Source: Streptomonospora salina (GTDB lineage Bacteria > Actinomycetota > Actinomycetes > Streptosporangiales > Streptosporangiaceae). Taken from it: 64,000 bases of DNA. The DNA is taken from the NCBI RefSeq assembly GCF_014204715.1, contig NZ_JACHLY010000001.1, positions 4,238,501-4,302,500 of the forward strand. The letters run 5' to 3'. This document shows positions 1 to 64,000 of the stretch, one piece after another (position 1 is the first letter of the stretch; every line of letters begins with the position of its first letter). The translations under genes were made by a program, and so were the position numbers. The notes below the pieces were generated by a model. That model searched no databases. It worked only from the letters and a program-made list of their open reading frames with translations, and was not told where the DNA came from.

Positions 1-39
1 CTGGTGGCGCCGGCCCCGGAGTGGGGGTGGGCCCGGTGA
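1..39 (+). CDS. C-terminal end of Tad secretion ATPase (partial)
   Basis: Only the last 12 codons are in the window (ending WGWAR then TGA at 37-39). The reading frame is open from base 1 and its stop overlaps the GTG start of the next gene as GTGA, the coupling seen throughout this operon. In tad loci the gene directly before tadB is the CpaF/TadA secretion ATPase, so this is inferred to be its end; the residues themselves are too few to identify it. Confidence 0.5.
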   Translation: MVAPAPEWGWAR

Positions 40-905
40 GCACCGAACTCCTGCTGCGCGCCGCGGCCGGCGCCGCGATCGCCGCGGGCCTGCTCGCCGT
101 CGCCGCCGCGGCCGGCGACCTGGGCACCCGAGCGCGCACGCGCATCGGACCGGCTCTGCGCACACCCGTCACACGCCGACTCGCCCTGGCCGCCGCGGTA
201 GGGCTCGCTTCGGCGGCGGCCACGGGGTGGCCGGTGGCCGGGGCCCTGGCCGCGGCCGGGATGTGGTGGCTGCCGCCGGTGCTGGGCCCGGACCGCACCA
301 CCGCGGCGGCCGTGGCGCGCATCGAAGCGGTGGCGTCCTGGGCCGAGATGCTGCGCGACATGATCGCCGGCGCCTCCGGGCTCTCCCACGCCATCGCCAC
401 CAGCGCCCCCATCGCCCCCGAGGCGATCCGTCCCGCGGTGCATCGGCTGCAGGAAGACCTGCAGTCCCGCGACACCACACCGGAAGAGGCGTTGGAGGCC
501 TTCGCCGCCGCGGCGGCGGTGCCCACCGGCGACCTGGTCGCCATCGCCCTGTCCCACGCCCACTCCGGCCAGACCGGCGACGTGGGCGCGGTGCTGGGCC
601 GGTTGGCCGAGGCCGCCCGCGAACGCGCCGCGTCCCTGCAGCGGGTGGCCGCCGCCCGGGCGCGGCTGCGCACGTCGGTGCGCATCATCATCGCCACCAG
701 CATCGCCCTGGCCCTGGGCCTGGTGCTGCTCGATCCCGACTTCCTCACCCCCTACGCCACCCCCACCGGGCAGCTGGTGCTGGCCGTGGCCGGTGCGATC
801 TGGGCCGGGGCGCTGGTGTGGCTGCAGCGCATGGCCCGCCCCGACCTGGGCCGGCGCCTGCTCACGCCCCGCCCCGCCGCCGCACCGGCCGGGGAGGCGG
901 CCTGA
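36..905 (+). CDS. tadB: TadB-like inner-membrane platform protein (T2SS F domain)
   Basis: 289 residues. It resembles the TadB half of the Tad (Flp) pilus inner-membrane platform, which with TadC anchors the ATPase and passes pilins outward. Visible: N-terminal hydrophobic segments at about residues 5-25 and 45-80, a central soluble helical region with SWAEMLRDMIAGASGLSHAI typical of the T2SSF/GspF domain, and C-terminal membrane segments at about 215-265. The start is taken as GTG at 36 because it overlaps the preceding stop (GTGA); an in-frame start at 21 lies inside the preceding gene. Its stop overlaps the ATG of the next gene. Confidence 0.82.
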   Translation: MSTELLLRAAAGAAIAAGLLAVAAAAGDLGTRARTRIGPALRTPVTRRLALAAAVGLASAAATGWPVAGALAAAGMWWLPPVLGPDRTTAAAVARIEAVASWAEMLRDMIAGASGLSHAIATSAPIAPEAIRPAVHRLQEDLQSRDTTPEEALEAFAAAAAVPTGDLVAIALSHAHSGQTGDVGAVLGRLAEAARERAASLQRVAAARARLRTSVRIIIATSIALALGLVLLDPDFLTPYATPTGQLVLAVAGAIWAGALVWLQRMARPDLGRRLLTPRPAAAPAGEAA

Positions 906-1810
906 TGCTGGGGTTGCTGATGGCCGGGGCCGTGATCGGGACGGGCGCCCTCGTGCTCGCGTGGGGGCTGCGCAGGCCGAGCCTGGCCGAACGCCTCCAC
1001 ACCACCTCCGCCTCGGCCCCGGGCGCGACCGGTCCGTCCCGCCCGGCCGGGGCGTCGGAGCCGGCGCTGGTGCGGTGGGGGCGTCACGGCGCCCCGCTGC
1101 TGGCCGCCCTGGGGCTGCCCACCCGGCGCATCCGCCGCGACCTGGCCGCCACCGAGCGCGAGATCCAGCAGTATCTGGCGGAGAAGGCGGTGGCCGCCGT
1201 GGCCGCGGTGGCCGCCCCGCTGATCCTGGGCACCGCCCTCACCGCCCTGGGCACCGGCCTGCCCCCGGTCGCCGTGGTCCTGGGCGGGCTGTGCTGCGGA
1301 CTGGCGTGCTGGATGGCCCCGGATGCGGCCGTGCGCGCCAACGCCGCCACCCGGCGCGCCGAGCTGGCTGCGGCCACCAGCGTGCTCGCCGACCTGGTCG
1401 TCATCGCCCTGGCCGGGGGCGCCGGCGTCACCGGCGCCCTGTCACGCGCCGCCGCGGCCAGCCCCACCCGCGCGTTCGTGCGCATCCGCCTGGCGCTGCA
1501 CAGCGCCGCCCTGGGCCGGGTCCCCGCCTGGCGGGCGCTGGGCGAGCTGGCCGAGACCACCGGCGTCCAGGAGCTGGGCGAGATCGCCGCCTCGCTGCGC
1601 ATCGCCGGCACCGACGGGGCCCGGGTGCGCGCCTCCCTGGCCGCCAAAGCCGCCGCCCTGCGCGCCCGCGAATCCGCCGCGGCCGAAGCGCGCGCCCAGG
1701 CCGCCACCGAGCGGATGAGCCTGCCGGTGATGCTGCTGATCGCCGGGTTCCTGCTACTGATCGGCTACCCCGCCCTGGCGGCGGTGGCCGGTGGATTCAC
1801 CCCCACCTGA
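905..1810 (+). CDS. tadC: TadC-like inner-membrane platform protein (T2SS F domain)
   Basis: 301 residues, second GspF-like subunit of the Tad pilus platform. It starts with a hydrophobic segment (about 1-20), has two further membrane segments (about 95-140), a soluble T2SSF domain with alternating small residues and charged helices, and a last hydrophobic helix ending in LLIGYPALAAV. ATG at 905 overlaps the tadB stop, so translation is probably coupled. Together with the upstream gene it makes the usual adjacent tadB-tadC pair. Confidence 0.82.
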   Translation: MLGLLMAGAVIGTGALVLAWGLRRPSLAERLHTTSASAPGATGPSRPAGASEPALVRWGRHGAPLLAALGLPTRRIRRDLAATEREIQQYLAEKAVAAVAAVAAPLILGTALTALGTGLPPVAVVLGGLCCGLACWMAPDAAVRANAATRRAELAAATSVLADLVVIALAGGAGVTGALSRAAAASPTRAFVRIRLALHSAALGRVPAWRALGELAETTGVQELGEIAASLRIAGTDGARVRASLAAKAAALRARESAAAEARAQAATERMSLPVMLLIAGFLLLIGYPALAAVAGGFTPT

Positions 1811-1825
1811 GAACGGAGGCCGTCC

Positions 1826-2015
1826 ATGCACCCCCCTGCGCCTTCTTCGCGCCCGCGCGGCCCGCCTGCGGCGCCGCGGCGACCGGGGCGACTTCTCGGC
1901 CCAGTACATCCTGCTGGCCGCGCTGGCGATCAGCGTGGCCGTGGCCATCAGCGCGATCCTGACCGAACTGTTCATCTCCGCCGCCGAATCGCTCGACCTG
2001 GGACTCAACCAATGA
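1826..2015 (+). CDS. Small Flp-pilin-like membrane protein, apparent frameshift near its start
   Basis: A short protein with a basic N terminus, the stretch DRGDFSAQYILLAALAISVA and a single hydrophobic helix occupies the pilin position between tadC and tadE. The only well-placed start, ATG at 1826 with GGAGG at 1815-1819, is in the wrong frame. Removing one C from the run of six at 1831-1836 gives MHPLRLLRARAARLRRRGD followed by the conserved helix, about 62 residues. As written, the frame opens only from a GTG at 1791 inside tadC. Either one extra base (mutation or sequencing error) or an unusual start. The stop overlaps the next ATG. It may be the major pilin or a minor pilin. Confidence 0.6.
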
Positions 2016-2407
2016 AACACCCGCGTCTGCGCCTGCGCGGGCGAGGGGACCGGGGCGCGGCCGAGGCCGCACTCAGCCTGGCCGCCACCTTCGTGCTGGT
2101 GCTGGCCGTGGTGCAGGTCGGGCTGTGGGCCCACGCCCAGCACCGGGCGCAAGCCGTCGCCGAGCAGAGCCTGGCCGCGCTGCGCGGCGCCGACGCCACG
2201 ACGGCGACGGCGCGGGTGCGGGCCGAGCAGGCCCGCACCGACCTGGGCGGGCATCTGCTGCGCGACGTCGACATCGACCTGCAGCGCGGCCCCGCCCGCG
2301 CGCGCGTTCAGGTCAGGGCCGAGGTGACCGCTCTGCTGCCCGGCTGGGCCCCGAGCGTGGCCGCCGAACTGTCCGGCCCGGTCGAGACTGCGGGGAGCCC
2401 GCCATGA
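2012..2407 (+). CDS. TadE-like minor pilin
   Basis: 131 residues. Basic leader with RGDRGAAEAALSLAATFVLV, then one transmembrane helix and a mostly soluble C-terminal part, the usual TadE pseudopilin layout: a G-A-A-E type processing site followed by a hydrophobic helix. TadE proteins are minor pilins cleaved by the TadV prepilin peptidase. ATG at 2012 overlaps the preceding stop (ATGA), and the stop overlaps the next start, so the gene is in a tightly coupled operon. Confidence 0.72.
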   Translation: MKHPRLRLRGRGDRGAAEAALSLAATFVLVLAVVQVGLWAHAQHRAQAVAEQSLAALRGADATTATARVRAEQARTDLGGHLLRDVDIDLQRGPARARVQVRAEVTALLPGWAPSVAAELSGPVETAGSPP

Positions 2408-2856
2408 CCCCGATCCCGGCCACACGAAGGATCGCGAACCGTCGGCAGGGGCGAGGCGGCGACCGCGGGGCCGCGGCCGTCGAGCTGCTGATCCTGGCCC
2501 CGGTCCTGCTGCTGGCCGCCCTGCTGCTGGTGGTGGCCGGGCGCCAGGTCACCGCGCAGCTGGCCGCCGACCCCGTCGCCCACGCCGCCGCCCGCGCCGC
2601 CTCCCTGCACAACGACCTGCCCGCCGCCCGGGCGGCGGCCGAACAGGCCGCGCGACGCAGCCTGGAGGGCTCCGGCCTGGCCTGCGGCGAGCACCGGCTG
2701 CACCTGGAACTGGAGGGGTTGCGGCCCGGCGGCACCGTCACCGCCCGCCTGGTCTGCACCACCCGCATGGACGGGCTCGGCGCCTTCGCCGGCCAGACCC
2801 GCACGATCACCGCCCGGGCCCGCGTGCCCATCGACACCTACCGGGAAGCGCCATGA
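2404..2856 (+). CDS. TadE-like minor pilin
   Basis: 150 residues with the clear TadE signature GDRGAAAVELLILAPVLLLA (processing site with Glu at +5 and a hydrophobic helix), followed by a soluble region with two cysteines (LACGEH and LVCTTR) that could form a disulfide outside the cell. It is the second TadE-type gene in a row; paired TadE/TadF-type minor pilins are normal in actinobacterial tad loci. The ATGA overlap with the preceding gene fixes the start. Confidence 0.78.
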   Translation: MTPIPATRRIANRRQGRGGDRGAAAVELLILAPVLLLAALLLVVAGRQVTAQLAADPVAHAAARAASLHNDLPAARAAAEQAARRSLEGSGLACGEHRLHLELEGLRPGGTVTARLVCTTRMDGLGAFAGQTRTITARARVPIDTYREAP

Positions 2857-3260
2857 GCCGTCGTCCCAACAGCGGGAGCCGGGATGAGGGGCAGGCCTCC
2901 GTGTTCGTCGTCGCCATCACGGCCGCCGTGCTGGCCTGTATCGCGCTGGTGTGGGACGCCGGCGGCATGCTCGCCACCCGCGGCCAGGCCGGCACTATCG
3001 CCGCCGAAGCCGCCCGCGCCGGCGCCCAGCAGCTGGATCTGGCCGCCTTCCGCGCCACCGGAGAGCGCGAACTCGCCCCCGCCGAAGCCGCCCGCACCGC
3101 CCGTTCCTATCTCGCCCGATCCGGGGCGACCGGCACCGTGGCCGTGGAGGAGGCGCGCATCACCGTGACCGCCCGGCTGGACTACGAATCCCGCCTGCTG
3201 CCGATCGGAGCCCGCACCGCCCAGGCGCGGGCGACCGCGGCCGCCCGGGCCCCGGATTGA
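2853..3260 (+). CDS. TadG-like pilus assembly protein
   Basis: 135 residues. N-terminal GQASVFVVAITAAVLACIAL resembles the start of TadG/Rv3654c-like proteins (one membrane helix with a G-Q-A-S/T motif), followed by an alanine-rich helical domain with VWDAGG that resembles the helicase/secretion neighbourhood TadE-like proteins of actinobacteria. It closes the run of minor pilins. ATG at 2853 overlaps the preceding stop. Probable role in anchoring or assembling the Flp pilus; inferred from position and the N-terminal motif. Confidence 0.68.
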   Translation: MSRRPNSGSRDEGQASVFVVAITAAVLACIALVWDAGGMLATRGQAGTIAAEAARAGAQQLDLAAFRATGERELAPAEAARTARSYLARSGATGTVAVEEARITVTARLDYESRLLPIGARTAQARATAAARAPD

Positions 3261-3337
3261 GGTAGGCGACCAAGGCGAGGTAAACCACCACCCGCCGCCG
3301 GCCCGGAAGTCGGCCCCAGGGTTGCTTGGAGGTTCGC

Positions 3338-6052
3338 GTGCGCACCCGGATCCGCGTCGCCGCCGCACTGGCGGTGACCCTGGCGCTGCTGGCCGTTCCG
3401 CCGATGGTCCTGCTCCGGTTGGGACGGCCCGCGACCGGCGACTACACCGCCGCCTACCTCTGGCTGGCGCTGCGCAGCGCCAGCCCGCCGCCCGACCTGC
3501 TCGCCGCCGCACTGACCGTGGTGGCCTGGGCCGCCTGGGGCGTCTTCGCGGTGCTCACCCTGGCCGACGTGGTGGCGCTGGCGTGCGGGCGCCACCCGCG
3601 GATGACCCCGCTGCGGCTGCTGGCCCTCACCTCGATCTCCACGGTGCTGGCCAGCCCGTCCTCGGCCGGCGCCCAAACACCGCCGCCGACGGTCGAACAG
3701 CAGGAGGAGACCCGGCAGCAGCCCGCAGCCCACGAGACGAGCGACCAGCGAACCGAGGAGCGCACCCGCACCCGCGTGTTCTCCGGATTCGCTCTGGACT
3801 CGGCCCGGGTGCAGGAGCCGATGCGCCAGAACCTGACCCCGCTGCTCGACCTGGTCTCCGCCTACACCGCCCCCGACAGCCGCATCGTGGTCACCGGCCA
3901 CACCGACGCCTCCGGCCCCGGCGACTACAACCGGCAGCTCAGCCGCCAGCGCGCCGAGGCCGTGGCCGACCTGCTGGGCGAGCACACCCCCGAGGGGGTC
4001 GAGGTGGCCGTGCGCGCCCAGGGAGAAAACGCCCCCCGCACCGAGGACGGCGCCCCGGCCCCGCCCCAGGCCCAGCGCCGCGTCGAGATCACCTACACCC
4101 TCGCCCCACCCGCCCAACCGGACCCGACCGAGCCCGACGCCGCCGACCAGTCGGCCCAGCCCTCGGCCGAGCCCACCCCGAACGGCGCGGACCGGGATCC
4201 GGCCCAACCGCCCCCGGCCGCGGTGCTCGGCGGGGTGGCCGCCGCCTCCGCCGCCCTCGGCGCCGGCGCGGGCCGCTGGAGCCGCCGCCCCACCCCCGCA
4301 CCGGCCCGACACACCGCCGACGCCGGGCCGCCCGCCCACGACGCCGACCCCGCCCCGACATCCGCGCAGACCCCCGCCACAACCGCGCACAACGGCCACC
4401 CCACGGAACAGCCCGGGGAACCGGCCGGGGAGAGCGCGGGCATCCTGGATGACCGGCAACGGCTGCGCCTGGCCACCACCGCCACCGCCGACCCGGTGCG
4501 CCTGCCCACCCGCGGCGGCCTGAGCCTGCACGGCGCCCGCGCCCACGGACTCGCCACCGCCGCCGCCCTCGCCTGCCTGCACGAGGGCCATCGCCTGGCC
4601 CTGACCCGCGCGCTCGCCCGCACCCTCGGACTCGACGACGACCACCCCGGTTTGCACCGGGCCGCCGACCTCCCCGCCCTGTTCCTGCACGCCGACGCCC
4701 ACCTGCTCGGCCGCGCCCGCCGCGCCGAAACCGCCGCCCCCGACGGCGACGAGCCGCCGCTGGTCGTCCTGGCCGAGGCACCCGAGAGGCCCGACGAAAC
4801 CGCCCGCCTGCAGACCCTGGCCGCCGATCCCGCCCTCGTCGTGATCGCGCTGGGCCACGCCGAATCGGAGCGGGCGGTGGTCTGCGAGCGCGACGACGTC
4901 CTCCACGTCACCGTCGGCGCCGACACCTACCGCCTCGACGACCTGCACGTCGCCACCCGCACCCCCGAAGAGGCCGCCGCACTCCTCGCCGCCCGCGCCC
5001 CGGCACCACCCGCCGCGGACGAACCCTCCACCGGTCCCACGCCCTCCGACAGCCCCGAGACCACCGGCGGCGCCGCCTCGCCCCGGGCCGCCGCCGAGCC
5101 GTCTCCGGAGCCGGCCACCGGCGGCAACGAGGAGAGCCCCACCCCAGCGCCCCGCACCGACGCGAGCCCTGCACCCGCACCGCCGCCGGCCGAGGAGCCG
5201 CCACCGCGCGTGCCGGACACGGACGCAGCCGTGCCCGCCCCGCCCTCTGCTGAGGCCCCCGCACCGCCGCGGGTGCGGCTGCGCGTGTTCGCCCCGCACC
5301 CGGTCGTCGTAGGCCCCGGCGGAGACGAGATCGCCACCGGACTGCGCACCACCGCCCGCCTCCTGCTGGGCCTGCTGGCGCTGCGCCGCGACGACGGCGC
5401 CGGCACCGACGAGATCGCCGACATCCTCGACGTCGACCCCGCCGCAGCCAAATCCCACCGCACCGCCGCCGTCAGCAACGCCCGCAGCATCATCCGCGCC
5501 GCCCTCAACCGCCCCGACGCCCACGCCGTCATCCACCGCGCCGGCCGCTACCACCTCGACGCCGACACCCTCACCTGCGACCTGTGGGACCTCGACGACG
5601 CCCTGGCCGCCGCCCGCACCGCCCACGAACAGGAACGCCCCGGCCACCTGCGCACCGCCCTGGAGGCCTACACCGGGCCCCTGCTGTCGGAACTGGACCA
5701 CCCGCTCGTGGAAACCGAGCGCCACCACCGCCGCCGGGCCGCCTCCAGCGCCTGCGTCGAGGCCGCCCACCTGGCCCCCGACACCCCCACCGCCCTCGAA
5801 TGGCTGGAGCGCGCCCGTGTCCTGGACGAGCACAACGAAGCGATCTATCAGGAACTGATGCGCGCCCACGCCGGCAACGACCGCCCCGACGAGGTCGCAC
5901 GCATCTACGACCTGCTCGCCGAAACGACGGGCCGCATCGGCGAAGCCCCCAGCGACGCCACGAGCCGCCTGCTGCAGGAACTGGCCTCCGTCGATCCCGC
6001 CGCACGGAAGAAACCGGTGAAGACCCGCCCTCGGCGCGGATCCCGCCGCTGA
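3338..6052 (+). CDS. OmpA-domain and BTAD-domain fusion protein of the tad locus
   Basis: 904 residues. Order seen: two membrane segments (about 10-30 and 55-85), an OmpA/MotB-like peptidoglycan-binding domain (about 145-260, with IVVTGHTDASGPGDYN and NRQLSRQRAEAVADLL), a Pro/Ala/Glu-rich linker, another linker of low complexity, then a winged-helix-like region and a BTAD domain (about 650-890, containing ALEAYTGPLLSEL and DEHNEAIYQELMRAHAGN). BTAD proteins with an N-terminal membrane region commonly end actinobacterial tad operons. GTG at 3338 is preferred over TTG at 3326 because GGAGG (3328-3332) lies five bases before it. It may link the cell wall with pilus gene regulation or act structurally. 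Confidence 0.72.
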   Translation: MRTRIRVAAALAVTLALLAVPPMVLLRLGRPATGDYTAAYLWLALRSASPPPDLLAAALTVVAWAAWGVFAVLTLADVVALACGRHPRMTPLRLLALTSISTVLASPSSAGAQTPPPTVEQQEETRQQPAAHETSDQRTEERTRTRVFSGFALDSARVQEPMRQNLTPLLDLVSAYTAPDSRIVVTGHTDASGPGDYNRQLSRQRAEAVADLLGEHTPEGVEVAVRAQGENAPRTEDGAPAPPQAQRRVEITYTLAPPAQPDPTEPDAADQSAQPSAEPTPNGADRDPAQPPPAAVLGGVAAASAALGAGAGRWSRRPTPAPARHTADAGPPAHDADPAPTSAQTPATTAHNGHPTEQPGEPAGESAGILDDRQRLRLATTATADPVRLPTRGGLSLHGARAHGLATAAALACLHEGHRLALTRALARTLGLDDDHPGLHRAADLPALFLHADAHLLGRARRAETAAPDGDEPPLVVLAEAPERPDETARLQTLAADPALVVIALGHAESERAVVCERDDVLHVTVGADTYRLDDLHVATRTPEEAAALLAARAPAPPAADEPSTGPTPSDSPETTGGAASPRAAAEPSPEPATGGNEESPTPAPRTDASPAPAPPPAEEPPPRVPDTDAAVPAPPSAEAPAPPRVRLRVFAPHPVVVGPGGDEIATGLRTTARLLLGLLALRRDDGAGTDEIADILDVDPAAAKSHRTAAVSNARSIIRAALNRPDAHAVIHRAGRYHLDADTLTCDLWDLDDALAAARTAHEQERPGHLRTALEAYTGPLLSELDHPLVETERHHRRRAASSACVEAAHLAPDTPTALEWLERARVLDEHNEAIYQELMRAHAGNDRPDEVARIYDLLAETTGRIGEAPSDATSRLLQELASVDPAARKKPVKTRPRRGSRR

Positions 6053-6063
6053 ACAGCGCCCGA

Positions 6064-7926
6064 TCAACGCCTGATCGGGACACCTGGCGCCGACGTCCGG
6101 ACCAGTGTTCGTGCGGCGATGTCGTGCAGCGGCCGGTTCTCGCTGTCGGGCAGGGCGAGTAGGGATTCGAGTAGGACGAAGAGCTGGCCCAGGACCGGGA
6201 CCGATTGCGGGAGCCCGAACACGGCCGCGCGGGCCAGAGCCTGGCGCCATCGGGGACGGCCGTCATCGGCGGCGTCGACGACCCGCACACCTACCACGGC
6301 CATGCCCACCGTGTGGCCCCACGTTCGGAGCAGCAGGGCGTCGTAGAGGAAGATCAGCAGTCCCCAGCCGAAGATCGTCAGCGCCGCCATGACATTGATC
6401 AGGGCGTCCGCGGCACGCGTCGGGAGGCCGACGGCTTCGCCCAGTACGATCGCGAAGATCATCAGTACCCATCCGGCTCCCCCCACGATGACGAGGTCGA
6501 TCACGCGAGCGAGTACGCGGCGCCTCATGCGGGGATACGGCTCGGGGCTGGTCGTCTCATTCTGGACCGGCGCGGCCCAATGCGCGGTAGCCGACGGTGC
6601 GGTCGCGGCGGTCGGTGCGGGTTGCGGCGCGGCCTGCTGTGGCACGGTGGGGGTGTCGGCCTCCGTGGCGGGGACGATTTCAGCTGTTACGGGGACGTGG
6701 ACGTCGCCGGTGGGGCCGGACAGGATGATCGCGGACTCGATCGGGCCCACCCGGCCGGTGGCGAGCTCGACCTCCACACCGCCATCGGTGCTCGGCGCCT
6801 GCTGCACGCGTAGGTCGGGAGTACGCGGGCGGGCGGTGCAGTGGCGCGCCAAGGGCGGACCGATCAGGTGGAGCAGCCGGTGCGGGGCGGGTGCGCCCTG
6901 GGGAACGCGGCCGAAGTCCAGGACGGTCGGTGTCGGCGTGAGCGTAGCGGCCTCCAGCACCCGGTGGGCCTGGCTGGTGGCGGGGCCCGGGGGTTGGCGG
7001 GTCAGCCACAGCAGGGCCTCGTGGGCGGTGGCGGCCGCGGAGATGTCGGCTCCGGTCATCGCATCGTCCAGCTGGTCCACACCCCGGCCCTGGGTGGTCG
7101 GATCCGGGCTGATCAGGGCTTGGTGCAGCCCGTCGGGCAGCTGGTTGAGGGCGCGGTGGTGCCGGTTGCTGCGTGCGAGGTAGACGTCGCCTTGGACATG
7201 CACGCTGCAGCTGGGCGTTTGGTGGGGATTCTCGCTGCGCACGCGGTCGTAGAGGTAGTCGTAGAGCTCGTCGAGGGAGATGCGCCCGTCCTCGTCGAGG
7301 TCCGCCGCGCCGGTGGAGAGCCCCGTGACCAGGGCGCTGGTGAACACCGAGGGAGTATGCGGGGCGTCCTCGGTGAGGCGCTCGCCTTCGAAGGCGTATT
7401 CGATGGCGTTGGAGGCGGTCACCACCGCCCACCCGCGCCCGCTGCCCATTTCGTGGCCGGAGAAGGTGTCGAGTACGTGGGCGTCGCCGGCGCTGCGCAG
7501 CCCCATGCCTTCCAAGAACGCGCCACCGAAGCAGCAGTCGAGCAGCAGCACGGTGTTGCGGGCCCGGCAGGCGCCCATGCACTTGCGCACGAAATGGGCC
7601 GAAACGGCCGTCGAACGCAGGAGCCGCGGGATGGTGTCGCACGCCGCGAAGAACAGCTCCCCGGAGACGTTCTTCAATCCGTGGCAGGAGAAGTGCAGCA
7701 GCAGAGCGTCGTCGCGCCGGCCCGCGGCGAAGAACTCCTCCACCCGGCCGGCCACCACGGGCGAGGGTTCGTTGTGCACGACGGTGACGTCGAATCCGCC
7801 GACGTCGGGATCGCCCAGGACTTCGGCCAGCGCGACGGTGTCCTGGGCCGGGGAACGTAGCTGGGTGAGGCCGGGATCCGCATAGGTGTCCTGGGCGATG
7901 ACCAGCGCCCGGCGCGCGCCGCTCAC
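6064..7926 (-). CDS. Caspase-like peptidase with C-terminal RDD membrane domain
   Basis: 620 residues. The N-terminal third is a peptidase C14 (caspase/metacaspase) domain: RRALVIAQDTYADPGL, catalytic His in LHFSCHGLKN (about residue 82) and catalytic Cys in LLLDCCFGGAF (about 132), then a DEDGRISLDELYDYLY acidic segment. The middle is a linker with a beta-rich part; the C-terminal 150 residues are an RDD domain (R at RVIDLVIVGG, several membrane helices). GTG at 7926 overlaps the stop of the upstream EACC1 gene (GTGA). EACC1 plus a peptidase or other effector is a known layout of predicted actinobacterial conflict systems. Here the effector is tied to the membrane. Confidence 0.82.
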   Translation of the reverse strand: MSGARRALVIAQDTYADPGLTQLRSPAQDTVALAEVLGDPDVGGFDVTVVHNEPSPVVAGRVEEFFAAGRRDDALLLHFSCHGLKNVSGELFFAACDTIPRLLRSTAVSAHFVRKCMGACRARNTVLLLDCCFGGAFLEGMGLRSAGDAHVLDTFSGHEMGSGRGWAVVTASNAIEYAFEGERLTEDAPHTPSVFTSALVTGLSTGAADLDEDGRISLDELYDYLYDRVRSENPHQTPSCSVHVQGDVYLARSNRHHRALNQLPDGLHQALISPDPTTQGRGVDQLDDAMTGADISAAATAHEALLWLTRQPPGPATSQAHRVLEAATLTPTPTVLDFGRVPQGAPAPHRLLHLIGPPLARHCTARPRTPDLRVQQAPSTDGGVEVELATGRVGPIESAIILSGPTGDVHVPVTAEIVPATEADTPTVPQQAAPQPAPTAATAPSATAHWAAPVQNETTSPEPYPRMRRRVLARVIDLVIVGGAGWVLMIFAIVLGEAVGLPTRAADALINVMAALTIFGWGLLIFLYDALLLRTWGHTVGMAVVGVRVVDAADDGRPRWRQALARAAVFGLPQSVPVLGQLFVLLESLLALPDSENRPLHDIAARTLVRTSAPGVPIRR

Positions 7927-8312
7927 CGGTGCTGCCCAACCGTCCCGTGGCGGTGCAGGAACAGCTGCAGACTCTGCTCGGCCTGCTCGGCCGAGGCCTC
8001 GGAGATCTCGATGGCGTCGCCGTCGATTTCGAGCCGAACGGCCGGGCGGGGCTCGGCACGCTCGCACCAGGCCCGGAGGCTGCCCACGATCCGGCTGAGC
8101 ATCTCGACCGAGGCGTCGGCGACGACGGCCAGGCCGCCCAGGTCGATGCCCCAGTCAGAGCGGGCGCCGGCCGGAGGCGGTCCCGTCCGGAGAGGGCGCA
8201 CCTCCTCGACGTCCAACTGCAGCAGTTCGCTGTGCAACGCCGCGACCAGCTCGGCCAGGTCCTCTGCGTGCGTGTCGTCACTGGAGACGTGGATCCGCAT
8301 GGTGGTGTCCAT
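7923..8312 (-). CDS. Effector-associated constant component EACC1
   Basis: 129 residues. It matches the EACC1 pattern: an N-terminal beta strand with many acidic residues, a LGGLAVVADASVEMLSRIVG helix, and a C-terminal VRLEIDGDAIEISEASAEQ strand pair followed by an amphipathic helix. EACC1 is a small constant partner found with caspase, trypsin or other effectors in predicted NTPase-linked immunity. ATG at 8312 is preferred because a G-rich site lies about seven bases upstream; an in-frame GTG at 8327 exists. Its stop overlaps the start of the caspase gene, so the two are surely co-expressed. Confidence 0.75.
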   Translation of the reverse strand: MDTTMRIHVSSDDTHAEDLAELVAALHSELLQLDVEEVRPLRTGPPPAGARSDWGIDLGGLAVVADASVEMLSRIVGSLRAWCERAEPRPAVRLEIDGDAIEISEASAEQAEQSLQLFLHRHGTVGQHR

Positions 8313-8419
8313 CGAGCAGCCCCCCACTGCCCGGTGCCGCCCCCCGGATGCGGGAGCCGACCCGGTGTCAGATCACCCGGGTTCCAGTCTGCGCCGCCGA
8401 TTCTGCCCGGGGCAACCTC

Positions 8420-9214
8420 TCACCTGCGGTTTCGTGCTCCGGTCGGGGCCTGCCGCTGACCGGCGCTTCGGTCGGGTCGCAGGGTTCGAGGGAGCGCCTG
8501 CCGGTGCAGTAGAGGCAGGCTGCCGGGTTCGGGCAGGTGGATCCAGCCTTCGCGGGCGGCCAGCTCGGCCTCGGCGTCGGTGGGCGGAGTGGTGTAGCCG
8601 CAGCCGGTGGCGCGCGCGGTCAGCGCGGCGATGACGGCATCGAAGGCATGCTCGTCGCCGTCGCAGACCTCGTAGACGGGCGAAGGGCAACGCAGGTAGG
8701 GCGGCGCGGCTTCCAGCACGTTCGCCATGCTGCGCTGGGCGCCCAGGCCCCACCGGTGGCGAGAGGCGGCCGGATACACCTCCACCACCGATCCGGCCCC
8801 GGCACGGTCCACCGGGTGTCCCCGGGCGGCCAAGGCATCGGCCAGATGGGCCCACCGCGCCGCGGTCGCGCCGAGCTTGTCGAAGGAGACCGACAACGTC
8901 GACCGGCCGGCATGCGTGTCGGTGCGGCGCAATCGCAGGCTCGCATAATGTTCGGCGCGGTCCCGGCCGCGGCCCGGCCACGGGGCTGAGCCCATGTGGG
9001 CGGCGACGGCTTCGGCGAAGGCCACGGGCCAGCCGAACGGGCAGTCGACGCCGGCACGATCCCCCTCCGCCAATCCGGACAGCAACTCCAGCAGGTCGTC
9101 GTCGCCGCACCCTGAGCGGGCAGCGCCCATATGTGCCCCGTCGTCGTCCCAGTCGATCACGCACGCCGCGGTGGTGCGGTCCTGAACAGCCAGATCGATC
9201 CCGACGGTGCGCAT
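8420..9214 (-). CDS. DUF429 family protein
   Basis: 264 residues. MRTVGIDLAVQDRTTAACVI, VDCPFGWPVAFAEAVAAHM, the RRTD segment, VVEVYPAA and the DEHAFDAVIAALTARA helix are the hallmarks of DUF429 proteins, which have an RNase H-like fold of unknown function. ATG at 9214 is chosen because an AAGGGG site lies just upstream and the conserved fold starts at residue 3; the frame stays open further upstream but that part is of no recognisable family. It follows the EACC1-caspase pair on the same strand after about 110 bases. Confidence 0.72.
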   Translation of the reverse strand: MRTVGIDLAVQDRTTAACVIDWDDDGAHMGAARSGCGDDDLLELLSGLAEGDRAGVDCPFGWPVAFAEAVAAHMGSAPWPGRGRDRAEHYASLRLRRTDTHAGRSTLSVSFDKLGATAARWAHLADALAARGHPVDRAGAGSVVEVYPAASRHRWGLGAQRSMANVLEAAPPYLRCPSPVYEVCDGDEHAFDAVIAALTARATGCGYTTPPTDAEAELAAREGWIHLPEPGSLPLLHRQALPRTLRPDRSAGQRQAPTGARNRR

Positions 9215-10543
9215 CCTCGCCCCTTCCCCGCGCGGATCGCCGCACCACTCATTCTTCCACCGGCGAGCGGCATCGGCTCGTTCCCGACGCCGACGAATGC
9301 CGGCGTCCGCGGGGGTCCACTGGGGGTCCGATCGGGGGGCCACCTGAGACCGGACCCCCACCCCGGCGCTGACACCCCGGGACACCCCGCCGACACGGGG
9401 TCCACTCGCCGCCCCGACTCGCCACGACAGTGGCGTCGAGCCGAATGACCGCCGGCGCGGGTGACCTCCTCTCCCCGGCGACGCACTTGTCTTCTTCCGC
9501 GGACAGCGCACTATCAGGCGCGTTCCCGCTCTTTCTCATTCCACGAATTCCGCCCGATCCTCCGCCCTCATGGTGATTGTGTGATCGCCCGAATGGATTT
9601 GCGGTGATCACCCGCGGAAACCGTCGGTGAACCGGCAGCCGGCCACCCCCGGTGCGGGTGCGTGCATATACCTCTGGCGGCGCCGCGAAGGCAAGGGAAA
9701 AATCCGCGGCGAAAAAATCCGCCGACCCCGTTGACGCCCCGGGCGGCCCCAAGGTGATCTGGGCTCGTAATCAACGGCGAACGGCACACACAAACCGGCG
9801 CCGAAAAACCGACCCGAAAGGGGTTGACACCCGGAAAACCCCCAAGCAAACCTACAGCCGCAACACCGAACGAAACACCGGCGAACACACGAAAGGACGG
9901 TGATGCACCCGCGCAGAACACCCCCGTTTCGGCGCGCAGCCGACCGGCCGCAACCGGGCCGGACACCAACCCCCGCACGCCGCGCCACCAGCCGTGACGC
10001 ACGAACGCGGGGATCGGGCGCCAACCGCGCAACCGCGGTTCGCCACACCGCAAAAGACACCCGCTCGGGAACGCCCAAACCGCAAATAGCGCGGGCCAGC
10101 CATGCCCGAAAAGGCGCCACGACCATAACCGGCGCGGGTATCGCGAACCCGGCACAGGGGGAGTACCCCCACCGACCGCCCCGGGCGGCACTAAAAGCGG
10201 GAATGTGCCTGCTCCTTGATAACTGGATAGTGGACGGCCGACGGCAGGCCGCGGAAAACCGGGCGCGCGTCTGAGTGCGAAAACCGAACCGGGGTGCGTT
10301 CTATTGAACGGTTTCCCGGCAGCGGCTATCGCCACCCCGTGTGCCCGATTCCGTGAAATTGCGCGCCGCTGCGGCGCGCACTCGCCTGCCGTCCCATGCG
10401 CTCCCGTGGTGACGCGTGCTTACACCCCCGCAGGTGGAGGGGTAACCGCGCCCGTGCCCCAGCGGCACCGACCCGACGCGGTGGCGCGCGTCGCCATGGA
10501 AGCACATGCCCTCGCACCACCCCTCTCACCCAGGAGGAGAGCC
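9215..10543. other. Long intergenic region before the 10.5-28.6 kb gene run
   Basis: About 1.3 kb without a convincing gene. Codon-position GC is flat and the possible reading frames do not look like proteins. An imperfect inverted repeat with arms gggggtccgatc (9322-9333) and gaccggaccccc (9348-9359) could be a terminator or operator. AT-rich patches (9690-9730, 9810-9900) and the motif ccttgataactggatagtgg at about 10211-10230 look like a promoter or leader for the rightward operon. A weak frame with an AAAGGAC site runs from 9903 to 10274 and is listed separately as rejected. Confidence 0.4.
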
Positions 10544-11050
10544 ATGCGCATCCCGGCCGTTGTCTGCCCCGACACCGTCACCGTGCTGGGCGGCTACCTG
10601 GACGACTACACCTACGGCATCTACCGCCTCAGCGCCCGGCGCCGCACGCGCAACCTGCGCTGTACCCCGCGGTGCAAGGCCCGGGCCTGCCGCGCCCACG
10701 GGCGCAGCGTGTGCCCGCGCAGCTGCCCCCGCCCGGCCTGCGAGAAGCACGGACCCACCCGCATGTGGGAGTACACCCTCACCTCGCTCGTCAACGACGA
10801 CCAGACCCGTCAGAACCGGGGCGGCGACCCCGTACTCACAACCTTCACCGGCGAAAACGCCTGCGTAGACGTGATCAGCTACCTGCTCGGCATGCTCGAA
10901 GCCAAAGCCGAACTCAAACACCACCGCGCCCGCCGCCAGTACGTGGACTACGTCCGCGCCGAGCTCGAAGGCGCGCTGCGCGCATCCGGCGAGCACTACG
11001 CCAACCACTGCGACCTGCTCGCCCGCGGCCGCAACGCCATGCGCGTGTAA
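10544..11050 (+). CDS. Cysteine-rich hypothetical protein, first gene of the island operon
   Basis: 168 residues, no recognised family. Residues 35-75 hold eight cysteines (RCTPRCKARACRAHG, VCPRSC, RPACEKHG), suggesting a metal-binding or disulfide-bonded small domain; the rest is helical and charged (LGMLEAKAELKHHRARRQY). A strong GGAGGA site at 10533-10538 supports ATG 10544; the longer frame upstream lacks a site. First of about 18 closely spaced rightward genes, so it may be close to the operon promoter. Confidence 0.68.
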   Translation: MRIPAVVCPDTVTVLGGYLDDYTYGIYRLSARRRTRNLRCTPRCKARACRAHGRSVCPRSCPRPACEKHGPTRMWEYTLTSLVNDDQTRQNRGGDPVLTTFTGENACVDVISYLLGMLEAKAELKHHRARRQYVDYVRAELEGALRASGEHYANHCDLLARGRNAMRV

Positions 11051-11100
11051 CCGCCCCGGCCCCGCCGGCCCCGGGCACCCGTGTGCCCGTACCCACCCCC

Positions 11101-11120
11101 GCCTGCGCGTGTGCGCAGGC
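11101..11120. other. Intergenic perfect hairpin
   Basis: gcctgcgc-gtgt-gcgcaggc: eight-base-pair perfect stem with a four-base loop, between two island genes and 23 bases before the next ribosome site. One of a series of hairpins in gene gaps of this operon. Confidence 0.6.
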
Positions 11121-11129
11121 GACCTATCG

Positions 11130-11168
11130 AAGGGAGAGACCTGTGCTGGATCCCCACGCCCCCGCCAC
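11130..11168 (+). repeat. Direct repeat of gene start (second copy 11464-11503)
   Basis: The ribosome site and first codons of the two tandem paralogs (cgaagggagagacc, one changed base, then tgctggatccccacgccc) are nearly identical while the following codons have diverged. This marks the boundary of the tandem duplication. Confidence 0.65.
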
Positions 11169-11460
11169 GACCGGCGAACCCGACATCGACGTGGACCGCG
11201 TCGAGGTCACCGAAGCCGAGATCGAGGAGTACGTGCGCCACCGCGGCTACCTGCCGCAGGCGAGCGCCTCCGCCTTCGCCGCCTGGCTCTATGTCGTCTG
11301 GAACGACTTCTGCGACGGCGACGGCTCCTACACCAACGGCCAGATCATCCACGGCGCCCTCGTCGACTGGTGCGGCGGCGCCGACCCCACCCGCACCTGC
11401 GCCCACGGCTATGGCGAATGCGACTCCTGCCCCGGCTGCGACGCCGACACCCGCCCCTGA
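11143..11460 (+). CDS. Hypothetical protein, tandem paralog A
   Basis: 105 residues, unknown function. Acidic N terminus, a helical core (YVVWNDFCDGDGSYTNGQII, ALVDWCGGADPTR) and a C-terminal CxxC pair (CDSCPGC) that may bind a metal. GTG at 11143 follows AAGGGAGAG. The next gene encodes a clear paralog with the same core and a similar CxxC tail, so the two arose by tandem duplication. Confidence 0.7.
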   Translation: MLDPHAPATTGEPDIDVDRVEVTEAEIEEYVRHRGYLPQASASAFAAWLYVVWNDFCDGDGSYTNGQIIHGALVDWCGGADPTRTCAHGYGECDSCPGCDADTRP

Positions 11461-11478
11461 CACCGAAGGGAGAGACCA

Positions 11479-11787
11479 GTGCTGGATCCCCACGCCCCCG
11501 CCGCCACCGGCCAACCCGGCCTCGACGCGGGCCGCGTCCCGGTCGAGCAGCCACAGATCGCCGAGTTCGTCTTAGACCGCGGTTACCTGTCCGCGCCCAG
11601 CGCCTGCGCGTTCGCGGAATGGCTCCGCTCGGTGTGGAACGACTTCCTCGAGGGCGACGGCTCCTACACCAACGGCCAGGTCATCTACGCCGCCCTCGTC
11701 GACTGGTGCGGCGGCGCCGACCCCACCCGGTGCCTGCACGGCTCCCGCATGGGCCAGACCTGCCCCGACTGCGACGCCCCCGCCTGA
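11479..11787 (+). CDS. Hypothetical protein, tandem paralog B
   Basis: 102 residues, paralog of the preceding protein. The core VWNDFLEGDGSYTNGQVIYA and ALVDWCGGADPTR are almost identical, the N-terminal acidic segment differs, and the CxxC tail is reduced to CPDCDAPA. GTG at 11479 is preceded by the same AAGGGAGAG site. Function unknown; only 18 bases separate it from paralog A. Confidence 0.7.
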   Translation: MLDPHAPAATGQPGLDAGRVPVEQPQIAEFVLDRGYLSAPSACAFAEWLRSVWNDFLEGDGSYTNGQVIYAALVDWCGGADPTRCLHGSRMGQTCPDCDAPA

Positions 11788-11806
11788 GACCGAAAAGAGG
11801 TGAGCT

Positions 11807-12046
11807 GTGAGTACCCGAGCAGAACGCGACGCCGTCATCGCCCGTGCCCGCCGGGCCTGGGACGAGGTCGCCCGGATGCTGGCCGAGCGCGGCGAGACCT
11901 GGCTGAGCACCGACATCACGTCCTGGACCACGGGTCTCAACCTGGCCATGAACGAGTTCCGCGCCATCGGCGAGGCGAGCCGGATCATCGGCGGCCCGGG
12001 CCCCGACCAGCTCCTGCGCCGCTTCCACGCGAACGAGCCGACCTGA
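11807..12046 (+). CDS. Small helical hypothetical protein
   Basis: 79 residues, predicted fully helical (RARRAWDEVARMLAERG, TGLNLAMNEFRAIGEASRII). No family recognised. GTG at 11807 follows AAGAGGTGAG. It lies in the same direction and 19 bases after the preceding gene. Confidence 0.62.
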   Translation: MSTRAERDAVIARARRAWDEVARMLAERGETWLSTDITSWTTGLNLAMNEFRAIGEASRIIGGPGPDQLLRRFHANEPT

Positions 12047-12057
12047 GCGGCGCCGTC

Positions 12058-12088
12058 GGGCCACCGGGCCAGCACCGCCCGGTGGCCC
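12058..12088. other. Intergenic perfect hairpin
   Basis: Arms gggccaccgggc and gcccggtggccc, twelve base pairs, seven-base loop, immediately after the stop of the upstream gene and followed by a GAGAGGAG ribosome site. No U-run follows, so it may be a processing or stability element rather than a terminator. Confidence 0.65.
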
Positions 12089-12107
12089 CCACACGGAGAG
12101 GAGAACC

Positions 12108-12287
12108 GTGAACACCTCACCCCACCTGTGCCCCGGCTGCGGCGAACTCGCAGTCGCCGACTACAACGTCTTCCCCCCGCGAATGTGGCACAGCGACGTC
12201 CAGACCTGGCACTGCGAGAACTGCCGCCTGAACCTGCGCCGCGAACGCACCGCCCGGGGCTGGTCGCCGTGGCGACCGACCCGCTAA
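12108..12287 (+). CDS. 59-residue zinc-ribbon-like protein
   Basis: Too short for most gene callers but well supported: GTG at 12108 with GAGAGGAG seven bases upstream, and a protein with two CxxC knuckles (CPGC and CENC) about 27 residues apart, the spacing of a zinc ribbon. The C terminus is basic (RRERTARGW), which would suit nucleic-acid binding. Function unknown. Confidence 0.65.
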   Translation: MNTSPHLCPGCGELAVADYNVFPPRMWHSDVQTWHCENCRLNLRRERTARGWSPWRPTR

Positions 12288-12539
12288 GCCCCAAGCGCCG
12301 CCGACACACCGCCGACACACCCTGTGGCCTCTGCCCGCCGGCCGCGGCATGTCCGCTGCGGACCCAGCAGCGGGGCTGGGCTTGCCCCAGCCCGATCCCG
12401 CCTCACAGTCGGCCCTGACGTGCGCCCACCTCGGTGAACTCCCCACCCCGGCTGTGCCCGTACCGCGTGGGCACCGAGTCGTTTCCCCTCCCTCCGGCCA
12501 CAGGCCGCCCCGGCGCCTGCGGCCGGTGCCGCCTCTGCA

Positions 12540-12566
12540 GGGGCGGCCCCGCGCGGGGGCCGCCCC
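12540..12566. other. Perfect hairpin in a 310-base gap
   Basis: Arms ggggcggcccc and ggggccgcccc (11 base pairs) with loop gcgcg, 30 bases before the next start. The rest of the gap 12288-12596 shows no gene; it is C-rich with no clear promoter. Confidence 0.6.
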
Positions 12567-12596
12567 GCCCCCTGTGCCCAAAGCCAAGGAGGAGCC

Positions 12597-13178
12597 ATGC
12601 GTCCCAGCGATATCTCGATGGCCTCCGGCCACCTCGCCGAACTGCGCGAGCGCGGCCTCGGCAGTCTGCTCGTCTGGCACGAGGAGGCCCGCCGGCTGCG
12701 TGTCACCGCCCTGACCGGCGGCGCCGACGACGCGGAGGTCCTGGGATTCGCCGACATCATCATCGCCGGATACCGCGACTTGCCCGAGACCGACGATGCC
12801 GACGCCCTTTACCGGCGGTGGTCCGCCCGCACGCAGAAACGGGCGCTGCAGCGGGGCATGAGTCCCACCGTGGCGCCACTGCGCGTGGCGATGCGCCGCC
12901 GCGGGCTGCACCTGGCAAGCGCCCCCCAAGTCATCGGAGCCACCGGCGACGGTCCCCCCGAGATCGCCGAGGAGTACGAGACCGACTCCGGCGGCGCCAC
13001 CATCGCCGTCACCACGGCCCTGGGGTACGCAGACCCGAGCCATGTCCTCGTCTTCGAGGACGAGGCCGACAGCGTCGATCCCGTGCACAGCGTCGTCATC
13101 GAGGTGGAGCAGGCCTCGCTTCTGCAGGCCGCCGACATCGTGGCCGGAGCCGCCTACGCCACCGCCCACCTGATGTAG
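12597..13178 (+). CDS. Hypothetical protein, distant relative of a later island gene
   Basis: 193 residues, unknown function. Contains GSLLVWHEEA near the N terminus and RVAMRRRGLHLAS in the middle, and a C-terminal strand-helix part. The gene at 15853 has GSLLLWSEDS and RTDLARRGFYLAA at equivalent places, so the two are probably divergent paralogs. ATG follows AAGGAGGAG. No membrane segment or catalytic motif seen. Confidence 0.68.
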   Translation: MRPSDISMASGHLAELRERGLGSLLVWHEEARRLRVTALTGGADDAEVLGFADIIIAGYRDLPETDDADALYRRWSARTQKRALQRGMSPTVAPLRVAMRRRGLHLASAPQVIGATGDGPPEIAEEYETDSGGATIAVTTALGYADPSHVLVFEDEADSVDPVHSVVIEVEQASLLQAADIVAGAAYATAHLM

Positions 13179-13217
13179 CCGCCCCGTGCCCGCCTCCGCC
13201 CGACCTGACCGGGCCGC

Positions 13218-13254
13218 GCGTGCCGCCGGGCCCGCCCGCGGCCCGGCGGCACGC
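13218..13254. other. Strong intergenic hairpin
   Basis: Arms gcgtgccgccgggcc and ggcccggcggcacgc, fifteen perfect base pairs, seven-base loop, between stop at 13178 and the GAGAGGAG site at about 13275. Among the longest of the operon's hairpins. Confidence 0.68.
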
Positions 13255-13287
13255 ACACCACACCGGACACGCATGAGAGGAGCCGCC

Positions 13288-13788
13288 ATGTCCACCTACC
13301 CCGAGGGCCTGATCCCCTCGCCCGCGGAGTACCGCGCCCACCAGATCGCCCGGGACCACCTGGACAGCGCCCGGCGCGCCTTCGACCGCATCGACGCGTT
13401 CGTCCTGCCGCGCACCGTCCCGGTGACTGCGGCCATGCGCGAAAGCCTTCAGGCCACCTTGCAGGCCGCGGCCCAGACGCTGCAGCAGGGCGGCGCCGGG
13501 GGAGCCGCACCGGCCCGGAGTCGTGCCGCACCCGCACTCGCGCGGCTGATCCCCGACTCCTTCGCCGCAGAGCCCTTGGCCAAGGACGGCGTCACCGACG
13601 ACCCGGCCGCCTTCGACGTGCGGCGGCGCTGGGTCATCACCGCCGCGCGCCGCCTGGTGTGCGTGCACGCACCCACCCGGTCCGTCGCGGCGCCCGGCGA
13701 GGGCACCGAGCAATGGATCGAACAGCACCCCAACGCCCTGAAGGTCATGGCCACCACCGCGAAACGCGCCGCCCAGGCCTGCCGCTGA
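13288..13788 (+). CDS. Helical hypothetical protein
   Basis: 166 residues, mostly helical and alanine-rich, with a short Pro/Gly linker (residues 70-80). No family recognised. ATG at 13288 is chosen over earlier in-frame starts because GAGAGGAGCC lies just upstream and the upstream frame runs through the hairpin. Confidence 0.62.
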   Translation: MSTYPEGLIPSPAEYRAHQIARDHLDSARRAFDRIDAFVLPRTVPVTAAMRESLQATLQAAAQTLQQGGAGGAAPARSRAAPALARLIPDSFAAEPLAKDGVTDDPAAFDVRRRWVITAARRLVCVHAPTRSVAAPGEGTEQWIEQHPNALKVMATTAKRAAQACR

Positions 13789-13890
13789 ATCGCCCGAGCC
13801 CCACGGCGCCCAGCCGCCTCGGGGACGCCGCCCCCGACACGACCGTCCTCGCCCCGACCGGGGCGGGACCGGCAGAAAGGAAGCACCGCC

Positions 13891-14517
13891 ATGGCCGTCG
13901 ACACCACCCAGGCTCCCGCGCGCGAGCGCGTGGCCCGGGCGCTGGCCCAGCGCCCCGAGGGCACCACCGCCGCGACCCTGGTGGAGGCGACCGGCGCCTC
14001 ACGCCCCTCCGTCTCCAAGGCGCTGACCGCCCTGGAACGCGACGGGCACGCCCGCCGCCACCGCCACGAGCCCGAGGAATCCGAGCGTCCCCTCCCCGAC
14101 ACGTGGTATCCGACCGCACCCGCGTCGCCCCCGGACGACACCGCCGAGGAGCGGCCCCAGTCCGCAGCCGAGCCTCGGCCCTGCGCCGACGACGACGCCG
14201 AGCCCGGGGAGGAGGCCGCGGCCCCGCCCGCCGCGTCGGCGTCCGACGCCGAGCCCGAGGGGGCTGAGCCGCAACCGGCGGTGCGCCGCACCCGCGACGG
14301 GCGCCCCGTCGCCCGGCCCGGGCAGTTGCGCGCCCTGGTCGCCCAGCACCTGATCGACTACCCCGACTCCGAATTCACCCCCGGCGAGATCGCCAAGGTC
14401 CTGTCCCGCAGCGCGGGCGCCGTCGCCAACGCCCTGGAGAAGCTGACCGCCACCGGCGAGGCCCACCGCACCTGCGACGCCCCCCGCCGCTACCAGACCC
14501 GCCCCCAAGGAGAGTGA
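13891..14517 (+). CDS. Two-winged-helix DNA-binding protein
   Basis: 208 residues: an N-terminal winged helix (about 5-55: RVARALAQRPEG, SRPSVSKALTALERDGHARR), a disordered acidic Ala/Pro/Glu linker (60-135), and a C-terminal winged helix (about 145-205: GQLRALVAQHLIDYPD, SRSAGAVANALEKLTATGEA). The C-terminal module is strikingly like the N-terminal module of the MoxR ATPase gene 3 kb downstream (SRSAGAVANAL against DRSAGAVGNAL). Probable regulator or adaptor. ATG follows AGAAAGGAAG. Confidence 0.72.
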   Translation: MAVDTTQAPARERVARALAQRPEGTTAATLVEATGASRPSVSKALTALERDGHARRHRHEPEESERPLPDTWYPTAPASPPDDTAEERPQSAAEPRPCADDDAEPGEEAAAPPAASASDAEPEGAEPQPAVRRTRDGRPVARPGQLRALVAQHLIDYPDSEFTPGEIAKVLSRSAGAVANALEKLTATGEAHRTCDAPRRYQTRPQGE

Positions 14518-14527
14518 GGAGGACCCG

Positions 14528-14836
14528 ATGCACGCGATCGGCGCCTGCGGCGCCCTGGTGCAGGCCGCCCCGATGCGCCCGGCCGGCCTGCACGGCGTGT
14601 CGAGCGCCCTGGTGATCGACACCGCCCCCGGCGACCGGCGCCTGGTGTGGTGGTTCGGCCTGGGCCCGCCGCAACTGGTGGCCACCGTCCAGACCGTGCC
14701 CGTCCCGGAGATGCGCCCGCTCGGCCCCGTGAGCGAGGCCCTGGGACCCGCGGCCCGGGCAGGCCTGCGCGCCGCCGCGGCCCGGACGCCCGAGGACGCC
14801 GCCCTGGCTGATCGTGCCCGGGCGGCCCTGGAGTAG
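14528..14836 (+). CDS. Hypothetical protein
   Basis: 102 residues with a beta-rich N-terminal half (SSALVIDTAPGDRRLVWWFG) and a helical C-terminal half. Starts ten bases after the preceding stop with GAGGAGG before ATG, so co-transcription and likely translational coupling with the winged-helix gene. No recognised family. Confidence 0.6.
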   Translation: MHAIGACGALVQAAPMRPAGLHGVSSALVIDTAPGDRRLVWWFGLGPPQLVATVQTVPVPEMRPLGPVSEALGPAARAGLRAAAARTPEDAALADRARAALE

Positions 14837-14855
14837 AACCCCGCCTCGCCTATCC

Positions 14856-14891
14856 GGCGCACCGGCCCCGCCTCGGGCCGGTGCGCCCTTT
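14856..14891 (+). terminator. Hairpin with short T-run
   Basis: Arms ggcgcaccggccc (14856-14868) and gggccggtgcgcc (14875-14887), thirteen base pairs, six-base loop, followed by cttttg. It is the most terminator-like of the operon hairpins, yet a gene in the same direction starts 25 bases further on. Confidence 0.6.
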
Positions 14892-14915
14892 TGTGTGCCC
14901 CGGAAGGAGTGCGTC

Positions 14916-15176
14916 ATGGAGGAGATGACCGTCGCCGACCTGAAACAGATCCTGGACGCCGCCGTCGACGAGCACGGCGACGAGGTGCTGCAAGCGCCGG
15001 TGCGCCTGGCCATGCAGCCCGAATGGCCGTTGGAGTACACGATCGGCCAGACCCGGGTGATCGGCCACACCGGCGACGACTCCGGCGAAGGCGCCGCCAC
15101 CCTCTACCTCGGCGAGGGCACCCAGCAGCGCTACCTGCCCGCCGACACGTGCGCAGAGCTGGGATGGCGCCGCTGA
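14916..15176 (+). CDS. Small acidic hypothetical protein
   Basis: 86 residues. N-terminal helix MTVADLKQILDAAVDEHGDE followed by strands (VRLAMQPEWPLEYTIGQTRV). No family recognised. ATG at 14916 follows GGAAGGAG with eight-base spacing. Located between two strong hairpins. Confidence 0.62.
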   Translation: MEEMTVADLKQILDAAVDEHGDEVLQAPVRLAMQPEWPLEYTIGQTRVIGHTGDDSGEGAATLYLGEGTQQRYLPADTCAELGWRR

Positions 15177-15194
15177 ACCCGAACCCGCCGCCCC

Positions 15195-15230
15195 GGGCCT
15201 GGGCGCGCCCGGCCGGGCGCGCCCAGGCCC
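15195..15230. other. Perfect 36-base palindrome hairpin
   Basis: Arms gggcctgggcgcgccc and its exact complement around a ggcc loop: sixteen perfect base pairs (eighteen if the loop pairs across strands). Located between stop 15176 and the next ribosome site near 15260. Confidence 0.7.
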
Positions 15231-15271
15231 CCACACCCGCTGCGCCCAACCCCCGTCACGAAAGGTCCCCG

Positions 15272-15751
15272 ATGACACCACCGGATCGCCACGCGATCAC
15301 TCGCGTGCTCACCGACCACCTCACCGGCCGCCCCGCATGGGACGAACCCCCGTCGTTGCTGGCCATCGCCCGTGACCCCTCCCCACCGCGGTGCCGCCTC
15401 GTGCCCGTGGAGGCCTCCGGGTTGGAAGGGCGGCATCCGGCCGATGCGGTCGAGGCACTGGCCCGGGCCGCCACCCCCGCCTCTGGCCTGGACCGCGTCC
15501 CCTGCGCCCGCTCCCGCATGTGGGGCCTGGCCCTGCGGTGGGAAGCGTTCGCCACCCCACGGGTCACCGCGTCCGGCGACGCGCCCGCCCCCGGGCGGGT
15601 GGAGGTACGGGTGACGACCGCATGCGACACCGCTGGACGCCGCTACCTCCTCCAGCAGGGGCGCGACACCGGCGAGGTGGAGGAGTTGTTCACCGTCACC
15701 GGCCGCACCCCCGCAGCCCTCGAGCACCTGCTGTCCGCCCTCCCGCAGTGA
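15272..15751 (+). CDS. Hypothetical protein
   Basis: 159 residues, mixed strand-helix protein with VEVRVTTACDTAGRRYLLQQ and a C-terminal amphipathic helix. No recognised family. ATG at 15272 follows GAAAGGT. Lies between two hairpins like its neighbours. Confidence 0.6.
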   Translation: MTPPDRHAITRVLTDHLTGRPAWDEPPSLLAIARDPSPPRCRLVPVEASGLEGRHPADAVEALARAATPASGLDRVPCARSRMWGLALRWEAFATPRVTASGDAPAPGRVEVRVTTACDTAGRRYLLQQGRDTGEVEELFTVTGRTPAALEHLLSALPQ

Positions 15752-15776
15752 AGCCACAGCATCCGACCCGTGAGCC

Positions 15777-15808
15777 GCGCACCGGTCCCCAAGCGGGGGC
15801 CGGTGCGC
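15777..15808. other. Intergenic hairpin
   Basis: Arms gcgcaccggtcccc and gggggccggtgcgc with one G-U pair, four-base loop aagc. Same position relative to the neighbouring genes as the other operon hairpins. Confidence 0.62.
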
Positions 15809-15852
15809 GCGGAAGCGGGTGCCACCACCCACCACATGACAAGGAGCGTGCT

Positions 15853-16473
15853 GTGCCCATGATCATGCGCCACAACGAGATCCTGGACGTCGCCCCCCGG
15901 CAGGTGGCCCATCTGCGCGCGGGCGGCCCCGGGAGTCTGCTGCTCTGGAGCGAGGACAGTGACCGCGTCGCGTCCCTCGACCCCGGACATGTGCCCGGCG
16001 ACGACGCCATGATCATCGCCGGAACCGACGACCTGGACGGAATCGCCGCCCAAGCCGCCGAGAACGGCGACGAGTTCACCGACGCCTACGCCGCGCGGTG
16101 CCTCGGCGAGATCGGCGGCGACGTCCTGGCCGAATGGCCCCGGGTCAAGGCGTTGACCCCCGCCGTGGTGGACCTGCGCACCGACCTGGCCCGGCGTGGC
16201 TTCTACCTGGCCGCGCGGCCCGACCACGACCGAGGCGCACGCGGCTGCACCATCACCGACACCTACCGCAGCGCCGAGCGCGAGGACCTGACCATCCGCG
16301 TCACCTCCGCCTTCATGAACACCGACGCCACGGAGGTGCGCATCCTGGCCACCGAGCACCGACGCGAGGTCCACCGGTTCCGTCTCGCCGCCGGAGAGGA
16401 GCGCCCCGGCATGGTCCCGTACTTGGCCGCTGGAGCCATCGGCGCCGCGGCGGCGGCCCTGCCGCGCATCTGA
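15853..16473 (+). CDS. Hypothetical protein, distant paralog of the 12597 gene
   Basis: 206 residues. GSLLLWSEDS, the RRGFYLAARPDHDRG segment and the strand-rich C-terminal part mirror the product of the gene at 12597. The C-terminal end (YLAAGAIGAAAAALPRI) is weakly hydrophobic. GTG at 15853 is preferred because AAGGAG (15841-15846) is six bases upstream; ATG at 15859 is in frame. Function unknown. Confidence 0.62.
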   Translation: MPMIMRHNEILDVAPRQVAHLRAGGPGSLLLWSEDSDRVASLDPGHVPGDDAMIIAGTDDLDGIAAQAAENGDEFTDAYAARCLGEIGGDVLAEWPRVKALTPAVVDLRTDLARRGFYLAARPDHDRGARGCTITDTYRSAEREDLTIRVTSAFMNTDATEVRILATEHRREVHRFRLAAGEERPGMVPYLAAGAIGAAAAALPRI

Positions 16474-16496
16474 GACAGCCCACCGCCCGCACCCCG

Positions 16497-16526
16497 GGGG
16501 CGCCGCCGGAAATCGGGCGGCGCCCC
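16497..16526. other. Intergenic hairpin (first of two in this gap)
   Basis: Arms ggggcgccgcc and ggcggcgcccc with loop ggaaatcg, followed by gccttt. A second perfect hairpin (cggcccgcaca / tgtgcgggccg, 16553-16578) follows 27 bases later. Confidence 0.62.
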
Positions 16527-16552
16527 GCCTTTGCCCGGGGGACCTGGGCGGC

Positions 16553-16578
16553 CGGCCCGCACACCCCTGTGCGGGCCG
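16553..16578. other. Intergenic hairpin (second of two)
   Basis: Arms cggcccgcaca and tgtgcgggccg, eleven perfect base pairs around a cccc loop, 61 bases before the next start. Confidence 0.62.
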
Positions 16579-16639
16579 ACGCCCCTGGCGCCCTCCCAGC
16601 GCATCGACAGTCGCCCACCCCGATCAATGGAGCACCGCC

Positions 16640-17161
16640 ATGATCACGCTTGTGCACACCGGTTTGCAGGTGCCCACCGACCGGATCCGCGTCACCCGCT
16701 TGGACCAGGTGGATCTGGGCTACGGCATCGCCTGGTCGGCCGTGCTGTGCGACGGCCCGACCCTTTTGGGCCACCTCACCGACGACGGGCGCGGCGCGCC
16801 GACGACCTTCCGGGCCGCCACCGCCGAGGCCCAACGCGTCGTGGATACCTTCGCGGCCCGCTGCCGCGCCCCTGACGGCGCCGGACTCGCTACCGAGGCC
16901 GTCGCCGGGTTCCTGACCGACGAATACGACTACGCCTGCGAGGTCGCCGAGACCGAAGCCGCAGGCCGCTACCTCATCCGCAGCGTCGACGCACACGGCA
17001 TCCCCCACAGCCACGCCCTCACCCGCACCCGGCCGCCCGACTACACCGGCGCGCTGGCGGCCGCCGGGCCCGTGCCGTTCACGGCGCGCACCGTGCGCGC
17101 CGAAATGTGGATGGGGCCGGACCGGGGATGGGTGGAGATCTTCCGCGCCCCCGGAACCTGA
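16640..17161 (+). CDS. Hypothetical protein
   Basis: 173 residues with strands at both ends (LGYGIAWSAVLCDGPTLLGH; VRAEMWMGPDRGWVEIFRAP) and a helical middle. C-terminal lipophilic motif absent, no membrane segment. No recognised family. ATG at 16640 follows GGAGCACC. Confidence 0.62.
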   Translation: MITLVHTGLQVPTDRIRVTRLDQVDLGYGIAWSAVLCDGPTLLGHLTDDGRGAPTTFRAATAEAQRVVDTFAARCRAPDGAGLATEAVAGFLTDEYDYACEVAETEAAGRYLIRSVDAHGIPHSHALTRTRPPDYTGALAAAGPVPFTARTVRAEMWMGPDRGWVEIFRAPGT

Positions 17162-17257
17162 GCCCACCAGTGGAAGGCGCCCGGGCGGGGCAGCACCCGC
17201 CCCTCCTCCCGACTCGCCCCTGGCCGGCTACCGCCTGCGTTTGTGAAAGGACGTCTG

Positions 17258-17518
17258 ATGTACACCGTGATCGTCTTCGACGACGACTTCGACGAGGGCA
17301 CCACCCACCGCCAGTACTTCGCCGACTTCCACCGCGCCTGCGGCGACGCGGTCTTCGCCAGCACCAGCAACGGCCTGGACGCCTTCGTCTACGCCGCCCC
17401 GCAGCCGCTGCGCCGGGCCCTGCCGCGCCGCGCCCCGATCGCCCGGACCTGCGCATGCCCCCACCAGGCCGAGGTCCACATCCGCACCCCCGCATGCGCA
17501 ACCGCACCGCGCCGGTGA
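17258..17518 (+). CDS. Small hypothetical protein
   Basis: 86 residues. The first 50 residues look folded (YTVIVFDDDFDEGTTHRQYF, NGLDAFVYAAP); the tail is basic with two cysteines (RTCACPH). ATG at 17258 follows GAAAGGACG. No recognised family. Confidence 0.58.
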   Translation: MYTVIVFDDDFDEGTTHRQYFADFHRACGDAVFASTSNGLDAFVYAAPQPLRRALPRRAPIARTCACPHQAEVHIRTPACATAPRR

Positions 17519-17636
17519 CGTGCGCACTACAGCACGCCGTGTCCGGGCGCCACCGGCCCCACCCGCCCCGCACGGGACGGGTCCGCTCCCGCGCCCATCT
17601 GCCCGCGGTGCCCCTTCGTGAACAGGAGGTCCTGTC

Positions 17637-18737
17637 GTGGCCCCGCCCGCCCCCGACACACCGGAGGCGCCCGGGCGACTGAGCTCCGGCCAACTGCGGA
17701 GCCTGGTCGCCTCCTTCCTGGCCGCCAACACCGGATTCCACACCCCCACCGAGATCGCCCGAGCCCTGGACCGCTCCGCGGGCGCCGTCGGCAACGCGCT
17801 GCGCCGCCTCGCCGAGGACGGCCGCGCCCGCCCCGCCCCGGACCGGCCCATGCGCTACGAGGCCACCGCCACCACCGCCGACGCCGCCCCACCCGAGACA
17901 CGGGCCGCCCCCGCCCCGGAGTCGGGGCGGCGCCCGGCCCGGCCCGAGCCCATCACCCGCCCCGGCGGCACGCCCTACCACCCCCGCGCCCTGGCCGAGG
18001 CCCCCGACGTTGAGGTGCTGGCCCGCCTGCGCACCGCCGGGCTGTGCCCCCTGCTGTACGGCCCGCCCGGCACCGGCAAAACCGCCCTGGTCGAAGCAGC
18101 CCACCCCGACCTGATCACCGTGGCCGGCGACGCCGACACCGCCGTTGCCGACCTGGTCGGCGAATACACCCAAAACCCCGACGGGACCTTCACCTTCGCC
18201 CACGGGCCCCTGGTACGGGCCATGCGCGAAGGGCGGTGCCTGTTCGTCGACGACGCCACCCTCATCTCCCCGCCGGTGCTGGCGGTGCTGTATCCGGCCA
18301 TGGACGGCCGCGGCGAGATCACGATCAAAGCCCACGCCGCAGAGGTCGTCACCGCCCAACCCGGATTCCACGTCGTCTGCGGCCACAACCCCGGCGTGCA
18401 CGGCGCCGTGCTCACCGACGCGCTGGCCTCGCGCCTGGCCGCCCACATCCACGTCTCCACCGACTACGACCTCGCCCGCCACCTCGGGGTCGACACCCGC
18501 GCGGTACGCGCCGCCCGCAACCTCGCCCACCAACACGACCTCGGCGAGATCGGCTGGGCGCCGCAGCTGCGCGAACTACTGGCCTTCGCCCGCCTGGCCG
18601 AAGTCCTGGGACTGGAAGCGGCCCTGGCCAACCTCGCCGGGATCGCCCCCGATCCCGACCGCGACGCCGTCATCGAGGCGCTGCAATCGGCCTTCGGCCG
18701 CACCGTCACCCCGCTGTCCCTGGGCCGCCAACTCTGA
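17637..18737 (+). CDS. MoxR-type AAA+ ATPase with N-terminal winged helix
   Basis: 366 residues: an N-terminal winged helix (about 15-75, GQLRSLVASFLAAN, DRSAGAVGNALRRLAEDG), a Pro-rich linker, then an AAA_5/MoxR ATPase with Walker A GPPGTGKT at 142-149, Walker B CLFVDDA at 201-207, and a sensor region HVVCGHNPGVHGA. MoxR ATPases work with VWA proteins as chaperone-like machines that remodel or activate partners; the VWA partner follows 27 bases downstream. GTG at 17637 follows CAGGAGG. The fusion of a DNA-binding type module to MoxR is unusual and shared with neighbours. Confidence 0.82.
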   Translation: MAPPAPDTPEAPGRLSSGQLRSLVASFLAANTGFHTPTEIARALDRSAGAVGNALRRLAEDGRARPAPDRPMRYEATATTADAAPPETRAAPAPESGRRPARPEPITRPGGTPYHPRALAEAPDVEVLARLRTAGLCPLLYGPPGTGKTALVEAAHPDLITVAGDADTAVADLVGEYTQNPDGTFTFAHGPLVRAMREGRCLFVDDATLISPPVLAVLYPAMDGRGEITIKAHAAEVVTAQPGFHVVCGHNPGVHGAVLTDALASRLAAHIHVSTDYDLARHLGVDTRAVRAARNLAHQHDLGEIGWAPQLRELLAFARLAEVLGLEAALANLAGIAPDPDRDAVIEALQSAFGRTVTPLSLGRQL

Positions 18738-18764
18738 CACCCACCGCGAAAGGAACCATCCGCC

Positions 18765-20423
18765 GTGCCCACCCACATCGACCCCGGCGCCCGCGCCCCC
18801 GCCGCGGCCTCGGGCGCCTGGAAGCGACTCTCGGCCGCACTGACCACCCAGGCCGCGAACCTCGCCGAGCGCGACGACCTCATCGTCACCTGCGCACCCG
18901 GCGCTGGCGGCGGCGCCCCGGGCTGCTACATCCCCGACCGCGCCGCCATCGAACTCGACGGGACCTACCTGGGCTGCGACCCGGCCACCTGCCGCCCCCA
19001 CCGCGCCGCCGACCGCGCCCGCTATGCGGCCCTGTGGGGCGTGCTGTGCCACGAGGCCGCCCACGCCCACCACTCCCGCTGGAGGCCCGACCCCGCCGCA
19101 CCACCCGCCACCGCACGGGCCGCACTGCTCCTGGAGGAGTCCCGCGTGGAAGCCGCCCACCTGGCCCGGCGCCCCGCCGACGCGCCCTGGCTGCGCGCGG
19201 CGGTGGAGCGGCTCCTGCTGGACGACATCATCGACCCCGACACCGGCCACGCCACACCACCGGCCACCGCCGCCCACGCCGCCCACGCGGCCGCCCTGCT
19301 GCTGGCCCGCACCGACGCCGGTCTCCTCACCCGCGCAGAAACCCGTCCCGTGGCCGAGGCCGCGACCGCCGTCCTGGGGCCCTCCCGGATGGCGGCGCTG
19401 GCCGCGCTGTGGCACCGCGCCCACGCCTGCGCCGACGACGACGCCGCGACCATGATGGAGCTGGGCCGGGCCTGGGGTGCCATCACCACCGCCACCACCG
19501 GTGCCGGGGTGGGACAGGACGGGGCGGACGCGCTGGCCGCGGCCCTCGACGCCGCAGCGGCGGCGGTGGCCGCCACCCGCCCCGCCCCACCCGCAGACGA
19601 CGACCCCGCCCCCGGGCGACCGCCTGCCGCGAAAACGCGGCCGGTCTTCGACACCCCGCCCGCACACGAGACCGTGATCACCGGCACCCGGGCCCCCACC
19701 CGCGGTGAGCAGGCCGATGCCCGGCGCCTGGCCCAAACCCTGGGCCGGGCCGCCCACCGCGAACCGGTCACCACCACCACGAGTGCGCCCACCCCGCCGG
19801 GGCGGCTGCGCATGCGCGCCGTGCTCGCCCGCCAGGCCCAACAGGCCGCCGGGGCCCTGCCCACCGCCGAACCCTTCACCCGCACCCACCGCCGCCCCAA
19901 CCCCCGCCCACCACTGCGCCTGGGCATCGCCTGCGACGTCTCCGGCTCCATGGACGCGGCCGTGGGCCCGGTGGCCAGCGCCGCCTACATCTGCGCCCGC
20001 GCCTGCACCCACCTGCCGTCCGGATCGGCCACCGCCACCGTGGCCTTCAACCACGACGTCCACGCCGTCACCGACCCCCGCCGCCCGCCCACACGCGTCA
20101 CCGAATTCACCGCCACGGGCTTCGACGAGGACCTGGCTACCGCCACCGACGCCCTCGACCACGCGCTCGGCCTGGCCCGGCCCGGGGCGGCGCGGCTGCT
20201 GGTCATCGTCTCCGACGGCCGCTTCGACGAGGACCGGCGCGCCCGCGCCCAACAGCGCCTCGACCGCCTGGGTGCGGCCGGGTGCGCCCTGGTGTGGCTG
20301 GCCGTCGCCACCCGCCCCGACGCCCTGGACGGAACCGAAGTCACCGTCCTGGACCAAGCCCAGGAACACCGGCTGCCGCAGGTGGTCGGCCGCGCCGCCG
20401 CCCGCGCCCTGGCCGCCGCCTGA
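18765..20423 (+). CDS. VWA-domain protein with HExxH metallopeptidase-like N domain
   Basis: 552 residues. HEAAH at 96-100 within LCHEAAHAHHSRW is a zinc-peptidase type motif, in a domain like DUF2201_N (putative metallopeptidase). The C-terminal third is a VWA domain with the MIDAS motif DVSGSMD at 391-397 and later LLVIVSDGRFDEDR. Between them lies an alanine-rich helical part. It is the partner of the MoxR ATPase immediately upstream. Known MoxR-VWA pairs act in metal or cofactor insertion or in stress and phage response; the substrate here is unknown. GTG at 18765 follows GAAAGGAACC. Confidence 0.8.
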   Translation: MPTHIDPGARAPAAASGAWKRLSAALTTQAANLAERDDLIVTCAPGAGGGAPGCYIPDRAAIELDGTYLGCDPATCRPHRAADRARYAALWGVLCHEAAHAHHSRWRPDPAAPPATARAALLLEESRVEAAHLARRPADAPWLRAAVERLLLDDIIDPDTGHATPPATAAHAAHAAALLLARTDAGLLTRAETRPVAEAATAVLGPSRMAALAALWHRAHACADDDAATMMELGRAWGAITTATTGAGVGQDGADALAAALDAAAAAVAATRPAPPADDDPAPGRPPAAKTRPVFDTPPAHETVITGTRAPTRGEQADARRLAQTLGRAAHREPVTTTTSAPTPPGRLRMRAVLARQAQQAAGALPTAEPFTRTHRRPNPRPPLRLGIACDVSGSMDAAVGPVASAAYICARACTHLPSGSATATVAFNHDVHAVTDPRRPPTRVTEFTATGFDEDLATATDALDHALGLARPGAARLLVIVSDGRFDEDRRARAQQRLDRLGAAGCALVWLAVATRPDALDGTEVTVLDQAQEHRLPQVVGRAAARALAAA

Positions 20424-20541
20424 GACCGGCCCGTCGCACCGGGCCGTGTCCGGTGCCCGCGCGTGTCCCCGCCCCCACAGCTTCTGCCGCACCCACCCCG
20501 TACCGAGCCGCACCCCCTGACTGAGAGGAGGCCGATCCGCC

Positions 20542-20853
20542 GTGTCCGCATCCGAAAACGACGTCCTCGACCCCGAGACCGGACGCCCCCGGCTGCTCGC
20601 CCGCCGCTGCTCCACCTGCGTCTTCCACCCGGACAACCGCATGCACCTGCCCCCGGGCCGGTTGGCCGAGGTCGTCGACGCCAACCGCGACGCCGGATCC
20701 GGACTCACCTGCCACCAGACCCTCAGCTACGCCGACACCGGTGTGGCCAACGCCTGGTGCCGCGGGTTCTACGACGCCTACCCCCGCACCCTCGCCTTCC
20801 GCCTGGCGCGCCTACTCCTGGGCGGCGTCACCGAAGTCGAACCGCCCAGCTAA
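20542..20853 (+). CDS. Cysteine-containing small protein of a common actinobacterial/actinophage family
   Basis: 103 residues. The pattern CSTCVFHPDNRMHLPPGRL, then CHQTL with YADTG, then CRGFYDAYP is one I recognise from hypothetical proteins in actinobacteria, their plasmids and phages. The four conserved cysteines may hold a metal or Fe-S cluster. GTG at 20542 follows GAGAGGAGG with longer than usual spacing. Function unknown. Confidence 0.7.
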   Translation: MSASENDVLDPETGRPRLLARRCSTCVFHPDNRMHLPPGRLAEVVDANRDAGSGLTCHQTLSYADTGVANAWCRGFYDAYPRTLAFRLARLLLGGVTEVEPPS

Positions 20854-20904
20854 CCCGTCGCCACCCGCCACGGCACAACCGCAGAAAGGAAGGACTGATC
20901 CGCC

Positions 20905-21375
20905 GTGTGTGCACCCGAAACCCACGCGACCACCGCGCCCCGCCGAAGCGACCTCCGTCTCGACCTCGACACCAGCGGCGCCGAAACAAGACCCGGCCAC
21001 CGCCCACTGCCCACGCTGGAGGTGGCCGTGGACGGCCGCACCGTCTACCCAGCCCCCAGCGTCCGCGACGTCATGCACCTGGCCCTGGAGGCCGCCGGGT
21101 TCACCGCCGCCGACTGCGACCTCGCGGGCGGCTGCTGGGCCATCGCCGTTCCCGGCAGCGTCGAGGGCATAGACGGTGAACTGTGGATCAGCGACGAGGA
21201 CGCCAGCATCGACTACCCGATCAGCGAACACGAAGGCTGGCTCGTCACCTGGAACCCCGGCGGCTTCGAGGGAGCCATGGCCGGTGAATCACGCACGATC
21301 TATGAGTCCGCGTGCACCGACGCCATCGCCGACACCCGCCGTGTCATCGCCGCCCTCAAGGACTTCGGCGGCTAG
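20905..21375 (+). CDS. Hypothetical protein
   Basis: 156 residues. N-terminal 30 residues look disordered; the rest is a mixed alpha-beta domain (PTLEVAVDGRTVYPAPSVRD, WISDEDASIDYPISEHEGWL, AIADTRRVIAALKDF). It resembles small immunity-type or phage-type folds only loosely, so no assignment. GTG at 20905 after AAAGGAAGG. It is followed by a strong terminator-like hairpin. Confidence 0.6.
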   Translation: MCAPETHATTAPRRSDLRLDLDTSGAETRPGHRPLPTLEVAVDGRTVYPAPSVRDVMHLALEAAGFTAADCDLAGGCWAIAVPGSVEGIDGELWISDEDASIDYPISEHEGWLVTWNPGGFEGAMAGESRTIYESACTDAIADTRRVIAALKDFGG

Positions 21376-21395
21376 CGCCCCGGCGCGCCACCACT

Positions 21396-21437
21396 GAGCA
21401 CCCCCGCACCCCCGCCGATGGGGGAGCGGGGGTGCTC
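21396..21437 (+). terminator. Compound hairpin, likely terminator
   Basis: Outer arms gagcacccccgc (21396-21407) and gcgggggtgctc (21426-21437), perfect twelve base pairs, with an inner ccccc/ggggg stem. No T-run follows, as is common in high-GC actinomycetes. Separates the preceding gene from the three-winged-helix gene. Confidence 0.6.
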
Positions 21438-21476
21438 GTGCCCTGCACGTGCACACGCTCAGCCGAAGGAGTGAAC

Positions 21477-22352
21477 ATGAGCGATCCCAGCGACTCCGCG
21501 GAACCCCGCGAGTCCGACCTGGAGGGCGAGCTGGTCGCCCTCGTCTGCGCACACCCCGGTGCTGCGCTGCCGTTTCTGTCCGAAAAGACCGGGGCTGAAC
21601 GGGAAACCGTCGGGGCCGCCCTGGACCGGCTGACGCGGCGCGGCGCGCTGCGTCGGCGCGGACAACCCGGGTTCAGCCGCTGGTACCCGCCCACCGGCGA
21701 GCAGAGCGACACATCCGCATACAGTTCCGACTCGCCATTGACCCAGCTGGTCGTCAGCTATCTGGACGACCATCCCGATGCCCGGGCCAAAGACATCGCC
21801 CACGCGCTCGACCGCCCAGGCGTCTCGGTGCGAAGCCGACTGCGCGCACTGCAGGAGGAGGGACGCGCCCAGTGCCGGCACGATCCCGCACCTCGCGTCA
21901 AGAGAGGCTCCCCGCTGCTGTGGCGGTTGGCCACCCACCGCGACGGCGGCCGAGACGGCACCGACGGCGGCGGCAGCGCACTTGTGCTGCAGGCCGTGGC
22001 CGACCACCCCGACAGCACCACCGCCGACGTCGTCCGCCGCGTGGGCCCCGCGGTCCCGGTCCAGGCCCACCTCACCCGGCTGGAGCACGAGGGCGTCCTC
22101 AGCCAGTCGCCGACACGCAAGACGTGGGTGGCCAACAAGCGCGCCACCCCGGCCTCGCCGGATCCACAGCGCGCCGACGCGCCCGCTCTCGCCCCCACGG
22201 CAGCGGCGGTGGCCCGTGCCCTGCGTGAGCGGGCGGCGGCCGTCGAGGGGGCCGACGGCACCGGAACGGAGCAGGATGATTCCCTCAGCGGGCTGCGTTC
22301 GGCCCTGTTGCACGACCTCGCCGCCGCCCTGGACGCGGCACTTCCCGAATAA
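21477..22352 (+). CDS. Protein with three tandem winged-helix modules
   Basis: 291 residues. Three similar modules follow each other: about 12-65 (LVALVCAHPG, ERETVGAALDRLTRRGAL), about 80-145 (LVVSYLDDHPDARAKDIAHA, RLRALQEEGRAQ), and about 155-215 (LVLQAVADHPDSTTADVVRR, HLTRLEHEGVLS), then a helical tail. Same type of module as in the 13891 gene and at the front of the MoxR ATPase. Start ATG 21477 because GAAGGAG is five bases upstream. Probably binds DNA at extended sites, or serves as an adaptor. Confidence 0.7.
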   Translation: MSDPSDSAEPRESDLEGELVALVCAHPGAALPFLSEKTGAERETVGAALDRLTRRGALRRRGQPGFSRWYPPTGEQSDTSAYSSDSPLTQLVVSYLDDHPDARAKDIAHALDRPGVSVRSRLRALQEEGRAQCRHDPAPRVKRGSPLLWRLATHRDGGRDGTDGGGSALVLQAVADHPDSTTADVVRRVGPAVPVQAHLTRLEHEGVLSQSPTRKTWVANKRATPASPDPQRADAPALAPTAAAVARALRERAAAVEGADGTGTEQDDSLSGLRSALLHDLAAALDAALPE

Positions 22353-22381
22353 GCGCAACCACCCGGGCCAAAGGCCGAGTG

Positions 22382-22714
22382 TTAATGCGCGGCTTCGTAC
22401 TCGGCGACGATCGAGGCCGGAATACGTCCCCGGTCGTTGACCTGCTTGCCCTGCTGCTTGGCCCACGCGCGGATTTCGGCGGTGCGCTCTCTGCTGCTGC
22501 TCTGCTGATTCTTGCGCTTGGGGCCCGCGGCCTTCGTGTTCCGCGTCTTGCGTGCGGACTCGACGAACGGGGTGAGCGACCGGCGCAATTCCTCGGCGTT
22601 GTCGGCGTTGAGGTCGATCTCATAGGACTTGCCGTCGAGCGCGAAGGACACGGTCTCCTCGGCCGTGCCCCCGTCCACGTCGTCGACGAGCAGTACCTGC
22701 ACCTGCTGTGCCAC
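22382..22714 (-). CDS. lsr2: Lsr2-family nucleoid protein
   Basis: 110 residues, full Lsr2 length. N-terminal dimerisation domain with VQVLLVDDVDGGTAEETVSF and YEIDLN, basic linker (KAAGPKRKNQQ), and C-terminal DNA-binding domain ending IRAWAKQQGKQVNDRGRIPA with the AT-hook-like RGR. Lsr2 is the actinobacterial H-NS analogue that silences AT-rich foreign DNA. It is convergent with the island operon and transcribed from a lower-GC region (22715-23000). A copy carried on an island may silence the recipient or the element's own genes. Confidence 0.92.
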   Translation of the reverse strand: MAQQVQVLLVDDVDGGTAEETVSFALDGKSYEIDLNADNAEELRRSLTPFVESARKTRNTKAAGPKRKNQQSSSRERTAEIRAWAKQQGKQVNDRGRIPASIVAEYEAAH

Positions 22715-23312
22715 TGCGGATCCTCCGAAATATCGAGCGGAAAACGGTCATGTGCGAGATGGAATCCGAATCGGGCGCCGCCGGTTCCGGGCGCGTGAAC
22801 TGGAAAGATGTCCGGTGTGCCCGTGACTCCCGGGTATGGTGCAGCCACGGGAAGTATGCACAGGAATCTTGCGGTGCTCCTGCCCCTAGGCGACCCCATC
22901 ATGCTTAGGACACATTTTTACGCCAGGAAATAGATTTGCGTCAAGTCATTCGGCCGACGCGTCTTCCATTGCGAATATCGCAGGCGTGTGCGGGCAGAGC
23001 GGAGCCGTATGCGCCTGCGGTCGTTCGCGGGCCGTGCAGTGCGGTCGGCGGGAAGTCGCCGACCCGCGGCGGATTCCGGGGTGACGAACATCGCGATATC
23101 GGCCGGCGCCGACTCTCCACAGGCGCGGCCGGAATGGCGACGAATCCCCGGGCCCGTATTCGACGACAGTCACGGATGCCCCGGGACGGCGCCGATACCC
23201 GCCGCCCTCCGCTGGCGCGGGTGCCGGTCGTGTCGATTCTCGCCGCGGCTCCGGGCAGGTTCCCCGGGTGTCAGGGCACTGAGCACACAGCCCCTACGCG
23301 GGCACAGACCCG
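22715..23312. promoter_or_regulatory. Lower-GC divergent intergenic region, Lsr2 promoter region
   Basis: About 600 bases between the reverse-strand lsr2 and the rightward methylase genes. The part from about 22870 to 22945 is the most AT-rich of the area (ggacacatttttacgcc, gaaatagatttgcg), fitting promoters and Lsr2 autoregulation. No convincing gene; the long open frame that crosses 23000-23312 has flat codon bias until the methylase start. Confidence 0.4.
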
Positions 23313-24128
23313 ATGCCCCGTTCCTCGCCGCAGGACGCGCCGCCACTGGCGGTGTGGCCCTGCGCCCAGACCCCCGCCGAACAGCAGCGCCGCGAACACC
23401 GTCTGACCCCGCCGGTGGCCCCGGCCGCCCCGGCGATGCCGCCCGAGCTGACCCAGCGCCTCGTCACCGAGCTGAGCCGTCCCGGCGACCTGGTGGCCGA
23501 TGTCATGTGCGGCTCGGGCACCCTCACCCTGGTCGCCGCCCGGGCCCGCCGCCGCGTGGTGGCTCTGGATCTGGAACCCGAATGCCTGGCCCAGACCGCC
23601 GCGCACCTGGCCTACGCCGACGACCGCGCCAGCCGGCAGGTGCTGGAGTTGGTCGAGGGCGACGCGCGCCTGGCCGCCGACCTGCTCACCGGCCACCGCA
23701 TCGACCTGGCCGTCCTGACCCCGCCCGCCCCCGCCGCCGAGCACGTTCCCGGCGACATCCCCGACTCGAACCTCGCCGCCTTGGACGGGGCCGCCTACAC
23801 CCGCGCGCTCACCGACGCGCTGGCCGCCGTGTCCGCGCGGATGCGCCCCGGCGCCCGCCTGGCCGCCCTCGCCCTGCACCCCGGCGACGACGCGCCCATG
23901 GCGGCGTGGGTGCCGGACCTCGTCCAGGCTGCCGAGGACGCCGGGCTGGATTACCGGCAGCACACCATCGCCCTGACCGTCCCTTTGGTGGGCGATGCCA
24001 TCGCCGCCGAGCCTGCCCCGGCCGAAGATCCCGCTCTGGGCCACCACCGACCGGTCCACGAGCACGTCCTCGTCTTCACCAAACCCGCCCGCGAGAGTGC
24101 AGGAACGGAGGCGGAGCAGCGCCGATGA
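23313..24128 (+). CDS. DNA-methyltransferase-like protein with degenerate motif IV
   Basis: 271 residues. SAM-binding motif I is clear (DVMCGSGT at 63-70, VVALDLEPE after it), but the catalytic motif expected as (S/D/N)PPY reads TPPAP (136-140), so it may lack catalytic activity. It overlaps by four bases (ATGA) a second methyltransferase with intact motifs. Likely a paralogous partner or regulatory subunit. No clear ribosome site at ATG 23313; coding statistics begin near it. Confidence 0.68.
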   Translation: MPRSSPQDAPPLAVWPCAQTPAEQQRREHRLTPPVAPAAPAMPPELTQRLVTELSRPGDLVADVMCGSGTLTLVAARARRRVVALDLEPECLAQTAAHLAYADDRASRQVLELVEGDARLAADLLTGHRIDLAVLTPPAPAAEHVPGDIPDSNLAALDGAAYTRALTDALAAVSARMRPGARLAALALHPGDDAPMAAWVPDLVQAAEDAGLDYRQHTIALTVPLVGDAIAAEPAPAEDPALGHHRPVHEHVLVFTKPARESAGTEAEQRR

Positions 24129-25027
24129 CCCGCGAGGAGCCTTCCACCCCCGACGGCCGTCCGGCGTGGACCACGGTGTGGGCCACCGGCCAACGCCCCG
24201 CCGCGCTGCAGCGCCGCGAGCGCTACACCCCGGGCTCGGTCGACCACCCCGCCAAGATGCTGCCCGCCACCGCGGCCCACGCCATCACCGCCTACACCCG
24301 CCCCGGCCAGTGGGTGCTGGATCCGATGTGCGGCATCGGCACCACCCTCATCGAAGCCGCCCACACCGGCCGCAACGGCCTGGGCATCGAACTCGAACCG
24401 GCCTGGGCCGACATCGCCCGCACCAACCTCGCCCACGCCGCCGACCAGAACGCCGCCGGCAGCGGCGAGGTGCACACGGGCGACGCCCGAACCCTGCCCA
24501 AGACCCTGGCGGAGCAGGGGTGGGCCGGCCGGGCGAGCCTGCTGCTGACCTCCCCGCCCTATGGGTCGATGACCCACGGGCGGGTGCGCACCCGCCGCGA
24601 CGGCGCCGGCAAGGTCGACAAGTGGGCCCACCGCTACAGTCCCACCCCCGAAGCCGCCCAGCTGGCCTATCAAAAACACGACGACCTGTTGGACTCCGTC
24701 ACCCGGATGCTGGCCGCCGCCCGGGCGCTGCTGGAACCCGGGGCCCGGGTGGTGGTCACGGTCCGGCCCTTCCGGCTGCGCGGGCGCCTGATCGACTTCC
24801 CCGGCCAGGTCACCCGCGCCGCCCGGCGGGCCGGGCTTCAGCCCCGCGAGCGGTGCGTGGCGCTGCTGTGCGGCATCCGCGAGGGCCGCCTGATCAGCCG
24901 CGCCTCGTTTTTCCAGATGGTGGAGACCACTCGCCTGCGCCGATCGGGCCTTCCGGTGGGCGTCACCGCCCACGAAGACGTCCTGATCCTGGCCAACCCC
25001 GCACCCGCCGCGGAGGAGCGGCAATGA
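24125..25027 (+). CDS. Site-specific DNA methyltransferase (N4/N6 amino type)
   Basis: 300 residues. Motif I DPMCGIGT at 66-73 and catalytic TSPPY at 142-146 identify an N4-cytosine or N6-adenine methyltransferase of the N6_N4_Mtase type with motif order I then IV. The rest includes VVVTVRPFRLRGRLIDFPGQ typical of the family's C-terminal part. No restriction gene is adjacent, so it is an orphan methylase, plausibly protecting the element from host restriction or regulating transcription. ATG overlaps the preceding stop. Confidence 0.85.
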   Translation: MTREEPSTPDGRPAWTTVWATGQRPAALQRRERYTPGSVDHPAKMLPATAAHAITAYTRPGQWVLDPMCGIGTTLIEAAHTGRNGLGIELEPAWADIARTNLAHAADQNAAGSGEVHTGDARTLPKTLAEQGWAGRASLLLTSPPYGSMTHGRVRTRRDGAGKVDKWAHRYSPTPEAAQLAYQKHDDLLDSVTRMLAAARALLEPGARVVVTVRPFRLRGRLIDFPGQVTRAARRAGLQPRERCVALLCGIREGRLISRASFFQMVETTRLRRSGLPVGVTAHEDVLILANPAPAAEERQ

Positions 25028-25070
25028 GCGGCCTCGACCCGCCCCCGGATTCCCGCTGAAACGGAGAGCT

Positions 25071-25409
25071 ATGCGCCTGGCCGATGCCCCGACCCGCGCC
25101 CGCATTCTCGCGGACCTGCGCGCCTTGACGGCTTTCCTGACCCGGCGGCCGGAGGTGCCCGTGCCCGCGATCGCCGGTGTGGACGTGACCTACTTCCCCT
25201 CCGGCGCCCCCTCCGGAACCGATGAGGCCAAGACCGCCGAAATCGACCGCGTCGCCGACCTGCTGGGCACCCGCGCCGCATGGGAGGGCGAGCACTACGT
25301 GGCCCAGCACCGCATCGGCGCCGCCGCCTACCGCGCCGTGGCCATCCCCGACCACGCCATCGCCGCCCAGGAGGCGGTGATGGGCTACCGCCCCAACATC
25401 CGCCCCTGA
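25071..25409 (+). CDS. Hypothetical protein
   Basis: 112 residues. N-terminal helices (APTRARILADLRALTAFLTR) then VPAIAGVDVTYFPSGAPSG and WEGEHYVAQHRIGAAAYRAV. I have a sense of similar hypothetical proteins in actinobacterial plasmids and phages but no function. ATG at 25071 after CGGAGAG. A tiny 11-codon frame (25024-25059) overlaps the methylase stop before it and may be a coupling leader. Confidence 0.65.
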   Translation: MRLADAPTRARILADLRALTAFLTRRPEVPVPAIAGVDVTYFPSGAPSGTDEAKTAEIDRVADLLGTRAAWEGEHYVAQHRIGAAAYRAVAIPDHAIAAQEAVMGYRPNIRP

Positions 25410-25447
25410 CGAGCCGCCCCGGCGGCCCGCCTGCGTAAGGAGGAACC

Positions 25448-25756
25448 GTGGAACACCCGGTGACCCTCGACGAGACCACCGGCTACGACCGCACCCAGAG
25501 CTACTCCTACACCCGCGTCGCCGACCTCGGCGGCCGCCGCGTGCGCGCCCGCATCCACCGCGACTACTACCCCGTCCAGAGCCACGCGGTCGCCGAGGTC
25601 CTCAGCGACGCCCGCACCTGGACCCACCTCGCCCAGGCCGACCCATCCGGTTGGCACGCCGACACACCCGACCCGCCCAGCGGCGTCGACGCCCGGCGCG
25701 AACTCGCGCCCCTCGCCGATCGGCTCATCGACCGCGCCGCCGCCATCCTCGCCTGA
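25448..25756 (+). CDS. Hypothetical protein
   Basis: 102 residues, one alpha-beta domain with YSYTRVADLGGRRVRARIHR and SHAVAEVLSDARTWTHLA. GTG at 25448 after AAGGAGGA, a very strong site. No recognised family. It is the last gene before the DUF2637-integrase module. Confidence 0.65.
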   Translation: MEHPVTLDETTGYDRTQSYSYTRVADLGGRRVRARIHRDYYPVQSHAVAEVLSDARTWTHLAQADPSGWHADTPDPPSGVDARRELAPLADRLIDRAAAILA

Positions 25757-25872
25757 CCCCCTCACCCACCAGGCCCGGCCCTGCAGCGCCGGTTCTATCA
25801 ACAGGATCGGCGCCGCAGCGCCGGGCTTCTGACTCCTGGACCACCGGACCGATGTTCGCGGAAGGGAGCGGT

Positions 25873-26691
25873 GTGGCTGCCGAGGCCGAACTGCGGCGCA
25901 TCCAGCGCGCCGGACGCACCCTGGATGTGGCCCTGTCCGCGGTGGCCGCCGGGGCGCTGGCCTTCTCCACCGTCAACGTGGCCCTGCTGGCCATCGCCCA
26001 CGGGGTCCCGGCCTGGATCGCCTGGCTGCTGGAACCCCTGGTCGGCATCGCCCTGTGGGCGGTGCTGTCCTCGGACGCGGTGCTCTCGCGCTACGGGCGC
26101 AGCGCCGGAGGCTGGGCCTGGTGCCTGCGCACCTTCGCCGGCGTGGCCACCCTGACCCTCAACATCTGGAGTTCGGTGTTCACCGGAACCGGCTCCGATC
26201 TGGCCTGGTCGCCGAATCCGGCCGGGATCCTGCTGCACGCCGTCGCCCCGATACTGCTGATCCTGCTGGCCGAGGCCGCCCCCCGCTACCGGGCGGCCTT
26301 CGCCGCCATCTCCGCCGACCTCACCACCCCGACCGCCCCGGTATCGCCGCAGCCCGCGGCCGCCCCGTCGCCCGATGACACCCCGCCGGCCGCAGACGAC
26401 GATCCCGTCCCCTCGGCGATGTCGGAGTCGGCCGCGCCGACCGCCCGCGCGCGGCCCGCGCGCCCGCCCACCCCCGACGTCTTATCCCCGCAGCCCGGCC
26501 TGCACCCGCCCCCACCCACCGCCCCGGAGACGACGACGCGGCGCAATCGGCGCGAGCGCACCGACGCCCGCGCCCGCTCGATCGTGCTGCTGGACCCCGA
26601 CATCACCGGCGCCGAACTCGCCCGCCGCCTCGGCGTGGCCCCGCGCAGCGGCCAACGCATCCTCGAACGCATCACCGCGGAGGGACCATGA
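25873..26691 (+). CDS. DUF2637 membrane protein with C-terminal helix-turn-helix
   Basis: 272 residues: four membrane segments in residues 15-135 (VALSAVAAGALAFSTVNVAL, WIAWLLEPLVGIALWAVL, TFAGVATLTLNIWSS, AVAPILLILLAEAA), typical of the DUF2637/SpdB-like proteins of actinobacterial plasmids and integrative elements, where they help plasmid spread between hyphae. A Pro-rich linker leads to a C-terminal winged-helix-like part (ITGAELARRLGVAPRSGQRI). GTG at 25873 is preferred for its AAGGGAG site; ATG at 25852 is in frame. Confidence 0.75.
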   Translation: MAAEAELRRIQRAGRTLDVALSAVAAGALAFSTVNVALLAIAHGVPAWIAWLLEPLVGIALWAVLSSDAVLSRYGRSAGGWAWCLRTFAGVATLTLNIWSSVFTGTGSDLAWSPNPAGILLHAVAPILLILLAEAAPRYRAAFAAISADLTTPTAPVSPQPAAAPSPDDTPPAADDDPVPSAMSESAAPTARARPARPPTPDVLSPQPGLHPPPPTAPETTTRRNRRERTDARARSIVLLDPDITGAELARRLGVAPRSGQRILERITAEGP

Positions 26692-26870
26692 CACCACCAC
26701 CCGCACCCACCGATCCGCTCGTCCACCGCCCCAGCACACACCGGGCGGGGCGAAGTCTTCTCGCCAGTCCGCTTGCGGCACACCCCGGAGTCGATCCCGA
26801 ATCGGACACGGCCCCCACGGTGGGGCCACCCGCACCCGCCCGGGCCGCAGAACGGGGGTGGGGACGGTGA
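26688..26870 (+). CDS. Small ORF linking DUF2637 and excisionase genes
   Basis: 60 residues, Pro-rich, no recognisable fold. ATG at 26688 overlaps the DUF2637 stop and its TGA at 26868 overlaps the GTG of the excisionase gene, an end-to-end overlap chain that argues that it is translated, perhaps only to couple expression. It may be a pseudo-leader instead of a functional protein. Confidence 0.45.
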   Translation: MTPPPAPTDPLVHRPSTHRAGRSLLASPLAAHPGVDPESDTAPTVGPPAPARAAERGWGR

Positions 26871-27145
26871 AAACAGAGCCGCTGACCCGTGAACAGGTGG
26901 CCCAGCTGCCGCCGGTGCTGGATCCGCCCACCGCCGGGCGGTTGCTGGGCATCGGTCGCACCAGCACTTACACGTTGCTGGCCGCCGGCGATTTCCCGGC
27001 CCCGGCCTTCCGGGCGGGCAAACGCTGGCGGATTCCCACCGCCGGGGTGTGCCGCCTGCTCGGCCTCACCTACCCGCCCCCACCCGGCCCGACCGAACCC
27101 GACGAGCAGAACCAGGAGGAGGAGAGCGATGGCCACCACGCGTGA
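26867..27145 (+). CDS. xis: Excisionase-like helix-turn-helix protein
   Basis: 92 residues. LDPPTAGRLLGIGRTSTYTL then GDFPAPAFRAGKRWRIPTAG is the HTH_17/MerR-type winged helix of actinobacterial Xis proteins, which bend att DNA and drive excision. It overlaps the start of the integrase gene by 17 bases. GTG at 26867 overlaps the preceding small ORF stop. Confidence 0.85.
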   Translation: MKTEPLTREQVAQLPPVLDPPTAGRLLGIGRTSTYTLLAAGDFPAPAFRAGKRWRIPTAGVCRLLGLTYPPPPGPTEPDEQNQEEESDGHHA

Positions 27146-28601
27146 GGGCACCACGTTCAAACGCTGCGGCTGCACCGACCCCGCCACCGGCAAACGCCTG
27201 GGCGCCGCCTGCCCGCGGCTCAAGCGCGCCAACGGCACCTGGAGCCCCACCCACGGACACTGGAGCTACCAGATCGAACTGCCACCCACCCGTGAGGGAA
27301 AACGGCGCCAGGCCCGACGCACCGGACTGGCTACCCGCGACGAGGCCTCCGAGGCCCTCGCCCACATCCGCGGCCTGCTGGATCTGGCCGGCGAGGACGA
27401 CTACACCGAGACCCGGATCGCCGACCTCGTGCAACAGGCTCTGCGCCAGCGTCGGGAACTGCCGGGAACCGAGGACGTGCGGCGGCGCCTGCTGGGCGGG
27501 GCCGACCCCAGCGCCGAGGCGCCCACCGTGGGGGAGTGGCTCACCGAGTGGGTGAACACCCATGCGATGGCCGAGAGCACCCGGCGCTCCTACCGGGGAC
27601 ACATCACCAACCACCTGGCGCCGCACCTGGGCCCCATCCGGTTGGACCGGCTGCGGGTCGTCCACGTCCAAGCCTGCTTCGACGCGATCGAGGAACGCAA
27701 CGCCCACATCCGCGCCTGCCGCGACTCCCGCGACGAGAAGGCCCGGGCCTCGGTACGGGGTGTGCGCGTCGTGTCGGCCTCGACGCAGCACCGCATCCGC
27801 GCCACGCTGCGCAGCGCCCTCAACGACGCCCTCACCCGCCCCGACATCCCGCTGCAGATCAACCCGGCCTGCCACGTCAACCTGCCCACCGCCCACCGGC
27901 CCCGGCCCCGGGTATGGACCCGGGCCCGCCTCGACCACTGGCGCCGCACCGGCGAGGTGCCCTCGCCGGTGATGGTGTGGACCCCCGAGCAGACCCGCGC
28001 CTTCCTCGATCGGGCGCGCCGGGACCGGCTGTATGCCCTGTTCCACCTCATCGCCCACCGCGGGCTGCGCCGCGGCGAAGCCGTCGGCCTGCCCTGGGCC
28101 GAGACCAGCCTGGAGGACCAGGCCGTCGATATCCGCATCCAGATGATCCAGCTCGGCTGGGACACGCTGACCTCCGTGCCCAAGAGCCGCGCCGGGGAGC
28201 GGAGCGTCACGCTGGACGAGGCGACCACCCGGGTCTTGCAGGAGTGGCGTACCCGCCAGAACAAGGAGCGTCTGGCCGCCGGGCCCGACTGGAACGAGTC
28301 CGGGTTGGTGTTCACCCACCCCGACGGGACGGGGCTGCGGCCCTCGTGGGTCAGTGAGGAGTTCGCCCGCATCGCCGCCCGGGCCGGTCTGCCGCCGATC
28401 CGGCTGCACGATCTGCGCCACGGCGCGGCCTCGCTCAGCCTGGCCGCCGGGGTCGACGTCAAGGTCGTGTCGGCGGAGTTGGGCCATTCCACTACGGCGT
28501 TCACTCAGGACACGTATCAGAGCGTGTTTCCCCGTGTGGCCCGCGAGGCGGCCGAGGCCACGGCCGGGTTGCTGTCCGGCGATGCCGCCCGGCAGGCCTG
28601 A
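27129..28601 (+). CDS. int: Tyrosine-type site-specific integrase
   Basis: 490 residues. N-terminal arm-binding part, core-binding domain (about 130-240: TVGEWLTEWVNTHA, STRRSYRGHI), and a catalytic domain with Arg in HRGLRRGEAVG (about 311-316), Lys in VPKSRAG, HDLRHGA (His427, Arg430), LGHST (His453) and the nucleophile Tyr463 in DTYQS. All catalytic residues are present, so likely active. It is the last gene of the rightward island and, with xis, identifies the island as an integrative element. No half-tRNA or clear att repeat was found next to it. Confidence 0.93.
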   Translation: MATTREGTTFKRCGCTDPATGKRLGAACPRLKRANGTWSPTHGHWSYQIELPPTREGKRRQARRTGLATRDEASEALAHIRGLLDLAGEDDYTETRIADLVQQALRQRRELPGTEDVRRRLLGGADPSAEAPTVGEWLTEWVNTHAMAESTRRSYRGHITNHLAPHLGPIRLDRLRVVHVQACFDAIEERNAHIRACRDSRDEKARASVRGVRVVSASTQHRIRATLRSALNDALTRPDIPLQINPACHVNLPTAHRPRPRVWTRARLDHWRRTGEVPSPVMVWTPEQTRAFLDRARRDRLYALFHLIAHRGLRRGEAVGLPWAETSLEDQAVDIRIQMIQLGWDTLTSVPKSRAGERSVTLDEATTRVLQEWRTRQNKERLAAGPDWNESGLVFTHPDGTGLRPSWVSEEFARIAARAGLPPIRLHDLRHGAASLSLAAGVDVKVVSAELGHSTTAFTQDTYQSVFPRVAREAAEATAGLLSGDAARQA

Positions 28602-28669
28602 CACCGGCCACACCGCGCCGCCGGTTCCGTGCCTGCGCTTGTCCCGCTCGATGAGAGGAAGGAGCTTCG

Positions 28670-28999
28670 GTGTCTGCGGATTCCCGCAGCGTCCACCTCG
28701 GCGATCCCGTCCTGAGCCGGGACATCCTGGTGGCCAACCTCGCCGATTCCATCGCCGGCGCCCCCTCCGACCGGCTCCTGCATTCGTTGGCTCGGATGTT
28801 CACCGTCCACGTCGACGACCGCCTCGAGCCCGGATTCGCCTGGGTCCCGCGCTATGCGGCCCTGGTCGGCCCCTACGGCCACCGCGACGGTCCCGCTCTT
28901 GAGGAGATGGAGCGGCTGATCCGCCACGGTTTCGAGGACGTCCTGCTGCTGATGCCGGGCAGCAACCGCCGGGTCGGAGCCGTGCCGTCCCGCGCGTAG
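28670..28999 (+). CDS. Hypothetical protein
   Basis: 109 residues, mixed helical protein (LSRDILVANLADSIAG, DRLLHSLARMFTVHVDD, LEEMERLIRHGFEDVLLLM). No recognised family. GTG at 28670 after GAGAGGAAGGAG. It lies between the integrase and the CRISPR leader, and could be outside the mobile element. Confidence 0.55.
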   Translation: MSADSRSVHLGDPVLSRDILVANLADSIAGAPSDRLLHSLARMFTVHVDDRLEPGFAWVPRYAALVGPYGHRDGPALEEMERLIRHGFEDVLLLMPGSNRRVGAVPSRA

Positions 29000-29316
29000 C
29001 TGGACTCGGGAACGGGCGGAGAGAGGGCGTCCTGACGGATATGTCCGGTGTTTTCTGGTTTGTCGGTTCGTAGTGTGAATCCCGATTCGTGTCACTGTCC
29101 GGGCCCGCGAGCCCACGGCAGCCGGACAGCGGCGGCCCGGTGGTTATGGTTGGCATTGCGGGTGGAGAGTGAGAGTCGCGCGCACGCGGGTCTGCGTCTG
29201 ACGAGGTAGCCAGGAAGTGAGAACTGAGAGTGATTGTGTGATTACGACGTTGTCCGTCGGTGGCCGAATTCCGGTTAAGAACCGATAACGGCGTGCGTTT
29301 TCGCAGGTCGGTAAGT
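29000..29316 (+). promoter_or_regulatory. CRISPR leader
   Basis: 317 bases without a gene directly upstream of the first repeat, lower in GC than its surroundings (gttttctggtttgtcgg, gattgtgtgattacgac, ggttaagaaccgataacg just before the array). Identified as the leader because the repeats at this side are perfect while the last repeat of the array is degenerate, and because the repeat reads in the type I-E transcribed orientation on the + strand. A precise promoter cannot be called by eye. Confidence 0.6.
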
Positions 29317-30809
29317 CCGAGCCCCACGGACGTGGGGATGGACCGGACAAGAGCGGCCCGGGCGCCGGGGCCTACGTCCGAGCCCCACGGACGTGGGGAT
29401 GGACCGTCGATCCCGAACACCACCACGTCGTCGCAGGCCCGAGCCCCACGGACGTGGGGATGGACCGTTCCGCCACTCCCCAGCTCAAGGGCGGTTTGGC
29501 CGAGCCCCACGGACGTGGGGATGGACCGGCCGCCTGGTCGGCGGCCTCGGCCAGGCGCGCCCGAGCCCCACGGACGTGGGGATGGACCGCTCCTCGCGGT
29601 AGAGCCGGGCCAGGCGCAGGGCCGAGCCCCACGGACGTGGGGATGGACCGCTCAGCTCGATGTGCACCCCCGCCGAGCGGGCCCGAGCCCCACGGACGTG
29701 GGGATGGACCGAGGTCGGCCAGCTCGCCCCCAAGGACCTGGACCCGAGCCCCACGGACGTGGGGATGGACCGTAGGAGGCACGCACCCGTGAGCACCGAG
29801 AACACCGAGCCCCACGGACGTGGGGATGGACCGCAGCAGTGCGCATAATGAGCACTCCGTCGGTACCGAGCCCCACGGACGTGGGGATGGACCGTCTGTC
29901 AGGACACCCTGACACGCGCAAGGGGACCGAGCCCCACGGACGTGGGGATGGACCGCCTGCTCGACCAGTTCTGCGGACTGGGCGGCGCCGAGCCCCACGG
30001 ACGTGGGGATGGACCGGTGCTCGGCGATCTCGGCGTCGGTCATGTCGTCCGAGCCCCACGGACGTGGGGATGGACCGGCGGGTACGCGCGCGTACGTGCG
30101 CGCGTACCCCCGAGCCCCACGGACGTGGGGATGGACCGAAGGACGACGTGATGACGTCGATGCGCTCCGGCCGAGCCCCACGGACGTGGGGATGGACCGC
30201 GCCGTGGGACTGGCTCGTCGAGTACGGCATCCCGAGCCCCACGGACGTGGGGATGGACCGCACGCATCGGCGATCGCCAGCGGGACGACCGACCGAGCCC
30301 CACGGACGTGGGGATGGACCGACGACGCGTCACGCACCGCGGGGGAGTACCTGCCGAGCCCCACGGACGTGGGGATGGACCGCCCTTCGGCGGGGCGTTC
30401 ACCCTGGACCGCAACCGAGCCCCACGGACGTGGGGATGGACCGTCAGCCAGCTCCAGATCCGTGGTGATCCACATCCGAGCCCCACGGACGTGGGGATGG
30501 ACCGTCCATGGCGGTTCCCCTTGAGGGCACGCTGATCCGAGCCCCACGGACGTGGGGATGGACCGTCAGCCAGCTCCAGATCCGTGGTGATCCACATCCG
30601 AGCCCCACGGACGTGGGGATGGACCGTCCATGGCGGTTCCCCTTGAGGGCACGCTGATCCGAGCCCCACGGACGTGGGGATGGACCGTCAGCCAGCTCCA
30701 GATCCGTGGTGATCCACATCCGAGCCCCACGGACGTGGGGATGGACCGTGTACGGTCATCGTCTGCTCAGCCATACGCCCCCGAGCCCCACGGTTGTGAG
30801 GAGGTACCG
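29317..30809 (+). CRISPR. CRISPR array, type I-E-like, 25 repeats and 24 spacers
   Basis: 29-base repeat unit (core gagccccacggacgtgggga, stem arms CCCCAC and GTGGGG, tail TGGACCG) in a strict 61-base period with 32-base spacers. Repeats 1-24 start at 29317 and every 61 bases up to 30720 and are perfect; the last (30781-30809) is degenerate (ttgtgaggaggt in the middle), so transcription is left to right. Spacers 19 and 20 recur as 21 and 22, and 19 again as 23. Spacer 13 is a near-perfect palindrome. Repeat form and tail match type I-E repeats of actinobacteria. No cas gene lies within the window, so the array either uses a distant cas operon or is an orphan. Confidence 0.97.
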
Positions 30810-31084
30810 TTCAAGTCACCGATGAGCTATCGATATCCGCCCGAGGGCCCGCCACGAGGGTCGTGCAGCGGCCGGCGTGGGACCGACGTGGGGCCATGGC
30901 AGGACCGGCGGAGGGGGCTCGGGGGAAAGGACACCCGGGTCGCTGCGGAACCGCCCGCTGGTCCGGGAGCCCGCTGACCTGCGGCGGCGACTGAGTCCGA
31001 ACTTGAGAGCACACGTGGAGCACACGTGGGCCCCAAAGGAGGATCAAGCGAGGGCATGTAAGCCGCTCACCTGCAATAATGGGT

Positions 31085-31128
31085 GCACCTGGCAGGATTC
31101 GAACCTGCGGCCGTCGGATTAGAAGTTA
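31085..31128 (-). other. 3' half of tRNA-Arg(TCT): integration (att) site
   Basis: Read on the reverse strand, this gives an anticodon loop cttctaa (anticodon TCT), the 3' side of the anticodon stem, the T arm gcagg-ttcgaat-cctgc and an acceptor side caggtgc, i.e. a complete 3' half of a tRNA-Arg, but the 5' half is absent: the bases above 31128 do not fit a D arm or acceptor. Such half-tRNAs are the distal att site of elements that integrate into tRNA 3' ends. The polarity places the element to the right of 31128 and the chromosome (with the CRISPR array) to the left. Confidence 0.75.
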
Positions 31129-31276
31129 TCTGGTTTGAGGCCGACCGCCCCCGAATAGTGCCGCTACCTGCCATTTTATCCGTCGGCTCTCCGTCGGCAA
31201 TGCCGCGACGTGACGCCGTGTGCCGCCCGTGCCCGTGGCAGCCGAGCGACGGTGGAGCACACATCTCCATAGGCTG

Positions 31277-31462
31277 CTATTGGACGATGAAAGCGAAGGC
31301 TGCAACAGCCGCCAGGAAGAGTGCTAGACCTTCGGTTAGTGCACGAGGCCATGGCCGACCAGACTCACGAGCCAGAAGTACGGTTACTACAGCAACCAAA
31401 AGAGAAGCGAGAAAAAGGAAAATAAGATCGGGCATGGTTCTCTCTTGTTCGATTGACTGCAT
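31277..31462 (-). CDS. Small two-helix membrane protein
   Basis: 61 residues with two membrane segments (PDLIFLFLASLLVAVVTVLL and ALTEGLALFLAAVAAFAFIV) joined by a basic loop (RESGRPWP). ATG at 31462 follows GGGGAG at six bases; an internal ATG at 31435 would give 52 residues. Size and topology are holin-like, but nothing else phage-like is adjacent. It is the first gene next to the tRNA fragment. Confidence 0.55.
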   Translation of the reverse strand: MQSIEQERTMPDLIFLFLASLLVAVVTVLLARESGRPWPRALTEGLALFLAAVAAFAFIVQ

Positions 31463-31593
31463 GATCGGCTCCCCACGTGGGTCCTCCCGTGTGTGCTGGG
31501 GTGTCGACCATGAGTCGCCGAGCTGCCGTCGGCAAGCCATGCCCGGTTGGCCACGCTTTCCCGTACGCGGCCATGCCGGGAACAATCATACCG

Positions 31594-32424
31594 GGTTGGT
31601 AGTGAGCCTTTTTCATCGTGCTTCGCGTAGCTGAAGGACCAGCACCGCCCGGGTGATCTCGGTGGCGCGGTGCGGGCAGCACCGCAGGCGGCGCAGGATC
31701 CGCCAATTCTTGAGCTGGGCCATCACGCGCTCGCCTGGACTGCGCAGGCGCGCGTGGAGGCGGTTGGCCTCCTTCTGCCACTCCGGCTTGTTCCGCCCCT
31801 TGAACGGAGTGAGCACCGCCGGCGAATAGCCCGCATACCCCTTGTCCCCCAGCCCGAACAGGCCGGCGGCGGCGACGCGGTCGCCGATACGCCACACCCG
31901 GGCGGCCCGGGTGTCGTGCACCGCGCCCGGCAGCGCACCGGAAACCCACACCGGGTCCCCGTCGGGTGTAGCGACGACCTGGGCGTTCATCCCGTGGTGG
32001 CGGTGCTTTCCCGAATAGAAGGGGCGATCGGCGGCCAGGCGGTCACAGGCGATGAGCGTGCCATCGAGAATCACGTACTCCCACCCGTTGCTGCGGACGC
32101 GGCGCAGCCCCTGTTCCAGGCTCGGTGCCTGGTCGGCGAGCAGGCGGGTGGTCTCGCGGACGTAGCGCCAGGCGGTCGTGGCGCCCACACCGAATCCGGC
32201 ACCCACCTCGGCGAAGGTCTCGCCCTTGCGCAGGTGGACCAGCACGAGCAGGGCCTGCTGGGCCGCATCCAAGCGGCGCCACCGTGAACGGGCCGCCCGG
32301 CGGTGGGTGCGGATGGTGCGGGCGGCGAGGTTCAGCGTCCGGCGTGACAACGGCAGGCAGGCGCGGTAGAACAGCATCGGAGTCCCTGGTGACGGTTTTC
32401 TTGGTCGTTAACTCACTTACCAGG
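31594..32424 (-). mobile_element. IS5-family insertion sequence (intact)
   Basis: The transposase gene lies between imperfect ends: ttggtagtgagc on the left and, read inward from the right, ctggtaagtgagt. Ends are approximate to a few bases. No target duplication could be seen confidently. Confidence 0.6.
31613..32377 (-). CDS. IS5-family transposase
   Basis: 254 residues, intact. N-terminal HTH_Tnp_4-like part (LVLVHLRKGETFAEVGAGFG, STAWRYVRE type segment), then DDE_Tnp_4 catalytic domain: first Asp in VILDGTLIACDR, then DRPFYSGKHRHHGMNAQVVA, VHDTRAARV, and a Glu in PGERVMAQLKNWRILRRL. Typical for the IS5 group found in actinomycetes. It belongs to the element at about 31594-32424. Confidence 0.9.
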   Translation of the reverse strand: MLFYRACLPLSRRTLNLAARTIRTHRRAARSRWRRLDAAQQALLVLVHLRKGETFAEVGAGFGVGATTAWRYVRETTRLLADQAPSLEQGLRRVRSNGWEYVILDGTLIACDRLAADRPFYSGKHRHHGMNAQVVATPDGDPVWVSGALPGAVHDTRAARVWRIGDRVAAAGLFGLGDKGYAGYSPAVLTPFKGRNKPEWQKEANRLHARLRSPGERVMAQLKNWRILRRLRCCPHRATEITRAVLVLQLREAR

Positions 32425-32565
32425 GACTTCCTTGTGTCAGGGGCGGTTTCGCCGGGCCGGTACGGGGCTGTGACCTGGACGCTCAGGATGAAATCAGCTC
32501 AGTGATGTAATGCCAGTTCCACTGCACGCGTCGACAGTTAGCAGCCGGGTACGTGGTCGTAGCAG

Positions 32566-33509
32566 TGAGCTTTTGCCAACCTGGTGTTCGGGCTGCTCGG
32601 AGGGTGTACGGCGCGGCGTGGCCACGAACGAGTGAAGCTCCTGGTAGACGGGCGATTGCCTAGATCAAACCGTCCAACCAGGAGCTTCACGTGCTGTCCT
32701 ACCCCTCCGGGATGAATGTGTCCAGCCGCGCGCTCGGCGTGCTCGCCGACGCGCTGCGGGCCCACCGCAAACAGGTCGGAACCCGGTGGCGCCGGCTCTC
32801 GGCCGGCCGCCAGGCCCTTCTCGCCATCGCCTACCTGCGCAAAGGCGAGACCTACGCCGATCTGGCCTGCGGATTTCGTGATCGGCACCTCCACTCCTCT
32901 ACCGCTACCTGCGCGAGGCGATCGGGCTGCTCGCCACGATGGCGCCGACCCTCGCTCAGGCGGTCGAGATCGCTGCGGGCAAGGCCTTCGTGATCCTCGA
33001 CGGGACGCTGCTGCGCATCGACCGCGTCGCCATGTCCCGCGGGGACGACCGCGCGTTCTACAGCGGCAAGCACAAATGCCACGGAGTGAACGTGCAGGTC
33101 GTGGCCGATCCTGCCGGTCGTCCGGTGTGGATCTCACCGGCGCTGCCCGGGGCCCGCCACGATATGGGCGCCGCCCGCGAGCACGGCATCATCAACGCCT
33201 TCACCACGGCCGGGGTACGCGCGATCGCCGACACCGCCTACCAGGGCGGCGGCCCGGCGATCCGGGTCCCGCAGCGTCGCCGCCGCATCGACCCCGACAC
33301 CGGCCGCTACCGGCGGCTGTCGCGGGTGCAGAAAGAGGTCAACACCGCCCACGCCCGGCAACGAGGGCCCGGCGAGCGGGTCAACGCCGAACTGAAGAAC
33401 CGGCGTGTCCTACGCAAGGTCCGTTCTTGCCCCAGCCGGGCTTCCGACCTCGTCGCCGCAGTTCAGACCCTCATGATCGCCACCCGGAGAACAGGTTGGC
33501 AAAGGCTCA
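32566..33509 (+). mobile_element. IS5-family insertion sequence (decayed) inserted into a gene
   Basis: Terminal inverted repeats tgagcttttgccaacctg (32566-32583) and caggttggcaaaggctca (33492-33509) match at 17 of 18 positions. The sequence gtagc occurs at both outer sides (about 32558-32563 and 33510-33514), a likely target duplication. About 944 bases. Its transposase gene is broken. Confidence 0.75.
32691..33509 (+). pseudogene. IS5-family transposase, two frameshifts
   Basis: Starts at GTG 32691 (LSYPSGMNVSSRALGVLADA) with RRLSAGRQALLAIAYLRKGE as in the neighbouring IS5 transposase. The expected continuation GFxIGTSTLYRYLREAIGLL is scattered over three frames: one change near 32875 and one near 32898. 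From there a good frame runs through ATMAPTLAQ, VILDGTLLRIDR, DRAFYSGKHKCHGVNVQVVA and PGERVNAELKNRRVLRK up to the IS end without a stop inside the element. Not functional as written. Confidence 0.8.
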
Positions 33510-34181
33510 GTAGCGGCCGTTCTGGAAGGGGCGTGTGGGGGTCGCGTCGCAGTAGCGTCCTTCGCTTCCGAGGTAGTACTTGCACAGTTGGTCGGTGCCG
33601 CCGCCTATGCCGCGCGCCAGCCACGCGGCGACCTCGGGACGAAGCGCGGTGCTCTGTATTTCCGGAGGGGCATCGAGGGTGTGTACCCATACGCCGGGAT
33701 CGACCAGGGCCCGGCTCTCCCCACCGCCTGCCCTGGTTGCGGCACGACCCTGTGCGCGTGGGTGATGAAGCAGTGAGTCCTGGGTGTTGCCATGACCTGA
33801 GGAGTCGCGCCCGCCGAGGCGGACGCGCTCAGGTAAGGCCCCTTCCGTGCAGGGGTGGCCGTGGTCGGCGGCGTAGTGGTCGCGGTCCTCGACGGTGGCC
33901 CACCATCTGGCCACGCCGCGGGTGCCGGGGATGGCGGCGGGCATGTAGACGCCGGCGCAAATAGCGCAGAGCCACAGCGCCGCGCACGGTCTGAAGTGGT
34001 CGGTCGTTGAGGATGCGCTCCCAGGTCCCATTTCTGCGGCTTGTCCACCACCACCTACAAATGTCTGAGGCTTCTGGCAGCATCCCCATAGGGTCGGCGC
34101 TCGGCACAGGGCACAAGGCGCCCGCTGGGCGCGGCGCGGGCGAAACCACAGTACGTCGGGGAGGCGAAGTGGCAGGAACAC
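33507..34181 (-). pseudogene. Hypothetical gene cut near its 3' end by the IS5-like element
   Basis: The reverse-strand frame ends EVAAWLARGIGGGTDQ ... RYCDATPTRPFQNGRY and then TGA supplied by the IS end. Beyond the other end of the IS (32565 downwards) the frame continues DHVPGC then TAA, so the uninterrupted gene would have ended NGRYDHVPGC. The C-terminal third looks like real protein; the N-terminal half is doubtful and may contain another frameshift. No family recognised (a CAIC pair suggests a metal site). Confidence 0.4.
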
Positions 34182-36493
34182 TCGGTTACACGATCTCGGT
34201 CAGGCATGTGTTCCAACGGAAATTCGGGTCAGATGAACTGGGCAATTCCATGTCCGGGTGCCACTGGTACATCATCTCGCGTAGGCCTCGCATCCGGATA
34301 TTGGAGGGAAGCCCCAGGATCAAAGACGGGATCCTGACCCTGGAGTTCATCGAAACTTCCCCAGAGAGCAACACGAGAAGGACATTTGCCCTTGGTAGCG
34401 AGTTGATCGACGAGGGGAATCGAGCCGTGTTCAAGACCTACGATCGGGGTTCCTATTTCTCCCTGCACGTCGATGGCCGGGTCATCCATGGTGACGCCTG
34501 GGCTTTAGCTTCCCTATTCTCCGCGGCGGATCGGGACGTGGCCAAACAGGAGGTCCTCTACATCGGACAGGCGTTCGCCGGTGGCCATGGAAACGCCTGG
34601 GAGAGGACATCTCATCACCAAAAGCTCCAGATGATTTATGAGGACCACGCCAGTGACCCTTGGGACATCTTCGTGTCACCGCTCATCTTGCAAAGGGGCA
34701 ACTTTCAGGGCGATGATCACATTGACGATTCCGAGGACGGCCCTTCCCTGGAGCGGTACCTCAGCGTGTTCTCTGGTAGAGAAGGAACAACTACCAAGAC
34801 TTCGATCGACCTCGTCGAGCACAGCCTTATCTCCTACTTCAACCCGCCCTACAACGAGCAGCTCAGAAACTGGAACGCTGCGAATCCCACCACAGCGATG
34901 CGGAAGATGAGGGACGCGGGTTTTCGACTCCTCCACGTACACCTCAGTGGGTGGCAAGGACTCTCCCGTTTCTACTCAGAAGAACAATCCGAGCCAAATA
35001 GGAGTCATTTTATCTCCCAGGACATCCCGCCCGCACCGCGACGACCGGTACTCCGAGGGGTATCGGCACAAGAGGTGAGCGACTGGAGAGACAATGCAAA
35101 ATTCATCGAGGAAGGTTCCGCGTTCTTCGCCAACATGGCTGAGGGGTCCGGGGTGGAACTGCTGGCCTTCGGTAACGACGCGCCGAAAATCAGGAAGCCC
35201 GCACCCGTCAGAATCTCGGAGAGTCACCAGCTGGCGGACGAAACAAGCCAAGAAGCGAGAGGAGAGAGCCTCGGCGCCTCCCATGACCAAGAGGAGGTGC
35301 ACAGGAAGATCATGGATGCTAGAAGAGCACGTTCAGCGGAAAAGGAGGCCCTCACCTACAAAGGCGAAGCCACCTACGACGGCAGGTTAGGAGTAATCAC
35401 TATCGGCCTCGATCGGGAGTGTGAGCCTGTCCATTGGAGTCTGCACGACAGTAAGGGCACTGTCGCCAATGGGCTCATCCTTGGCACCGACGGACAAGGG
35501 AAGAGCAGTCTCCTTCGGGTCATAGCGCACCAGGCTCTGCTTTCCAAGCGCTTCTCCCCTGTCCTCGTCCGTCCCGACGGCAGCGACCCAACACACGAGG
35601 CTGCACTGAAACAGCTCTCCGAGGTCGCAAAGGAGGTCGATATCAGGCTCGTCTCCGGTCCGAAGCATGAGTCCAGCAAGCGGAACCGTGGAATCATTTG
35701 TGCACTCGACGACTCCGACAAGGTTCTCGGATATCCTGGAGGGAGGGATCTCATCTTAAAGATCCTCACCCAAGGTCCGGCTTTGGGGGTGGGAATGGTC
35801 ATGGTGATCCGTGACCCAGATACGCTCCGCTTGTGCCCGGACATTACCAAGGATCTCATCACATCGACAAACCGTGTGGCCTTCATGGAGAATGCGGATG
35901 CAGTCCTCAACGCACTCGACACCGAATACGGGGAACGCCGAAAGTCCAGCATTTCTTTGGGGCGACCGACTTTCATGATATTCACCAGCGGCGACACCAG
36001 GTTCCTCACCTTCGTCAGCGGGTTCTTCGAGGTACGCGCGTCACACCACGAGGCTCGAGCATTCGCTACGCAACTCATCCAGGAGGCCCAACCCGATTCC
36101 CCGCTCCTTGGCGAATGGAAGCCACTCAGCGAGGACCACGACGCCTGGGCGTACTCCGCAGAACCCATGCTCACTTCGTGGTTTCTGCACAAGCACCCCG
36201 ATCGCTGGATCATCTCATGTGTCTTGGCGAGTTTCAGGCCAGTGCGTGAGGACTCACTGGCCGATTCCATAGAGTGGGCCGACTTCCGTTGGCACAACCG
36301 CTTCGAGGGTTCACTCGGGCCGTGGCGGATCGGCCCCACCGCCGCCTCCGCAACAGGCCCCACCCTGTACGCCGACGCGTTGTCTCCCTTCACTTTCAAG
36401 GATCAATCACAGAACTTCTGGGCTCTCCAGTCACACCTCTTCGGTTCTCGGCCCGAGCAGTCGCAGGGCTCCCGCGTGGGCCTCATCCAATGA
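34169..36493 (+). CDS. GIY-YIG-like nuclease fused to P-loop (FtsK/HerA-like) ATPase
   Basis: 774 residues. Residues about 125-235 show a GIY-YIG pattern: EVLYIGQAF (131-134 YIGQ), Arg146 and HHQKL after it, catalytic-type Glu217 in IDLVEHSLISYF and the closing PPYN (226-229). Residues about 405-700 are a P-loop ATPase of the FtsK/HerA kind: ECEPVHWSLHDSKGTVANGL, Walker A GTDGQGKSS (439-447), GIICALDD as a Walker B candidate, and a later VAFMENADAVLNALD stretch. GTG at 34169 follows GGGGAGG at six bases. GC is lower than in the neighbours. A nuclease-translocase in a defence island is a good anti-phage candidate. It stands alone as a single gene. Confidence 0.65.
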   Translation: MAGTLGYTISVRHVFQRKFGSDELGNSMSGCHWYIISRRPRIRILEGSPRIKDGILTLEFIETSPESNTRRTFALGSELIDEGNRAVFKTYDRGSYFSLHVDGRVIHGDAWALASLFSAADRDVAKQEVLYIGQAFAGGHGNAWERTSHHQKLQMIYEDHASDPWDIFVSPLILQRGNFQGDDHIDDSEDGPSLERYLSVFSGREGTTTKTSIDLVEHSLISYFNPPYNEQLRNWNAANPTTAMRKMRDAGFRLLHVHLSGWQGLSRFYSEEQSEPNRSHFISQDIPPAPRRPVLRGVSAQEVSDWRDNAKFIEEGSAFFANMAEGSGVELLAFGNDAPKIRKPAPVRISESHQLADETSQEARGESLGASHDQEEVHRKIMDARRARSAEKEALTYKGEATYDGRLGVITIGLDRECEPVHWSLHDSKGTVANGLILGTDGQGKSSLLRVIAHQALLSKRFSPVLVRPDGSDPTHEAALKQLSEVAKEVDIRLVSGPKHESSKRNRGIICALDDSDKVLGYPGGRDLILKILTQGPALGVGMVMVIRDPDTLRLCPDITKDLITSTNRVAFMENADAVLNALDTEYGERRKSSISLGRPTFMIFTSGDTRFLTFVSGFFEVRASHHEARAFATQLIQEAQPDSPLLGEWKPLSEDHDAWAYSAEPMLTSWFLHKHPDRWIISCVLASFRPVREDSLADSIEWADFRWHNRFEGSLGPWRIGPTAASATGPTLYADALSPFTFKDQSQNFWALQSHLFGSRPEQSQGSRVGLIQ

Positions 36494-36559
36494 GCGCTTT
36501 TCGTGTGGCACGACCGAGGAGATAGTCGATGTAGACGACTGACTTGTTGCTGTGCAGCT

Positions 36560-37726
36560 GATGGAGGAAGGCCCTCCGGAGCCGCCCTGCGGGGGGAGGC
36601 TTCAAACCGCCGTGTGCTGCGGGAGCGGTGACGCGACCGTGGTGAGCGACATGGAAAAGGCGGCCGTGAGCCGTCAGGTGGGGACTGCGGAGACGTTGCG
36701 CTGTCCTGGCGCGAGCCAGGGTGCTCTGCATGAAGCGTCGTTGATCACGAGGTGGTGTCGAAACCGGGAGGTGGAAAAGATCCCGGGACGAGTCTGGCGG
36801 GAGCCCGTCTACTGGCCAGGCGGCATCCGGCGTATAGGAGGCGTGAACGCGGTCTGCTGCGGCTGTGCGGAACGTGGGAAGGCCCTGCTTCGACAACGGT
36901 CGGGATAGGCCGGCGGAACGGCTCGTAGTAGAGGTGAAGCCCGTGCTCGGCGCGGTGGGGGTGGACCGAAGGGGTCGGGCAGTGCGTGACTCGCGGATGG
37001 ATCAACCGGGGATCGGAGGAATCCGTATGAGCGAGTCGCAGTCAGCAGCGGCGGCCAAGCCGTTCTCTATCTCCAAGTTGGAGGTCTGGCAGGCATGGGA
37101 GCAGGTGGGGGCCGACCGGGGTGCTGCCGGTGTCGACAGCGTCGCGCTGGGGGAGTTCGAGGAGGGGTTGAAGGACAACCTCTACAAGATCTGGAACCGG
37201 ATGTCCTCGGGTTCCTGTTTTCCCGACCCGGTCGGATCGATCGAGATAGCCAAGCCCGGCGGTGGCGCCAGGGTGCTGGGGATCCCGACCATCGCCGATC
37301 GGGTGGCGCAGACGGTGGCGGCGCGGCGGCTGGAGGCCGCGGCCGAGCCGCAGTTCCATCCGGACTCCGACGGGTTCCGGCCGGGCCGGTCGGCCCACGA
37401 CGCGGTCCGAACGTGCCGTAAGAGGTGCTGGGAGCGCCGATGGGTGGTCGACCTCGACATCGCGGGCTTCTTCGACGCTGGACTGGGGACTGCTCATGAA
37501 GGCGGTCGAGAGCCTCGGGCTGCCGGCCTGGGTTGGGCTGTATGTGCGGCGGTGGCTGGCCGTGGAGGCCGTTGCCGCCGATGGCCGGACGATCGCGCGG
37601 GATCGGGGCACGCCGCAGGGCGGGCTGGTCTCGCCGGTGCTGGCCGACCTGTTCCTGCACGATGCCTTCGACAGTTGGATGTCGGCCGGAATCGTGAGAT
37701 TTGGCAGCCGGACGATCACTGCATGA
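36560..37726 (+). mobile_element. Group II intron remnant (truncated at 3' end)
   Basis: About 430 bases of structured sequence (for example ccctggcgcgagccaggg-type hairpin near 36706-36722 and gaacgtgggaaggccctg near 36868) precede a group II intron reverse transcriptase gene, as in bacterial group II introns with RNA domains I-III first. The RT gene stops before its catalytic YxDD block and no domain V or VI is visible after it, so the 3' part is lost. The left boundary is approximate. Confidence 0.6.
37027..37726 (+). pseudogene. Group II intron reverse transcriptase/maturase, frameshifted and truncated
   Basis: Starts ATG 37027 and shows RT blocks 0-4: AAGVDSVALGEFEEGL, NLYKIWNRMSSGSCF, PVGSIEIAKPGGGARVLGIP, TIADRVAQTVAARRLE, DGFRPGRSAHDAV, VVDLDIAGFFD. 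After that Asp the frame must change (two bases missing near 37481) to continue as LDWGLLMKAVESLGLPAWVG and RGTPQGGLVSPVLADLFLHD. It then ends; the YxDD catalytic block, maturase and endonuclease domains are missing. Not functional. Confidence 0.85.
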
Positions 37727-38387
37727 CAACGGCCTGACGCTCGACCCTCCAAGGATTGAATCCATCCTTGTAGCAATCGAGCGTCACCAGTACGGGCTTC
37801 CGCCCGTAGAACTCAGCCCAGTGGGCCGGTATAGCCCAGTGTGGAGCAGGGGTCTGCTCCAGTCGGAAGCGGATCGGGGTATTCGGGCGCACGTCTTGGG
37901 CCTCGGCAGTACGGTGGCTGACAACTCCCGTAGTGGAGAGCATGAAACGATACGGGCCCCAGACCTGGTCATCCAGCTCCTGCTGTGTGGGGCCTCCGGC
38001 GATGACCGGCTGCCGGTCGGGTACAGGATCGGCAAGCATTGCCTCAACGCGGTCCAGCCCGTCCAGGCCCACCGGGCCAGCCAGCATCAGTTCCAACAGG
38101 ACGCTGTGCTTGTTCTGAGCGTGACATGTGGTCCTGAATACGGGAGTGAGCTCGGCGTGCTGGCGATGGGTCTCGATGGCCGCTTTGGTGCCTGCATGGC
38201 GGGCGTTGCGCCAGCTCCAGTACACGGCCGCCCCGGTGAGCAGCACACCGATGATTGAAACGGTCATGCTTGCGTAGGTGTCCACCCGAACCAGCCTAAA
38301 CACCACCGCATCGTCGCTACGGTAAACCGGCCAGTACGAGCTTTCGGACCATACCCCGCGCGCCGCCTGGTGTGTGAGCGTCGCCAT
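37716..38387 (-). CDS. Membrane-anchored hypothetical protein
   Basis: About 223 residues with one membrane helix (SMTVSIIGVLLTGAAVYWSW at about 35-55 from the chosen start) followed by a cytosolic domain (FRLEQTPAPHWAIPAHWAEF and RKPVLVTLDCYKD near the end). No recognised family; the start is uncertain because no good ribosome site is seen (ATG 38387 or the later ATG before TVSIIG). Its 3' end abuts the intron remnant, so the intron or its deletion may have changed the C terminus. Confidence 0.5.
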   Translation of the reverse strand: MATLTHQAARGVWSESSYWPVYRSDDAVVFRLVRVDTYASMTVSIIGVLLTGAAVYWSWRNARHAGTKAAIETHRQHAELTPVFRTTCHAQNKHSVLLELMLAGPVGLDGLDRVEAMLADPVPDRQPVIAGGPTQQELDDQVWGPYRFMLSTTGVVSHRTAEAQDVRPNTPIRFRLEQTPAPHWAIPAHWAEFYGRKPVLVTLDCYKDGFNPWRVERQAVVMQ

Positions 38388-38919
38388 GATCGAGGCACAA
38401 CGGCGCGAGTACAAGTGGACCGCGGCCAGGATCATCGGGGAGCTCACCGCCCTGCGGAACCGAGCTTGAAGGGTGCATTGTCCCGCGCCCTTGGCTCGGG
38501 AGCCCGCGGTTCATCGACCCCGGTGGCAGAGCAACGCACTCCGGGACGGACCGTCGCGCACTGGCCAGGCCACATAGCCCAGCAGGGTGTGAAGGAGGAC
38601 GGCCCCATGCCCGAGAATGGGGAGAGGGGCGCGTGCACGGCCGTGACTCCGCGCAGACGCATGTTGCCGGCTGGGGGCCGCGACGGTGGTGGTGCTGGGC
38701 GCGTCCGCGTACAACAGCGTCGCCGGGACCGCCCTGCTCGGCCGGGTCGTCTGCGCAGCCCGGCCGAACCTACGGACACGGGGTGCAGGCGATCGGACCG
38801 GTGCCGACGGCTGCAAAGTCCGACGCCTTGGGCCTCATCTTTCATGGACCCCGATCCGACCTATGGTCGTTTCGGTGGGACTGTCGGGCGCGGAACGGAG
38901 TTTTGTGGCCAATTCTGCG
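38388..38919. other. Intergenic region, no clear gene
   Basis: About 530 bases. A 28-codon frame on the + strand (38386-38469; EAQRREYKWTAARIIGELTA) looks like a fragment of a helical protein and may be a gene relic. The rest shows no consistent codon usage on either strand. Confidence 0.4.
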
Positions 38920-39783
38920 TCAGCCGCGTTTGAGTACCCCGGTGCTGAGCCACTGCACGAGCAGGACAGCGAGGTGCACCGCTGCTTCGGCTTCATCCTG
39001 GGTTTGTTGACGGGCGAGCATTCCGCCAGCGTGCCGGGAATCATGGTGTTCCATAAGGAGTTGGCACATACCGATTAGCTTGTCGATGCTCTCCTTGGCA
39101 GGGCGCTCCGGGTCACCGAAGTTCAGAGTCCATTTCCCGGAAGCGGCCTGTTGTTGGAGGGCCTTATAGGATTTGCTGAGAGTGGGTTTCTCGGCTGTGG
39201 GATGCACCAGGGGGTTGAGCACGGCCTCGACGGCGAGGACCGCTTCGGCGTATGCGCCGTCCGGGTCCGGATTGGTCCGGTAAGCACTGTGCCATGCCTT
39301 CCGCAGGTGCTTCGAGGCAGCATCCGAGGCGTTCTCGCAGGCTTGATCGTAGGCGAGCTGCGCAGTCTCGTCGACGCGACGCATCAGGCAGCGATTCTCG
39401 GGATCGAAGCGCAAGTATGATCCTCCACGAAGGAGGATCCGACCCAATTCGACGCAGCTCTCGATGAGGGATTCGTTAGCGGGCGTTCCTGGTGGTGCGT
39501 TCCATCGCCGGTCCAGCTGAATCGCCGCATCGATCGCCGTCAGAAGATCGAGATCCCTGAGACTCAGGAGGGGGCTCAAGTAGTCGTAGCGGCCCCTCAC
39601 TGTATGGGGGGCAAGCCGGAACTCAAGCGTTACCTCCCGCGCCTCACGCTGTCCGACATGTGCTGTCATCCACTCTTTGAGGCACGGAAGCAGCCACTCG
39701 GGGGTGCCGGGGTGGACGGTGTCGTCTGTGGGTCGGCCGGCAAGCCGATCCCGAAGCAGATGAAGTCGTTGGTATTCGGTCAC
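38920..39783 (-). CDS. Abi/HEPN-like hypothetical protein
   Basis: 287 residues. The C-terminal 120 residues resemble the abortive-infection C-terminal (Abi_C, HEPN-like) pattern: AYAEAVLAVEAVLNPLVHP, TLSKSYKALQQ, then HHDSRHAGGMLARQQTQDEA followed by EAAVHLAVLLVQWL, where Arg-His-x-Gly stands at the place of the R..HG motif. The N-terminal part (CLKEWMTAHVGQREAREVTL) is helical and not recognised. If right, it would be an RNA-targeting toxin of phage defence. GTG at 39783. Alternative: unrelated helical protein. Confidence 0.5.
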   Translation of the reverse strand: MTEYQRLHLLRDRLAGRPTDDTVHPGTPEWLLPCLKEWMTAHVGQREAREVTLEFRLAPHTVRGRYDYLSPLLSLRDLDLLTAIDAAIQLDRRWNAPPGTPANESLIESCVELGRILLRGGSYLRFDPENRCLMRRVDETAQLAYDQACENASDAASKHLRKAWHSAYRTNPDPDGAYAEAVLAVEAVLNPLVHPTAEKPTLSKSYKALQQQAASGKWTLNFGDPERPAKESIDKLIGMCQLLMEHHDSRHAGGMLARQQTQDEAEAAVHLAVLLVQWLSTGVLKRG

Positions 39784-40135
39784 GACACGATCCTAACCAG
39801 CGGAAGCGGCATTCTCGGATTTTCACGCAGTGCTGCCCGTCTGCCGGGAACCGCGCTGGCTCACCCGGCGGGGGACCGTCCTTTAGGAGGTGGCGAGCGC
39901 CAGCGCGCCGCGTCACGTCCGGGCTTCAGCGTTCTGCGCCCAAGTTATGACTGCGGTGTTCGGATGGCTCCCGGTGCGGCTGACGTGCTCATACTAGGTG
40001 GGTACCTCCATGCCAGGAGTGCCGACTCTTCAGGTGATCGCCATTGCCGATCCGGCCCTCGGATTGGGGACCGCTCAAAGCTGCTCCCGGCAGCAAGCAG
40101 TGATCGAGTCAGCTCGGCCAGAGCGTGTTGGATTG
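39784..40135. other. Intergenic region, no gene seen
   Basis: About 350 bases between two reverse-strand genes; probably holds the promoter of the downstream Abi-like gene on the reverse strand. No hairpin or repeat of note. Confidence 0.35.
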
Positions 40136-40864
40136 CTAGCCGGGGAACCCGAGGTCGCGCAGATAGCTGATACGCGCATTGACGCCCGCGCTGAAATGGG
40201 CCCAATCAAGAGCCTCTACAGGTTCACGCGGATAGGGGTTTTCCTTGGACGAGGTGACGTAGCACACGGAATCGTAGAGGTTCTCCTCGACGAGTCGCCG
40301 GCAGAAGATGGCGAACCGTTCCTGGTATGAGGTGTTGTGCCATACACTCTCGGACGGGATCGGTGCCTTGGGTGCGAGGCGGACCGGTGTCCTCGACTTC
40401 TCATGGTCCTCCATGATGAAAAAGTAGCCGAGCCATGGCTTCTCTCCGGGGTATATCTCTGCCAGAGCTGCCCGGCGCAGGTCTACGGCGCTCCCCAGCG
40501 CCTCTTCGATCCGGTTGTTGTAGTTGTTGCCGAACGACGGGCCGCCCAACGCCTTCATCTCAAAGGCAGCCACCAGGGTGTCGCCATGGGCGATAACGAC
40601 ATCCCACTGCTTCTGGGGGCGATAGTACCCTGGGAGCTCCATCCCCTGGCTTTTGGTGATCCTGACGGAGCTTTCCGGGTACCCCGCGTCTAAGAAGAAC
40701 TTCGCGATGAGTTCAGCGATCACGTCGAAATGCTTGCCGCCTCGGACGGCTCCGGCGGTGCCGGCGCCGACACGGCCCCGGACCTGAGAACTGCTGTTCT
40801 GCGCGTCCTTGGCGCCCCAGTACTCGGCGATCGCAGCTTCGAAGTCCTCTCGCGTGACCGCCAA
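40136..40864 (-). CDS. PaeR7I-type type II restriction endonuclease
   Basis: 242 residues, full length for the PaeR7I/XhoI family. KQWDVVIAHGDTLVAAFEMK carries the PD-(D/E)xK active site (Asp88, Glu102-x-Lys104), followed by the family signature GGPSFGNNYNNRIEEALGSA. Enzymes of this family cut CTCGAG; exact specificity here is inferred. TTG at 40864 with AGGAG upstream, nine bases after the methylase gene, so the two are one operon. Confidence 0.9.
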   Translation of the reverse strand: MAVTREDFEAAIAEYWGAKDAQNSSSQVRGRVGAGTAGAVRGGKHFDVIAELIAKFFLDAGYPESSVRITKSQGMELPGYYRPQKQWDVVIAHGDTLVAAFEMKALGGPSFGNNYNNRIEEALGSAVDLRRAALAEIYPGEKPWLGYFFIMEDHEKSRTPVRLAPKAPIPSESVWHNTSYQERFAIFCRRLVEENLYDSVCYVTSSKENPYPREPVEALDWAHFSAGVNARISYLRDLGFPG

Positions 40865-40873
40865 CGGGGTCTC

Positions 40874-42562
40874 CTAGTCGGGTAGCTCGTCCAGCCGGTA
40901 GGCGTCCAGGGCCGCCTGAGTCGCAGCCGCGACATCGCGGCGCTCGAAGGCGTCCCGCAGCGCCGCCTGAACCTTATCGCCGATTTGTTCGGGATGCGGA
41001 ACCCGGATCTTGCGCAGGTACTGGGCCTGGAACCGCAAGGTGCCTCCGCGCATCTTGACTCCGTAGGCATGGACGAAGGCCTGCGCGACACCCGACAGGA
41101 GCAGCCCGCCCAGCACCCGCAGATCCCACGTGTCGGAGACGATGTAGTACAGGTTGTGGTGGGGATAGAAGCCGCCTTCATCCAGCACGGGATGGATGGT
41201 GGTCTTCATATCGGGCAGGAGCAGCTTCGGGCGGCCGATCAGCGAATGGTCGACCTTGTCGATGGTCTTATACCAGCGGTGGGGCTGCTTCACGGCGACA
41301 TAGCGCCGCTGCAGAGCATCGGCATGGGCTGAGAAATGGCGCCGCACCTTGGGGAAGTCCTGCAGCGAGACCAGGTCGCCGGCGGGAGTCCACGGGTTGA
41401 TCAGGTAGCGCCCCTGCCAAGCGAACGTGCCTGAGGCGGTGTCGCGCACCGTGGCCAAGGGAAGCAGGCGCTCAGGTTCGACCGCGTCGGGGTCGGTGGT
41501 GATGAAGACTTTGTCGGCCCCGGTGGCGATACCGATGCCCACGCGTGTGGTGCCGGCGGGGTCCTGCAAAACCGGGAACCGGTCGCTGAGATCTTCGAGG
41601 AACGCCAGGCGGGCCGGGGAAGCGCTCGGCCAGAAATCACTGCCGCTGAACCAGTGGGGGAGTCGCGCGGCCTGATAACCGGTCTCCTCCACCAGCGCCG
41701 GGCCGTCTCCACGCATCCACTTCCGCAGCCGGCCGGCCTGCTCGGCGGAGAAGTCGCCGGACGTCTCGACGGCGACCGCCTCGCCTTGTGCACGGTTGCT
41801 GATGACGGTGATCGCGGGATAGGCCGCGACCTGTTCCTCAAAGGCGTCGACGTCGTGCATGGAGATGACGGCATCGACGCTATAGGAGCGCGTCACGAAT
41901 TCCCGCAAGTGGGATCCGTATTGGTTGTGCATCCATCGGTCGGCGCAGATGAAGCCCAGGGCCCCGTCAGGGTTGAGGCTCCGCAGGGCCGCCTCGTAGA
42001 AACCGACATAGATGTCCGCGCGTCCGCCCATGGTGGGATAGGCGGCGCGGTAGGCGGACATGCGCGCCGCGGGGACGTCTTCGAGGCGGATGTAGGGAGG
42101 GTTGCCGACGACGTAGTCGATCCCCCGGTCCCTGTGCTGATCGAGGAGGTAGTCGCCTTGGCGGACCCACGCCTCGGCACAGCGGTGGACCTCGGCTGCG
42201 CCCCACCCGTGGGCAGCGAGTTCCTGCCGCACCGTGGCACGGCTGGATTCGACGTTGTCGGCGAGGAGGTCGAATCCGGTGACGGAATGGAGGGCCTCGT
42301 CCAGGCTGCGCCCGTGGCGACGGCAGGACTCACTGAGTCTGCGGGCGATCGGCCCGAGGAACGCTCCGCGGCCGCAGGCGGGCTCGGCGATCACGTATCG
42401 GGCGAGATCGCGATCGGGCGTGTAGCCGACGAGGTCGAGTAGCAGTTCCACGACCCAGGGGCGGGTGAACACCTCTCCGTGCTCGATCGCTTCTTGGAGC
42501 GAGGGAGGGAGCAGGTCATCGTCCTGGTGGAGCCCTAGCTGTGTCACATCTGGACTGTACAA
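40874..42562 (-). CDS. N6-adenine DNA methyltransferase of the PaeR7I-type system
   Basis: 562 residues. Motif I EPACGRGAF (60-68), catalytic NPPY at 154-157 in DYVVGNPPYIRL, and a long C-terminal target-recognition region (LRKIRVPHPEQIGDK near the end), as in M.PaeR7I/M.XhoI. It precedes and protects against the downstream endonuclease; the methylase-first order allows protection before cutting. Start is TTG at 42562 or GTG at 42547; neither has a good ribosome site, so a leaderless transcript is possible. Confidence 0.88.
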   Translation of the reverse strand: MYSPDVTQLGLHQDDDLLPPSLQEAIEHGEVFTRPWVVELLLDLVGYTPDRDLARYVIAEPACGRGAFLGPIARRLSESCRRHGRSLDEALHSVTGFDLLADNVESSRATVRQELAAHGWGAAEVHRCAEAWVRQGDYLLDQHRDRGIDYVVGNPPYIRLEDVPAARMSAYRAAYPTMGGRADIYVGFYEAALRSLNPDGALGFICADRWMHNQYGSHLREFVTRSYSVDAVISMHDVDAFEEQVAAYPAITVISNRAQGEAVAVETSGDFSAEQAGRLRKWMRGDGPALVEETGYQAARLPHWFSGSDFWPSASPARLAFLEDLSDRFPVLQDPAGTTRVGIGIATGADKVFITTDPDAVEPERLLPLATVRDTASGTFAWQGRYLINPWTPAGDLVSLQDFPKVRRHFSAHADALQRRYVAVKQPHRWYKTIDKVDHSLIGRPKLLLPDMKTTIHPVLDEGGFYPHHNLYYIVSDTWDLRVLGGLLLSGVAQAFVHAYGVKMRGGTLRFQAQYLRKIRVPHPEQIGDKVQAALRDAFERRDVAAATQAALDAYRLDELPD

Positions 42563-42860
42563 GGATCAGAGCCTGGAACGGCTGTATCCACAGGCAAAGC
42601 GGCGGCCGATGTGGCCCACCGCCGGCCTGCGGGCGCGAAGCAGCGAAGCAGCCATCGCTGCCTCGTGCTCGATACTGGGCACGGGGAGCACGTGATCTCC
42701 AGCCGCCAGGCCACATTACGCCACGGACACTCCCCCGCGTAGGCGGAAAGCGTGCCAGAAGCGGGTGATGCGGACATTCCAATGCGTTTATGGACATTCA
42801 TTCTCGGCGAGGCGCCGGCCCCGCAGCTGGAGAACTGGGGGAGAGGGCTGCTACAGCAGC

Positions 42861-43148
42861 TTAGTGCAGTTCAGGCGGTGGATCGCCGTGCTTCGCGCGG
42901 TAGCGCTCGACTTGGCGCGCTAGGGCGGCGCGGAAGGCCTCGGGGCGTGGTGGCGCTGGTCGTAGTCGAGGATCTGCTGCGGGTCGAAGTGGTCCTCGGG
43001 GAAGTGCGGGAAGATGCCGCGGAGGAGATCGGCGCGCTTGCGGGCCTCGTCGAGGGCGGTGACCGGGGCGCTGTTGTTGCGTTCGACATTGCAGCCGCGG
43101 TGGGTGAGGCGCAAGTTGGCGGCGCGGGTGCCGGCCGGGACGCCGCAA
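42861..43148 (-). pseudogene. Frameshifted hypothetical gene remnant
   Basis: Protein-like sequence exists in two frames: RGCNVERNNSAPVTALDEAR, KRADLLRGIFPHFPEDHFDP and QQILDYDQRHH in one, then PEAFRAALARQVERYRAKHG and DPPPELH in the other, joining near 42940. Upstream no clear start is seen. It is a relic of an unknown gene of at least 90 residues. Confidence 0.5.
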
Positions 43149-43387
43149 CGGGCGCCGTTGCTCTGGGGAACCGAGGAGTCTTAACCACGACCATGCGGAG
43201 CGGGTTGGCGGTCGCTACTTGGTACGGATTTGCGACCGAATGTCAGCGACTCCTGGTATGACTGCCGCATCGGAACTTCGCGGGTGAGATGTTCGTGTCC
43301 AGGCGTGCGTATAGGGCCTTGCATCCTCGCGAGTCGGTGTGCACGCTGAAGTATACGAGCGCCTGCGCCGGGGAGGAGGATTTGGCG

Positions 43388-43801
43388 ATGTCACCGCTTT
43401 CACCTGCCGGTATGCTGCTAGTCCGGTGCGTTGCTCGCCTCCCTAGGTGTTGTCTGCCCCGGCACCCTTGGGCTAGCGAGGTCCTGGTTGAGCAGCTGTG
43501 GTCACGTCTTCCGCCGGAACCAGCAGGTGGTTGGCGAGACGTACTGGCTCCCCTGGTCAGGAACGGCAATGCCTTCGCAGCGGGTGTTCGGGAAGAGATG
43601 TGGGCGCTGGCTCGTGCAGGCGCCCTCGTTCCCGTAGGAGTTGGGAACGACGCGGAGTTCAAGCTCCCCGATAAGATGAAAGAGGATGGGTTCGGTAGCG
43701 TACCGCTATCCGACCAGGATGCCATTGCGATCGACTTTGCCGCAGATCAATTGACTGCGAGGTTATTGGCTCTTTCGAAGACGGCTCGTACATCCGGGTG
43801 A
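43388..43801 (+). CDS. Hypothetical protein next to the kinase gene
   Basis: 137 residues, helical (EVLVEQLWSRLPPEPAGGWR, GVREEMWALARAGALVPVGV, DAIAIDFAADQLTARLLAL). ATG at 43388 with GGAGGAGG upstream. It runs convergently into the kinase gene with a 54-base overlap at the 3' ends. No recognised family; reverse-strand frames over the same bases look less protein-like. Confidence 0.45.
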   Translation: MSPLSPAGMLLVRCVARLPRCCLPRHPWASEVLVEQLWSRLPPEPAGGWRDVLAPLVRNGNAFAAGVREEMWALARAGALVPVGVGNDAEFKLPDKMKEDGFGSVPLSDQDAIAIDFAADQLTARLLALSKTARTSG

Positions 43802-44290
43802 TCCAGACTGGCCGCGGTCGCATCCGCGGCCGCTCGCCTCCACGAAACGTTCTTGCGTTTTCTCGTGGAGATCCTGACGCCATCACTGATTGGCTCGGCA
43901 CGAACCTGAATCGTCACATGGGCGTCGCGTAGATGCTGAGCCTCCCACGTCGAAGGGCTAACCTCATGCCAATCTGCAGTTTTCACTCTTGCGATCTGCG
44001 TGCTCATCTCACGGGCAGTCTGATACCGGAAATCAGGATTCGGATGAGTTGCCTTGCTAACTATTCTGCGCAGCCCACGACATACCCATGGGGGAAGAGA
44101 TAGATCCGTTTCACGGAGTGGTGACTGGCCCTTCGTGAGGGAGTCAACGACGGTGGTTGTTGAGTAAGAGGAGTAATCGAACCCTCCCGATAGGAGTTCA
44201 CGCAGCACCACCCCGAGCGAGTAGAGGTCGGAGGCTCGCGTCAACCCGGCCGGTCCCATGAGTTCGGGCGGTGCGTACAGGTGCGGTGCC
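43747..44290 (-). pseudogene. Ser/Thr protein kinase, C-terminal part (split by IS4)
   Basis: C-terminal half of a Hanks-type kinase: LYAPPELMGP (activation-loop end, APE-type), SDLYSLGVVLRELLSGG, then RGLRRIVSKATHPNPDFRYQ, followed by a 90-residue tail of unknown type. The last ten bases (44281-44290) are the target duplication of the IS4 element. Joined to 45784-46296 without the IS it reads in frame through RAPHLYAPPEL, giving a 348-residue kinase. Confidence 0.82.
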
Positions 44291-45783
44291 CCAACACCGT
44301 TGTTTTAGGGCATCTTCGCTGGTAAGGGCCTCGGGGTGGTGCGAGCCTGGCACCGAGGGTTCGCGGCCGCCTCTACCCGCGGGATACTCGATGGCGTGAC
44401 GAACGCGGCTGACCGCGCCTCTTTCGGGGTGCTGACCCAGACCTTCGACCCGCACCTGGTCGAGGAGGTGGCCACCCGGGGCGGCGCCCTCCAGCAACGG
44501 CGGCGCGAGCTGCCCGCACGGCTGACCCTGTACTTGGTCCTGGCGCTGTGGCTGTGGCGCAACCTCTCCTACAAAGAGGTCTGGCGCAGGCTGGCTGACG
44601 GCTGCGCGTTCAGCGGCGGGGCCCGGGAGTTGGCCGTGCCGGCCTCGGGCGCGCCCGAGGCCTCCAGCGTGAGCCGGGCCCGGCAGCGGCTGGGCACCGA
44701 ACCCCTCACGCTGCTCTTCGCCCGCACCGCCGGGCCCCTGGCCGAGAGCGACACCCCGGGAGCATGGTGGCGCGGCTACCGCCTGACTGCGGTGGACGGC
44801 ACCTGCCTGGACACCCCCGACACCACCGCGAACCGGGCCGCGTTCGGCGGCCCCTCTGAGGGGGCCTTCCCTCAACTGCGTCTGGTCGCCCACTGCGAGA
44901 TCGGCACCCGCTGCCTCATCGACGCGTCCTTCGACGCCTACACCACCAGCGAGAAAGCCCTGTGCGAGCGCATGGCGGCCTCGTTCGCGCCCGACATGCT
45001 CACGGTCTTCGACTCGGGGTTTTGCGGCAGCGACCTGTACTGCACGATCACCGCCACCGGCGCCCAGGTCATCATGCGCGCCGGCGCCCAGTTCGCCCTG
45101 GCCCCCGTCGAGGTCCTGGCCGACGGCTCCTACACCGCGCACCTGTCCAAGGGCGGTCCGCTGGTGCGTGTGGTCGAGTACACCGTCTACACCGACACCG
45201 TCACCGCACACGGCGGCCACACCACGGCCGGGGAGACGATCACCCTGGTCACCAGCCTGATCGACCCGGTGCTCCACCCCATCGCCGACTTCCCGGGGCT
45301 GTACGCGGCCCGCTGGGAATCGGAGATCCTCTACGACGCGGTCAAGACCGAACTGCGCGGCGGAACGACGGTGCGGTTCCGCTCCCAGAGTCCCGACCTC
45401 ATCCGTCAGGAGGCCTGGGCGCTGCTGCTGGTCTATCAGGCGGTCTCGGACCTGATCACCCGCGCCGCCGGGTACGCACAGCTCGATCCCGACCGCATCA
45501 GCTTCACCACCGCGCTCAACACCGCCCGCCGCTCGGTCAACCGGACCGGTGGGCGTTTTTCCCCCTGAGGACCTGGCCGTACTGGACGTGTGGGCCTTCG
45601 ACGAGCTCTGGGACGACCTGCTGCCCCGGCGGCGCCGGCGGTCCGCACCCCGTGAGGTCACCCGGCGCTCCTTCCGGTTCCCCACCCGCAAGCGCGCCAC
45701 ACCCGCCTCGGGTAGAACCCGACATCGCGTCCACATCTGGCGCCTCACCCCACCAGCGAAAACACCCTAAAACAACGGTGTTG
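44291..45783 (+). mobile_element. IS4-family insertion sequence with target duplication
   Basis: 1,493 bases with terminal inverted repeats (ccaacaccgttgttttaggg at left; its near-complement ccctaaaacaacggtgttg at right). gtgcggtgcc occurs on both sides (44281-44290 and 45784-45793), a ten-base target duplication as expected for IS4. It sits in the kinase gene. Confidence 0.92.
44396..45568 (+). CDS. IS4-family transposase (C terminus frameshifted)
   Basis: 390 residues. DDE_Tnp_1 type with VDGTCLDTPDT (first Asp), FDSGFCGSDLY (second Asp) and the IS4 Y-R-E-K signature in LYAARWESEILYDAVKTELR. Near 45550 the frame shifts: the expected continuation VFPPEDLAVLDVWAFDELWD and RRSAPREVTRRSF lies one frame over up to 45770. 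Either a recent mutation in the ggg/ttttt stretch or a frame change of uncertain meaning. GTG at 44396 is the likely start. Confidence 0.85.
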   Translation: MTNAADRASFGVLTQTFDPHLVEEVATRGGALQQRRRELPARLTLYLVLALWLWRNLSYKEVWRRLADGCAFSGGARELAVPASGAPEASSVSRARQRLGTEPLTLLFARTAGPLAESDTPGAWWRGYRLTAVDGTCLDTPDTTANRAAFGGPSEGAFPQLRLVAHCEIGTRCLIDASFDAYTTSEKALCERMAASFAPDMLTVFDSGFCGSDLYCTITATGAQVIMRAGAQFALAPVEVLADGSYTAHLSKGGPLVRVVEYTVYTDTVTAHGGHTTAGETITLVTSLIDPVLHPIADFPGLYAARWESEILYDAVKTELRGGTTVRFRSQSPDLIRQEAWALLLVYQAVSDLITRAAGYAQLDPDRISFTTALNTARRSVNRTGGRFSP

Positions 45784-46296
45784 GTGCGGTGCCCGCACCC
45801 CAGGAGTGCGGCCCGAGGGATTCATCTTGCTGGCTAGGCCGAGATCGCCGATCTTGACCGTGTGGGCGTCCTCAGTGAGGAATAGATTGGGGCTCTTCAT
45901 GTCGCGGTGCAGGATCCCGTGCCGGTCGTGCATCTCAGTTAGGCCCTGCAGCGCGGCTTGGATGATCTGCATGGACTGTCGCACGCCGAAGCGTTCACCG
46001 CGTTCCAACGCGTCACTGACACTGCCTCTTTCGTAATAAGGCATAAGGATCTCAACGACCTTCATGGGCCGTGGGTAGCCCCGAACATGTGCAACTGCTC
46101 GGACGGTTACCACGTTGGGATGGTCGATCATCTCCATCGTTCGTGGCTCGACTAGATCTGCGCCCGCTTCCACCTCCGAGAGGTCTAGCCGCTTACCCAC
46201 CAACCACGTATGCAAGACGTCGTCCCACCAAACACGTACTTCCCGCAACCCGTTGGGCATGCTGTGCAGGCACTCATAGTCGAGGCTGAGTGGCAT
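45784..46296 (-). pseudogene. Ser/Thr protein kinase, N-terminal part (split by IS4)
   Basis: N-terminal half: LVGKRLDLSEVEAG with the ATP-binding Lys, EMIDHPNVVTVRAVAHVR, VVEILMPYYERGSVSDAL, and the catalytic loop ILHRDMKSPNLFL (HRDxKxxN), then IGDLGLA as the DFG-equivalent. All catalytic motifs are intact up to the IS. Start ATG 46296 is uncertain (weak ribosome site). Confidence 0.82.
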
Positions 46297-46345
46297 TCCG
46301 CGAGGATCCAAAGAGCTTCTCCGTCGCGCTACTCGGAGGATGGGA

Positions 46346-46918
46346 TCACGATGAGGTATGGGAGGAGCGTACCAGGGACGTAGCGGCCGCGAAGGCTGCT
46401 CCGCGTCCCTGTCTCCAGTACCGGGGACGTTGGGCCAGTCCGAGCTCGGTGTAATCGAAATCGGCAAGTGACGCGGCTGGAGTCTGCGTAAGCTTGCTGA
46501 TCGTTTCGGTCTTCCATTCTTGGCAGGCCACCTGTTCGTGCGAGCAGGCGAGCATGAGAGCAGAGAGAAGCGTGATGCGCTCTGTAGCGTCTCTATACTT
46601 CCAATTCGCGTGCTTCCGGGTACCTACGATCACGACTGACTGCGGAACCAGGACCCGTAGATCCTGGGAGATTCTACCGTAGATATCCCCCAAGCGGTCC
46701 GCCCCCATGAGGCCACTTGCCGGCTCAACCTTCTCAGGGGCTTGCGAGGGGATTCGCGGCGGTTGCTCTTGGGTAGCTGCATGTAGCGCACCGTAGTAGA
46801 TCACGCCTGAAGACACGCAGACTCCGAGAATCATCATCCTTAGACGCCTTCCGTTCTTCGGTAATTCGTCGTGTAAAACGCTGTATCTTCCGCAGCTGTT
46901 AGCGTGCTCCAGATGCAA
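46346..46918 (-). CDS. Hypothetical protein with N-terminal membrane segment
   Basis: Up to 190 residues; from the inner ATG at 46837 it would be 163. RRLRMMILGVCVSSGVIYYG is a signal-anchor-like segment, followed by a soluble helical domain (ISQDLRVLVPQSVVIVGTRK, ITLLSALMLACSHEQVACQE). It lies directly upstream of the kinase in the same direction and could be its partner. No recognised family. Confidence 0.5.
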   Translation of the reverse strand: MHLEHANSCGRYSVLHDELPKNGRRLRMMILGVCVSSGVIYYGALHAATQEQPPRIPSQAPEKVEPASGLMGADRLGDIYGRISQDLRVLVPQSVVIVGTRKHANWKYRDATERITLLSALMLACSHEQVACQEWKTETISKLTQTPAASLADFDYTELGLAQRPRYWRQGRGAAFAAATSLVRSSHTSS

Positions 46919-47477
46919 TCAGAATGACGTGCGGTGCTGGAGTTTTTTTGTCTCCAGAGGGCGTCGGTGGCCAGGTCGCTGCTGCTCCGGCCGGAGCCGG
47001 CGGTGTGGAGGTCGCCGTCGAGGACGACGCTGGCCTGCAGGTTCCCGTGCCGGTACAGCCGCCACTCGGTGCCGTTGGTGTAGAGGTGGGCAGGTCCTTC
47101 AGCCGTTCCCACTGCTTCTTGTTGTGGCCTTTGAATCTGGCCGGGTCGAGGTTCTCGTTGGGGTTCTTCAGTTCGACGTGTCCGGTGATCGCGCCTGCGA
47201 CGCGCACGGCGAAGTGCGGGCGGGCCCCGGTCTGGGCTTTGTGGGCTTCGTCGTGGACGACGACCTCGAGGCCGGTGGCCTGCCCGATGTTGGTGAGGAA
47301 CCCTTCGACGGGGCCGCGGATCGCTGCCTCGGGCTGGCCGATTCCGTTTTGGAGCTTGGTGGTGGACTGGTGGCCGTAGTCGGCGATGAGCGCGCGCAGC
47401 CAGTCCTCAAGCAATCCGGGGGCTCCGATCCTTGGAGGTTGGGGGTGTGGCTCATTCCTACCAACTCGCGACGACAA
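46840..47477 (-). pseudogene. Type ISP-like restriction enzyme N-terminal remnant, copy 1
   Basis: From MSSRVGRNEPHPQPPRIG the frame reads LLEDWLRALIADYGHQSTTK, IRGPVEGFLTNIGQATG, LEVVVHDEAHKAQTGARPHF, HVELKNPNENLDPARFKGHN, KKQWERLKDLP and then needs a frame change near 47105 to go on as LYTNGTEWRLYRHGNLQASV. It breaks off near 46850. The pattern is the N-terminal part of large type ISP/N6-methylase restriction proteins. The same sequence recurs at 58982-59281. Confidence 0.7.
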
Positions 47478-47486
47478 AGGTCACCG
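47187..47486. repeat. 300-bp direct repeat, left copy (right copy 58982-59281)
   Basis: Both copies are exactly 300 bases from gatcgcgcctgcgacgcgca to caaaggtcaccg, same orientation, with roughly nine in ten bases identical by eye. They cover the 5' end of the type ISP-like gene and its promoter side and flank 11.5 kb that includes the ISAs1 element, TetR, XRE-ImmA and CBASS. Confidence 0.85.
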
Positions 47487-47708
47487 GCCAAATTCACCTG
47501 AGCCGGGCGTCGGGCCGCGGCGTGGGCAGGCGGTACCGATAGGGGCGCTTGGCGCGTCGTACTCGACGTTCCAAGCACGCATTCGTGACGCTTACCGAAC
47601 ATCCTGGTTCACACCGTGGCCTAACTCGGTCGATCAGTGAAGAACACTCAGCACACCGTCGCTGCTGCGGCCTACGGTCCCACGCAGCCCCAATCCGAGG
47701 AAGGCCCG

Positions 47709-48269
47709 ATGCGCACACTCCCGCTGGTCGCCGCACCCCTGCTGGCCGCCGTCGCGTGCTCCGCCGGCGGCGGCTCCACGCCACAAGAGGAGGAAACACT
47801 CGCCGAGCAGGAGCCCTCGCAGCAGGAGCAACCCAGCGCTGCCGGGCCGGCGCGAGTCGGACTCGACGAAACCCATGACTTCGGCGGTGGGTTCACCATC
47901 ACCATGACCGAGCTGCGCCGCGAAGTCGACCCTGACGGGTTCAACTCCATGACCGGTGAGGAGGGCGAACTGCCCTACGTCGCCTGGTCCTTCGAGATCA
48001 CCAACAACACCGGTAATCTCCTCCACACCGGATCCACCACCAGTTCCTGCTTCGTCGGCGATCCCCTGGAGGAGACGGAACAGCCCGTGCTGGGCGACGC
48101 GGTGAATCCGCCCGACCAGCTCGCCGACGGCCAGTCGGCCACCTGGGACGCCGACTGCTGGATGGACGAAGACGAGTCGCAGCTGCAGTACACGCTGGAG
48201 TTCTACGATCAGGAATCCGTCAGCCTGTACCCGCCGGTGACCTTCGCTGGCAAGGTACCGAGAGAATGA
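47709..48269 (+). CDS. Predicted lipoprotein
   Basis: 186 residues. Signal peptide MRTLPLVAAPLLAAVACSAG with lipobox LAAVAC (Cys17 to be lipidated), a Glu/Gln-rich linker, then a beta-sandwich domain (GGFTITMTELRREVDPDGFN, VAWSFEITNNTG, SATWDADCWMDEDES) resembling secreted DUF4352-type immunoglobulin-like domains of actinobacterial lipoproteins. ATG at 47709 after AGGAAGG. Exported and anchored to the outer side of the membrane. Confidence 0.75.
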   Translation: MRTLPLVAAPLLAAVACSAGGGSTPQEEETLAEQEPSQQEQPSAAGPARVGLDETHDFGGGFTITMTELRREVDPDGFNSMTGEEGELPYVAWSFEITNNTGNLLHTGSTTSSCFVGDPLEETEQPVLGDAVNPPDQLADGQSATWDADCWMDEDESQLQYTLEFYDQESVSLYPPVTFAGKVPRE

Positions 48270-48342
48270 TCGCTCGCCGCGCTATTCGGGTATAGCCAGC
48301 GGCGATGAAATTAGGGCACACTTGTGCTGAATCTTCGTCGCT

Positions 48343-48461
48343 TCAGGCGCGGGTAGGTCTCGCGGGACGGGTAGCTCTGTCACGCCCACTCTGTCGCGTC
48401 TCCGCAGATGCCTTGTTGCTGGTGTACAGGTAGTAGTTCTCGGCGTTACTCTCCCTATTGG
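48343..48461 (-). pseudogene. C-terminal tail of the membrane protein gene separated by ISAs1
   Basis: Reverse-strand frame NRESNAENYYLYTSNKASAE ... RPARPTRA then stop. It begins exactly at the left end of the ISAs1 element, and the membrane-protein gene ends at its right end (VALRQ), so this is the likely original C terminus. Confidence 0.55.
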
Positions 48462-49935
48462 GGCAGGGCCCCGGAGTTCTCGCGATTAGCCCGAGAACGC
48501 ACGAATGACGGCTTTGAGTAGACCAAGCAGGGGTGACCGGATCCAGACACGCAAAAGCGGGCACGGCCCCAAGGGATCATGGAGTTGTCGAGAAACCACA
48601 ACCTGTAAGGCTCCGTGCCCGCCGTGTCATATTCTCCTACTCCGGCCGACTCCTCAATCCCACCCGCCGCTTGGACCGGTGAACCCGGCTCCGACCTGCT
48701 CGACCATCTCGCGACCATCGACGACCCCCGCGATCCGCGCGGGCGCCGCTACAGCCTGGCCAGCCTGCTCGCCCTGTGCGTGTGCGCGATGACCAGCGCC
48801 GGCCACGACACCGCCGGCGCCGTCATCGAATGGGCCCACAACGCGCCCCGCACCACCCTGGCGCGCCTGGGCCTGCCCGTCTGCCCCTTCACCCAACGCA
48901 TCCGCATCCCCGACGAGCGCACCCTGCGCGAAGCACTCGCCCGCCTGGATCCCGCCCACCTCACCCGGGCCGGACTCGCCGCCCTCCCGCTGCGCACCAG
49001 CCCCGCCCACGACCCGCCCTCGACACCGGCCGGAGCGCCCGAACGCGAGCACCGCCGCGCCCACCGCCACCGGCCCTCACCCGAGCGGCCCCGCCACGAG
49101 GCCTACGCCGTCGACGGCAAAACCCAGCGCGGCGCCCGCCCGGCCAAGGGCCGACGCGCCCGCTCGGTGTCCTTCCACGCCGCACGCCACCGCGACGCGG
49201 CCCTGGTCGCCTGCACGCAGATCACCGGCAAAGGCTGCGAGACCACCGCCTTCACCCCTCTGCTCGACCAGCTCGGCGATGAAGACCTGGCCGGGGTGCT
49301 GATCACCGCCGATGCCTTGCACACCGTGGCAGCTCATGCCGCCTACCTGCGCAGCCGCGGGGCCCACTACCTGATCTACGCCAAGGCCAACCGGCCCGGG
49401 CTCCACTCCCAACCGGCCGCCCTGCCCTGGAAACAGGTGCCCGTGGCCCACGTCGAAGGGCCCGAACACGTCCACGGGCGCCAGGAGCGCCGCTCGATCA
49501 AGGTCACCGCCGTCGACGGGCTTGCCTTTTCCGGTGCGCGCCAGGCGGTGCGCATCGAGCGCCACCGCCGCGAGCACGGCACGGCCGCGACCAGCCGCGA
49601 GGTCGTCTTCGCCGTCACCGACCTGCAGGCCCACCAGGTCTCACCGGCCGAGCCGGCCGCCCATGCCCGCGGGCACCGGATCGTGGAGAACCGGGTGCAT
49701 CACGTGCGCGACGTGACCTTCAGCGAGGACCGGCGGCGGACGCGTATCGGGGCGGCCCCGGTCGTGCTGGGCTGTGTCACCGACATGGTCCGCCAAGCGC
49801 TGGCCGCAGCGGGATGGAAGAACCTCGCCTCCGGCCGCAGAGCCCACACGAACCCGGACAAGGCACTCGCTCTCCACGGAATCACCCGCACTCAGCCCGT
49901 ATGGGCCTGAAACGCGAGAACTCCGGGGCCCTGCC
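48462..49935 (+). mobile_element. ISAs1-family insertion sequence
   Basis: Terminal inverted repeats of about 23 bases: ggcagggccccggagttctc (48462 onwards) and gagaactccggggccctgcc (to 49935). Encodes one complete transposase. No obvious target duplication was seen at the flanks. Confidence 0.9.
48615..49910 (+). CDS. ISAs1-family transposase
   Basis: 431 residues, DDE_Tnp_1-associated (DDE_Tnp_ISAS1/H-repeat) family: DLLDHLATIDDPRDPRGRRY, SLLALCVCAMTSAGHD, AYAVDGKTQRGARP (catalytic Asp), VLITADALHTVAAHAAYLRS (second Asp), GAHYLIYAKANRP and a C-terminal WKNLASGRRAHTNPDKAL. Complete and presumably active. GTG at 48615. Confidence 0.92.
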   Translation: MPAVSYSPTPADSSIPPAAWTGEPGSDLLDHLATIDDPRDPRGRRYSLASLLALCVCAMTSAGHDTAGAVIEWAHNAPRTTLARLGLPVCPFTQRIRIPDERTLREALARLDPAHLTRAGLAALPLRTSPAHDPPSTPAGAPEREHRRAHRHRPSPERPRHEAYAVDGKTQRGARPAKGRRARSVSFHAARHRDAALVACTQITGKGCETTAFTPLLDQLGDEDLAGVLITADALHTVAAHAAYLRSRGAHYLIYAKANRPGLHSQPAALPWKQVPVAHVEGPEHVHGRQERRSIKVTAVDGLAFSGARQAVRIERHRREHGTAATSREVVFAVTDLQAHQVSPAEPAAHARGHRIVENRVHHVRDVTFSEDRRRTRIGAAPVVLGCVTDMVRQALAAAGWKNLASGRRAHTNPDKALALHGITRTQPVWA

Positions 49936-51259
49936 GCAGCGCCACGGCTCCGGCGATGAGCACGACGATCAGCATCGCCGTGTTGTGGGCGTACTTCGCG
50001 AACGGTTCCACATTCCCGATCAGCGGAAAGTAGGTGAAGGCCATCAGGCCGCGCGCCAGTAGGAACCCCAGACCGGCGGCCGCGCTGTGCCGCGGCGACC
50101 ATCCCCACATCCGGGCCGCGACCAGGATGGCGACGCCCAGCGCACCGCTGGCCACAACGCCGACGGCGAGTCCACGCCAGGACGTGGTGTCCGCAAGGTC
50201 CGGCGCCAGCGCCACGACCAGCGTGATCAGCAGCACGGCCCACACCGGCGGCCCACCTGCCTTCGTGGCCGTCGCCCGCGCTCGACCGACCAGCAGCGCG
50301 GCTGCGACAACCGCGACTACGACGCCGGAGGAAACGGCAAGCTGCATCGGCGAGCCGGTGTGCGACTCCGGATCAGCCAGGATCACGGCGGCGGTCCCCA
50401 GATAGGCGAGCGCGGCGGCGACGATCCCCGTCGGCGAGAGCCAGGGCTCCCGCGCGCGCTGAGGCGCCCACGCTTCGGCCAGTGCAATCGGGGCCGCGAA
50501 GCTGTAGATCACGTGTCCGAACACGAAGCTGTACGCATTCGACGCACTGATTCCCAGGGCCGGAATCAGTGTCTGCTCTCGGAAGAATTTCCACCCCTCG
50601 TATCCCTGATAGTCGACGGCGAACATCGACTGGTCGATGAGACACGCCTGTGCGGTACCCAGCGCAGCGAACAGCAACAGCAGGCTGGGCCACCCCCAGC
50701 CGCGCCTGCGGACGAGTTCGCGGGCCAGCAGAGCCGGTGCACCGTAGAGACCCGCGAAGAAAACCAGCGCGAACGCGAGTGCCGCCGCATCACCGGTGCT
50801 GTCGTCGTAGGCGGCCAACAGTTCCGCGCCGATCGCGCACAGCCCCAGCACCGCAACGACCTGGATCGCTTTCCCGTTGATGTCGGGTTTGAGGGGGTCG
50901 GTCGTAGGCCGATGCACTCGCCGCGCGGCCGCGTGGACGGCAACGCCCAAGCAGACCACCTCGGCCCCGCGAAGCACGCCTACCGCCAGGCCGCGGTCAC
51001 CCACCAGGTCGGCGGAGAGCTGCGGGAACGAGGCGACGATCAGGCACGCGATCAGTACGAGCACGAGCGCGCCGCCGAATCGGCCGCGCACCAGCCAGCC
51101 GACAGCGGCGGCCGCCAGCAGCACGAACACGCCCGAAGGTACCGTCGGGGGCCCATCGGTCGGCGGGCCGAACACGACGGCTCCAACGACCGCCAGCGCA
51201 GCAAGCAGCGATGCGGTCGGAAGCTGCGATACGTGTCGCCGACCGGAGCTGCGTCTCAT
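49892..51259 (-). CDS. Polytopic membrane protein, C terminus altered by ISAs1
   Basis: About 455 residues with roughly a dozen hydrophobic segments (for example SLLAALAVVGAVVFG, SGVFVLLAAAAVGWLV, LLLLFAALGTAQACLI, VVVAVVAAALLVG). No recognised family. ATG at 51259; the frame ends GPGVLAFQAHTG, residues that come from the IS end. The natural end lies beyond the IS at 48461-48343. It is transcribed divergently from the TetR gene, which is the typical layout of a regulator and its target. Confidence 0.65.
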   Translation of the reverse strand: MRRSSGRRHVSQLPTASLLAALAVVGAVVFGPPTDGPPTVPSGVFVLLAAAAVGWLVRGRFGGALVLVLIACLIVASFPQLSADLVGDRGLAVGVLRGAEVVCLGVAVHAAARRVHRPTTDPLKPDINGKAIQVVAVLGLCAIGAELLAAYDDSTGDAAALAFALVFFAGLYGAPALLARELVRRRGWGWPSLLLLFAALGTAQACLIDQSMFAVDYQGYEGWKFFREQTLIPALGISASNAYSFVFGHVIYSFAAPIALAEAWAPQRAREPWLSPTGIVAAALAYLGTAAVILADPESHTGSPMQLAVSSGVVVAVVAAALLVGRARATATKAGGPPVWAVLLITLVVALAPDLADTTSWRGLAVGVVASGALGVAILVAARMWGWSPRHSAAAGLGFLLARGLMAFTYFPLIGNVEPFAKYAHNTAMLIVVLIAGAVALRQGPGVLAFQAHTG

Positions 51260-51345
51260 ACGCAAACTATGACACATGAATGTCGCAAAAAGCTACATTG
51301 GCGTCCTGTTCTGCGTCTCGTATGATCGACTCGTGCCGCAGTCCC
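51240..51345. promoter_or_regulatory. Divergent promoter/operator region between membrane protein and TetR gene
   Basis: The motif ctgcgtctcatacgca (about 51248-51263) recurs as ctgcgtctcgtatgat (about 51311-51326), a direct repeat of a TetR-operator-like sequence flanking both starts. Suggests autoregulation and control of the divergent membrane gene; inferred. Confidence 0.45.
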
Positions 51346-51920
51346 AGCCATCCGCAGTGCCGTCGACGACCGCCCGCCGCACCCGCCGGGTGATCGTCGA
51401 CGCCGCAATCGAAACCCTCGCGGCCGATCCGGCTGCCACACTGGCTGAGATCGCCGAGGCCGGCGATCTCAGTCGATCGACGTTGCACCGGCACTTCGCG
51501 GACCGTGACGAATTGCTGACCGCGATCGACGCCGAGTGCCGGAGGCGCTTCACGGCCGCGACGTCGGCGGCGCGCCTGGGCGACGGCGGCGCCCTGAACG
51601 CGCTGGACCGACTCGCGCTGGAATACCTCGATCTCGGCCCGGTGCTCGGGCTGATCTTCGCCGACAATGCGCCCATCGACCCGGACACCTGGGAGGACAG
51701 CGATGGTCGAGAACAGGGTCTGAGCACGACGATCGAACGCGGGCAGAATTCCGCCACCGAAGGAGATATCGATCCGGAGCTCCCACCCGACTGGGTGCTC
51801 ACGACCTTCTGGGTACTGCTGTTCGGTGCCTGGTTGTCTCTCAAGAACGGGATGAACCGCCGCGACGTCGCGACGTATCTGTCCCGTACGTTCCGCAAGG
51901 CGGTCGGAACCGCTCATTGA
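51333..51920 (+). CDS. TetR-family transcriptional regulator
   Basis: 195 residues. N-terminal HTH: RRTRRVIVDAAIETLAAD, LAEIAEAGDLSRSTLHRHFA, DRDELLTAIDAE, the normal TetR pattern, followed by a helical ligand-binding half (LEYLDLGPVLGLIFADN). GTG at 51333 is taken; an in-frame ATG at 51276 lies in the intergenic operator region. Probably represses the divergent membrane protein gene. Confidence 0.88.
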   Translation: MPQSQPSAVPSTTARRTRRVIVDAAIETLAADPAATLAEIAEAGDLSRSTLHRHFADRDELLTAIDAECRRRFTAATSAARLGDGGALNALDRLALEYLDLGPVLGLIFADNAPIDPDTWEDSDGREQGLSTTIERGQNSATEGDIDPELPPDWVLTTFWVLLFGAWLSLKNGMNRRDVATYLSRTFRKAVGTAH

Positions 51921-51975
51921 CTTTGTCGGACAGACGATGGAGCACACGAGTTTTGGTGTATCTGGCAAGACTCAG

Positions 51976-52557
51976 TTAGCGCGCGGCCTTGGCTCGGGCG
52001 CGAGCGGCGACCGTGCGGGCCCCGGTCGCATTCATCCGCCAGCGTGCGAACTCAATGCTCACCTCGAATGTGGAGGCGACCCAATCGTTGTCATGCTGTT
52101 TGAGGGCGGAGCGGACCGCGGCGTCGCGGGGAATGAGAAGTTCGCCGCTAAGTTCTGCGGCCTGATCTTCTTGAGCGGAATCACTCTGCCGACACCGGCC
52201 CGAGAGGTGAAGGGTCGTCGTGAACTCATGCTCGAGGAGGACATGCGCCAGTTCGTGGGCCACAGTGGAACGCAGACGTACCGCTGGGTGCGCCGAGTTA
52301 ACCACAATTGCGTGACCAGTGCCGATGGGCAACAGGGCCCCGGAAAAGGCCGCAGGTCGGGTGTTGGTGAAGTACGCATGCGCCTCTTGGATCACCCCGC
52401 CTTCGGAGGCGAGATCGGTGAGGGTAAAGACGTGAATGCCGTGGTGTTCGGCCAATAGGTAGGGATCGAGTGGCTGGAAAAGGTCATATCCCAGTTCCGC
52501 GCGCTCCTCTTCGGCGATCCTCTTAGCGTAGGCCTTAGTGAACTTCGATGCCGCCAC
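51976..52557 (-). CDS. ImmA/IrrE-type metallopeptidase
   Basis: 193 residues. HELAH at 101-105 in STVAHELAHVLLEH is the zinc-protease motif; LGYDLFQPLDPYLLAEHHGI and AAELSGELLIPRDA are further family marks. ImmA peptidases cleave XRE-type repressors such as the one encoded just upstream, derepressing mobile elements or stress genes. GTG at 52557 follows the upstream XRE gene by a few bases. Confidence 0.88.
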   Translation of the reverse strand: MAASKFTKAYAKRIAEEERAELGYDLFQPLDPYLLAEHHGIHVFTLTDLASEGGVIQEAHAYFTNTRPAAFSGALLPIGTGHAIVVNSAHPAVRLRSTVAHELAHVLLEHEFTTTLHLSGRCRQSDSAQEDQAAELSGELLIPRDAAVRSALKQHDNDWVASTFEVSIEFARWRMNATGARTVAARARAKAAR

Positions 52558-52560
52558 AGA

Positions 52561-52938
52561 TCACCGCTCCTGGTCGCGCCGAGGTGCGCGGACACGACGC
52601 ACCGTCGCCTGGACGATCTCCTCGATGTAGGACACGTCGTCGGGCGTCAGGTCGCGACGCGCCCGCAAGAGGGGGCCAATCTGTGTGACGAGTTCCGGCT
52701 CGGGACGGTTCACCGGCTCCTCAGACTCATTGACCAGGAACTGCTCAGCGGGCACCCCAAGCCAACGCACCAAGGTGGCGAAGGAGTCGACGTCTGGGCG
52801 CAAGCCGTTACTAAGGCGAGAGAGTAGAGAGGGGCTGACCTGCATCTCCTTGGCCAACTGGCGCCAGGAGAGCTCCCTGGTGCGGCGTTCGGAATCCAGT
52901 GCGGCGTATAGCGCTTCGACGTCGAGATGCTGGCGCAT
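52561..52938 (-). CDS. XRE-family repressor (ImmR-like)
   Basis: 125 residues. Helix-turn-helix: LSWRQLAKEMQVSPSLLSRL, SNGLRPDVDSFATLVRWLG, then a Pro/Glu-rich tail. ATG at 52938 follows AGGAGAG. Paired with the ImmA peptidase directly downstream, as in ICE and phage repressor-protease switches. Confidence 0.88.
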   Translation of the reverse strand: MRQHLDVEALYAALDSERRTRELSWRQLAKEMQVSPSLLSRLSNGLRPDVDSFATLVRWLGVPAEQFLVNESEEPVNRPEPELVTQIGPLLRARRDLTPDDVSYIEEIVQATVRRVRAPRRDQER

Positions 52939-53071
52939 GTCGTCTCTCCTTCGTCCGCCGGGGTGGCGCCTCATTCTCGCATCAGTGGTTCGAACTCGAC
53001 ACACCGACCCCTGGCGTGTCAGACTCGACCCAGCGTATCGATGGCGAGACATTCGATCCTGGAGGTACCCC

Positions 53072-53230
53072 ATGTCCAACCGCAAGGCCCCGTCCGCTCC
53101 CTCCGGAGGTAACGGCCGCAATCGCAGCGCGATCTCCGGTCGCTTCGTGACTTCGGAAACGGTACGTCGACACCCGCGGACGACCGTCACCGAGAAGCCG
53201 AAGCCGAACCAGTCAAAGAAACGGAAGTAG
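53072..53230 (+). CDS. Small basic protein (SGRFVT...RRHPRTTVTE type)
   Basis: 52 residues. RSAISGRFVTSETVRRHPRT and TVTEKPK resemble small conserved actinobacterial proteins of unknown role that occur near XRE/ImmA-type genes. ATG at 53072 after GGAGG. Divergent from the XRE gene. Confidence 0.65.
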   Translation: MSNRKAPSAPSGGNGRNRSAISGRFVTSETVRRHPRTTVTEKPKPNQSKKRK

Positions 53231-53677
53231 TCAACGGAGTGCCGAGGCGCTTGGGGATGACAGCCGCAAGTGCCTCCTGCCTCTTCGGCCTGATGCCATC
53301 TTTGGCTGCTGGTGTACGCGACCTTACACACTGACATAGCGGTTGTGGATGTACCCCAGCGTCGGCAGTGGGTCAGGGGGAAGCGCTTTAGAGTTCCTTC
53401 GCAGCCCCTGGTGGCAGTGGCAACGTCGATCCGCTGCCCGGCCATAGCTGAACATCGCTGCCGAGTCGCACGCGGCGTAACGGCGGCAGCGAGATCCCGA
53501 CGAGGTGCCTTCGGGGGCTTGTGCAGGCGCCTTCATAGGCTCCGCTGTCTCACATGGAATGGGTGGCACCGCATACGCTGCCAGCCGAGACGCCTGACGT
53601 AACCGGAGAACAGCACCTTGAGCGGTAGCTGGTCGCGGACGCCGCTTCAATCTATCCCCTACCAAGAGGCAGCCGCC
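53231..53677. other. Intergenic region, no gene seen
   Basis: About 450 bases without a frame of convincing codon usage; weak frames on both strands do not begin with a ribosome site. No repeat or hairpin of note. Confidence 0.35.
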
Positions 53678-53968
53678 ATGGAACCCCCCGACGCGCCCGA
53701 CACCCGAGGGGAGGATCAGCCGGCACCCGATCAGGAGTCCGCCGACCCGCTGGGATTTTGGTCCAAGCCCTCCAACATCGTCGGTATGAGCATCCTCGGC
53801 ATCCTCGCCGCCCTTTTCCTCATCGTGGGGCTGATGCTCGACAACGCCACCGTCACTCCAACGCCCCCGGAAGAACGCGAGTACGACCGGGAAACCGAAA
53901 AGTGCGTCGAAATTTGGGGTGACCTGTGGAATTGCCTGGACCCCGATACCAACCCCTACAACGAGTAA
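53678..53968 (+). CDS. Small single-helix membrane protein
   Basis: 96 residues: acidic Pro-rich N terminus, one membrane helix (NIVGMSILGILAALFLIVGL), and an acidic C-terminal domain with two cysteines (EKCVEIWGDLWNCLD). ATG at 53678. No recognised family. It is 280 bases upstream of the CBASS operon and not clearly part of it. Confidence 0.6.
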   Translation: MEPPDAPDTRGEDQPAPDQESADPLGFWSKPSNIVGMSILGILAALFLIVGLMLDNATVTPTPPEEREYDRETEKCVEIWGDLWNCLDPDTNPYNE

Positions 53969-54246
53969 CTGCTAGTGCTTCGTTACGTTCCTGAACTCCG
54001 CATCGGCCGCGGCGCGTGGGGCCCAGAGCCTTTGTCCACGACCGACTTCTGGTGGGTTAGGCGTCCAGGCTCCACGCGTAACGACGGCCCCCGCTTACTG
54101 TCGCTGGCCCGCGCTACATTGATGACCATGGCGTCAAGGTACTGCACCCAGGGCGCGGCGATGCATTTGAGGCGCGGGGAAGAAACATGGGGATACGCCG
54201 GATTTCACCCCCAGTAACGTATTAGACAATCTCATGGAGGTGCGTC

Positions 54247-55260
54247 ATCAAGCACGTCGACTACTTCAAAAACTTCCTCAACAACTCCGTCAACCTCTCC
54301 CAAACCAAGCTGGAAACCCTCAGTGGGCGAACCGACGCCATCTATGAGCTTTTGAAAGAAGACGAGGATCTGGGGCCGCTACTCAAGAAGAAGATCCCAC
54401 AGGGCTCATGGCCACAGAAGACCATTATCAACCCGCAGAACGGCAAAGCCTTCGACGGTGACTTCATGGTGCAGATGGTCGAGAAATCTGAATGGGCAGA
54501 TAACTTGAAAGAGTACGGTGACGCCGTCTACAACGTGCTGCACAAGAAGTCGCCCTATAAGGATATGCCTCACGGGCGGAAATGTCGATGTGTTTACGTG
54601 CAGTACGCTGAGAACGTGATGCATGTCGATATCGTCCCCTTCGTGGTCCGTTCTGACGGAACTCAGTGGATCATCAACCGTGATGACAACGAATGGGAGC
54701 GCACCGACACGGAAGGCTTCACGGATTGGATGAAAAGGAAGGACGAGATTGCCAACGGTCACTTGCGTGAAGTCGTACGCATAATGAAATTCCTGCGCGA
54801 CCACAAGAACTCCTTCACGGGAACAAAGTCGGTTCTGCTTACGACGATGCTCGGGGAACGAGTTGAAGAGTGGCGGAAATTCGGTGACCCCGCGTATTAC
54901 GGGGATCTCCCGACTGCCCTGCTTCACATCATCTCTGACCTCGATGTGTGGCTCCAGGAACAGACGACCAAGCCGGAGATCATCGACCCGTCTGGCACCG
55001 GCACGTCTTTCGGGCATCGCTGGAAGGAGGAGACATTCTTCTACTTCCGCGATCGCATCCAATCGCACGCTGCTGAAATCAAGTCCGCCTACAAGGAACC
55101 CGACCCCGACAAGAGCCTGAAGAAGTGGCAAAACCTCTTCGGTAGTGGGTTCAAGGAACCCGAGAAATCCACGTCGAGCGGAAAGTACACTGGTACCGGT
55201 GCCGCCGGTGCCGCATCAATGGGAGCCACCACCATCAATCACTCAGGACGCGCGGGGTGA
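54247..55260 (+). CDS. cdnD: CBASS CD-NTase (cGAS/DncV-like nucleotidyltransferase)
   Basis: About 337 residues. QGSWPQKTI (GS motif at 53-54), catalytic Asp70 and Asp72 in KAFDGDFMVQM and third Asp128 in MHVDIVPFV form the nucleotidyltransferase site; KRKDEIANGHLREVVRIMKF belongs to the DncV-like helical lobe. It makes a cyclic oligonucleotide on phage infection; the product cannot be told from sequence (gene symbol is a family guess). The C terminus ends SGRAG, a free C-terminal Gly as used for E1-E2 type conjugation by Cap2. The conserved N terminus (IKHVDYFKNFLNNSVNLSQT) has no ATG, GTG or TTG in frame: the best start is ATC at 54247 with GGAGG six bases upstream. TTG at 54352 would delete conserved residues. 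Confidence 0.82.
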   Translation: MKHVDYFKNFLNNSVNLSQTKLETLSGRTDAIYELLKEDEDLGPLLKKKIPQGSWPQKTIINPQNGKAFDGDFMVQMVEKSEWADNLKEYGDAVYNVLHKKSPYKDMPHGRKCRCVYVQYAENVMHVDIVPFVVRSDGTQWIINRDDNEWERTDTEGFTDWMKRKDEIANGHLREVVRIMKFLRDHKNSFTGTKSVLLTTMLGERVEEWRKFGDPAYYGDLPTALLHIISDLDVWLQEQTTKPEIIDPSGTGTSFGHRWKEETFFYFRDRIQSHAAEIKSAYKEPDPDKSLKKWQNLFGSGFKEPEKSTSSGKYTGTGAAGAASMGATTINHSGRAG

Positions 55261-55508
55261 GAAGGAGTCGCCTCAGTAACTGGCAGCGCCTGGTCCTCGC
55301 CGACCTCTCTGCCATATCCAAGACGTTCCCAGGCGACGTCGAGATGCAGGGCCGCTACCGGCTGGACCGCGAGGGAGCGATGAAGTTCCGGATCCGGGTG
55401 TATACGGCCGCATCGCGCAAACCGAAGCGGGCCTCCAGCTCGGTGAGTACGAGGAGTTCTTCCTTACTGTCCACCAATCGTTCCTGGTGCCACCGCAGGT
55501 CGAAGTAG
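55257..55508 (+). CDS. N-terminal fragment of Cap2 (E2-like part) before a frameshift
   Basis: GTG at 55257 overlaps the CD-NTase stop (GTGA), so this is the natural start of the second CBASS gene. It reads LSNWQRLVLADLSAISKTFP and GAMKFRIRVY, then must lose frame near 55400, because the expected continuation GRIAQTEAGLQLGEYEEFF lies one frame over and leads straight into the 55487 frame. A single missing base (or two extra) explains it. The listed protein ends in nonsense residues at 55508. Confidence 0.7.
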   Translation: MRRSRLSNWQRLVLADLSAISKTFPGDVEMQGRYRLDREGAMKFRIRVYTAASRKPKRASSSVSTRSSSLLSTNRSWCHRRSK

Positions 55509-57019
55509 ACCACTTCCGATTTGTACACCACGCCCATGTTCTCGAGGGGCAGCGTCTATGCCTTTACCTCGACCCCGCACGGGAATGGGACCCGATCAAC
55601 GGGCTCGGCGGTTTCCTCGACCGACTCTTCGAATGGCTTGCGGATGCGGCCGCGGGGCGCTTCGATGCCCAAACTGCCCTGTATCACGCAGTCGGCGGTG
55701 TCCTGCACCTCACGAGCGGATCGCCGACCGTGGTCATCCGCAACGGTTTGCGATCGGATGTTCGGGTGCAGCACGGGTGGCTGGTCGCACGAGCACCTCA
55801 TCGGTTCGATCTGGTTGTGAAACGCCCTTCCGAAGCACTGGAGGCGGTACATGTGCCGATCGTGACACTCGACAGCGATCTGCCGCTCGGCGCTGGCTCC
55901 GACTTGGTCCGCCTCCTGCGCAAGGTTGACAACCCGTATGCCGGATCTCCGGATCCGCGAGCCGCCTTTCGTACCATGCCGGTAAACGCCGGGATCTCGA
56001 AAACGTTGCTCACGGTGCTCGGTACGAGCGCAATCCGCAAACCCGAGGGCGTACCTCAGGCCGTCGTGATCGCCGTCCCCCATCCGGCCGGCGGTCCGCC
56101 CCACCTATTGGTCGCCAGCATTCCGGCCTCTGGTGCTGACCACCTGCGCACTCTGATGCGAGCAGGTAGGAAGGAGGGCTTCGTGACCGAGGTCCCCCCG
56201 GAGAAGGTCGCTGCCGACACTCCGGTGGAGTGGTGGCGGGTTTCCGACGATCGAGCAGAGGTCACAACACGGCGTGATTGGTCACGACCGGTCGCTGCCT
56301 TCTCAGGTAAGACAGTCCACATCTGGGGATGCGGAGGGCTCGGCTCCTGGGTGGCGGATTACGTAGTGCGTGCAGGGGCGAAGGAGGTGACCCTCTGCGA
56401 TCCGGGAAGCATCACGACTGGTCTCCTGGTCCGGCAGAACTTCACGGAGGCCGATGTCGGCAACGCCAAGGTGGAGGCGCTCGCTCGGCGGTTGCGCGCG
56501 ATCAATGACACCGTGAAGGTCTCCGTTCACGGCACGGTGATACCGGACGAACTGGATCTTACCGCGGTGGACCTCATCATCGACGCGACCGTGAGCATCG
56601 CTATCAGCCGTGTCCTCGACAGCGTCGCGGCCGGATTGGGACGTCCCGCTCTGGCCCAGATGGCGACCGACGCCCGGACCGGGACGCTCGGCATCATGTC
56701 CGTCTCCATGCCAAACCTGACCGGCGGGCCCTTGTCCATCGACAGGCAGGCCGGGAAGAGGGTCCTGAGCGACGGCACTCTCGAGGCCTTCCACGATCTG
56801 TGGAACACGTCGGAAATGAACGCCGAGATCATCCCGACACGCGGGTGCTCAACGCCGACCTTCCACGGTTCCGCCGCCGATTTGGCCGGGGTGGCGGCGA
56901 GCCTGACCAGCATCCTCGGCTCCCACATCGGGGCGGTCACACCCGTATCCGGCACGCATCTGATCTCCCTCCCGCATGGAGAGGCCGGACCACTACGGAC
57001 ATTCCTCCCAGCGGAGTGA
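55487..57019 (+). CDS. cap2: Cap2: E2-E1 fusion conjugating enzyme of CBASS (frame-displaced)
   Basis: 510 residues from GTG 55487, but the conserved protein begins at 55257 and crosses a frameshift near 55400. E2-like part: HVLEGQRLCLYLDPAREWDP with a Cys in CLYLDP, and LFEWLADAAAG. E1/ThiF part from about residue 275: HIWGCGGLGSWVADYVVRAG (ATP-binding Rossmann), DPGSITTGLLVRQNF, VDLIIDATVSIAISR, and the catalytic Cys region PTRGCSTPTFHGS. Cap2 attaches the CD-NTase C-terminal Gly to a target to prime it. No Cap3 (JAB) gene is present, so this resembles a reduced type II CBASS. Confidence 0.8.
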   Translation: MPPQVEVDHFRFVHHAHVLEGQRLCLYLDPAREWDPINGLGGFLDRLFEWLADAAAGRFDAQTALYHAVGGVLHLTSGSPTVVIRNGLRSDVRVQHGWLVARAPHRFDLVVKRPSEALEAVHVPIVTLDSDLPLGAGSDLVRLLRKVDNPYAGSPDPRAAFRTMPVNAGISKTLLTVLGTSAIRKPEGVPQAVVIAVPHPAGGPPHLLVASIPASGADHLRTLMRAGRKEGFVTEVPPEKVAADTPVEWWRVSDDRAEVTTRRDWSRPVAAFSGKTVHIWGCGGLGSWVADYVVRAGAKEVTLCDPGSITTGLLVRQNFTEADVGNAKVEALARRLRAINDTVKVSVHGTVIPDELDLTAVDLIIDATVSIAISRVLDSVAAGLGRPALAQMATDARTGTLGIMSVSMPNLTGGPLSIDRQAGKRVLSDGTLEAFHDLWNTSEMNAEIIPTRGCSTPTFHGSAADLAGVAASLTSILGSHIGAVTPVSGTHLISLPHGEAGPLRTFLPAE

Positions 57020-57066
57020 ACGAGCATGGGGCAGACGGCGAGACCGCCGGTACGACATAGCGTCGG

Positions 57067-58260
57067 TCAGGCCGCGGGGCGTTCATTGAGCACGAGCACG
57101 CCCTTATACGACGCGGACTCACGCTCGTAGATGGTCACCGGAGGGTGAGCATCACGCATGAGCGCCCGACCGGCTTCAACGGCAACGGTTACCGGCACCG
57201 CCGCGATCAAGTGCCAGCGCTGCGCGTTCGGATACTTCGACTCGGCCGTAGCCAGCACGCCACGCCATTGAGCGGCGAAGTTGACCAGCGACTGTTCATG
57301 CGACATCAATGTCGGATCAGGCGTTGCCCCCAGCGGACGGACGTGGATGAGAGGCGCGGTCGCGATATGGTCCGGTATGAGGGATCTGTTCACCTCGCTC
57401 GAAATCGCGCACACGAACACCACATCCTCAACCTTCCCGGGCTCGTGGTCGCCTTCCGTCACCGATATATCGAACTCGAGGGGGTCTTCCGTATCGACCC
57501 ACGACCATCCGACTGCCTGGTCCCGCTGTTTCTGAAACAGACGTGTCGGTGTTTTATCGTCCAGGCACCAACCCAGGTAGGCAAGCAGCGGGATGGGAGC
57601 AATAGCGAAGACTGAGATGTGTTCTACGTCGCCGCTGTCGATAGCCTGTCGCACGAGCTTCAGGGCGTCGTCGATGGACTGCTGGGCCGCGTCCCAGAAT
57701 CCGCGGCCACCCGCCGATCCATGAATACGACAAGTGAAGTCACCACTGCGCTGCGTCTCCACGAGGCCGAGGTAATTAGCTGCAAGGAGCGTCTCGGCGA
57801 CTTCGCGCCGAGACGCAATCGCCAAAGAGCCACGGATATGGCAGCCCACGCGCAACGCGGCGGTCCGGGTGAGCCCACCGTCTGCCGTCACCATTTCGAT
57901 GCGGCGCTCGAAGGACTCCTTGATTTCACGAAGCTTCTCAGGTGGGTAGAAATCGACGTGATCGGCATCGTCAACAATTTTGTGGCAATCGTGGCATGCA
58001 AGAATAAGGTTTTCCTCGGATTCAGTGTCCTTTTGTCCGTCGTTGTACTCGCGTCGCGGCGAGTAAACTCCGTCGGACGCGCCGACATTATGGGCAAGTT
58101 CGGCGAGCAGAACTGAATGCAAATAAGTTCGAGTTTCACCGAGTAGTCGCCGGTTGCAGATCGTGCACCGGCCTGCGGATCTGGCCCATAAAGCGTTACG
58201 GGTCGAATCTTTTATATTTCCCCGCGCGACCGTGGTGCTTCGATTGCTGGTGTTGGACAT
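57067..58260 (-). CDS. cap5: Cap5: HNH-SAVED endonuclease effector of CBASS
   Basis: 397 residues. HNH domain at 15-100: CTICNRRLL (CxxC 32-35), LLAELAHNVGAS (His57), and ENLILACHDCHKIVDDADHV (Asn84, CxxCH 89-93). The rest is a SAVED ligand-binding domain with ISVFAIAPIPLLAYLG, FQKQRDQAVGWSWVDTED and HVRPLGATPDPTLMSHEQSL. Cap5 cuts DNA when a cyclic nucleotide binds SAVED. It points toward Cap2 (convergent, 47 bases between stops), which is an unusual layout for CBASS. ATG at 58260. Confidence 0.9.
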   Translation of the reverse strand: MSNTSNRSTTVARGNIKDSTRNALWARSAGRCTICNRRLLGETRTYLHSVLLAELAHNVGASDGVYSPRREYNDGQKDTESEENLILACHDCHKIVDDADHVDFYPPEKLREIKESFERRIEMVTADGGLTRTAALRVGCHIRGSLAIASRREVAETLLAANYLGLVETQRSGDFTCRIHGSAGGRGFWDAAQQSIDDALKLVRQAIDSGDVEHISVFAIAPIPLLAYLGWCLDDKTPTRLFQKQRDQAVGWSWVDTEDPLEFDISVTEGDHEPGKVEDVVFVCAISSEVNRSLIPDHIATAPLIHVRPLGATPDPTLMSHEQSLVNFAAQWRGVLATAESKYPNAQRWHLIAAVPVTVAVEAGRALMRDAHPPVTIYERESASYKGVLVLNERPAA

Positions 58261-58306
58261 CAGTTTGTAACCGCCGATCGACCCTCTGTATCCACAGGAA
58301 AACAGG

Positions 58307-59272
58307 TCAGATAATCATGCCTTGTTCGGAATCGGGGTCTGCAGGGGGCAGGCCGTGTCTGGGCTTGCGGTCCTTGGGGTTCTGGGGGAACTTGACGCCG
58401 GCCGCGGCGAGTCCGTCCGCTGTCGTGAGCGGGCCCGCCAGGATGCCTTCGAGGAGTTCGGCTTGTTCGGGCTCGAGGTCGGTGATGCGCCGAAGTGCGG
58501 TGAGGAGTTCGTTGAACTCGGAGATCCACTCCTTCGGCCACGTGGCGACATGCACGTCGTCGAGAGGGCTGGTCTTCTTCCCGCCGGGGTCGGCTTTGCG
58601 GTAGCCGAACCACTTGCCGATGATGTTGGTTCCGCCGACGTCGTATGCCCACATGCGCTCGGTGACCGGGCCGAACTCGCCCTCGCCAACCTGAACCTTT
58701 CCTTCTCCGCCCTCGGAGGGGAGATACGTGATCGTTTGCGGCAGCCCGGTTCCCAAGGGGACAGGTTCACCGGTCGCCGCGGATCGTCGGGCGCGAAGCC
58801 GATCTTTCCCTGAGGGCGTCCTTGCGCGGGGTCGGCGAAGGCTTCGCCGTAGGTCGCCGCCCACACGAGCTGGCGCCCGATGTCGCAGGCTGCGCTCCAC
58901 AGCTCAGGCTCGGCGGTGATCGGCACCCGGATTCCCGGAGTGACCAGCTCGTCGGCGAACCGCGCGGTGAAGGCCGGATGGGATCGCGCCTGCGACGCGC
59001 ACGGCGAAGTCCGGGCGGGCCCCGGCCTGGGCCTTGTGGGCTTCGTCGTGGACGACGACCTCGAGCCCGGTCGCCTGCCCGATGTTGGTGAGGAACCCTT
59101 CAACGGGCCCGCGGATCGCCGCCTCGGGCTGGCCGACGCCGTCTTGGAGCTTGGTGGTGCACTGGTGGCCGTAGTCGGCGATGGCGTTGCGCAGCCAGTC
59201 CTCAAGCAATCCGGAGGCTCCGATCCTCACAGGTTGGGAGTGTGGCTCATTCCTACCAACTCGCGACGACAA
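58307..59272 (-). pseudogene. Type ISP-like restriction enzyme, internally deleted, copy 2
   Basis: N-terminal part identical in type to 46840-47477: LLEDWLRNAIADYGHQCTTK, IRGPVEGFLTNIGQATG, DEAHKAQAGARPDFAVRVAG. It then jumps, out of frame, to C-terminal sequence: FADELVTPGIRVPITAEPEL, WSAACDIGRQLVWAATYG, GTGLPQTITYLPSEGGEGKV, MWAYDVGGTNIIGKWFGYRK, DDVHVATWPKEWISEFNELL, ending with stop at 58307. The methylase and helicase parts are missing. It is a deletion derivative, not functional as an enzyme. Confidence 0.8.
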
Positions 59273-59281
59273 AGGTCACCG
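58982..59281. repeat. 300-bp direct repeat, right copy (left copy 47187-47486)
   Basis: See left copy. Right boundary at the promoter side (gtgtggctcattcctacc, caactcgcgacgacaaagg). The two copies have the same length and orientation, so homologous recombination between them would delete the CBASS-TetR-XRE/ImmA block. Confidence 0.85.
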
Positions 59282-59540
59282 CCTCACTGGCAACCCTCCG
59301 CTGACGGTGCGTCACCTCCGCCCGCAACGGTCAGAAGAAGTGCCCGGCTTTGGCCGGCAGCCGCTGTCCCGCAACCGGCCTCAACGGTTGCTGAACTGGG
59401 AAACCGCGAACGCCCGACAGGGCGTCGCCTCGTTGAAGCGGAACTCGCGAAGCGGGATTTGCCGTTTCCCTTCGCCGGACACCGGGCGCCGATAGCGTGG
59501 CCGCGCCCCGAAGGCGCTACCCGAGACGGAGCCGACGGAA

Positions 59541-60509
59541 ATGAGTATCGACCCGCCTGCCACACGAGTCCTGCGACGTAGCCAGCCGAGTATGAGCGCC
59601 GACGACTTCGACCGCCTGCTCCAGGAGCTGGCGGGAGCCGCCGAAGCGCTCCAGGCCGACTGTGCGGAGGCCGAGCGCCGGTTCGAGGAACTGCACGCCG
59701 CCTCGGAGAACCTGATGCCGCGGATCTGTGCGGCGACACCTGAGCCCGGAGAGACCATGCCCGGTCCGGGGGAGACCGTTCTGTATATCCGCGAAGACCT
59801 GGCTCGCAACGCCTACCACGCCCACGATCGCAAGCTCCGGGAATTCGTCGCATGGTGGGCCGAGGTCGCGGCGCTCGCGGTCCTGGCCGCGGTCTCCGAC
59901 CGCGCACCGAATCCGGTGCGGGTCATGGCGGCCGAACCGTCCCTGGGGCTGCAGCCCGAGGACCTGCAGCGGCTGCCTCCCATCGACGAGTCCGACCGGC
60001 AGCTCGCCGAGTTGAGCCTGCACATGGCCACTGCGCCTCGGGGCGCTGATCACGACGGTGGGGCGGCGGCCGAAACGGCTTACGAAGCGGCGCACCGAGT
60101 CGGATTGTCCATCCGCCGCGGTACGGACGGGGTCCCGACGCTGGTCGAGGATTTCATTCCCGAGGCGGTGCGGCGGCGCCTGTGGGGAGCGGCGTGGGAC
60201 GAGCTGCAGGCTCCCCTGCTGCCCCGAACCGACGAACTCGTCGACGAACTCAACCGGCGGGCAGTCGGTACGGCGGCGGTGGAGGCCGTTGGGGCGGCTT
60301 CGCAGGCGGTGGATGCCGCACGCGAGGCGGCCTCCCGCATCGCCGAGGTGTACCGGCGATGGCGCGCCGGCGAGGAGGCGGAGTTCGCCGATGAGGACGA
60401 GGCCGAGCCGGTGGAGGAGCAGGCGGCCCAGCTCCCCGAGGCGCTTGCGGAATACGCCCGCGTGCTGAGTGCCCGGCTACCGGAGATCCGCGCGGCGCAA
60501 CCGGAATGA
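59541..60509 (+). CDS. Helical, coiled-coil-rich hypothetical protein
   Basis: 322 residues. N terminus with LLQELAGAAEALQADCAEAE, an acidic middle, and a C-terminal helical stretch (RIAEVYRRWRAGEEAEFADE). No recognised family; no membrane segment. ATG at 59541 has a poor ribosome site, ATG at 59592 is in frame as an alternative. Outside the repeat-flanked block, likely core genome. Confidence 0.6.
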   Translation: MSIDPPATRVLRRSQPSMSADDFDRLLQELAGAAEALQADCAEAERRFEELHAASENLMPRICAATPEPGETMPGPGETVLYIREDLARNAYHAHDRKLREFVAWWAEVAALAVLAAVSDRAPNPVRVMAAEPSLGLQPEDLQRLPPIDESDRQLAELSLHMATAPRGADHDGGAAAETAYEAAHRVGLSIRRGTDGVPTLVEDFIPEAVRRRLWGAAWDELQAPLLPRTDELVDELNRRAVGTAAVEAVGAASQAVDAAREAASRIAEVYRRWRAGEEAEFADEDEAEPVEEQAAQLPEALAEYARVLSARLPEIRAAQPE

Positions 60510-60644
60510 CCGCCCTCGGCTGTCCGCCGAAGCCCCGGCCGGGCGAAGGTTCTTTTCGTGATTATGTTGCTGGCTGACCTGGAGTAACGCGTTCATGGTC
60601 CTGGTCGCGCCGCAGACGGCGGCGCCGGATCGGGAGGTGGACTC

Positions 60645-61106
60645 ATGGCGGCAACCACGACGACGGCGGTTGGTGACACGGGCCCGTTGGGGCTGATGCG
60701 GCCGGTGCCGCGCGGGTCCGGCGCGGCCCGGCGGGCGTTTTGCGGGCAGCGGGCCGCTGAACGCCCCACACGCGCCACGACGGCCGGGAGCCGCGCGGGG
60801 ACCGGGGTGGCGCCCGCCGGTCGGCCCGGGCCCCAGGCGGCGCCCGCGGGGCGGGCTCGGGCCGGGTGGGACGCGGGGGCGGCGGTCCGGGCGTTGTTCG
60901 GGGAGCTGCGGCGGCTGGGGATGCGGCGGGTCTACGGCTCGGCAGACGTGAAGATGTCGGTGTTGTCGCTTCCGGCCGGGGTGACGGTGTGGGTGGTGGC
61001 CGGGGCCTTCACCTGGCGCGACGCGGATGGCCGTGCGGTGTGGTGGTCGGCGGAGGACGCGGTGGGTGCGGCTCGGCGGCTGGCGGCGGAGGTGGAGCAG
61101 CGGTGA
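60645..61106 (+). CDS. Hypothetical protein with conserved C-terminal domain
   Basis: 153 residues: a disordered Ala/Gly/Arg-rich N-terminal 75 residues, then a folded domain RRVYGSADVKMSVLSLPAGV, TVWVVAGAFTWRDADGRAVW, DAVGAARRLAAEV. The domain resembles small actinobacterial proteins of unknown function near regulators of XRE-TPR type. ATG at 60645 after GGGAGG. Confidence 0.55.
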   Translation: MAATTTTAVGDTGPLGLMRPVPRGSGAARRAFCGQRAAERPTRATTAGSRAGTGVAPAGRPGPQAAPAGRARAGWDAGAAVRALFGELRRLGMRRVYGSADVKMSVLSLPAGVTVWVVAGAFTWRDADGRAVWWSAEDAVGAARRLAAEVEQR

Positions 61107-61381
61107 TCACCGCCGCGGTCGGATGACCATCCGGGGGGAGCGGGCCTGCGGCACGCCCGGACGGCCAGAGCAGACCTTCCCGGCCGCCGCGGTAAGCGGG
61201 TGTGCTCGCTCGGCCCGTGCTGGCGGGTGATCGAGGTCGGTGCGGGGCGGCTCCAGGGACGGGGGCCGCCCCCGCCTGCGCGTCGCGGCCGGGGACTCGA
61301 GGCCGGGCGGTGCGCGGGCGGGGCCGCGCCCCCGAAGGGCGGCAGGCTCCCGCCGCTCCGGTGCCCGGAGGGGGCGCGGTG

Positions 61382-62260
61382 TCAGGGAGTGTGGCCGAGG
61401 TCGGCCAGGAGGGCCTCGGCGGCTGCGGCGGCCGCGCCGGTCGCGGGCGGTTCCCGTCCGAGGCGGCGGGTGGCGCGGGCGACGTTGGCGCACAGCAGCA
61501 GGCGGCACAACCTCCCACTGCGGGTAGACAACGGCCCGGCGAACCGGCGCAGGACCTCGTTCGCGATAGGGGGCACCCGCAGGGAGGCCGACCACAGGCA
61601 GGCGGCGTCCCACCCGGTCGGCGCCATGCCCCAGCTCTCCCAGTCCAGCAGCATCAGCTCCGGGCCGGTGAGATTCGCATACCCCAGGTCGCCGTGGGCA
61701 CAGGCCCATTCGTCGGCGGGGATGCGGGTGTCGATCCTGGTGCCGTAGACCTCGTGGATGCGGCGCGTGAGGTGGCCGGGCTCCAGGGCGGTGCGGTCGG
61801 TGGTGTGGGCCGCCAGCGCCTCCAGCGCGGTGGCCAACCCGTGCCACCACCCCGGGGCCAATTGGGGGTCGGTGGTGATCTCGCCGGTATCGGAGAGTGC
61901 GGGGGCGGGGGCCAGGGTGGTCTCCTCGGCCCGCCACACCACCTGACGGTCGGGGTCGGACCAGGTGGCGGCGGCGATCCAGCGGGGGCGGGGGACGCGG
62001 TCGCTGATCGCCGCCGCCGCTGCCTCGGTTCCGATCCAGGCGGAGGGGTCGAGGCGGGTGCTGTGCCGCCAGGACAGGCGCACCCAGGTGCCGGCGTCGG
62101 TGCGGAAGCCCGCGGTGCCGTTGGCCCGGCCGTAGTGGGCGGCGGCCCCGACCAGGTGTCGGCCCAGGCGGGTGCGGGCCTGGTGCAGCACGTCGTCGAG
62201 GTCCGCGGCCGAGAGGTCGTCCAACCCGCGTGGCGGGGTGCCGGTGTCTGGAGGGGGCAT
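61382..62260 (-). CDS. Phosphotransferase-like protein (APH fold)
   Basis: 292 residues. ACAHGDLGYANLTG (catalytic Asp in HGDxxxxN) and LLDWESWGMAPTGWDAACLW (metal-binding DxE) are the APH/choline-kinase signatures; the N-lobe shows WVRLSWRHSTRLDPSAWIGT. Substrate unknown (aminoglycoside resistance is not implied). ATG at 62260 overlaps the stop of the acetyltransferase gene (TGATG), so the two are coupled. Confidence 0.78.
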   Translation of the reverse strand: MPPPDTGTPPRGLDDLSAADLDDVLHQARTRLGRHLVGAAAHYGRANGTAGFRTDAGTWVRLSWRHSTRLDPSAWIGTEAAAAAISDRVPRPRWIAAATWSDPDRQVVWRAEETTLAPAPALSDTGEITTDPQLAPGWWHGLATALEALAAHTTDRTALEPGHLTRRIHEVYGTRIDTRIPADEWACAHGDLGYANLTGPELMLLDWESWGMAPTGWDAACLWSASLRVPPIANEVLRRFAGPLSTRSGRLCRLLLCANVARATRRLGREPPATGAAAAAAEALLADLGHTP

Positions 62261-62865
62261 CAGGCGGTAGGCGGTCCTGTCGGGTTCTCCTGCGTTCCCG
62301 CTGGGGCGGGCGAGATCGGGAGCATCAGGACGTCGTAGGTCGGTGCGCCTTCCCATGCCGGACGCAACCGGGCCGCCTTCTGCCATCCCCACCGGGTGTA
62401 GATCGCGTAGGCGTCGCGGTTCTCGGGGTTGACGAGAAGGGTGGCGCGGGACTCGCGGCGGTTGCCGAGGAGTTCGTCGTGCAGCCCGTGGGCCAGGCCC
62501 CGCCCGGTCCAGGGCCGGGCCACCATGATCTCCGACACGGCGAAGGTGCGGGTGCCGTCCTCGTGTGTGAACGCGGGGGGCACCTCGTCGAGGAGGCCGT
62601 TCCACCACGCGGTTCCCGCCTCCAAGGGCCATCCCCACGCCTGTCCGACGGGGGTGTCTCCGGCGAAGCCCATGACCAGGTCGAAGCCGTCCCGGCTCGT
62701 GTAGGCGTCGAACCTGTGCAGGAACGCATCGACCGAGTAGAACGGGTCTGCCGCGTCGACCCGCCGGGCGTAGGCGTCCCGGTAGAGGAGGGCGACGCTG
62801 TCGCGCAGCTCGCGGGCGTCGCGCGGGCCGTATCGGCGGAAGACGATCTCCGCGAGGCCGCTCAT
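62260..62865 (-). CDS. GNAT-family N-acetyltransferase
   Basis: 201 residues. GNAT motif A VSEIMVARPWTGRGLAHGLH with the acetyl-CoA binding R-x-x-G-x-G/A pattern, then ATLLVNPENRDAYAIYTRWG (motif B). Complete. Substrate unknown. It lies between a regulator-like gene upstream and the phosphotransferase-like gene downstream on the same strand, in a cluster of three or more. Confidence 0.82.
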   Translation of the reverse strand: MSGLAEIVFRRYGPRDARELRDSVALLYRDAYARRVDAADPFYSVDAFLHRFDAYTSRDGFDLVMGFAGDTPVGQAWGWPLEAGTAWWNGLLDEVPPAFTHEDGTRTFAVSEIMVARPWTGRGLAHGLHDELLGNRRESRATLLVNPENRDAYAIYTRWGWQKAARLRPAWEGAPTYDVLMLPISPAPAGTQENPTGPPTA

Positions 62866-64000
62866 CTAGGCTCCTTCCGTTCCACGGGTCGGCGTCAGCG
62901 CGAGCGCGTCGAAGCGCTCCACGAACTCCGCGTCCGGCGGGTCCGCGTCGCGGACCGGGCGCAGGCGGTCCACGATGCGGGCCGAGGTGATCTGTTTACT
63001 CTCCACCGCGGCCAGGACGGCCACGCCCTCGCTGGTGGAGGCTGCGATGTCGCCTTGGTGCAGCAGCGCCGTCGCGAGATAGGAGCGCCCGAGCGTGCGG
63101 TTGCGCGGTGTCAGGCCGTCCTGCTCGAGCGCGGCGGAGTACAGCTCCACGCTGCGCGCCGGCTCTGTGAGGTCGAGCCATCCCTGCGCCTCGTAGGAGT
63201 CGACTTCGCCCGGCGTGACGAAGCCGGTCCATCCGGGGTCGGTGTCGTGCGATCCCCGGTCGAGGTCGCGCCGCGCCCGGCCGATCGACGAACGGAAGGC
63301 CGCCCGGTCGCCGATCCGGGCGTGCGCCGCCGCTTTGCGCAGCGCCACCAGCGCGTGCAGGCGGGGGGAGGGCTCGCGCCGGATCAGTCCTTCGGCCTGT
63401 TCGGCCAGTCGCAGCCCTTCCCGTGCCCGGCTCGTGCGGCCCGTTTCGCGCGACAGGGCCGTGGATTGGGTCGCCATGTTGGCGCAGACGTGGGCGAGGA
63501 GTTCGTTGTCGCCCGTGCTGTTGGCCAGCAACTGGGCTTCGGTGTAGAGGTGGCGCGCGAGTTCCTGGTTTCCGGCGTCGTAGGCGACCCAGCCGCTGAT
63601 GATGCCGATGTCGGCCGTCAGGGTCAGCAGTTCCCGGCCGGTTGCGGCGTTGTAGTCGCCGTTGTCGAGCATCTGCCGTGCCCAGTCCCATTGCGTGAGG
63701 GCGTCCTGCAGCAGGGCGCCGCCTCCGACGCTTTGGTCGCGGTTGCGGAGCCCGTGCAGGCACGCGTTCAGCGCGCGGACGTGGGGTTCGCCGATCTTCC
63801 TGGAGTGCCAATCGACGGATGCGGCGCCCATGCCCAGTGCCGCGAGTCCGCCCAGCGCCCCGGCGGTGAAGGTTCGGCGGTCGATCTCAGACATGGATGA
63901 ATCGTCTCCGTAGACCAGAGGCAGGAGCGCTGCGCGGGGGAGCCCGAGCCGATCCACCACCCGCAGCAGCTCGCGCAGATCGTAGGCGGTGTCGCGCCGC
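62866..64000 (-). CDS. Regulator-like protein with TPR-type helical region (N terminus outside window)
   Basis: At least 378 residues, open to the window edge. After RRTFTAGALGGLAALGMGAA (a helix near the start of the visible part, as in proteins after an XRE helix-turn-helix) there are repeated helix pairs typical of TPR-like regions: LSRETGRTSRAREGLRLAEQ, RLHALVALRKAAAHARIGDR, RNRTLGRSYLATALLHQGDI. These are usual for XRE-type transcription regulators next to GNAT/phosphotransferase gene clusters in actinomycetes. The DNA-binding part is not seen. Confidence 0.65.
   Translation of the reverse strand, partial: RRDTAYDLRELLRVVDRLGLPRAALLPLVYGDDSSMSEIDRRTFTAGALGGLAALGMGAASVDWHSRKIGEPHVRALNACLHGLRNRDQSVGGGALLQDALTQWDWARQMLDNGDYNAATGRELLTLTADIGIISGWVAYDAGNQELARHLYTEAQLLANSTGDNELLAHVCANMATQSTALSRETGRTSRAREGLRLAEQAEGLIRREPSPRLHALVALRKAAAHARIGDRAAFRSSIGRARRDLDRGSHDTDPGWTGFVTPGEVDSYEAQGWLDLTEPARSVELYSAALEQDGLTPRNRTLGRSYLATALLHQGDIAASTSEGVAVLAAVESKQITSARIVDRLRPVRDADPPDAEFVERFDALALTPTRGTEGA

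Follow-up and report, generated by a model that had tools for sequence, protein, structure and literature searches.

A putative GIY-YIG-like nuclease joined to an FtsK-type P-loop domain in a solitary mobile gene of Streptomonospora salina

What is the role of a gene that stands alone between mobile pieces of an actinomycete chromosome and joins, in one chain, nuclease-like motifs to a P-loop known from DNA pumps? The question arises from a window of 64,000 nucleotides of Streptomonospora salina (assembly GCF_014204715.1, contig NZ_JACHLY010000001.1, positions 4,238,501 to 4,302,500), for which an earlier note, made from the letters of the DNA, proposed a fused nuclease and translocase with a possible function in defence. 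The open frame is present where the note placed it (34169..36493), and the lower GC content is also borne out, with 58.1% in the gene vs 69.7% in the window.

The gene, its family and its mobile setting

31089..31125, + strand: direct repeat of 37 bp that copies the 3' half of tRNA-Arg(TCT)
34059..36598, + strand: stretch alignable with genome G174, 2.54 kb at 83% DNA identity, the gene and about 110 bp on each side
34158..34164, + strand: Shine-Dalgarno-like GGGGAGG, four bases upstream of the GTG, read by eye
34169..36493, + strand: fusion gene, 774 aa, GTG start, from the ORF list and the start of relatives; domain order GIY-YIG-like nuclease, linker, FtsK/TraSA-like P-loop domain, family-specific C-terminal domain
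36104..36442, + strand: C-terminal domain, residues 646-758 (limits approximate), with conserved Trp residues

Two features speak for the start at 34169: the upstream GGGGAGG, and MAGTL, with which the fused relatives also begin. The gene is real, and its actinobacterial family is rare, being present in 7 of 394 genomes of the class. It is under purifying selection, the P-loop domain included: dN/dS against JB363 is about 0.10 for the nuclease and about 0.24 for the ATPase (a second pair, Actinomadura and G120, was discarded because of saturated dS). A scan of genome contigs with the bare protein returned no relative and an alignment-based scan returned 12 loci; matches in G173, G028 and G294 were set aside as confined to the P-loop region, one of them (L010) being FtsK-like by eye. 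The scan of viral contigs found no relative, and neither did tblastn with two queries on phage records. With the whole protein, tblastn on plasmids gave three records, all with less than 80% coverage, so that the fused copy is absent among plasmid records; nuclease-only relatives lie on both plasmids and chromosomes, and the nuclease domain occurs alone in three phyla. Pfam and NCBIfam gave no match at cut-off for the whole fusion protein, and single-sequence searches of Pfam, NCBIfam, PADLOC and PDB yielded weak P-loop matches only. Among the open-licence PMC papers listed, none was found to describe the family or the fusion.

The sets of relatives differ between analyses. Alignment A8 (13 rows, three phyla, 20-49% identical to the S. 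salina protein) excludes the Priestia, Rhodococcus, Proteus, G903 and G1025 relatives, which the tree includes, with one Priestia copy representing many. The two folding alignments exclude the Frankia copy, which has a few masked residues, and all loci from the genome search, and a broken Actinokineospora copy is absent from every alignment and tree.

The gene travels on integrative elements. As the earlier note had seen, mobile pieces flank it: IS transposase sequence at 32.7-33.5 kb on one side and group II reverse transcriptase sequence at 36.9-37.7 kb on the other. A tRNA-Arg(TCT) repeat array hosts the gene in three genomes; in S. salina the next repeat copy lies about 51.5 kb further along, beyond the window, and corresponds to the intact tRNA gene, and the array also holds XhoI-type restriction and CBASS genes. 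Other settings of the family are AICE-like elements and diverse plasmids. Integrase-like genes were found at 8/15 loci. The 231 neighbouring ORFs of the 15 loci include none that looks like a partner, recurrence being limited to integrases and other genes of elements or chromosomes, in agreement with the solitary gene first described. Cas12f matches among the neighbours were read as probable transposon TnpB-type proteins.

The gene context suggests a role in defence. Hachiman, AbiTii and ApeA-like genes lie close to relatives, where 8 of 10 ORFs, chosen for their defence-like look, gave defence matches; the PADLOC tally near eight other fused loci was thin (59 of 88 listed ORFs scanned). The same elements could also host a transfer or maintenance factor of their own, acting in DNA processing during transfer or in incompatibility rather than in defence. 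This would suit the Microbispora copy, which adjoins RepSA, an integrase and an FtsK protein, and the relatives on two Priestia plasmids, which come after a replication gene and a plasmid stabilization gene. However, the loci L016, L018 and L027 already have an FtsK-type protein of their own, the gene is rare in its class, and some relatives are close to defence genes; a transfer or maintenance role is unlikely, yet it keeps some weight.

The P-loop half and the residues of a motor

35366..36103, + strand: FtsK/TraSA-like P-loop domain, residues 400-645 (limits approximate)
35483..35509, + strand: Walker A GTDGQGKSS, residues 439-447, with lysine K445
35690..35719, + strand: Walker B GIICALDDSD, residues 508-517, DD vs DE in controls
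35777..35812, + strand: stretch from P537 to R548, the positions at which the arginine finger and the sensor-1 Gln, respectively, are missing

The P-loop domain is of the FtsK type, nearest to EccC of type VII secretion and to the TraSA-like proteins of the same genome (TraSA-like, for FtsK transfer proteins of pSAM2-type elements, is a label given in the present analysis). Foldseek retrieved EccC, FtsK and TcpA (best E 6.5e-7), EccC is also a profile match (E 3.6e-7), and three own-genome TraSA-like proteins match at 93-96%. Thus fold, profile, Walker A and Walker B bear out membership in the FtsK/HerA clade, as the GTDGQGKSS motif had suggested, with its lysine at position 445 and not 444.

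The term "translocase" is doubtful, because the arginine finger, the sensor-1 Gln and the Walker B Glu are absent in 7/7 copies (alignment A5), an absence that had been overlooked. In contrast, the TraSA-like proteins and EccC, alike in profile and fold, are not deprived of these residues, and the finger and the sensor are present in 5/5 own-genome controls (FtsK, another FtsK-type protein and the three TraSA-like proteins). It could still be assumed that the domain is a working DNA pump that feeds the nuclease, in the manner of HerA-nuclease defence, with a non-canonical finger and sensor as substitutes. The Walker A Lys kept in six of the seven copies, the two Walker B acids kept in all seven, the purifying selection and the FtsK-like fold are consistent with such a motor. 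However, besides the three missing residues, the Nocardia copy has Arg in place of the Walker A Lys, no P-loop is present in the broken Actinokineospora copy, and DUF4297-HerA mutants in Walker A and the R-finger are reported to have drastically lower ATPase activity (PMC11291478). We regard a working translocase as rather unlikely.

The nuclease half and its fold

34262..34270, + strand: HxY motif, residues 32-34, which would form the GIY half and carry the first catalytic Tyr, Y34
34301..34534, + strand: beta-rich insert, residues 45-122, which splits the motif halves (AlphaFold domain model)
34559..34618, + strand: YIG (131-133) through R146 and H150
34817..34855, + strand: E217 to N229, ExxxIxxFxPxYN

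The GIY-YIG set (two Tyr, Arg, His/Tyr, Glu and Asn) was found complete and in order. YIGQ at Y131, R146, H150, E217 and PPYN (226-229), from which the skeleton had been proposed, are all present; the first Tyr motif had been missed, and its Y34 sits 97 residues ahead of Y131. Residues Y34, Y131, G133, R146, H150 and E217 are invariant in 13/13 rows of A8 and N229 is kept in 12/13. Four more relatives (L097, L099, L105 and L106) match the residue pattern, and a Priestia copy (one read, outside A8) is an exception, having neither the Arg nor the His. A motif pattern written from the family itself was run on 2,402 open segments, many from redundant loci: 54 matched, of which 52 are family members and two lie in other frames at UvrC loci, and none of 12,010 shuffled segments did; the pattern fails on some members (L027, L032, L038, L096 and L098).

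R.Eco29kI, UvrC and I-TevI share this set of residues (Tyr, Tyr, Arg, His, Glu, Asn), and the R-x3-H and E-x11-N spacings equal those of R.Eco29kI R104/H108 and E142/N154, whereas 27 residues separate the two Tyr of R.Eco29kI vs 97 in the S. salina protein (PMC1952068). These three enzymes are without a fused ATPase and were not recovered by the HMM searches or among the best 50 fold matches.

The profile comparison depends on the insert. The insert-trimmed core matched 30 GIY-YIG domains of related genomes at 91% with a score of 41.3, above the best of 100 column shuffles (18.5); the 30 domains as single sequences had a median score of 25.6, and the best of 187 decoys reached 20.7. The untrimmed 13-row profile gave 62%, with one of 100 shuffles scoring higher, and a smaller, earlier 11-row profile gave 18-29%. 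The AlphaFold model of the nuclease domain (pLDDT 84.0, pTM 0.84) has the order strand, insert, strand, helix with R146, strand and helix with E217, which fits the order expected of GIY-YIG domains. Among the top 50 Foldseek matches with this model, out of 1,187 in PDB and likewise out of 1,253 in the viral set, no GIY-YIG structure appeared. One viral match had a probability of 0.87, a Hokovirus protein of 98 aa with no assigned function. Pfam GIY-YIG matched 0/12 members, and HMMER with A4 and A7 found no match among PDB sequences. Two Shiga-toxin-B-like matches, each to a single member (E 0.0065 and 0.013), were judged to be chance. Taken together, the nuclease half likely has the GIY-YIG fold.

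Free-standing homing endonucleases occur among GIY-YIG enzymes, and a solitary, patchy and mobile gene, shared with G174 as a 2.5-kb unit with only the fusion gene, could be such an enzyme or another selfish nuclease that drives its own spread. However, its settings are diverse, from tRNA repeat arrays to many kinds of plasmids, and homing enzymes, to our knowledge, have no need of a fused ATPase; we hold this explanation to be improbable. Still less probable is that the N-terminal domain has another fold and only a coincidental GIY-YIG residue pattern, as the Foldseek (best 50 of the lists), HMMER and Pfam searches might be read, because the positions are invariant with matching spacings, the trimmed profile scores above shuffles and decoys, and an insert within a small fold could defeat a fold search.

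Known systems and a proposed function

The nuclease and FtsK/HerA-clade motifs lie in a single open frame, so the one-chain fusion described at the outset stands; the two-protein nuclease-HerA layout was not found, the locus having one chain and no recurring partner. One-chain nuclease-FtsK proteins are already known (DndH), and the pairing of a GIY-YIG-type nuclease with an FtsK-type domain is a new combination within this kind. The nuclease of DUF4297-HerA is of the PD-(D/E)XK type. That system also combines a nuclease with a HerA/FtsK-superfamily ATPase, in two proteins and with the arginine finger present and needed, in contrast to the one chain of S. salina (PMC11291478).

In DndH/DptH and the wider "HerA/FtsK capture" systems, the ATPase domain comes from mobile-element or cellular pumps, the endonuclease and the HerA/FtsK-clade domain share one chain, and interception of invader DNA is proposed (PMC10853773). 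From the same source, DndH averages 1,700 residues, has an REase and the partners DndF/DndG and retains the sensor-1 Gln and arginine finger, whereas the S. salina protein is GIY-YIG-type, encoded by a single gene and devoid of both residues. Two scans gave no Dnd match for the fusion protein or the neighbouring ORFs scanned with it (7 and 5). Odn (ICP1 Gp88) likewise joins in one chain a GIY-YIG-superfamily nuclease and an aiming domain captured from an enemy element, here a T5orf172 nuclease and the RepA DNA-binding domain, and is phage-encoded (PMC8263062). Unlike it, the S. salina nuclease does not match the T5orf172 profile (0.5%).

The mad8 ATPase belongs to the multi-gene MADS set. Membership in MADS was rejected, since the mad8 match is confined to residues 410-461 (E 6.2e-5) and mad8 also matches 3/59 neighbour ORFs elsewhere, probably FtsK-type; no mad gene set was found among the window ORFs scanned, mad2 matches being methylases only.

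We favour, tentatively and with a chance slightly short of even, a nuclease directed against invading DNA that shares one chain with a captured pump domain deficient as a motor and is carried on integrative elements. It is proposed that the N-terminal domain cuts DNA via a GIY-YIG-type site whose halves are split by the beta-rich insert. As it occurs alone in three phyla, this domain can probably act without the ATPase. In one actinobacterial lineage it would have been joined to a domain of the FtsK type, similar to TraSA-like pumps encoded by the same genome; this domain retained the ATP-binding pocket in most copies and lost the three motor residues. With these lost, the domain is probably no pump; it is more likely a nucleotide-gated platform for DNA binding or assembly that guides the nuclease to incoming double-stranded DNA, perhaps of elements moved by related pumps. 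If this is right, the "HerA/FtsK capture" idea extends to a one-gene system in which the captured pump is no longer a motor, and a split-motif GIY-YIG nuclease family, also standalone in three phyla, is added.

A more specific and doubtful version is a "Trojan pump": an integrative element would have acquired a TraSA/TraB-type conjugation pump by copying, the motor residues of the copy would have been lost, and fusion to the split-motif nuclease would have given a chimera that joins or docks on rivals' pumps or pump-loading sites and cuts double-stranded DNA during transfer. If true, actinomycetes would have a single gene that excludes double-stranded conjugation of the FtsK type.

The nuclease domain also has a match to PHROG 15714, a family with no assigned function: its profile of 308 positions matches 12/12 A4 nuclease domains at E up to 10, with a best value of 2.9e-28.

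Architecture of the gene and its putative nuclease half

The family is real, rare, mobile and encoded by one gene. It varies the known theme of a nuclease plus HerA/FtsK by combining a likely split GIY-YIG domain with an apparently idle captured pump. The earlier note's reading of GIY-YIG-type residues and an FtsK-type domain within a single 774-aa chain holds.

Features of the window and of the own-genome repeats
31089-31125: 37-bp tRNA-Arg(TCT) direct repeat; with C1:4096844, 4138471 and 4321119, four exact copies over 224 kb
34169..36493, + strand: nuclease-ATPase gene; GTG start at 34169, stop at 36493; 774 aa
38920-39783: PDC-S32-like gene (E 5.6e-5; HEPN-like by eye)
40136-42562: adjacent genes for an XhoI-family restriction enzyme and a type II methyltransferase
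51976-53445, - strand, opposite to the CBASS genes: CapP-like and HTH-like genes, near CBASS
54352-58260: CBASS (cyclase, E1-E2 protein, SAVED-HNH effector)

GGGGAGG lies four bases 5' of the GTG start, and the MAGTL protein start is common to fused relatives, in which both domains share one chain. The GC content (58.1% vs 69.7% for the window) is lower, as had been noticed. The gene is under constraint, with dN/dS against the Nocardiopsis sp. JB363 copy of about 0.10 for the nuclease, 0.24 for the ATPase and 0.32 for the C-terminal part. In this last part, a domain at residues 646-758 (window 36104-36442) has conserved Trp, WA and GP positions.

In an alignment of 13 nuclease domains from three phyla (20-49% identity to the own protein), Y34, Y131, G133, R146, H150, E217, L220, I221, F224 and P226 are invariant; these include the Y131, Arg, His and E217 of the skeleton proposed before. 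N229 is kept in 12 rows, and L033 has one extra residue ahead of YN. The R-x3-H and E-x11-N spacings are those of R.Eco29kI, where cleavage was lost or greatly weakened by changes at Y49, R104, H108, E142 and N154 (PMC1952068). The two tyrosines, Y34 and Y131, are 97 residues apart because a beta-rich insert lies between them. The domain model (pLDDT 84.0, pTM 0.84) shows strand 33-44, the insert, strand 126-134, helix 143-148, strand 165-182 and helix 210-224, the order expected for GIY-YIG.

The nuclease half likely holds a split GIY-YIG domain. Profiles were compared with 30 GIY-YIG domains from related genomes, picked by Pfam PF01541 and UvrC-type by eye. With the insert (residues 45-122) cut out, the profile reached 91% with a score of 41.3, against at most 18.5 in 100 column shuffles, and from YIG onward 71% (0/100 shuffles as high). 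The untrimmed profile gave 62%, which one of 100 shuffles exceeded with an outlying score of 139. A smaller 11-row profile gave 18-29%, while its 40 shuffles reached no more than 5%. Compared one by one, the 30 domains gave probabilities of 4.0-78.8 (median 27.5) and a median score of 25.6; the best of 187 decoys scored 20.7 (6.5%). Against this reading, Foldseek placed no GIY-YIG structure among the best 50 of 1,187 PDB matches or the best 50 of 1,253 viral ones, HMMER against PDB gave no GIY-YIG match for this half, and Pfam GIY-YIG matched 0/12 family members. PADLOC, which probably includes models for PD-T4-3 and PD-lambda-1, gave the nuclease domains a single match, PDC-S14 at 0.057.

The ATPase half and proposed mode of action

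Kinship of the ATPase half with FtsK, EccC and TraSA-like proteins agrees with the FtsK/HerA-type ATPase proposed earlier; its activity as a translocase is called into question by the residues. The profile of a seven-row alignment matched EccC 4nh0 at 3.6e-7 and DptH at 0.05. Foldseek with the full-protein model (pLDDT 74.6, pTM 0.46) placed EccC first (6.5e-7) and also found the FtsK motor and TcpA; TM-scores were low because the alignment covers just part of the model. Among own-genome proteins, hhalign gave 93-96% for three that we label TraSA-like, 95% for another FtsK-type protein and 33% for FtsK itself. Where the TraSA-like proteins have SQGRSVG...LQDP, the aligned block here is TQGPALG...IRDP. 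In all seven rows, Walker B is DD, P, G or S stands at the arginine-finger position, and R, S, G or A stands at that of the sensor-1 Gln. Sensor-1 Gln and the arginine finger are named as evidence for the HerA/FtsK clade (PMC10853773). Because these two residues are replaced, Walker B is DD and the Nocardia NRRL S-836 fused copy has Arg for the Walker A Lys (GDTGTGRSN), this half looks like a motor-deficient relative that is still constrained, and the captured pump is apparently idle.

The nuclease half would cut DNA, aimed by the P-loop domain, and the protein may serve in defence. The nearest functional analogue in the literature consulted is Odn, a nuclease of phage ICP1 from the GIY-YIG superfamily, which a domain captured from its enemy aims (PMC8263062), and the nearest concept "HerA/FtsK capture" (PMC10853773; PMC12839542). 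Two E. coli defence systems, PD-T4-3 and PD-lambda-1, are listed as having GIY-YIG domains (PMC10952713), and a GIY-YIG system is mentioned elsewhere (PMC9519451).

Members, spread and phylogeny

Ten fused copies were found: the window gene, which is the one match in its own genome, and those of JB363 (on the contig of G229, the copy's end coinciding with the contig end), G174 (interrupted), Actinomadura WMMA1423, Frankia nepalensis (with a few masked residues), Nocardia NRRL S-836, Streptomonospora mangrovi, Microbispora amethystogenes, G120 and Actinokineospora iranica (broken, without P-loop). The family is rare. With the own genome counted, the whole protein matches 11/297 family-level genomes (three in the P-loop region only), and nuclease-domain profiles 10/345 order-level (one weak), 7/394 class-level and 2/396 phylum-level genomes.

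Nuclease-only relatives (~290-360 aa) occur in Gulosibacter, Nocardiopsis chromatogenes, Asanoa, Streptomyces G44, Sphaerisporangium and genomes G305, G903 and G1025. By tblastn with one relative (L035), 36 plasmid-collection records hold them: Priestia 26, Rhizobium 3, Sinorhizobium 2, and one each of Rhodococcus, Acinetobacter, Proteus (a 4.1-Mb record), Agrobacterium and Staphylococcus. The single Priestia copy read (L098:5992-6861), behind a replication gene and a plasmid stabilization gene, is without the conserved Arg and His, so activity may be missing in some relatives; this copy is possibly inactive and repurposed. PHROG 15714 (function unknown) matches 12/12 nuclease domains.

The tree built from 25 nuclease domains, whose branching is by eye at odds with host taxonomy, groups all nine fused rows with Gulosibacter in one starred clade (100/100). 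The fused/nuclease-only label requires two changes, and one change in 39% of bootstrap trees. This single clade with few label changes is consistent with the ATPase having been gained once, whether or not there was a loss in Gulosibacter.

Mobility and neighbouring genes

The family is mobile: integrase-like genes occur at 8/15 loci, and tRNA-Arg repeats bracket the G174 copy. The 37-bp repeat is the 3' half of tRNA-Arg(TCT). In G174, repeats at C1:4135235 and 4138483, 3.2 kb apart, enclose the gene and no other convincing gene, and the unit alignable with the window is 2.54 kb. Five copies within 24 kb (C1:4124633-4148177) cut the region into short stretches and give it the look of an array assembled by tRNA-targeting integrases. 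In JB363, one copy precedes the gene and a second follows it on a different contig. In the own genome, the copy at 4321119 is the intact tRNA-Arg(TCT) gene, and the four-repeat run suggests a hotspot where integrative elements accrete. The gene and the defence genes of the window lie in the 51.5-kb interval from window 31089 to the intact tRNA. A CRISPR-like repeat array (by eye, a repeated peptide pattern) lies at window 29372-30720, after an integrase at 26889-28601.

Integrase, RepSA and FtsK genes next to the Microbispora copy mark a pSAM2-type element. FtsK proteins are also present at the G120 and Frankia loci, the former with a NUDIX gene; NUDIX is listed among AICE genes (PMC11706625). 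Near nuclease-only relatives, eight of ten ORFs hand-picked for a defence scan matched. Neighbours of these relatives include Hachiman (Agrobacterium), Orf5/HEC-06-type and AbiTii genes (G1025), an ApeA-like HEPN gene and a type IV restriction gene (Asanoa), PDC-S30 (G903), PDC-S28 (Sinorhizobium) and an annotated MspI R-M (Acinetobacter). Near the eight other fused loci, 59 of 88 listed ORFs were scanned with PADLOC, and 36 families matched at 1e-6; among the matches listed were mad8 (three members), PDC-S07 (two), HTH_VI (two), and RmrA, RmrT, Csx1 and Cas12-type families (one each).
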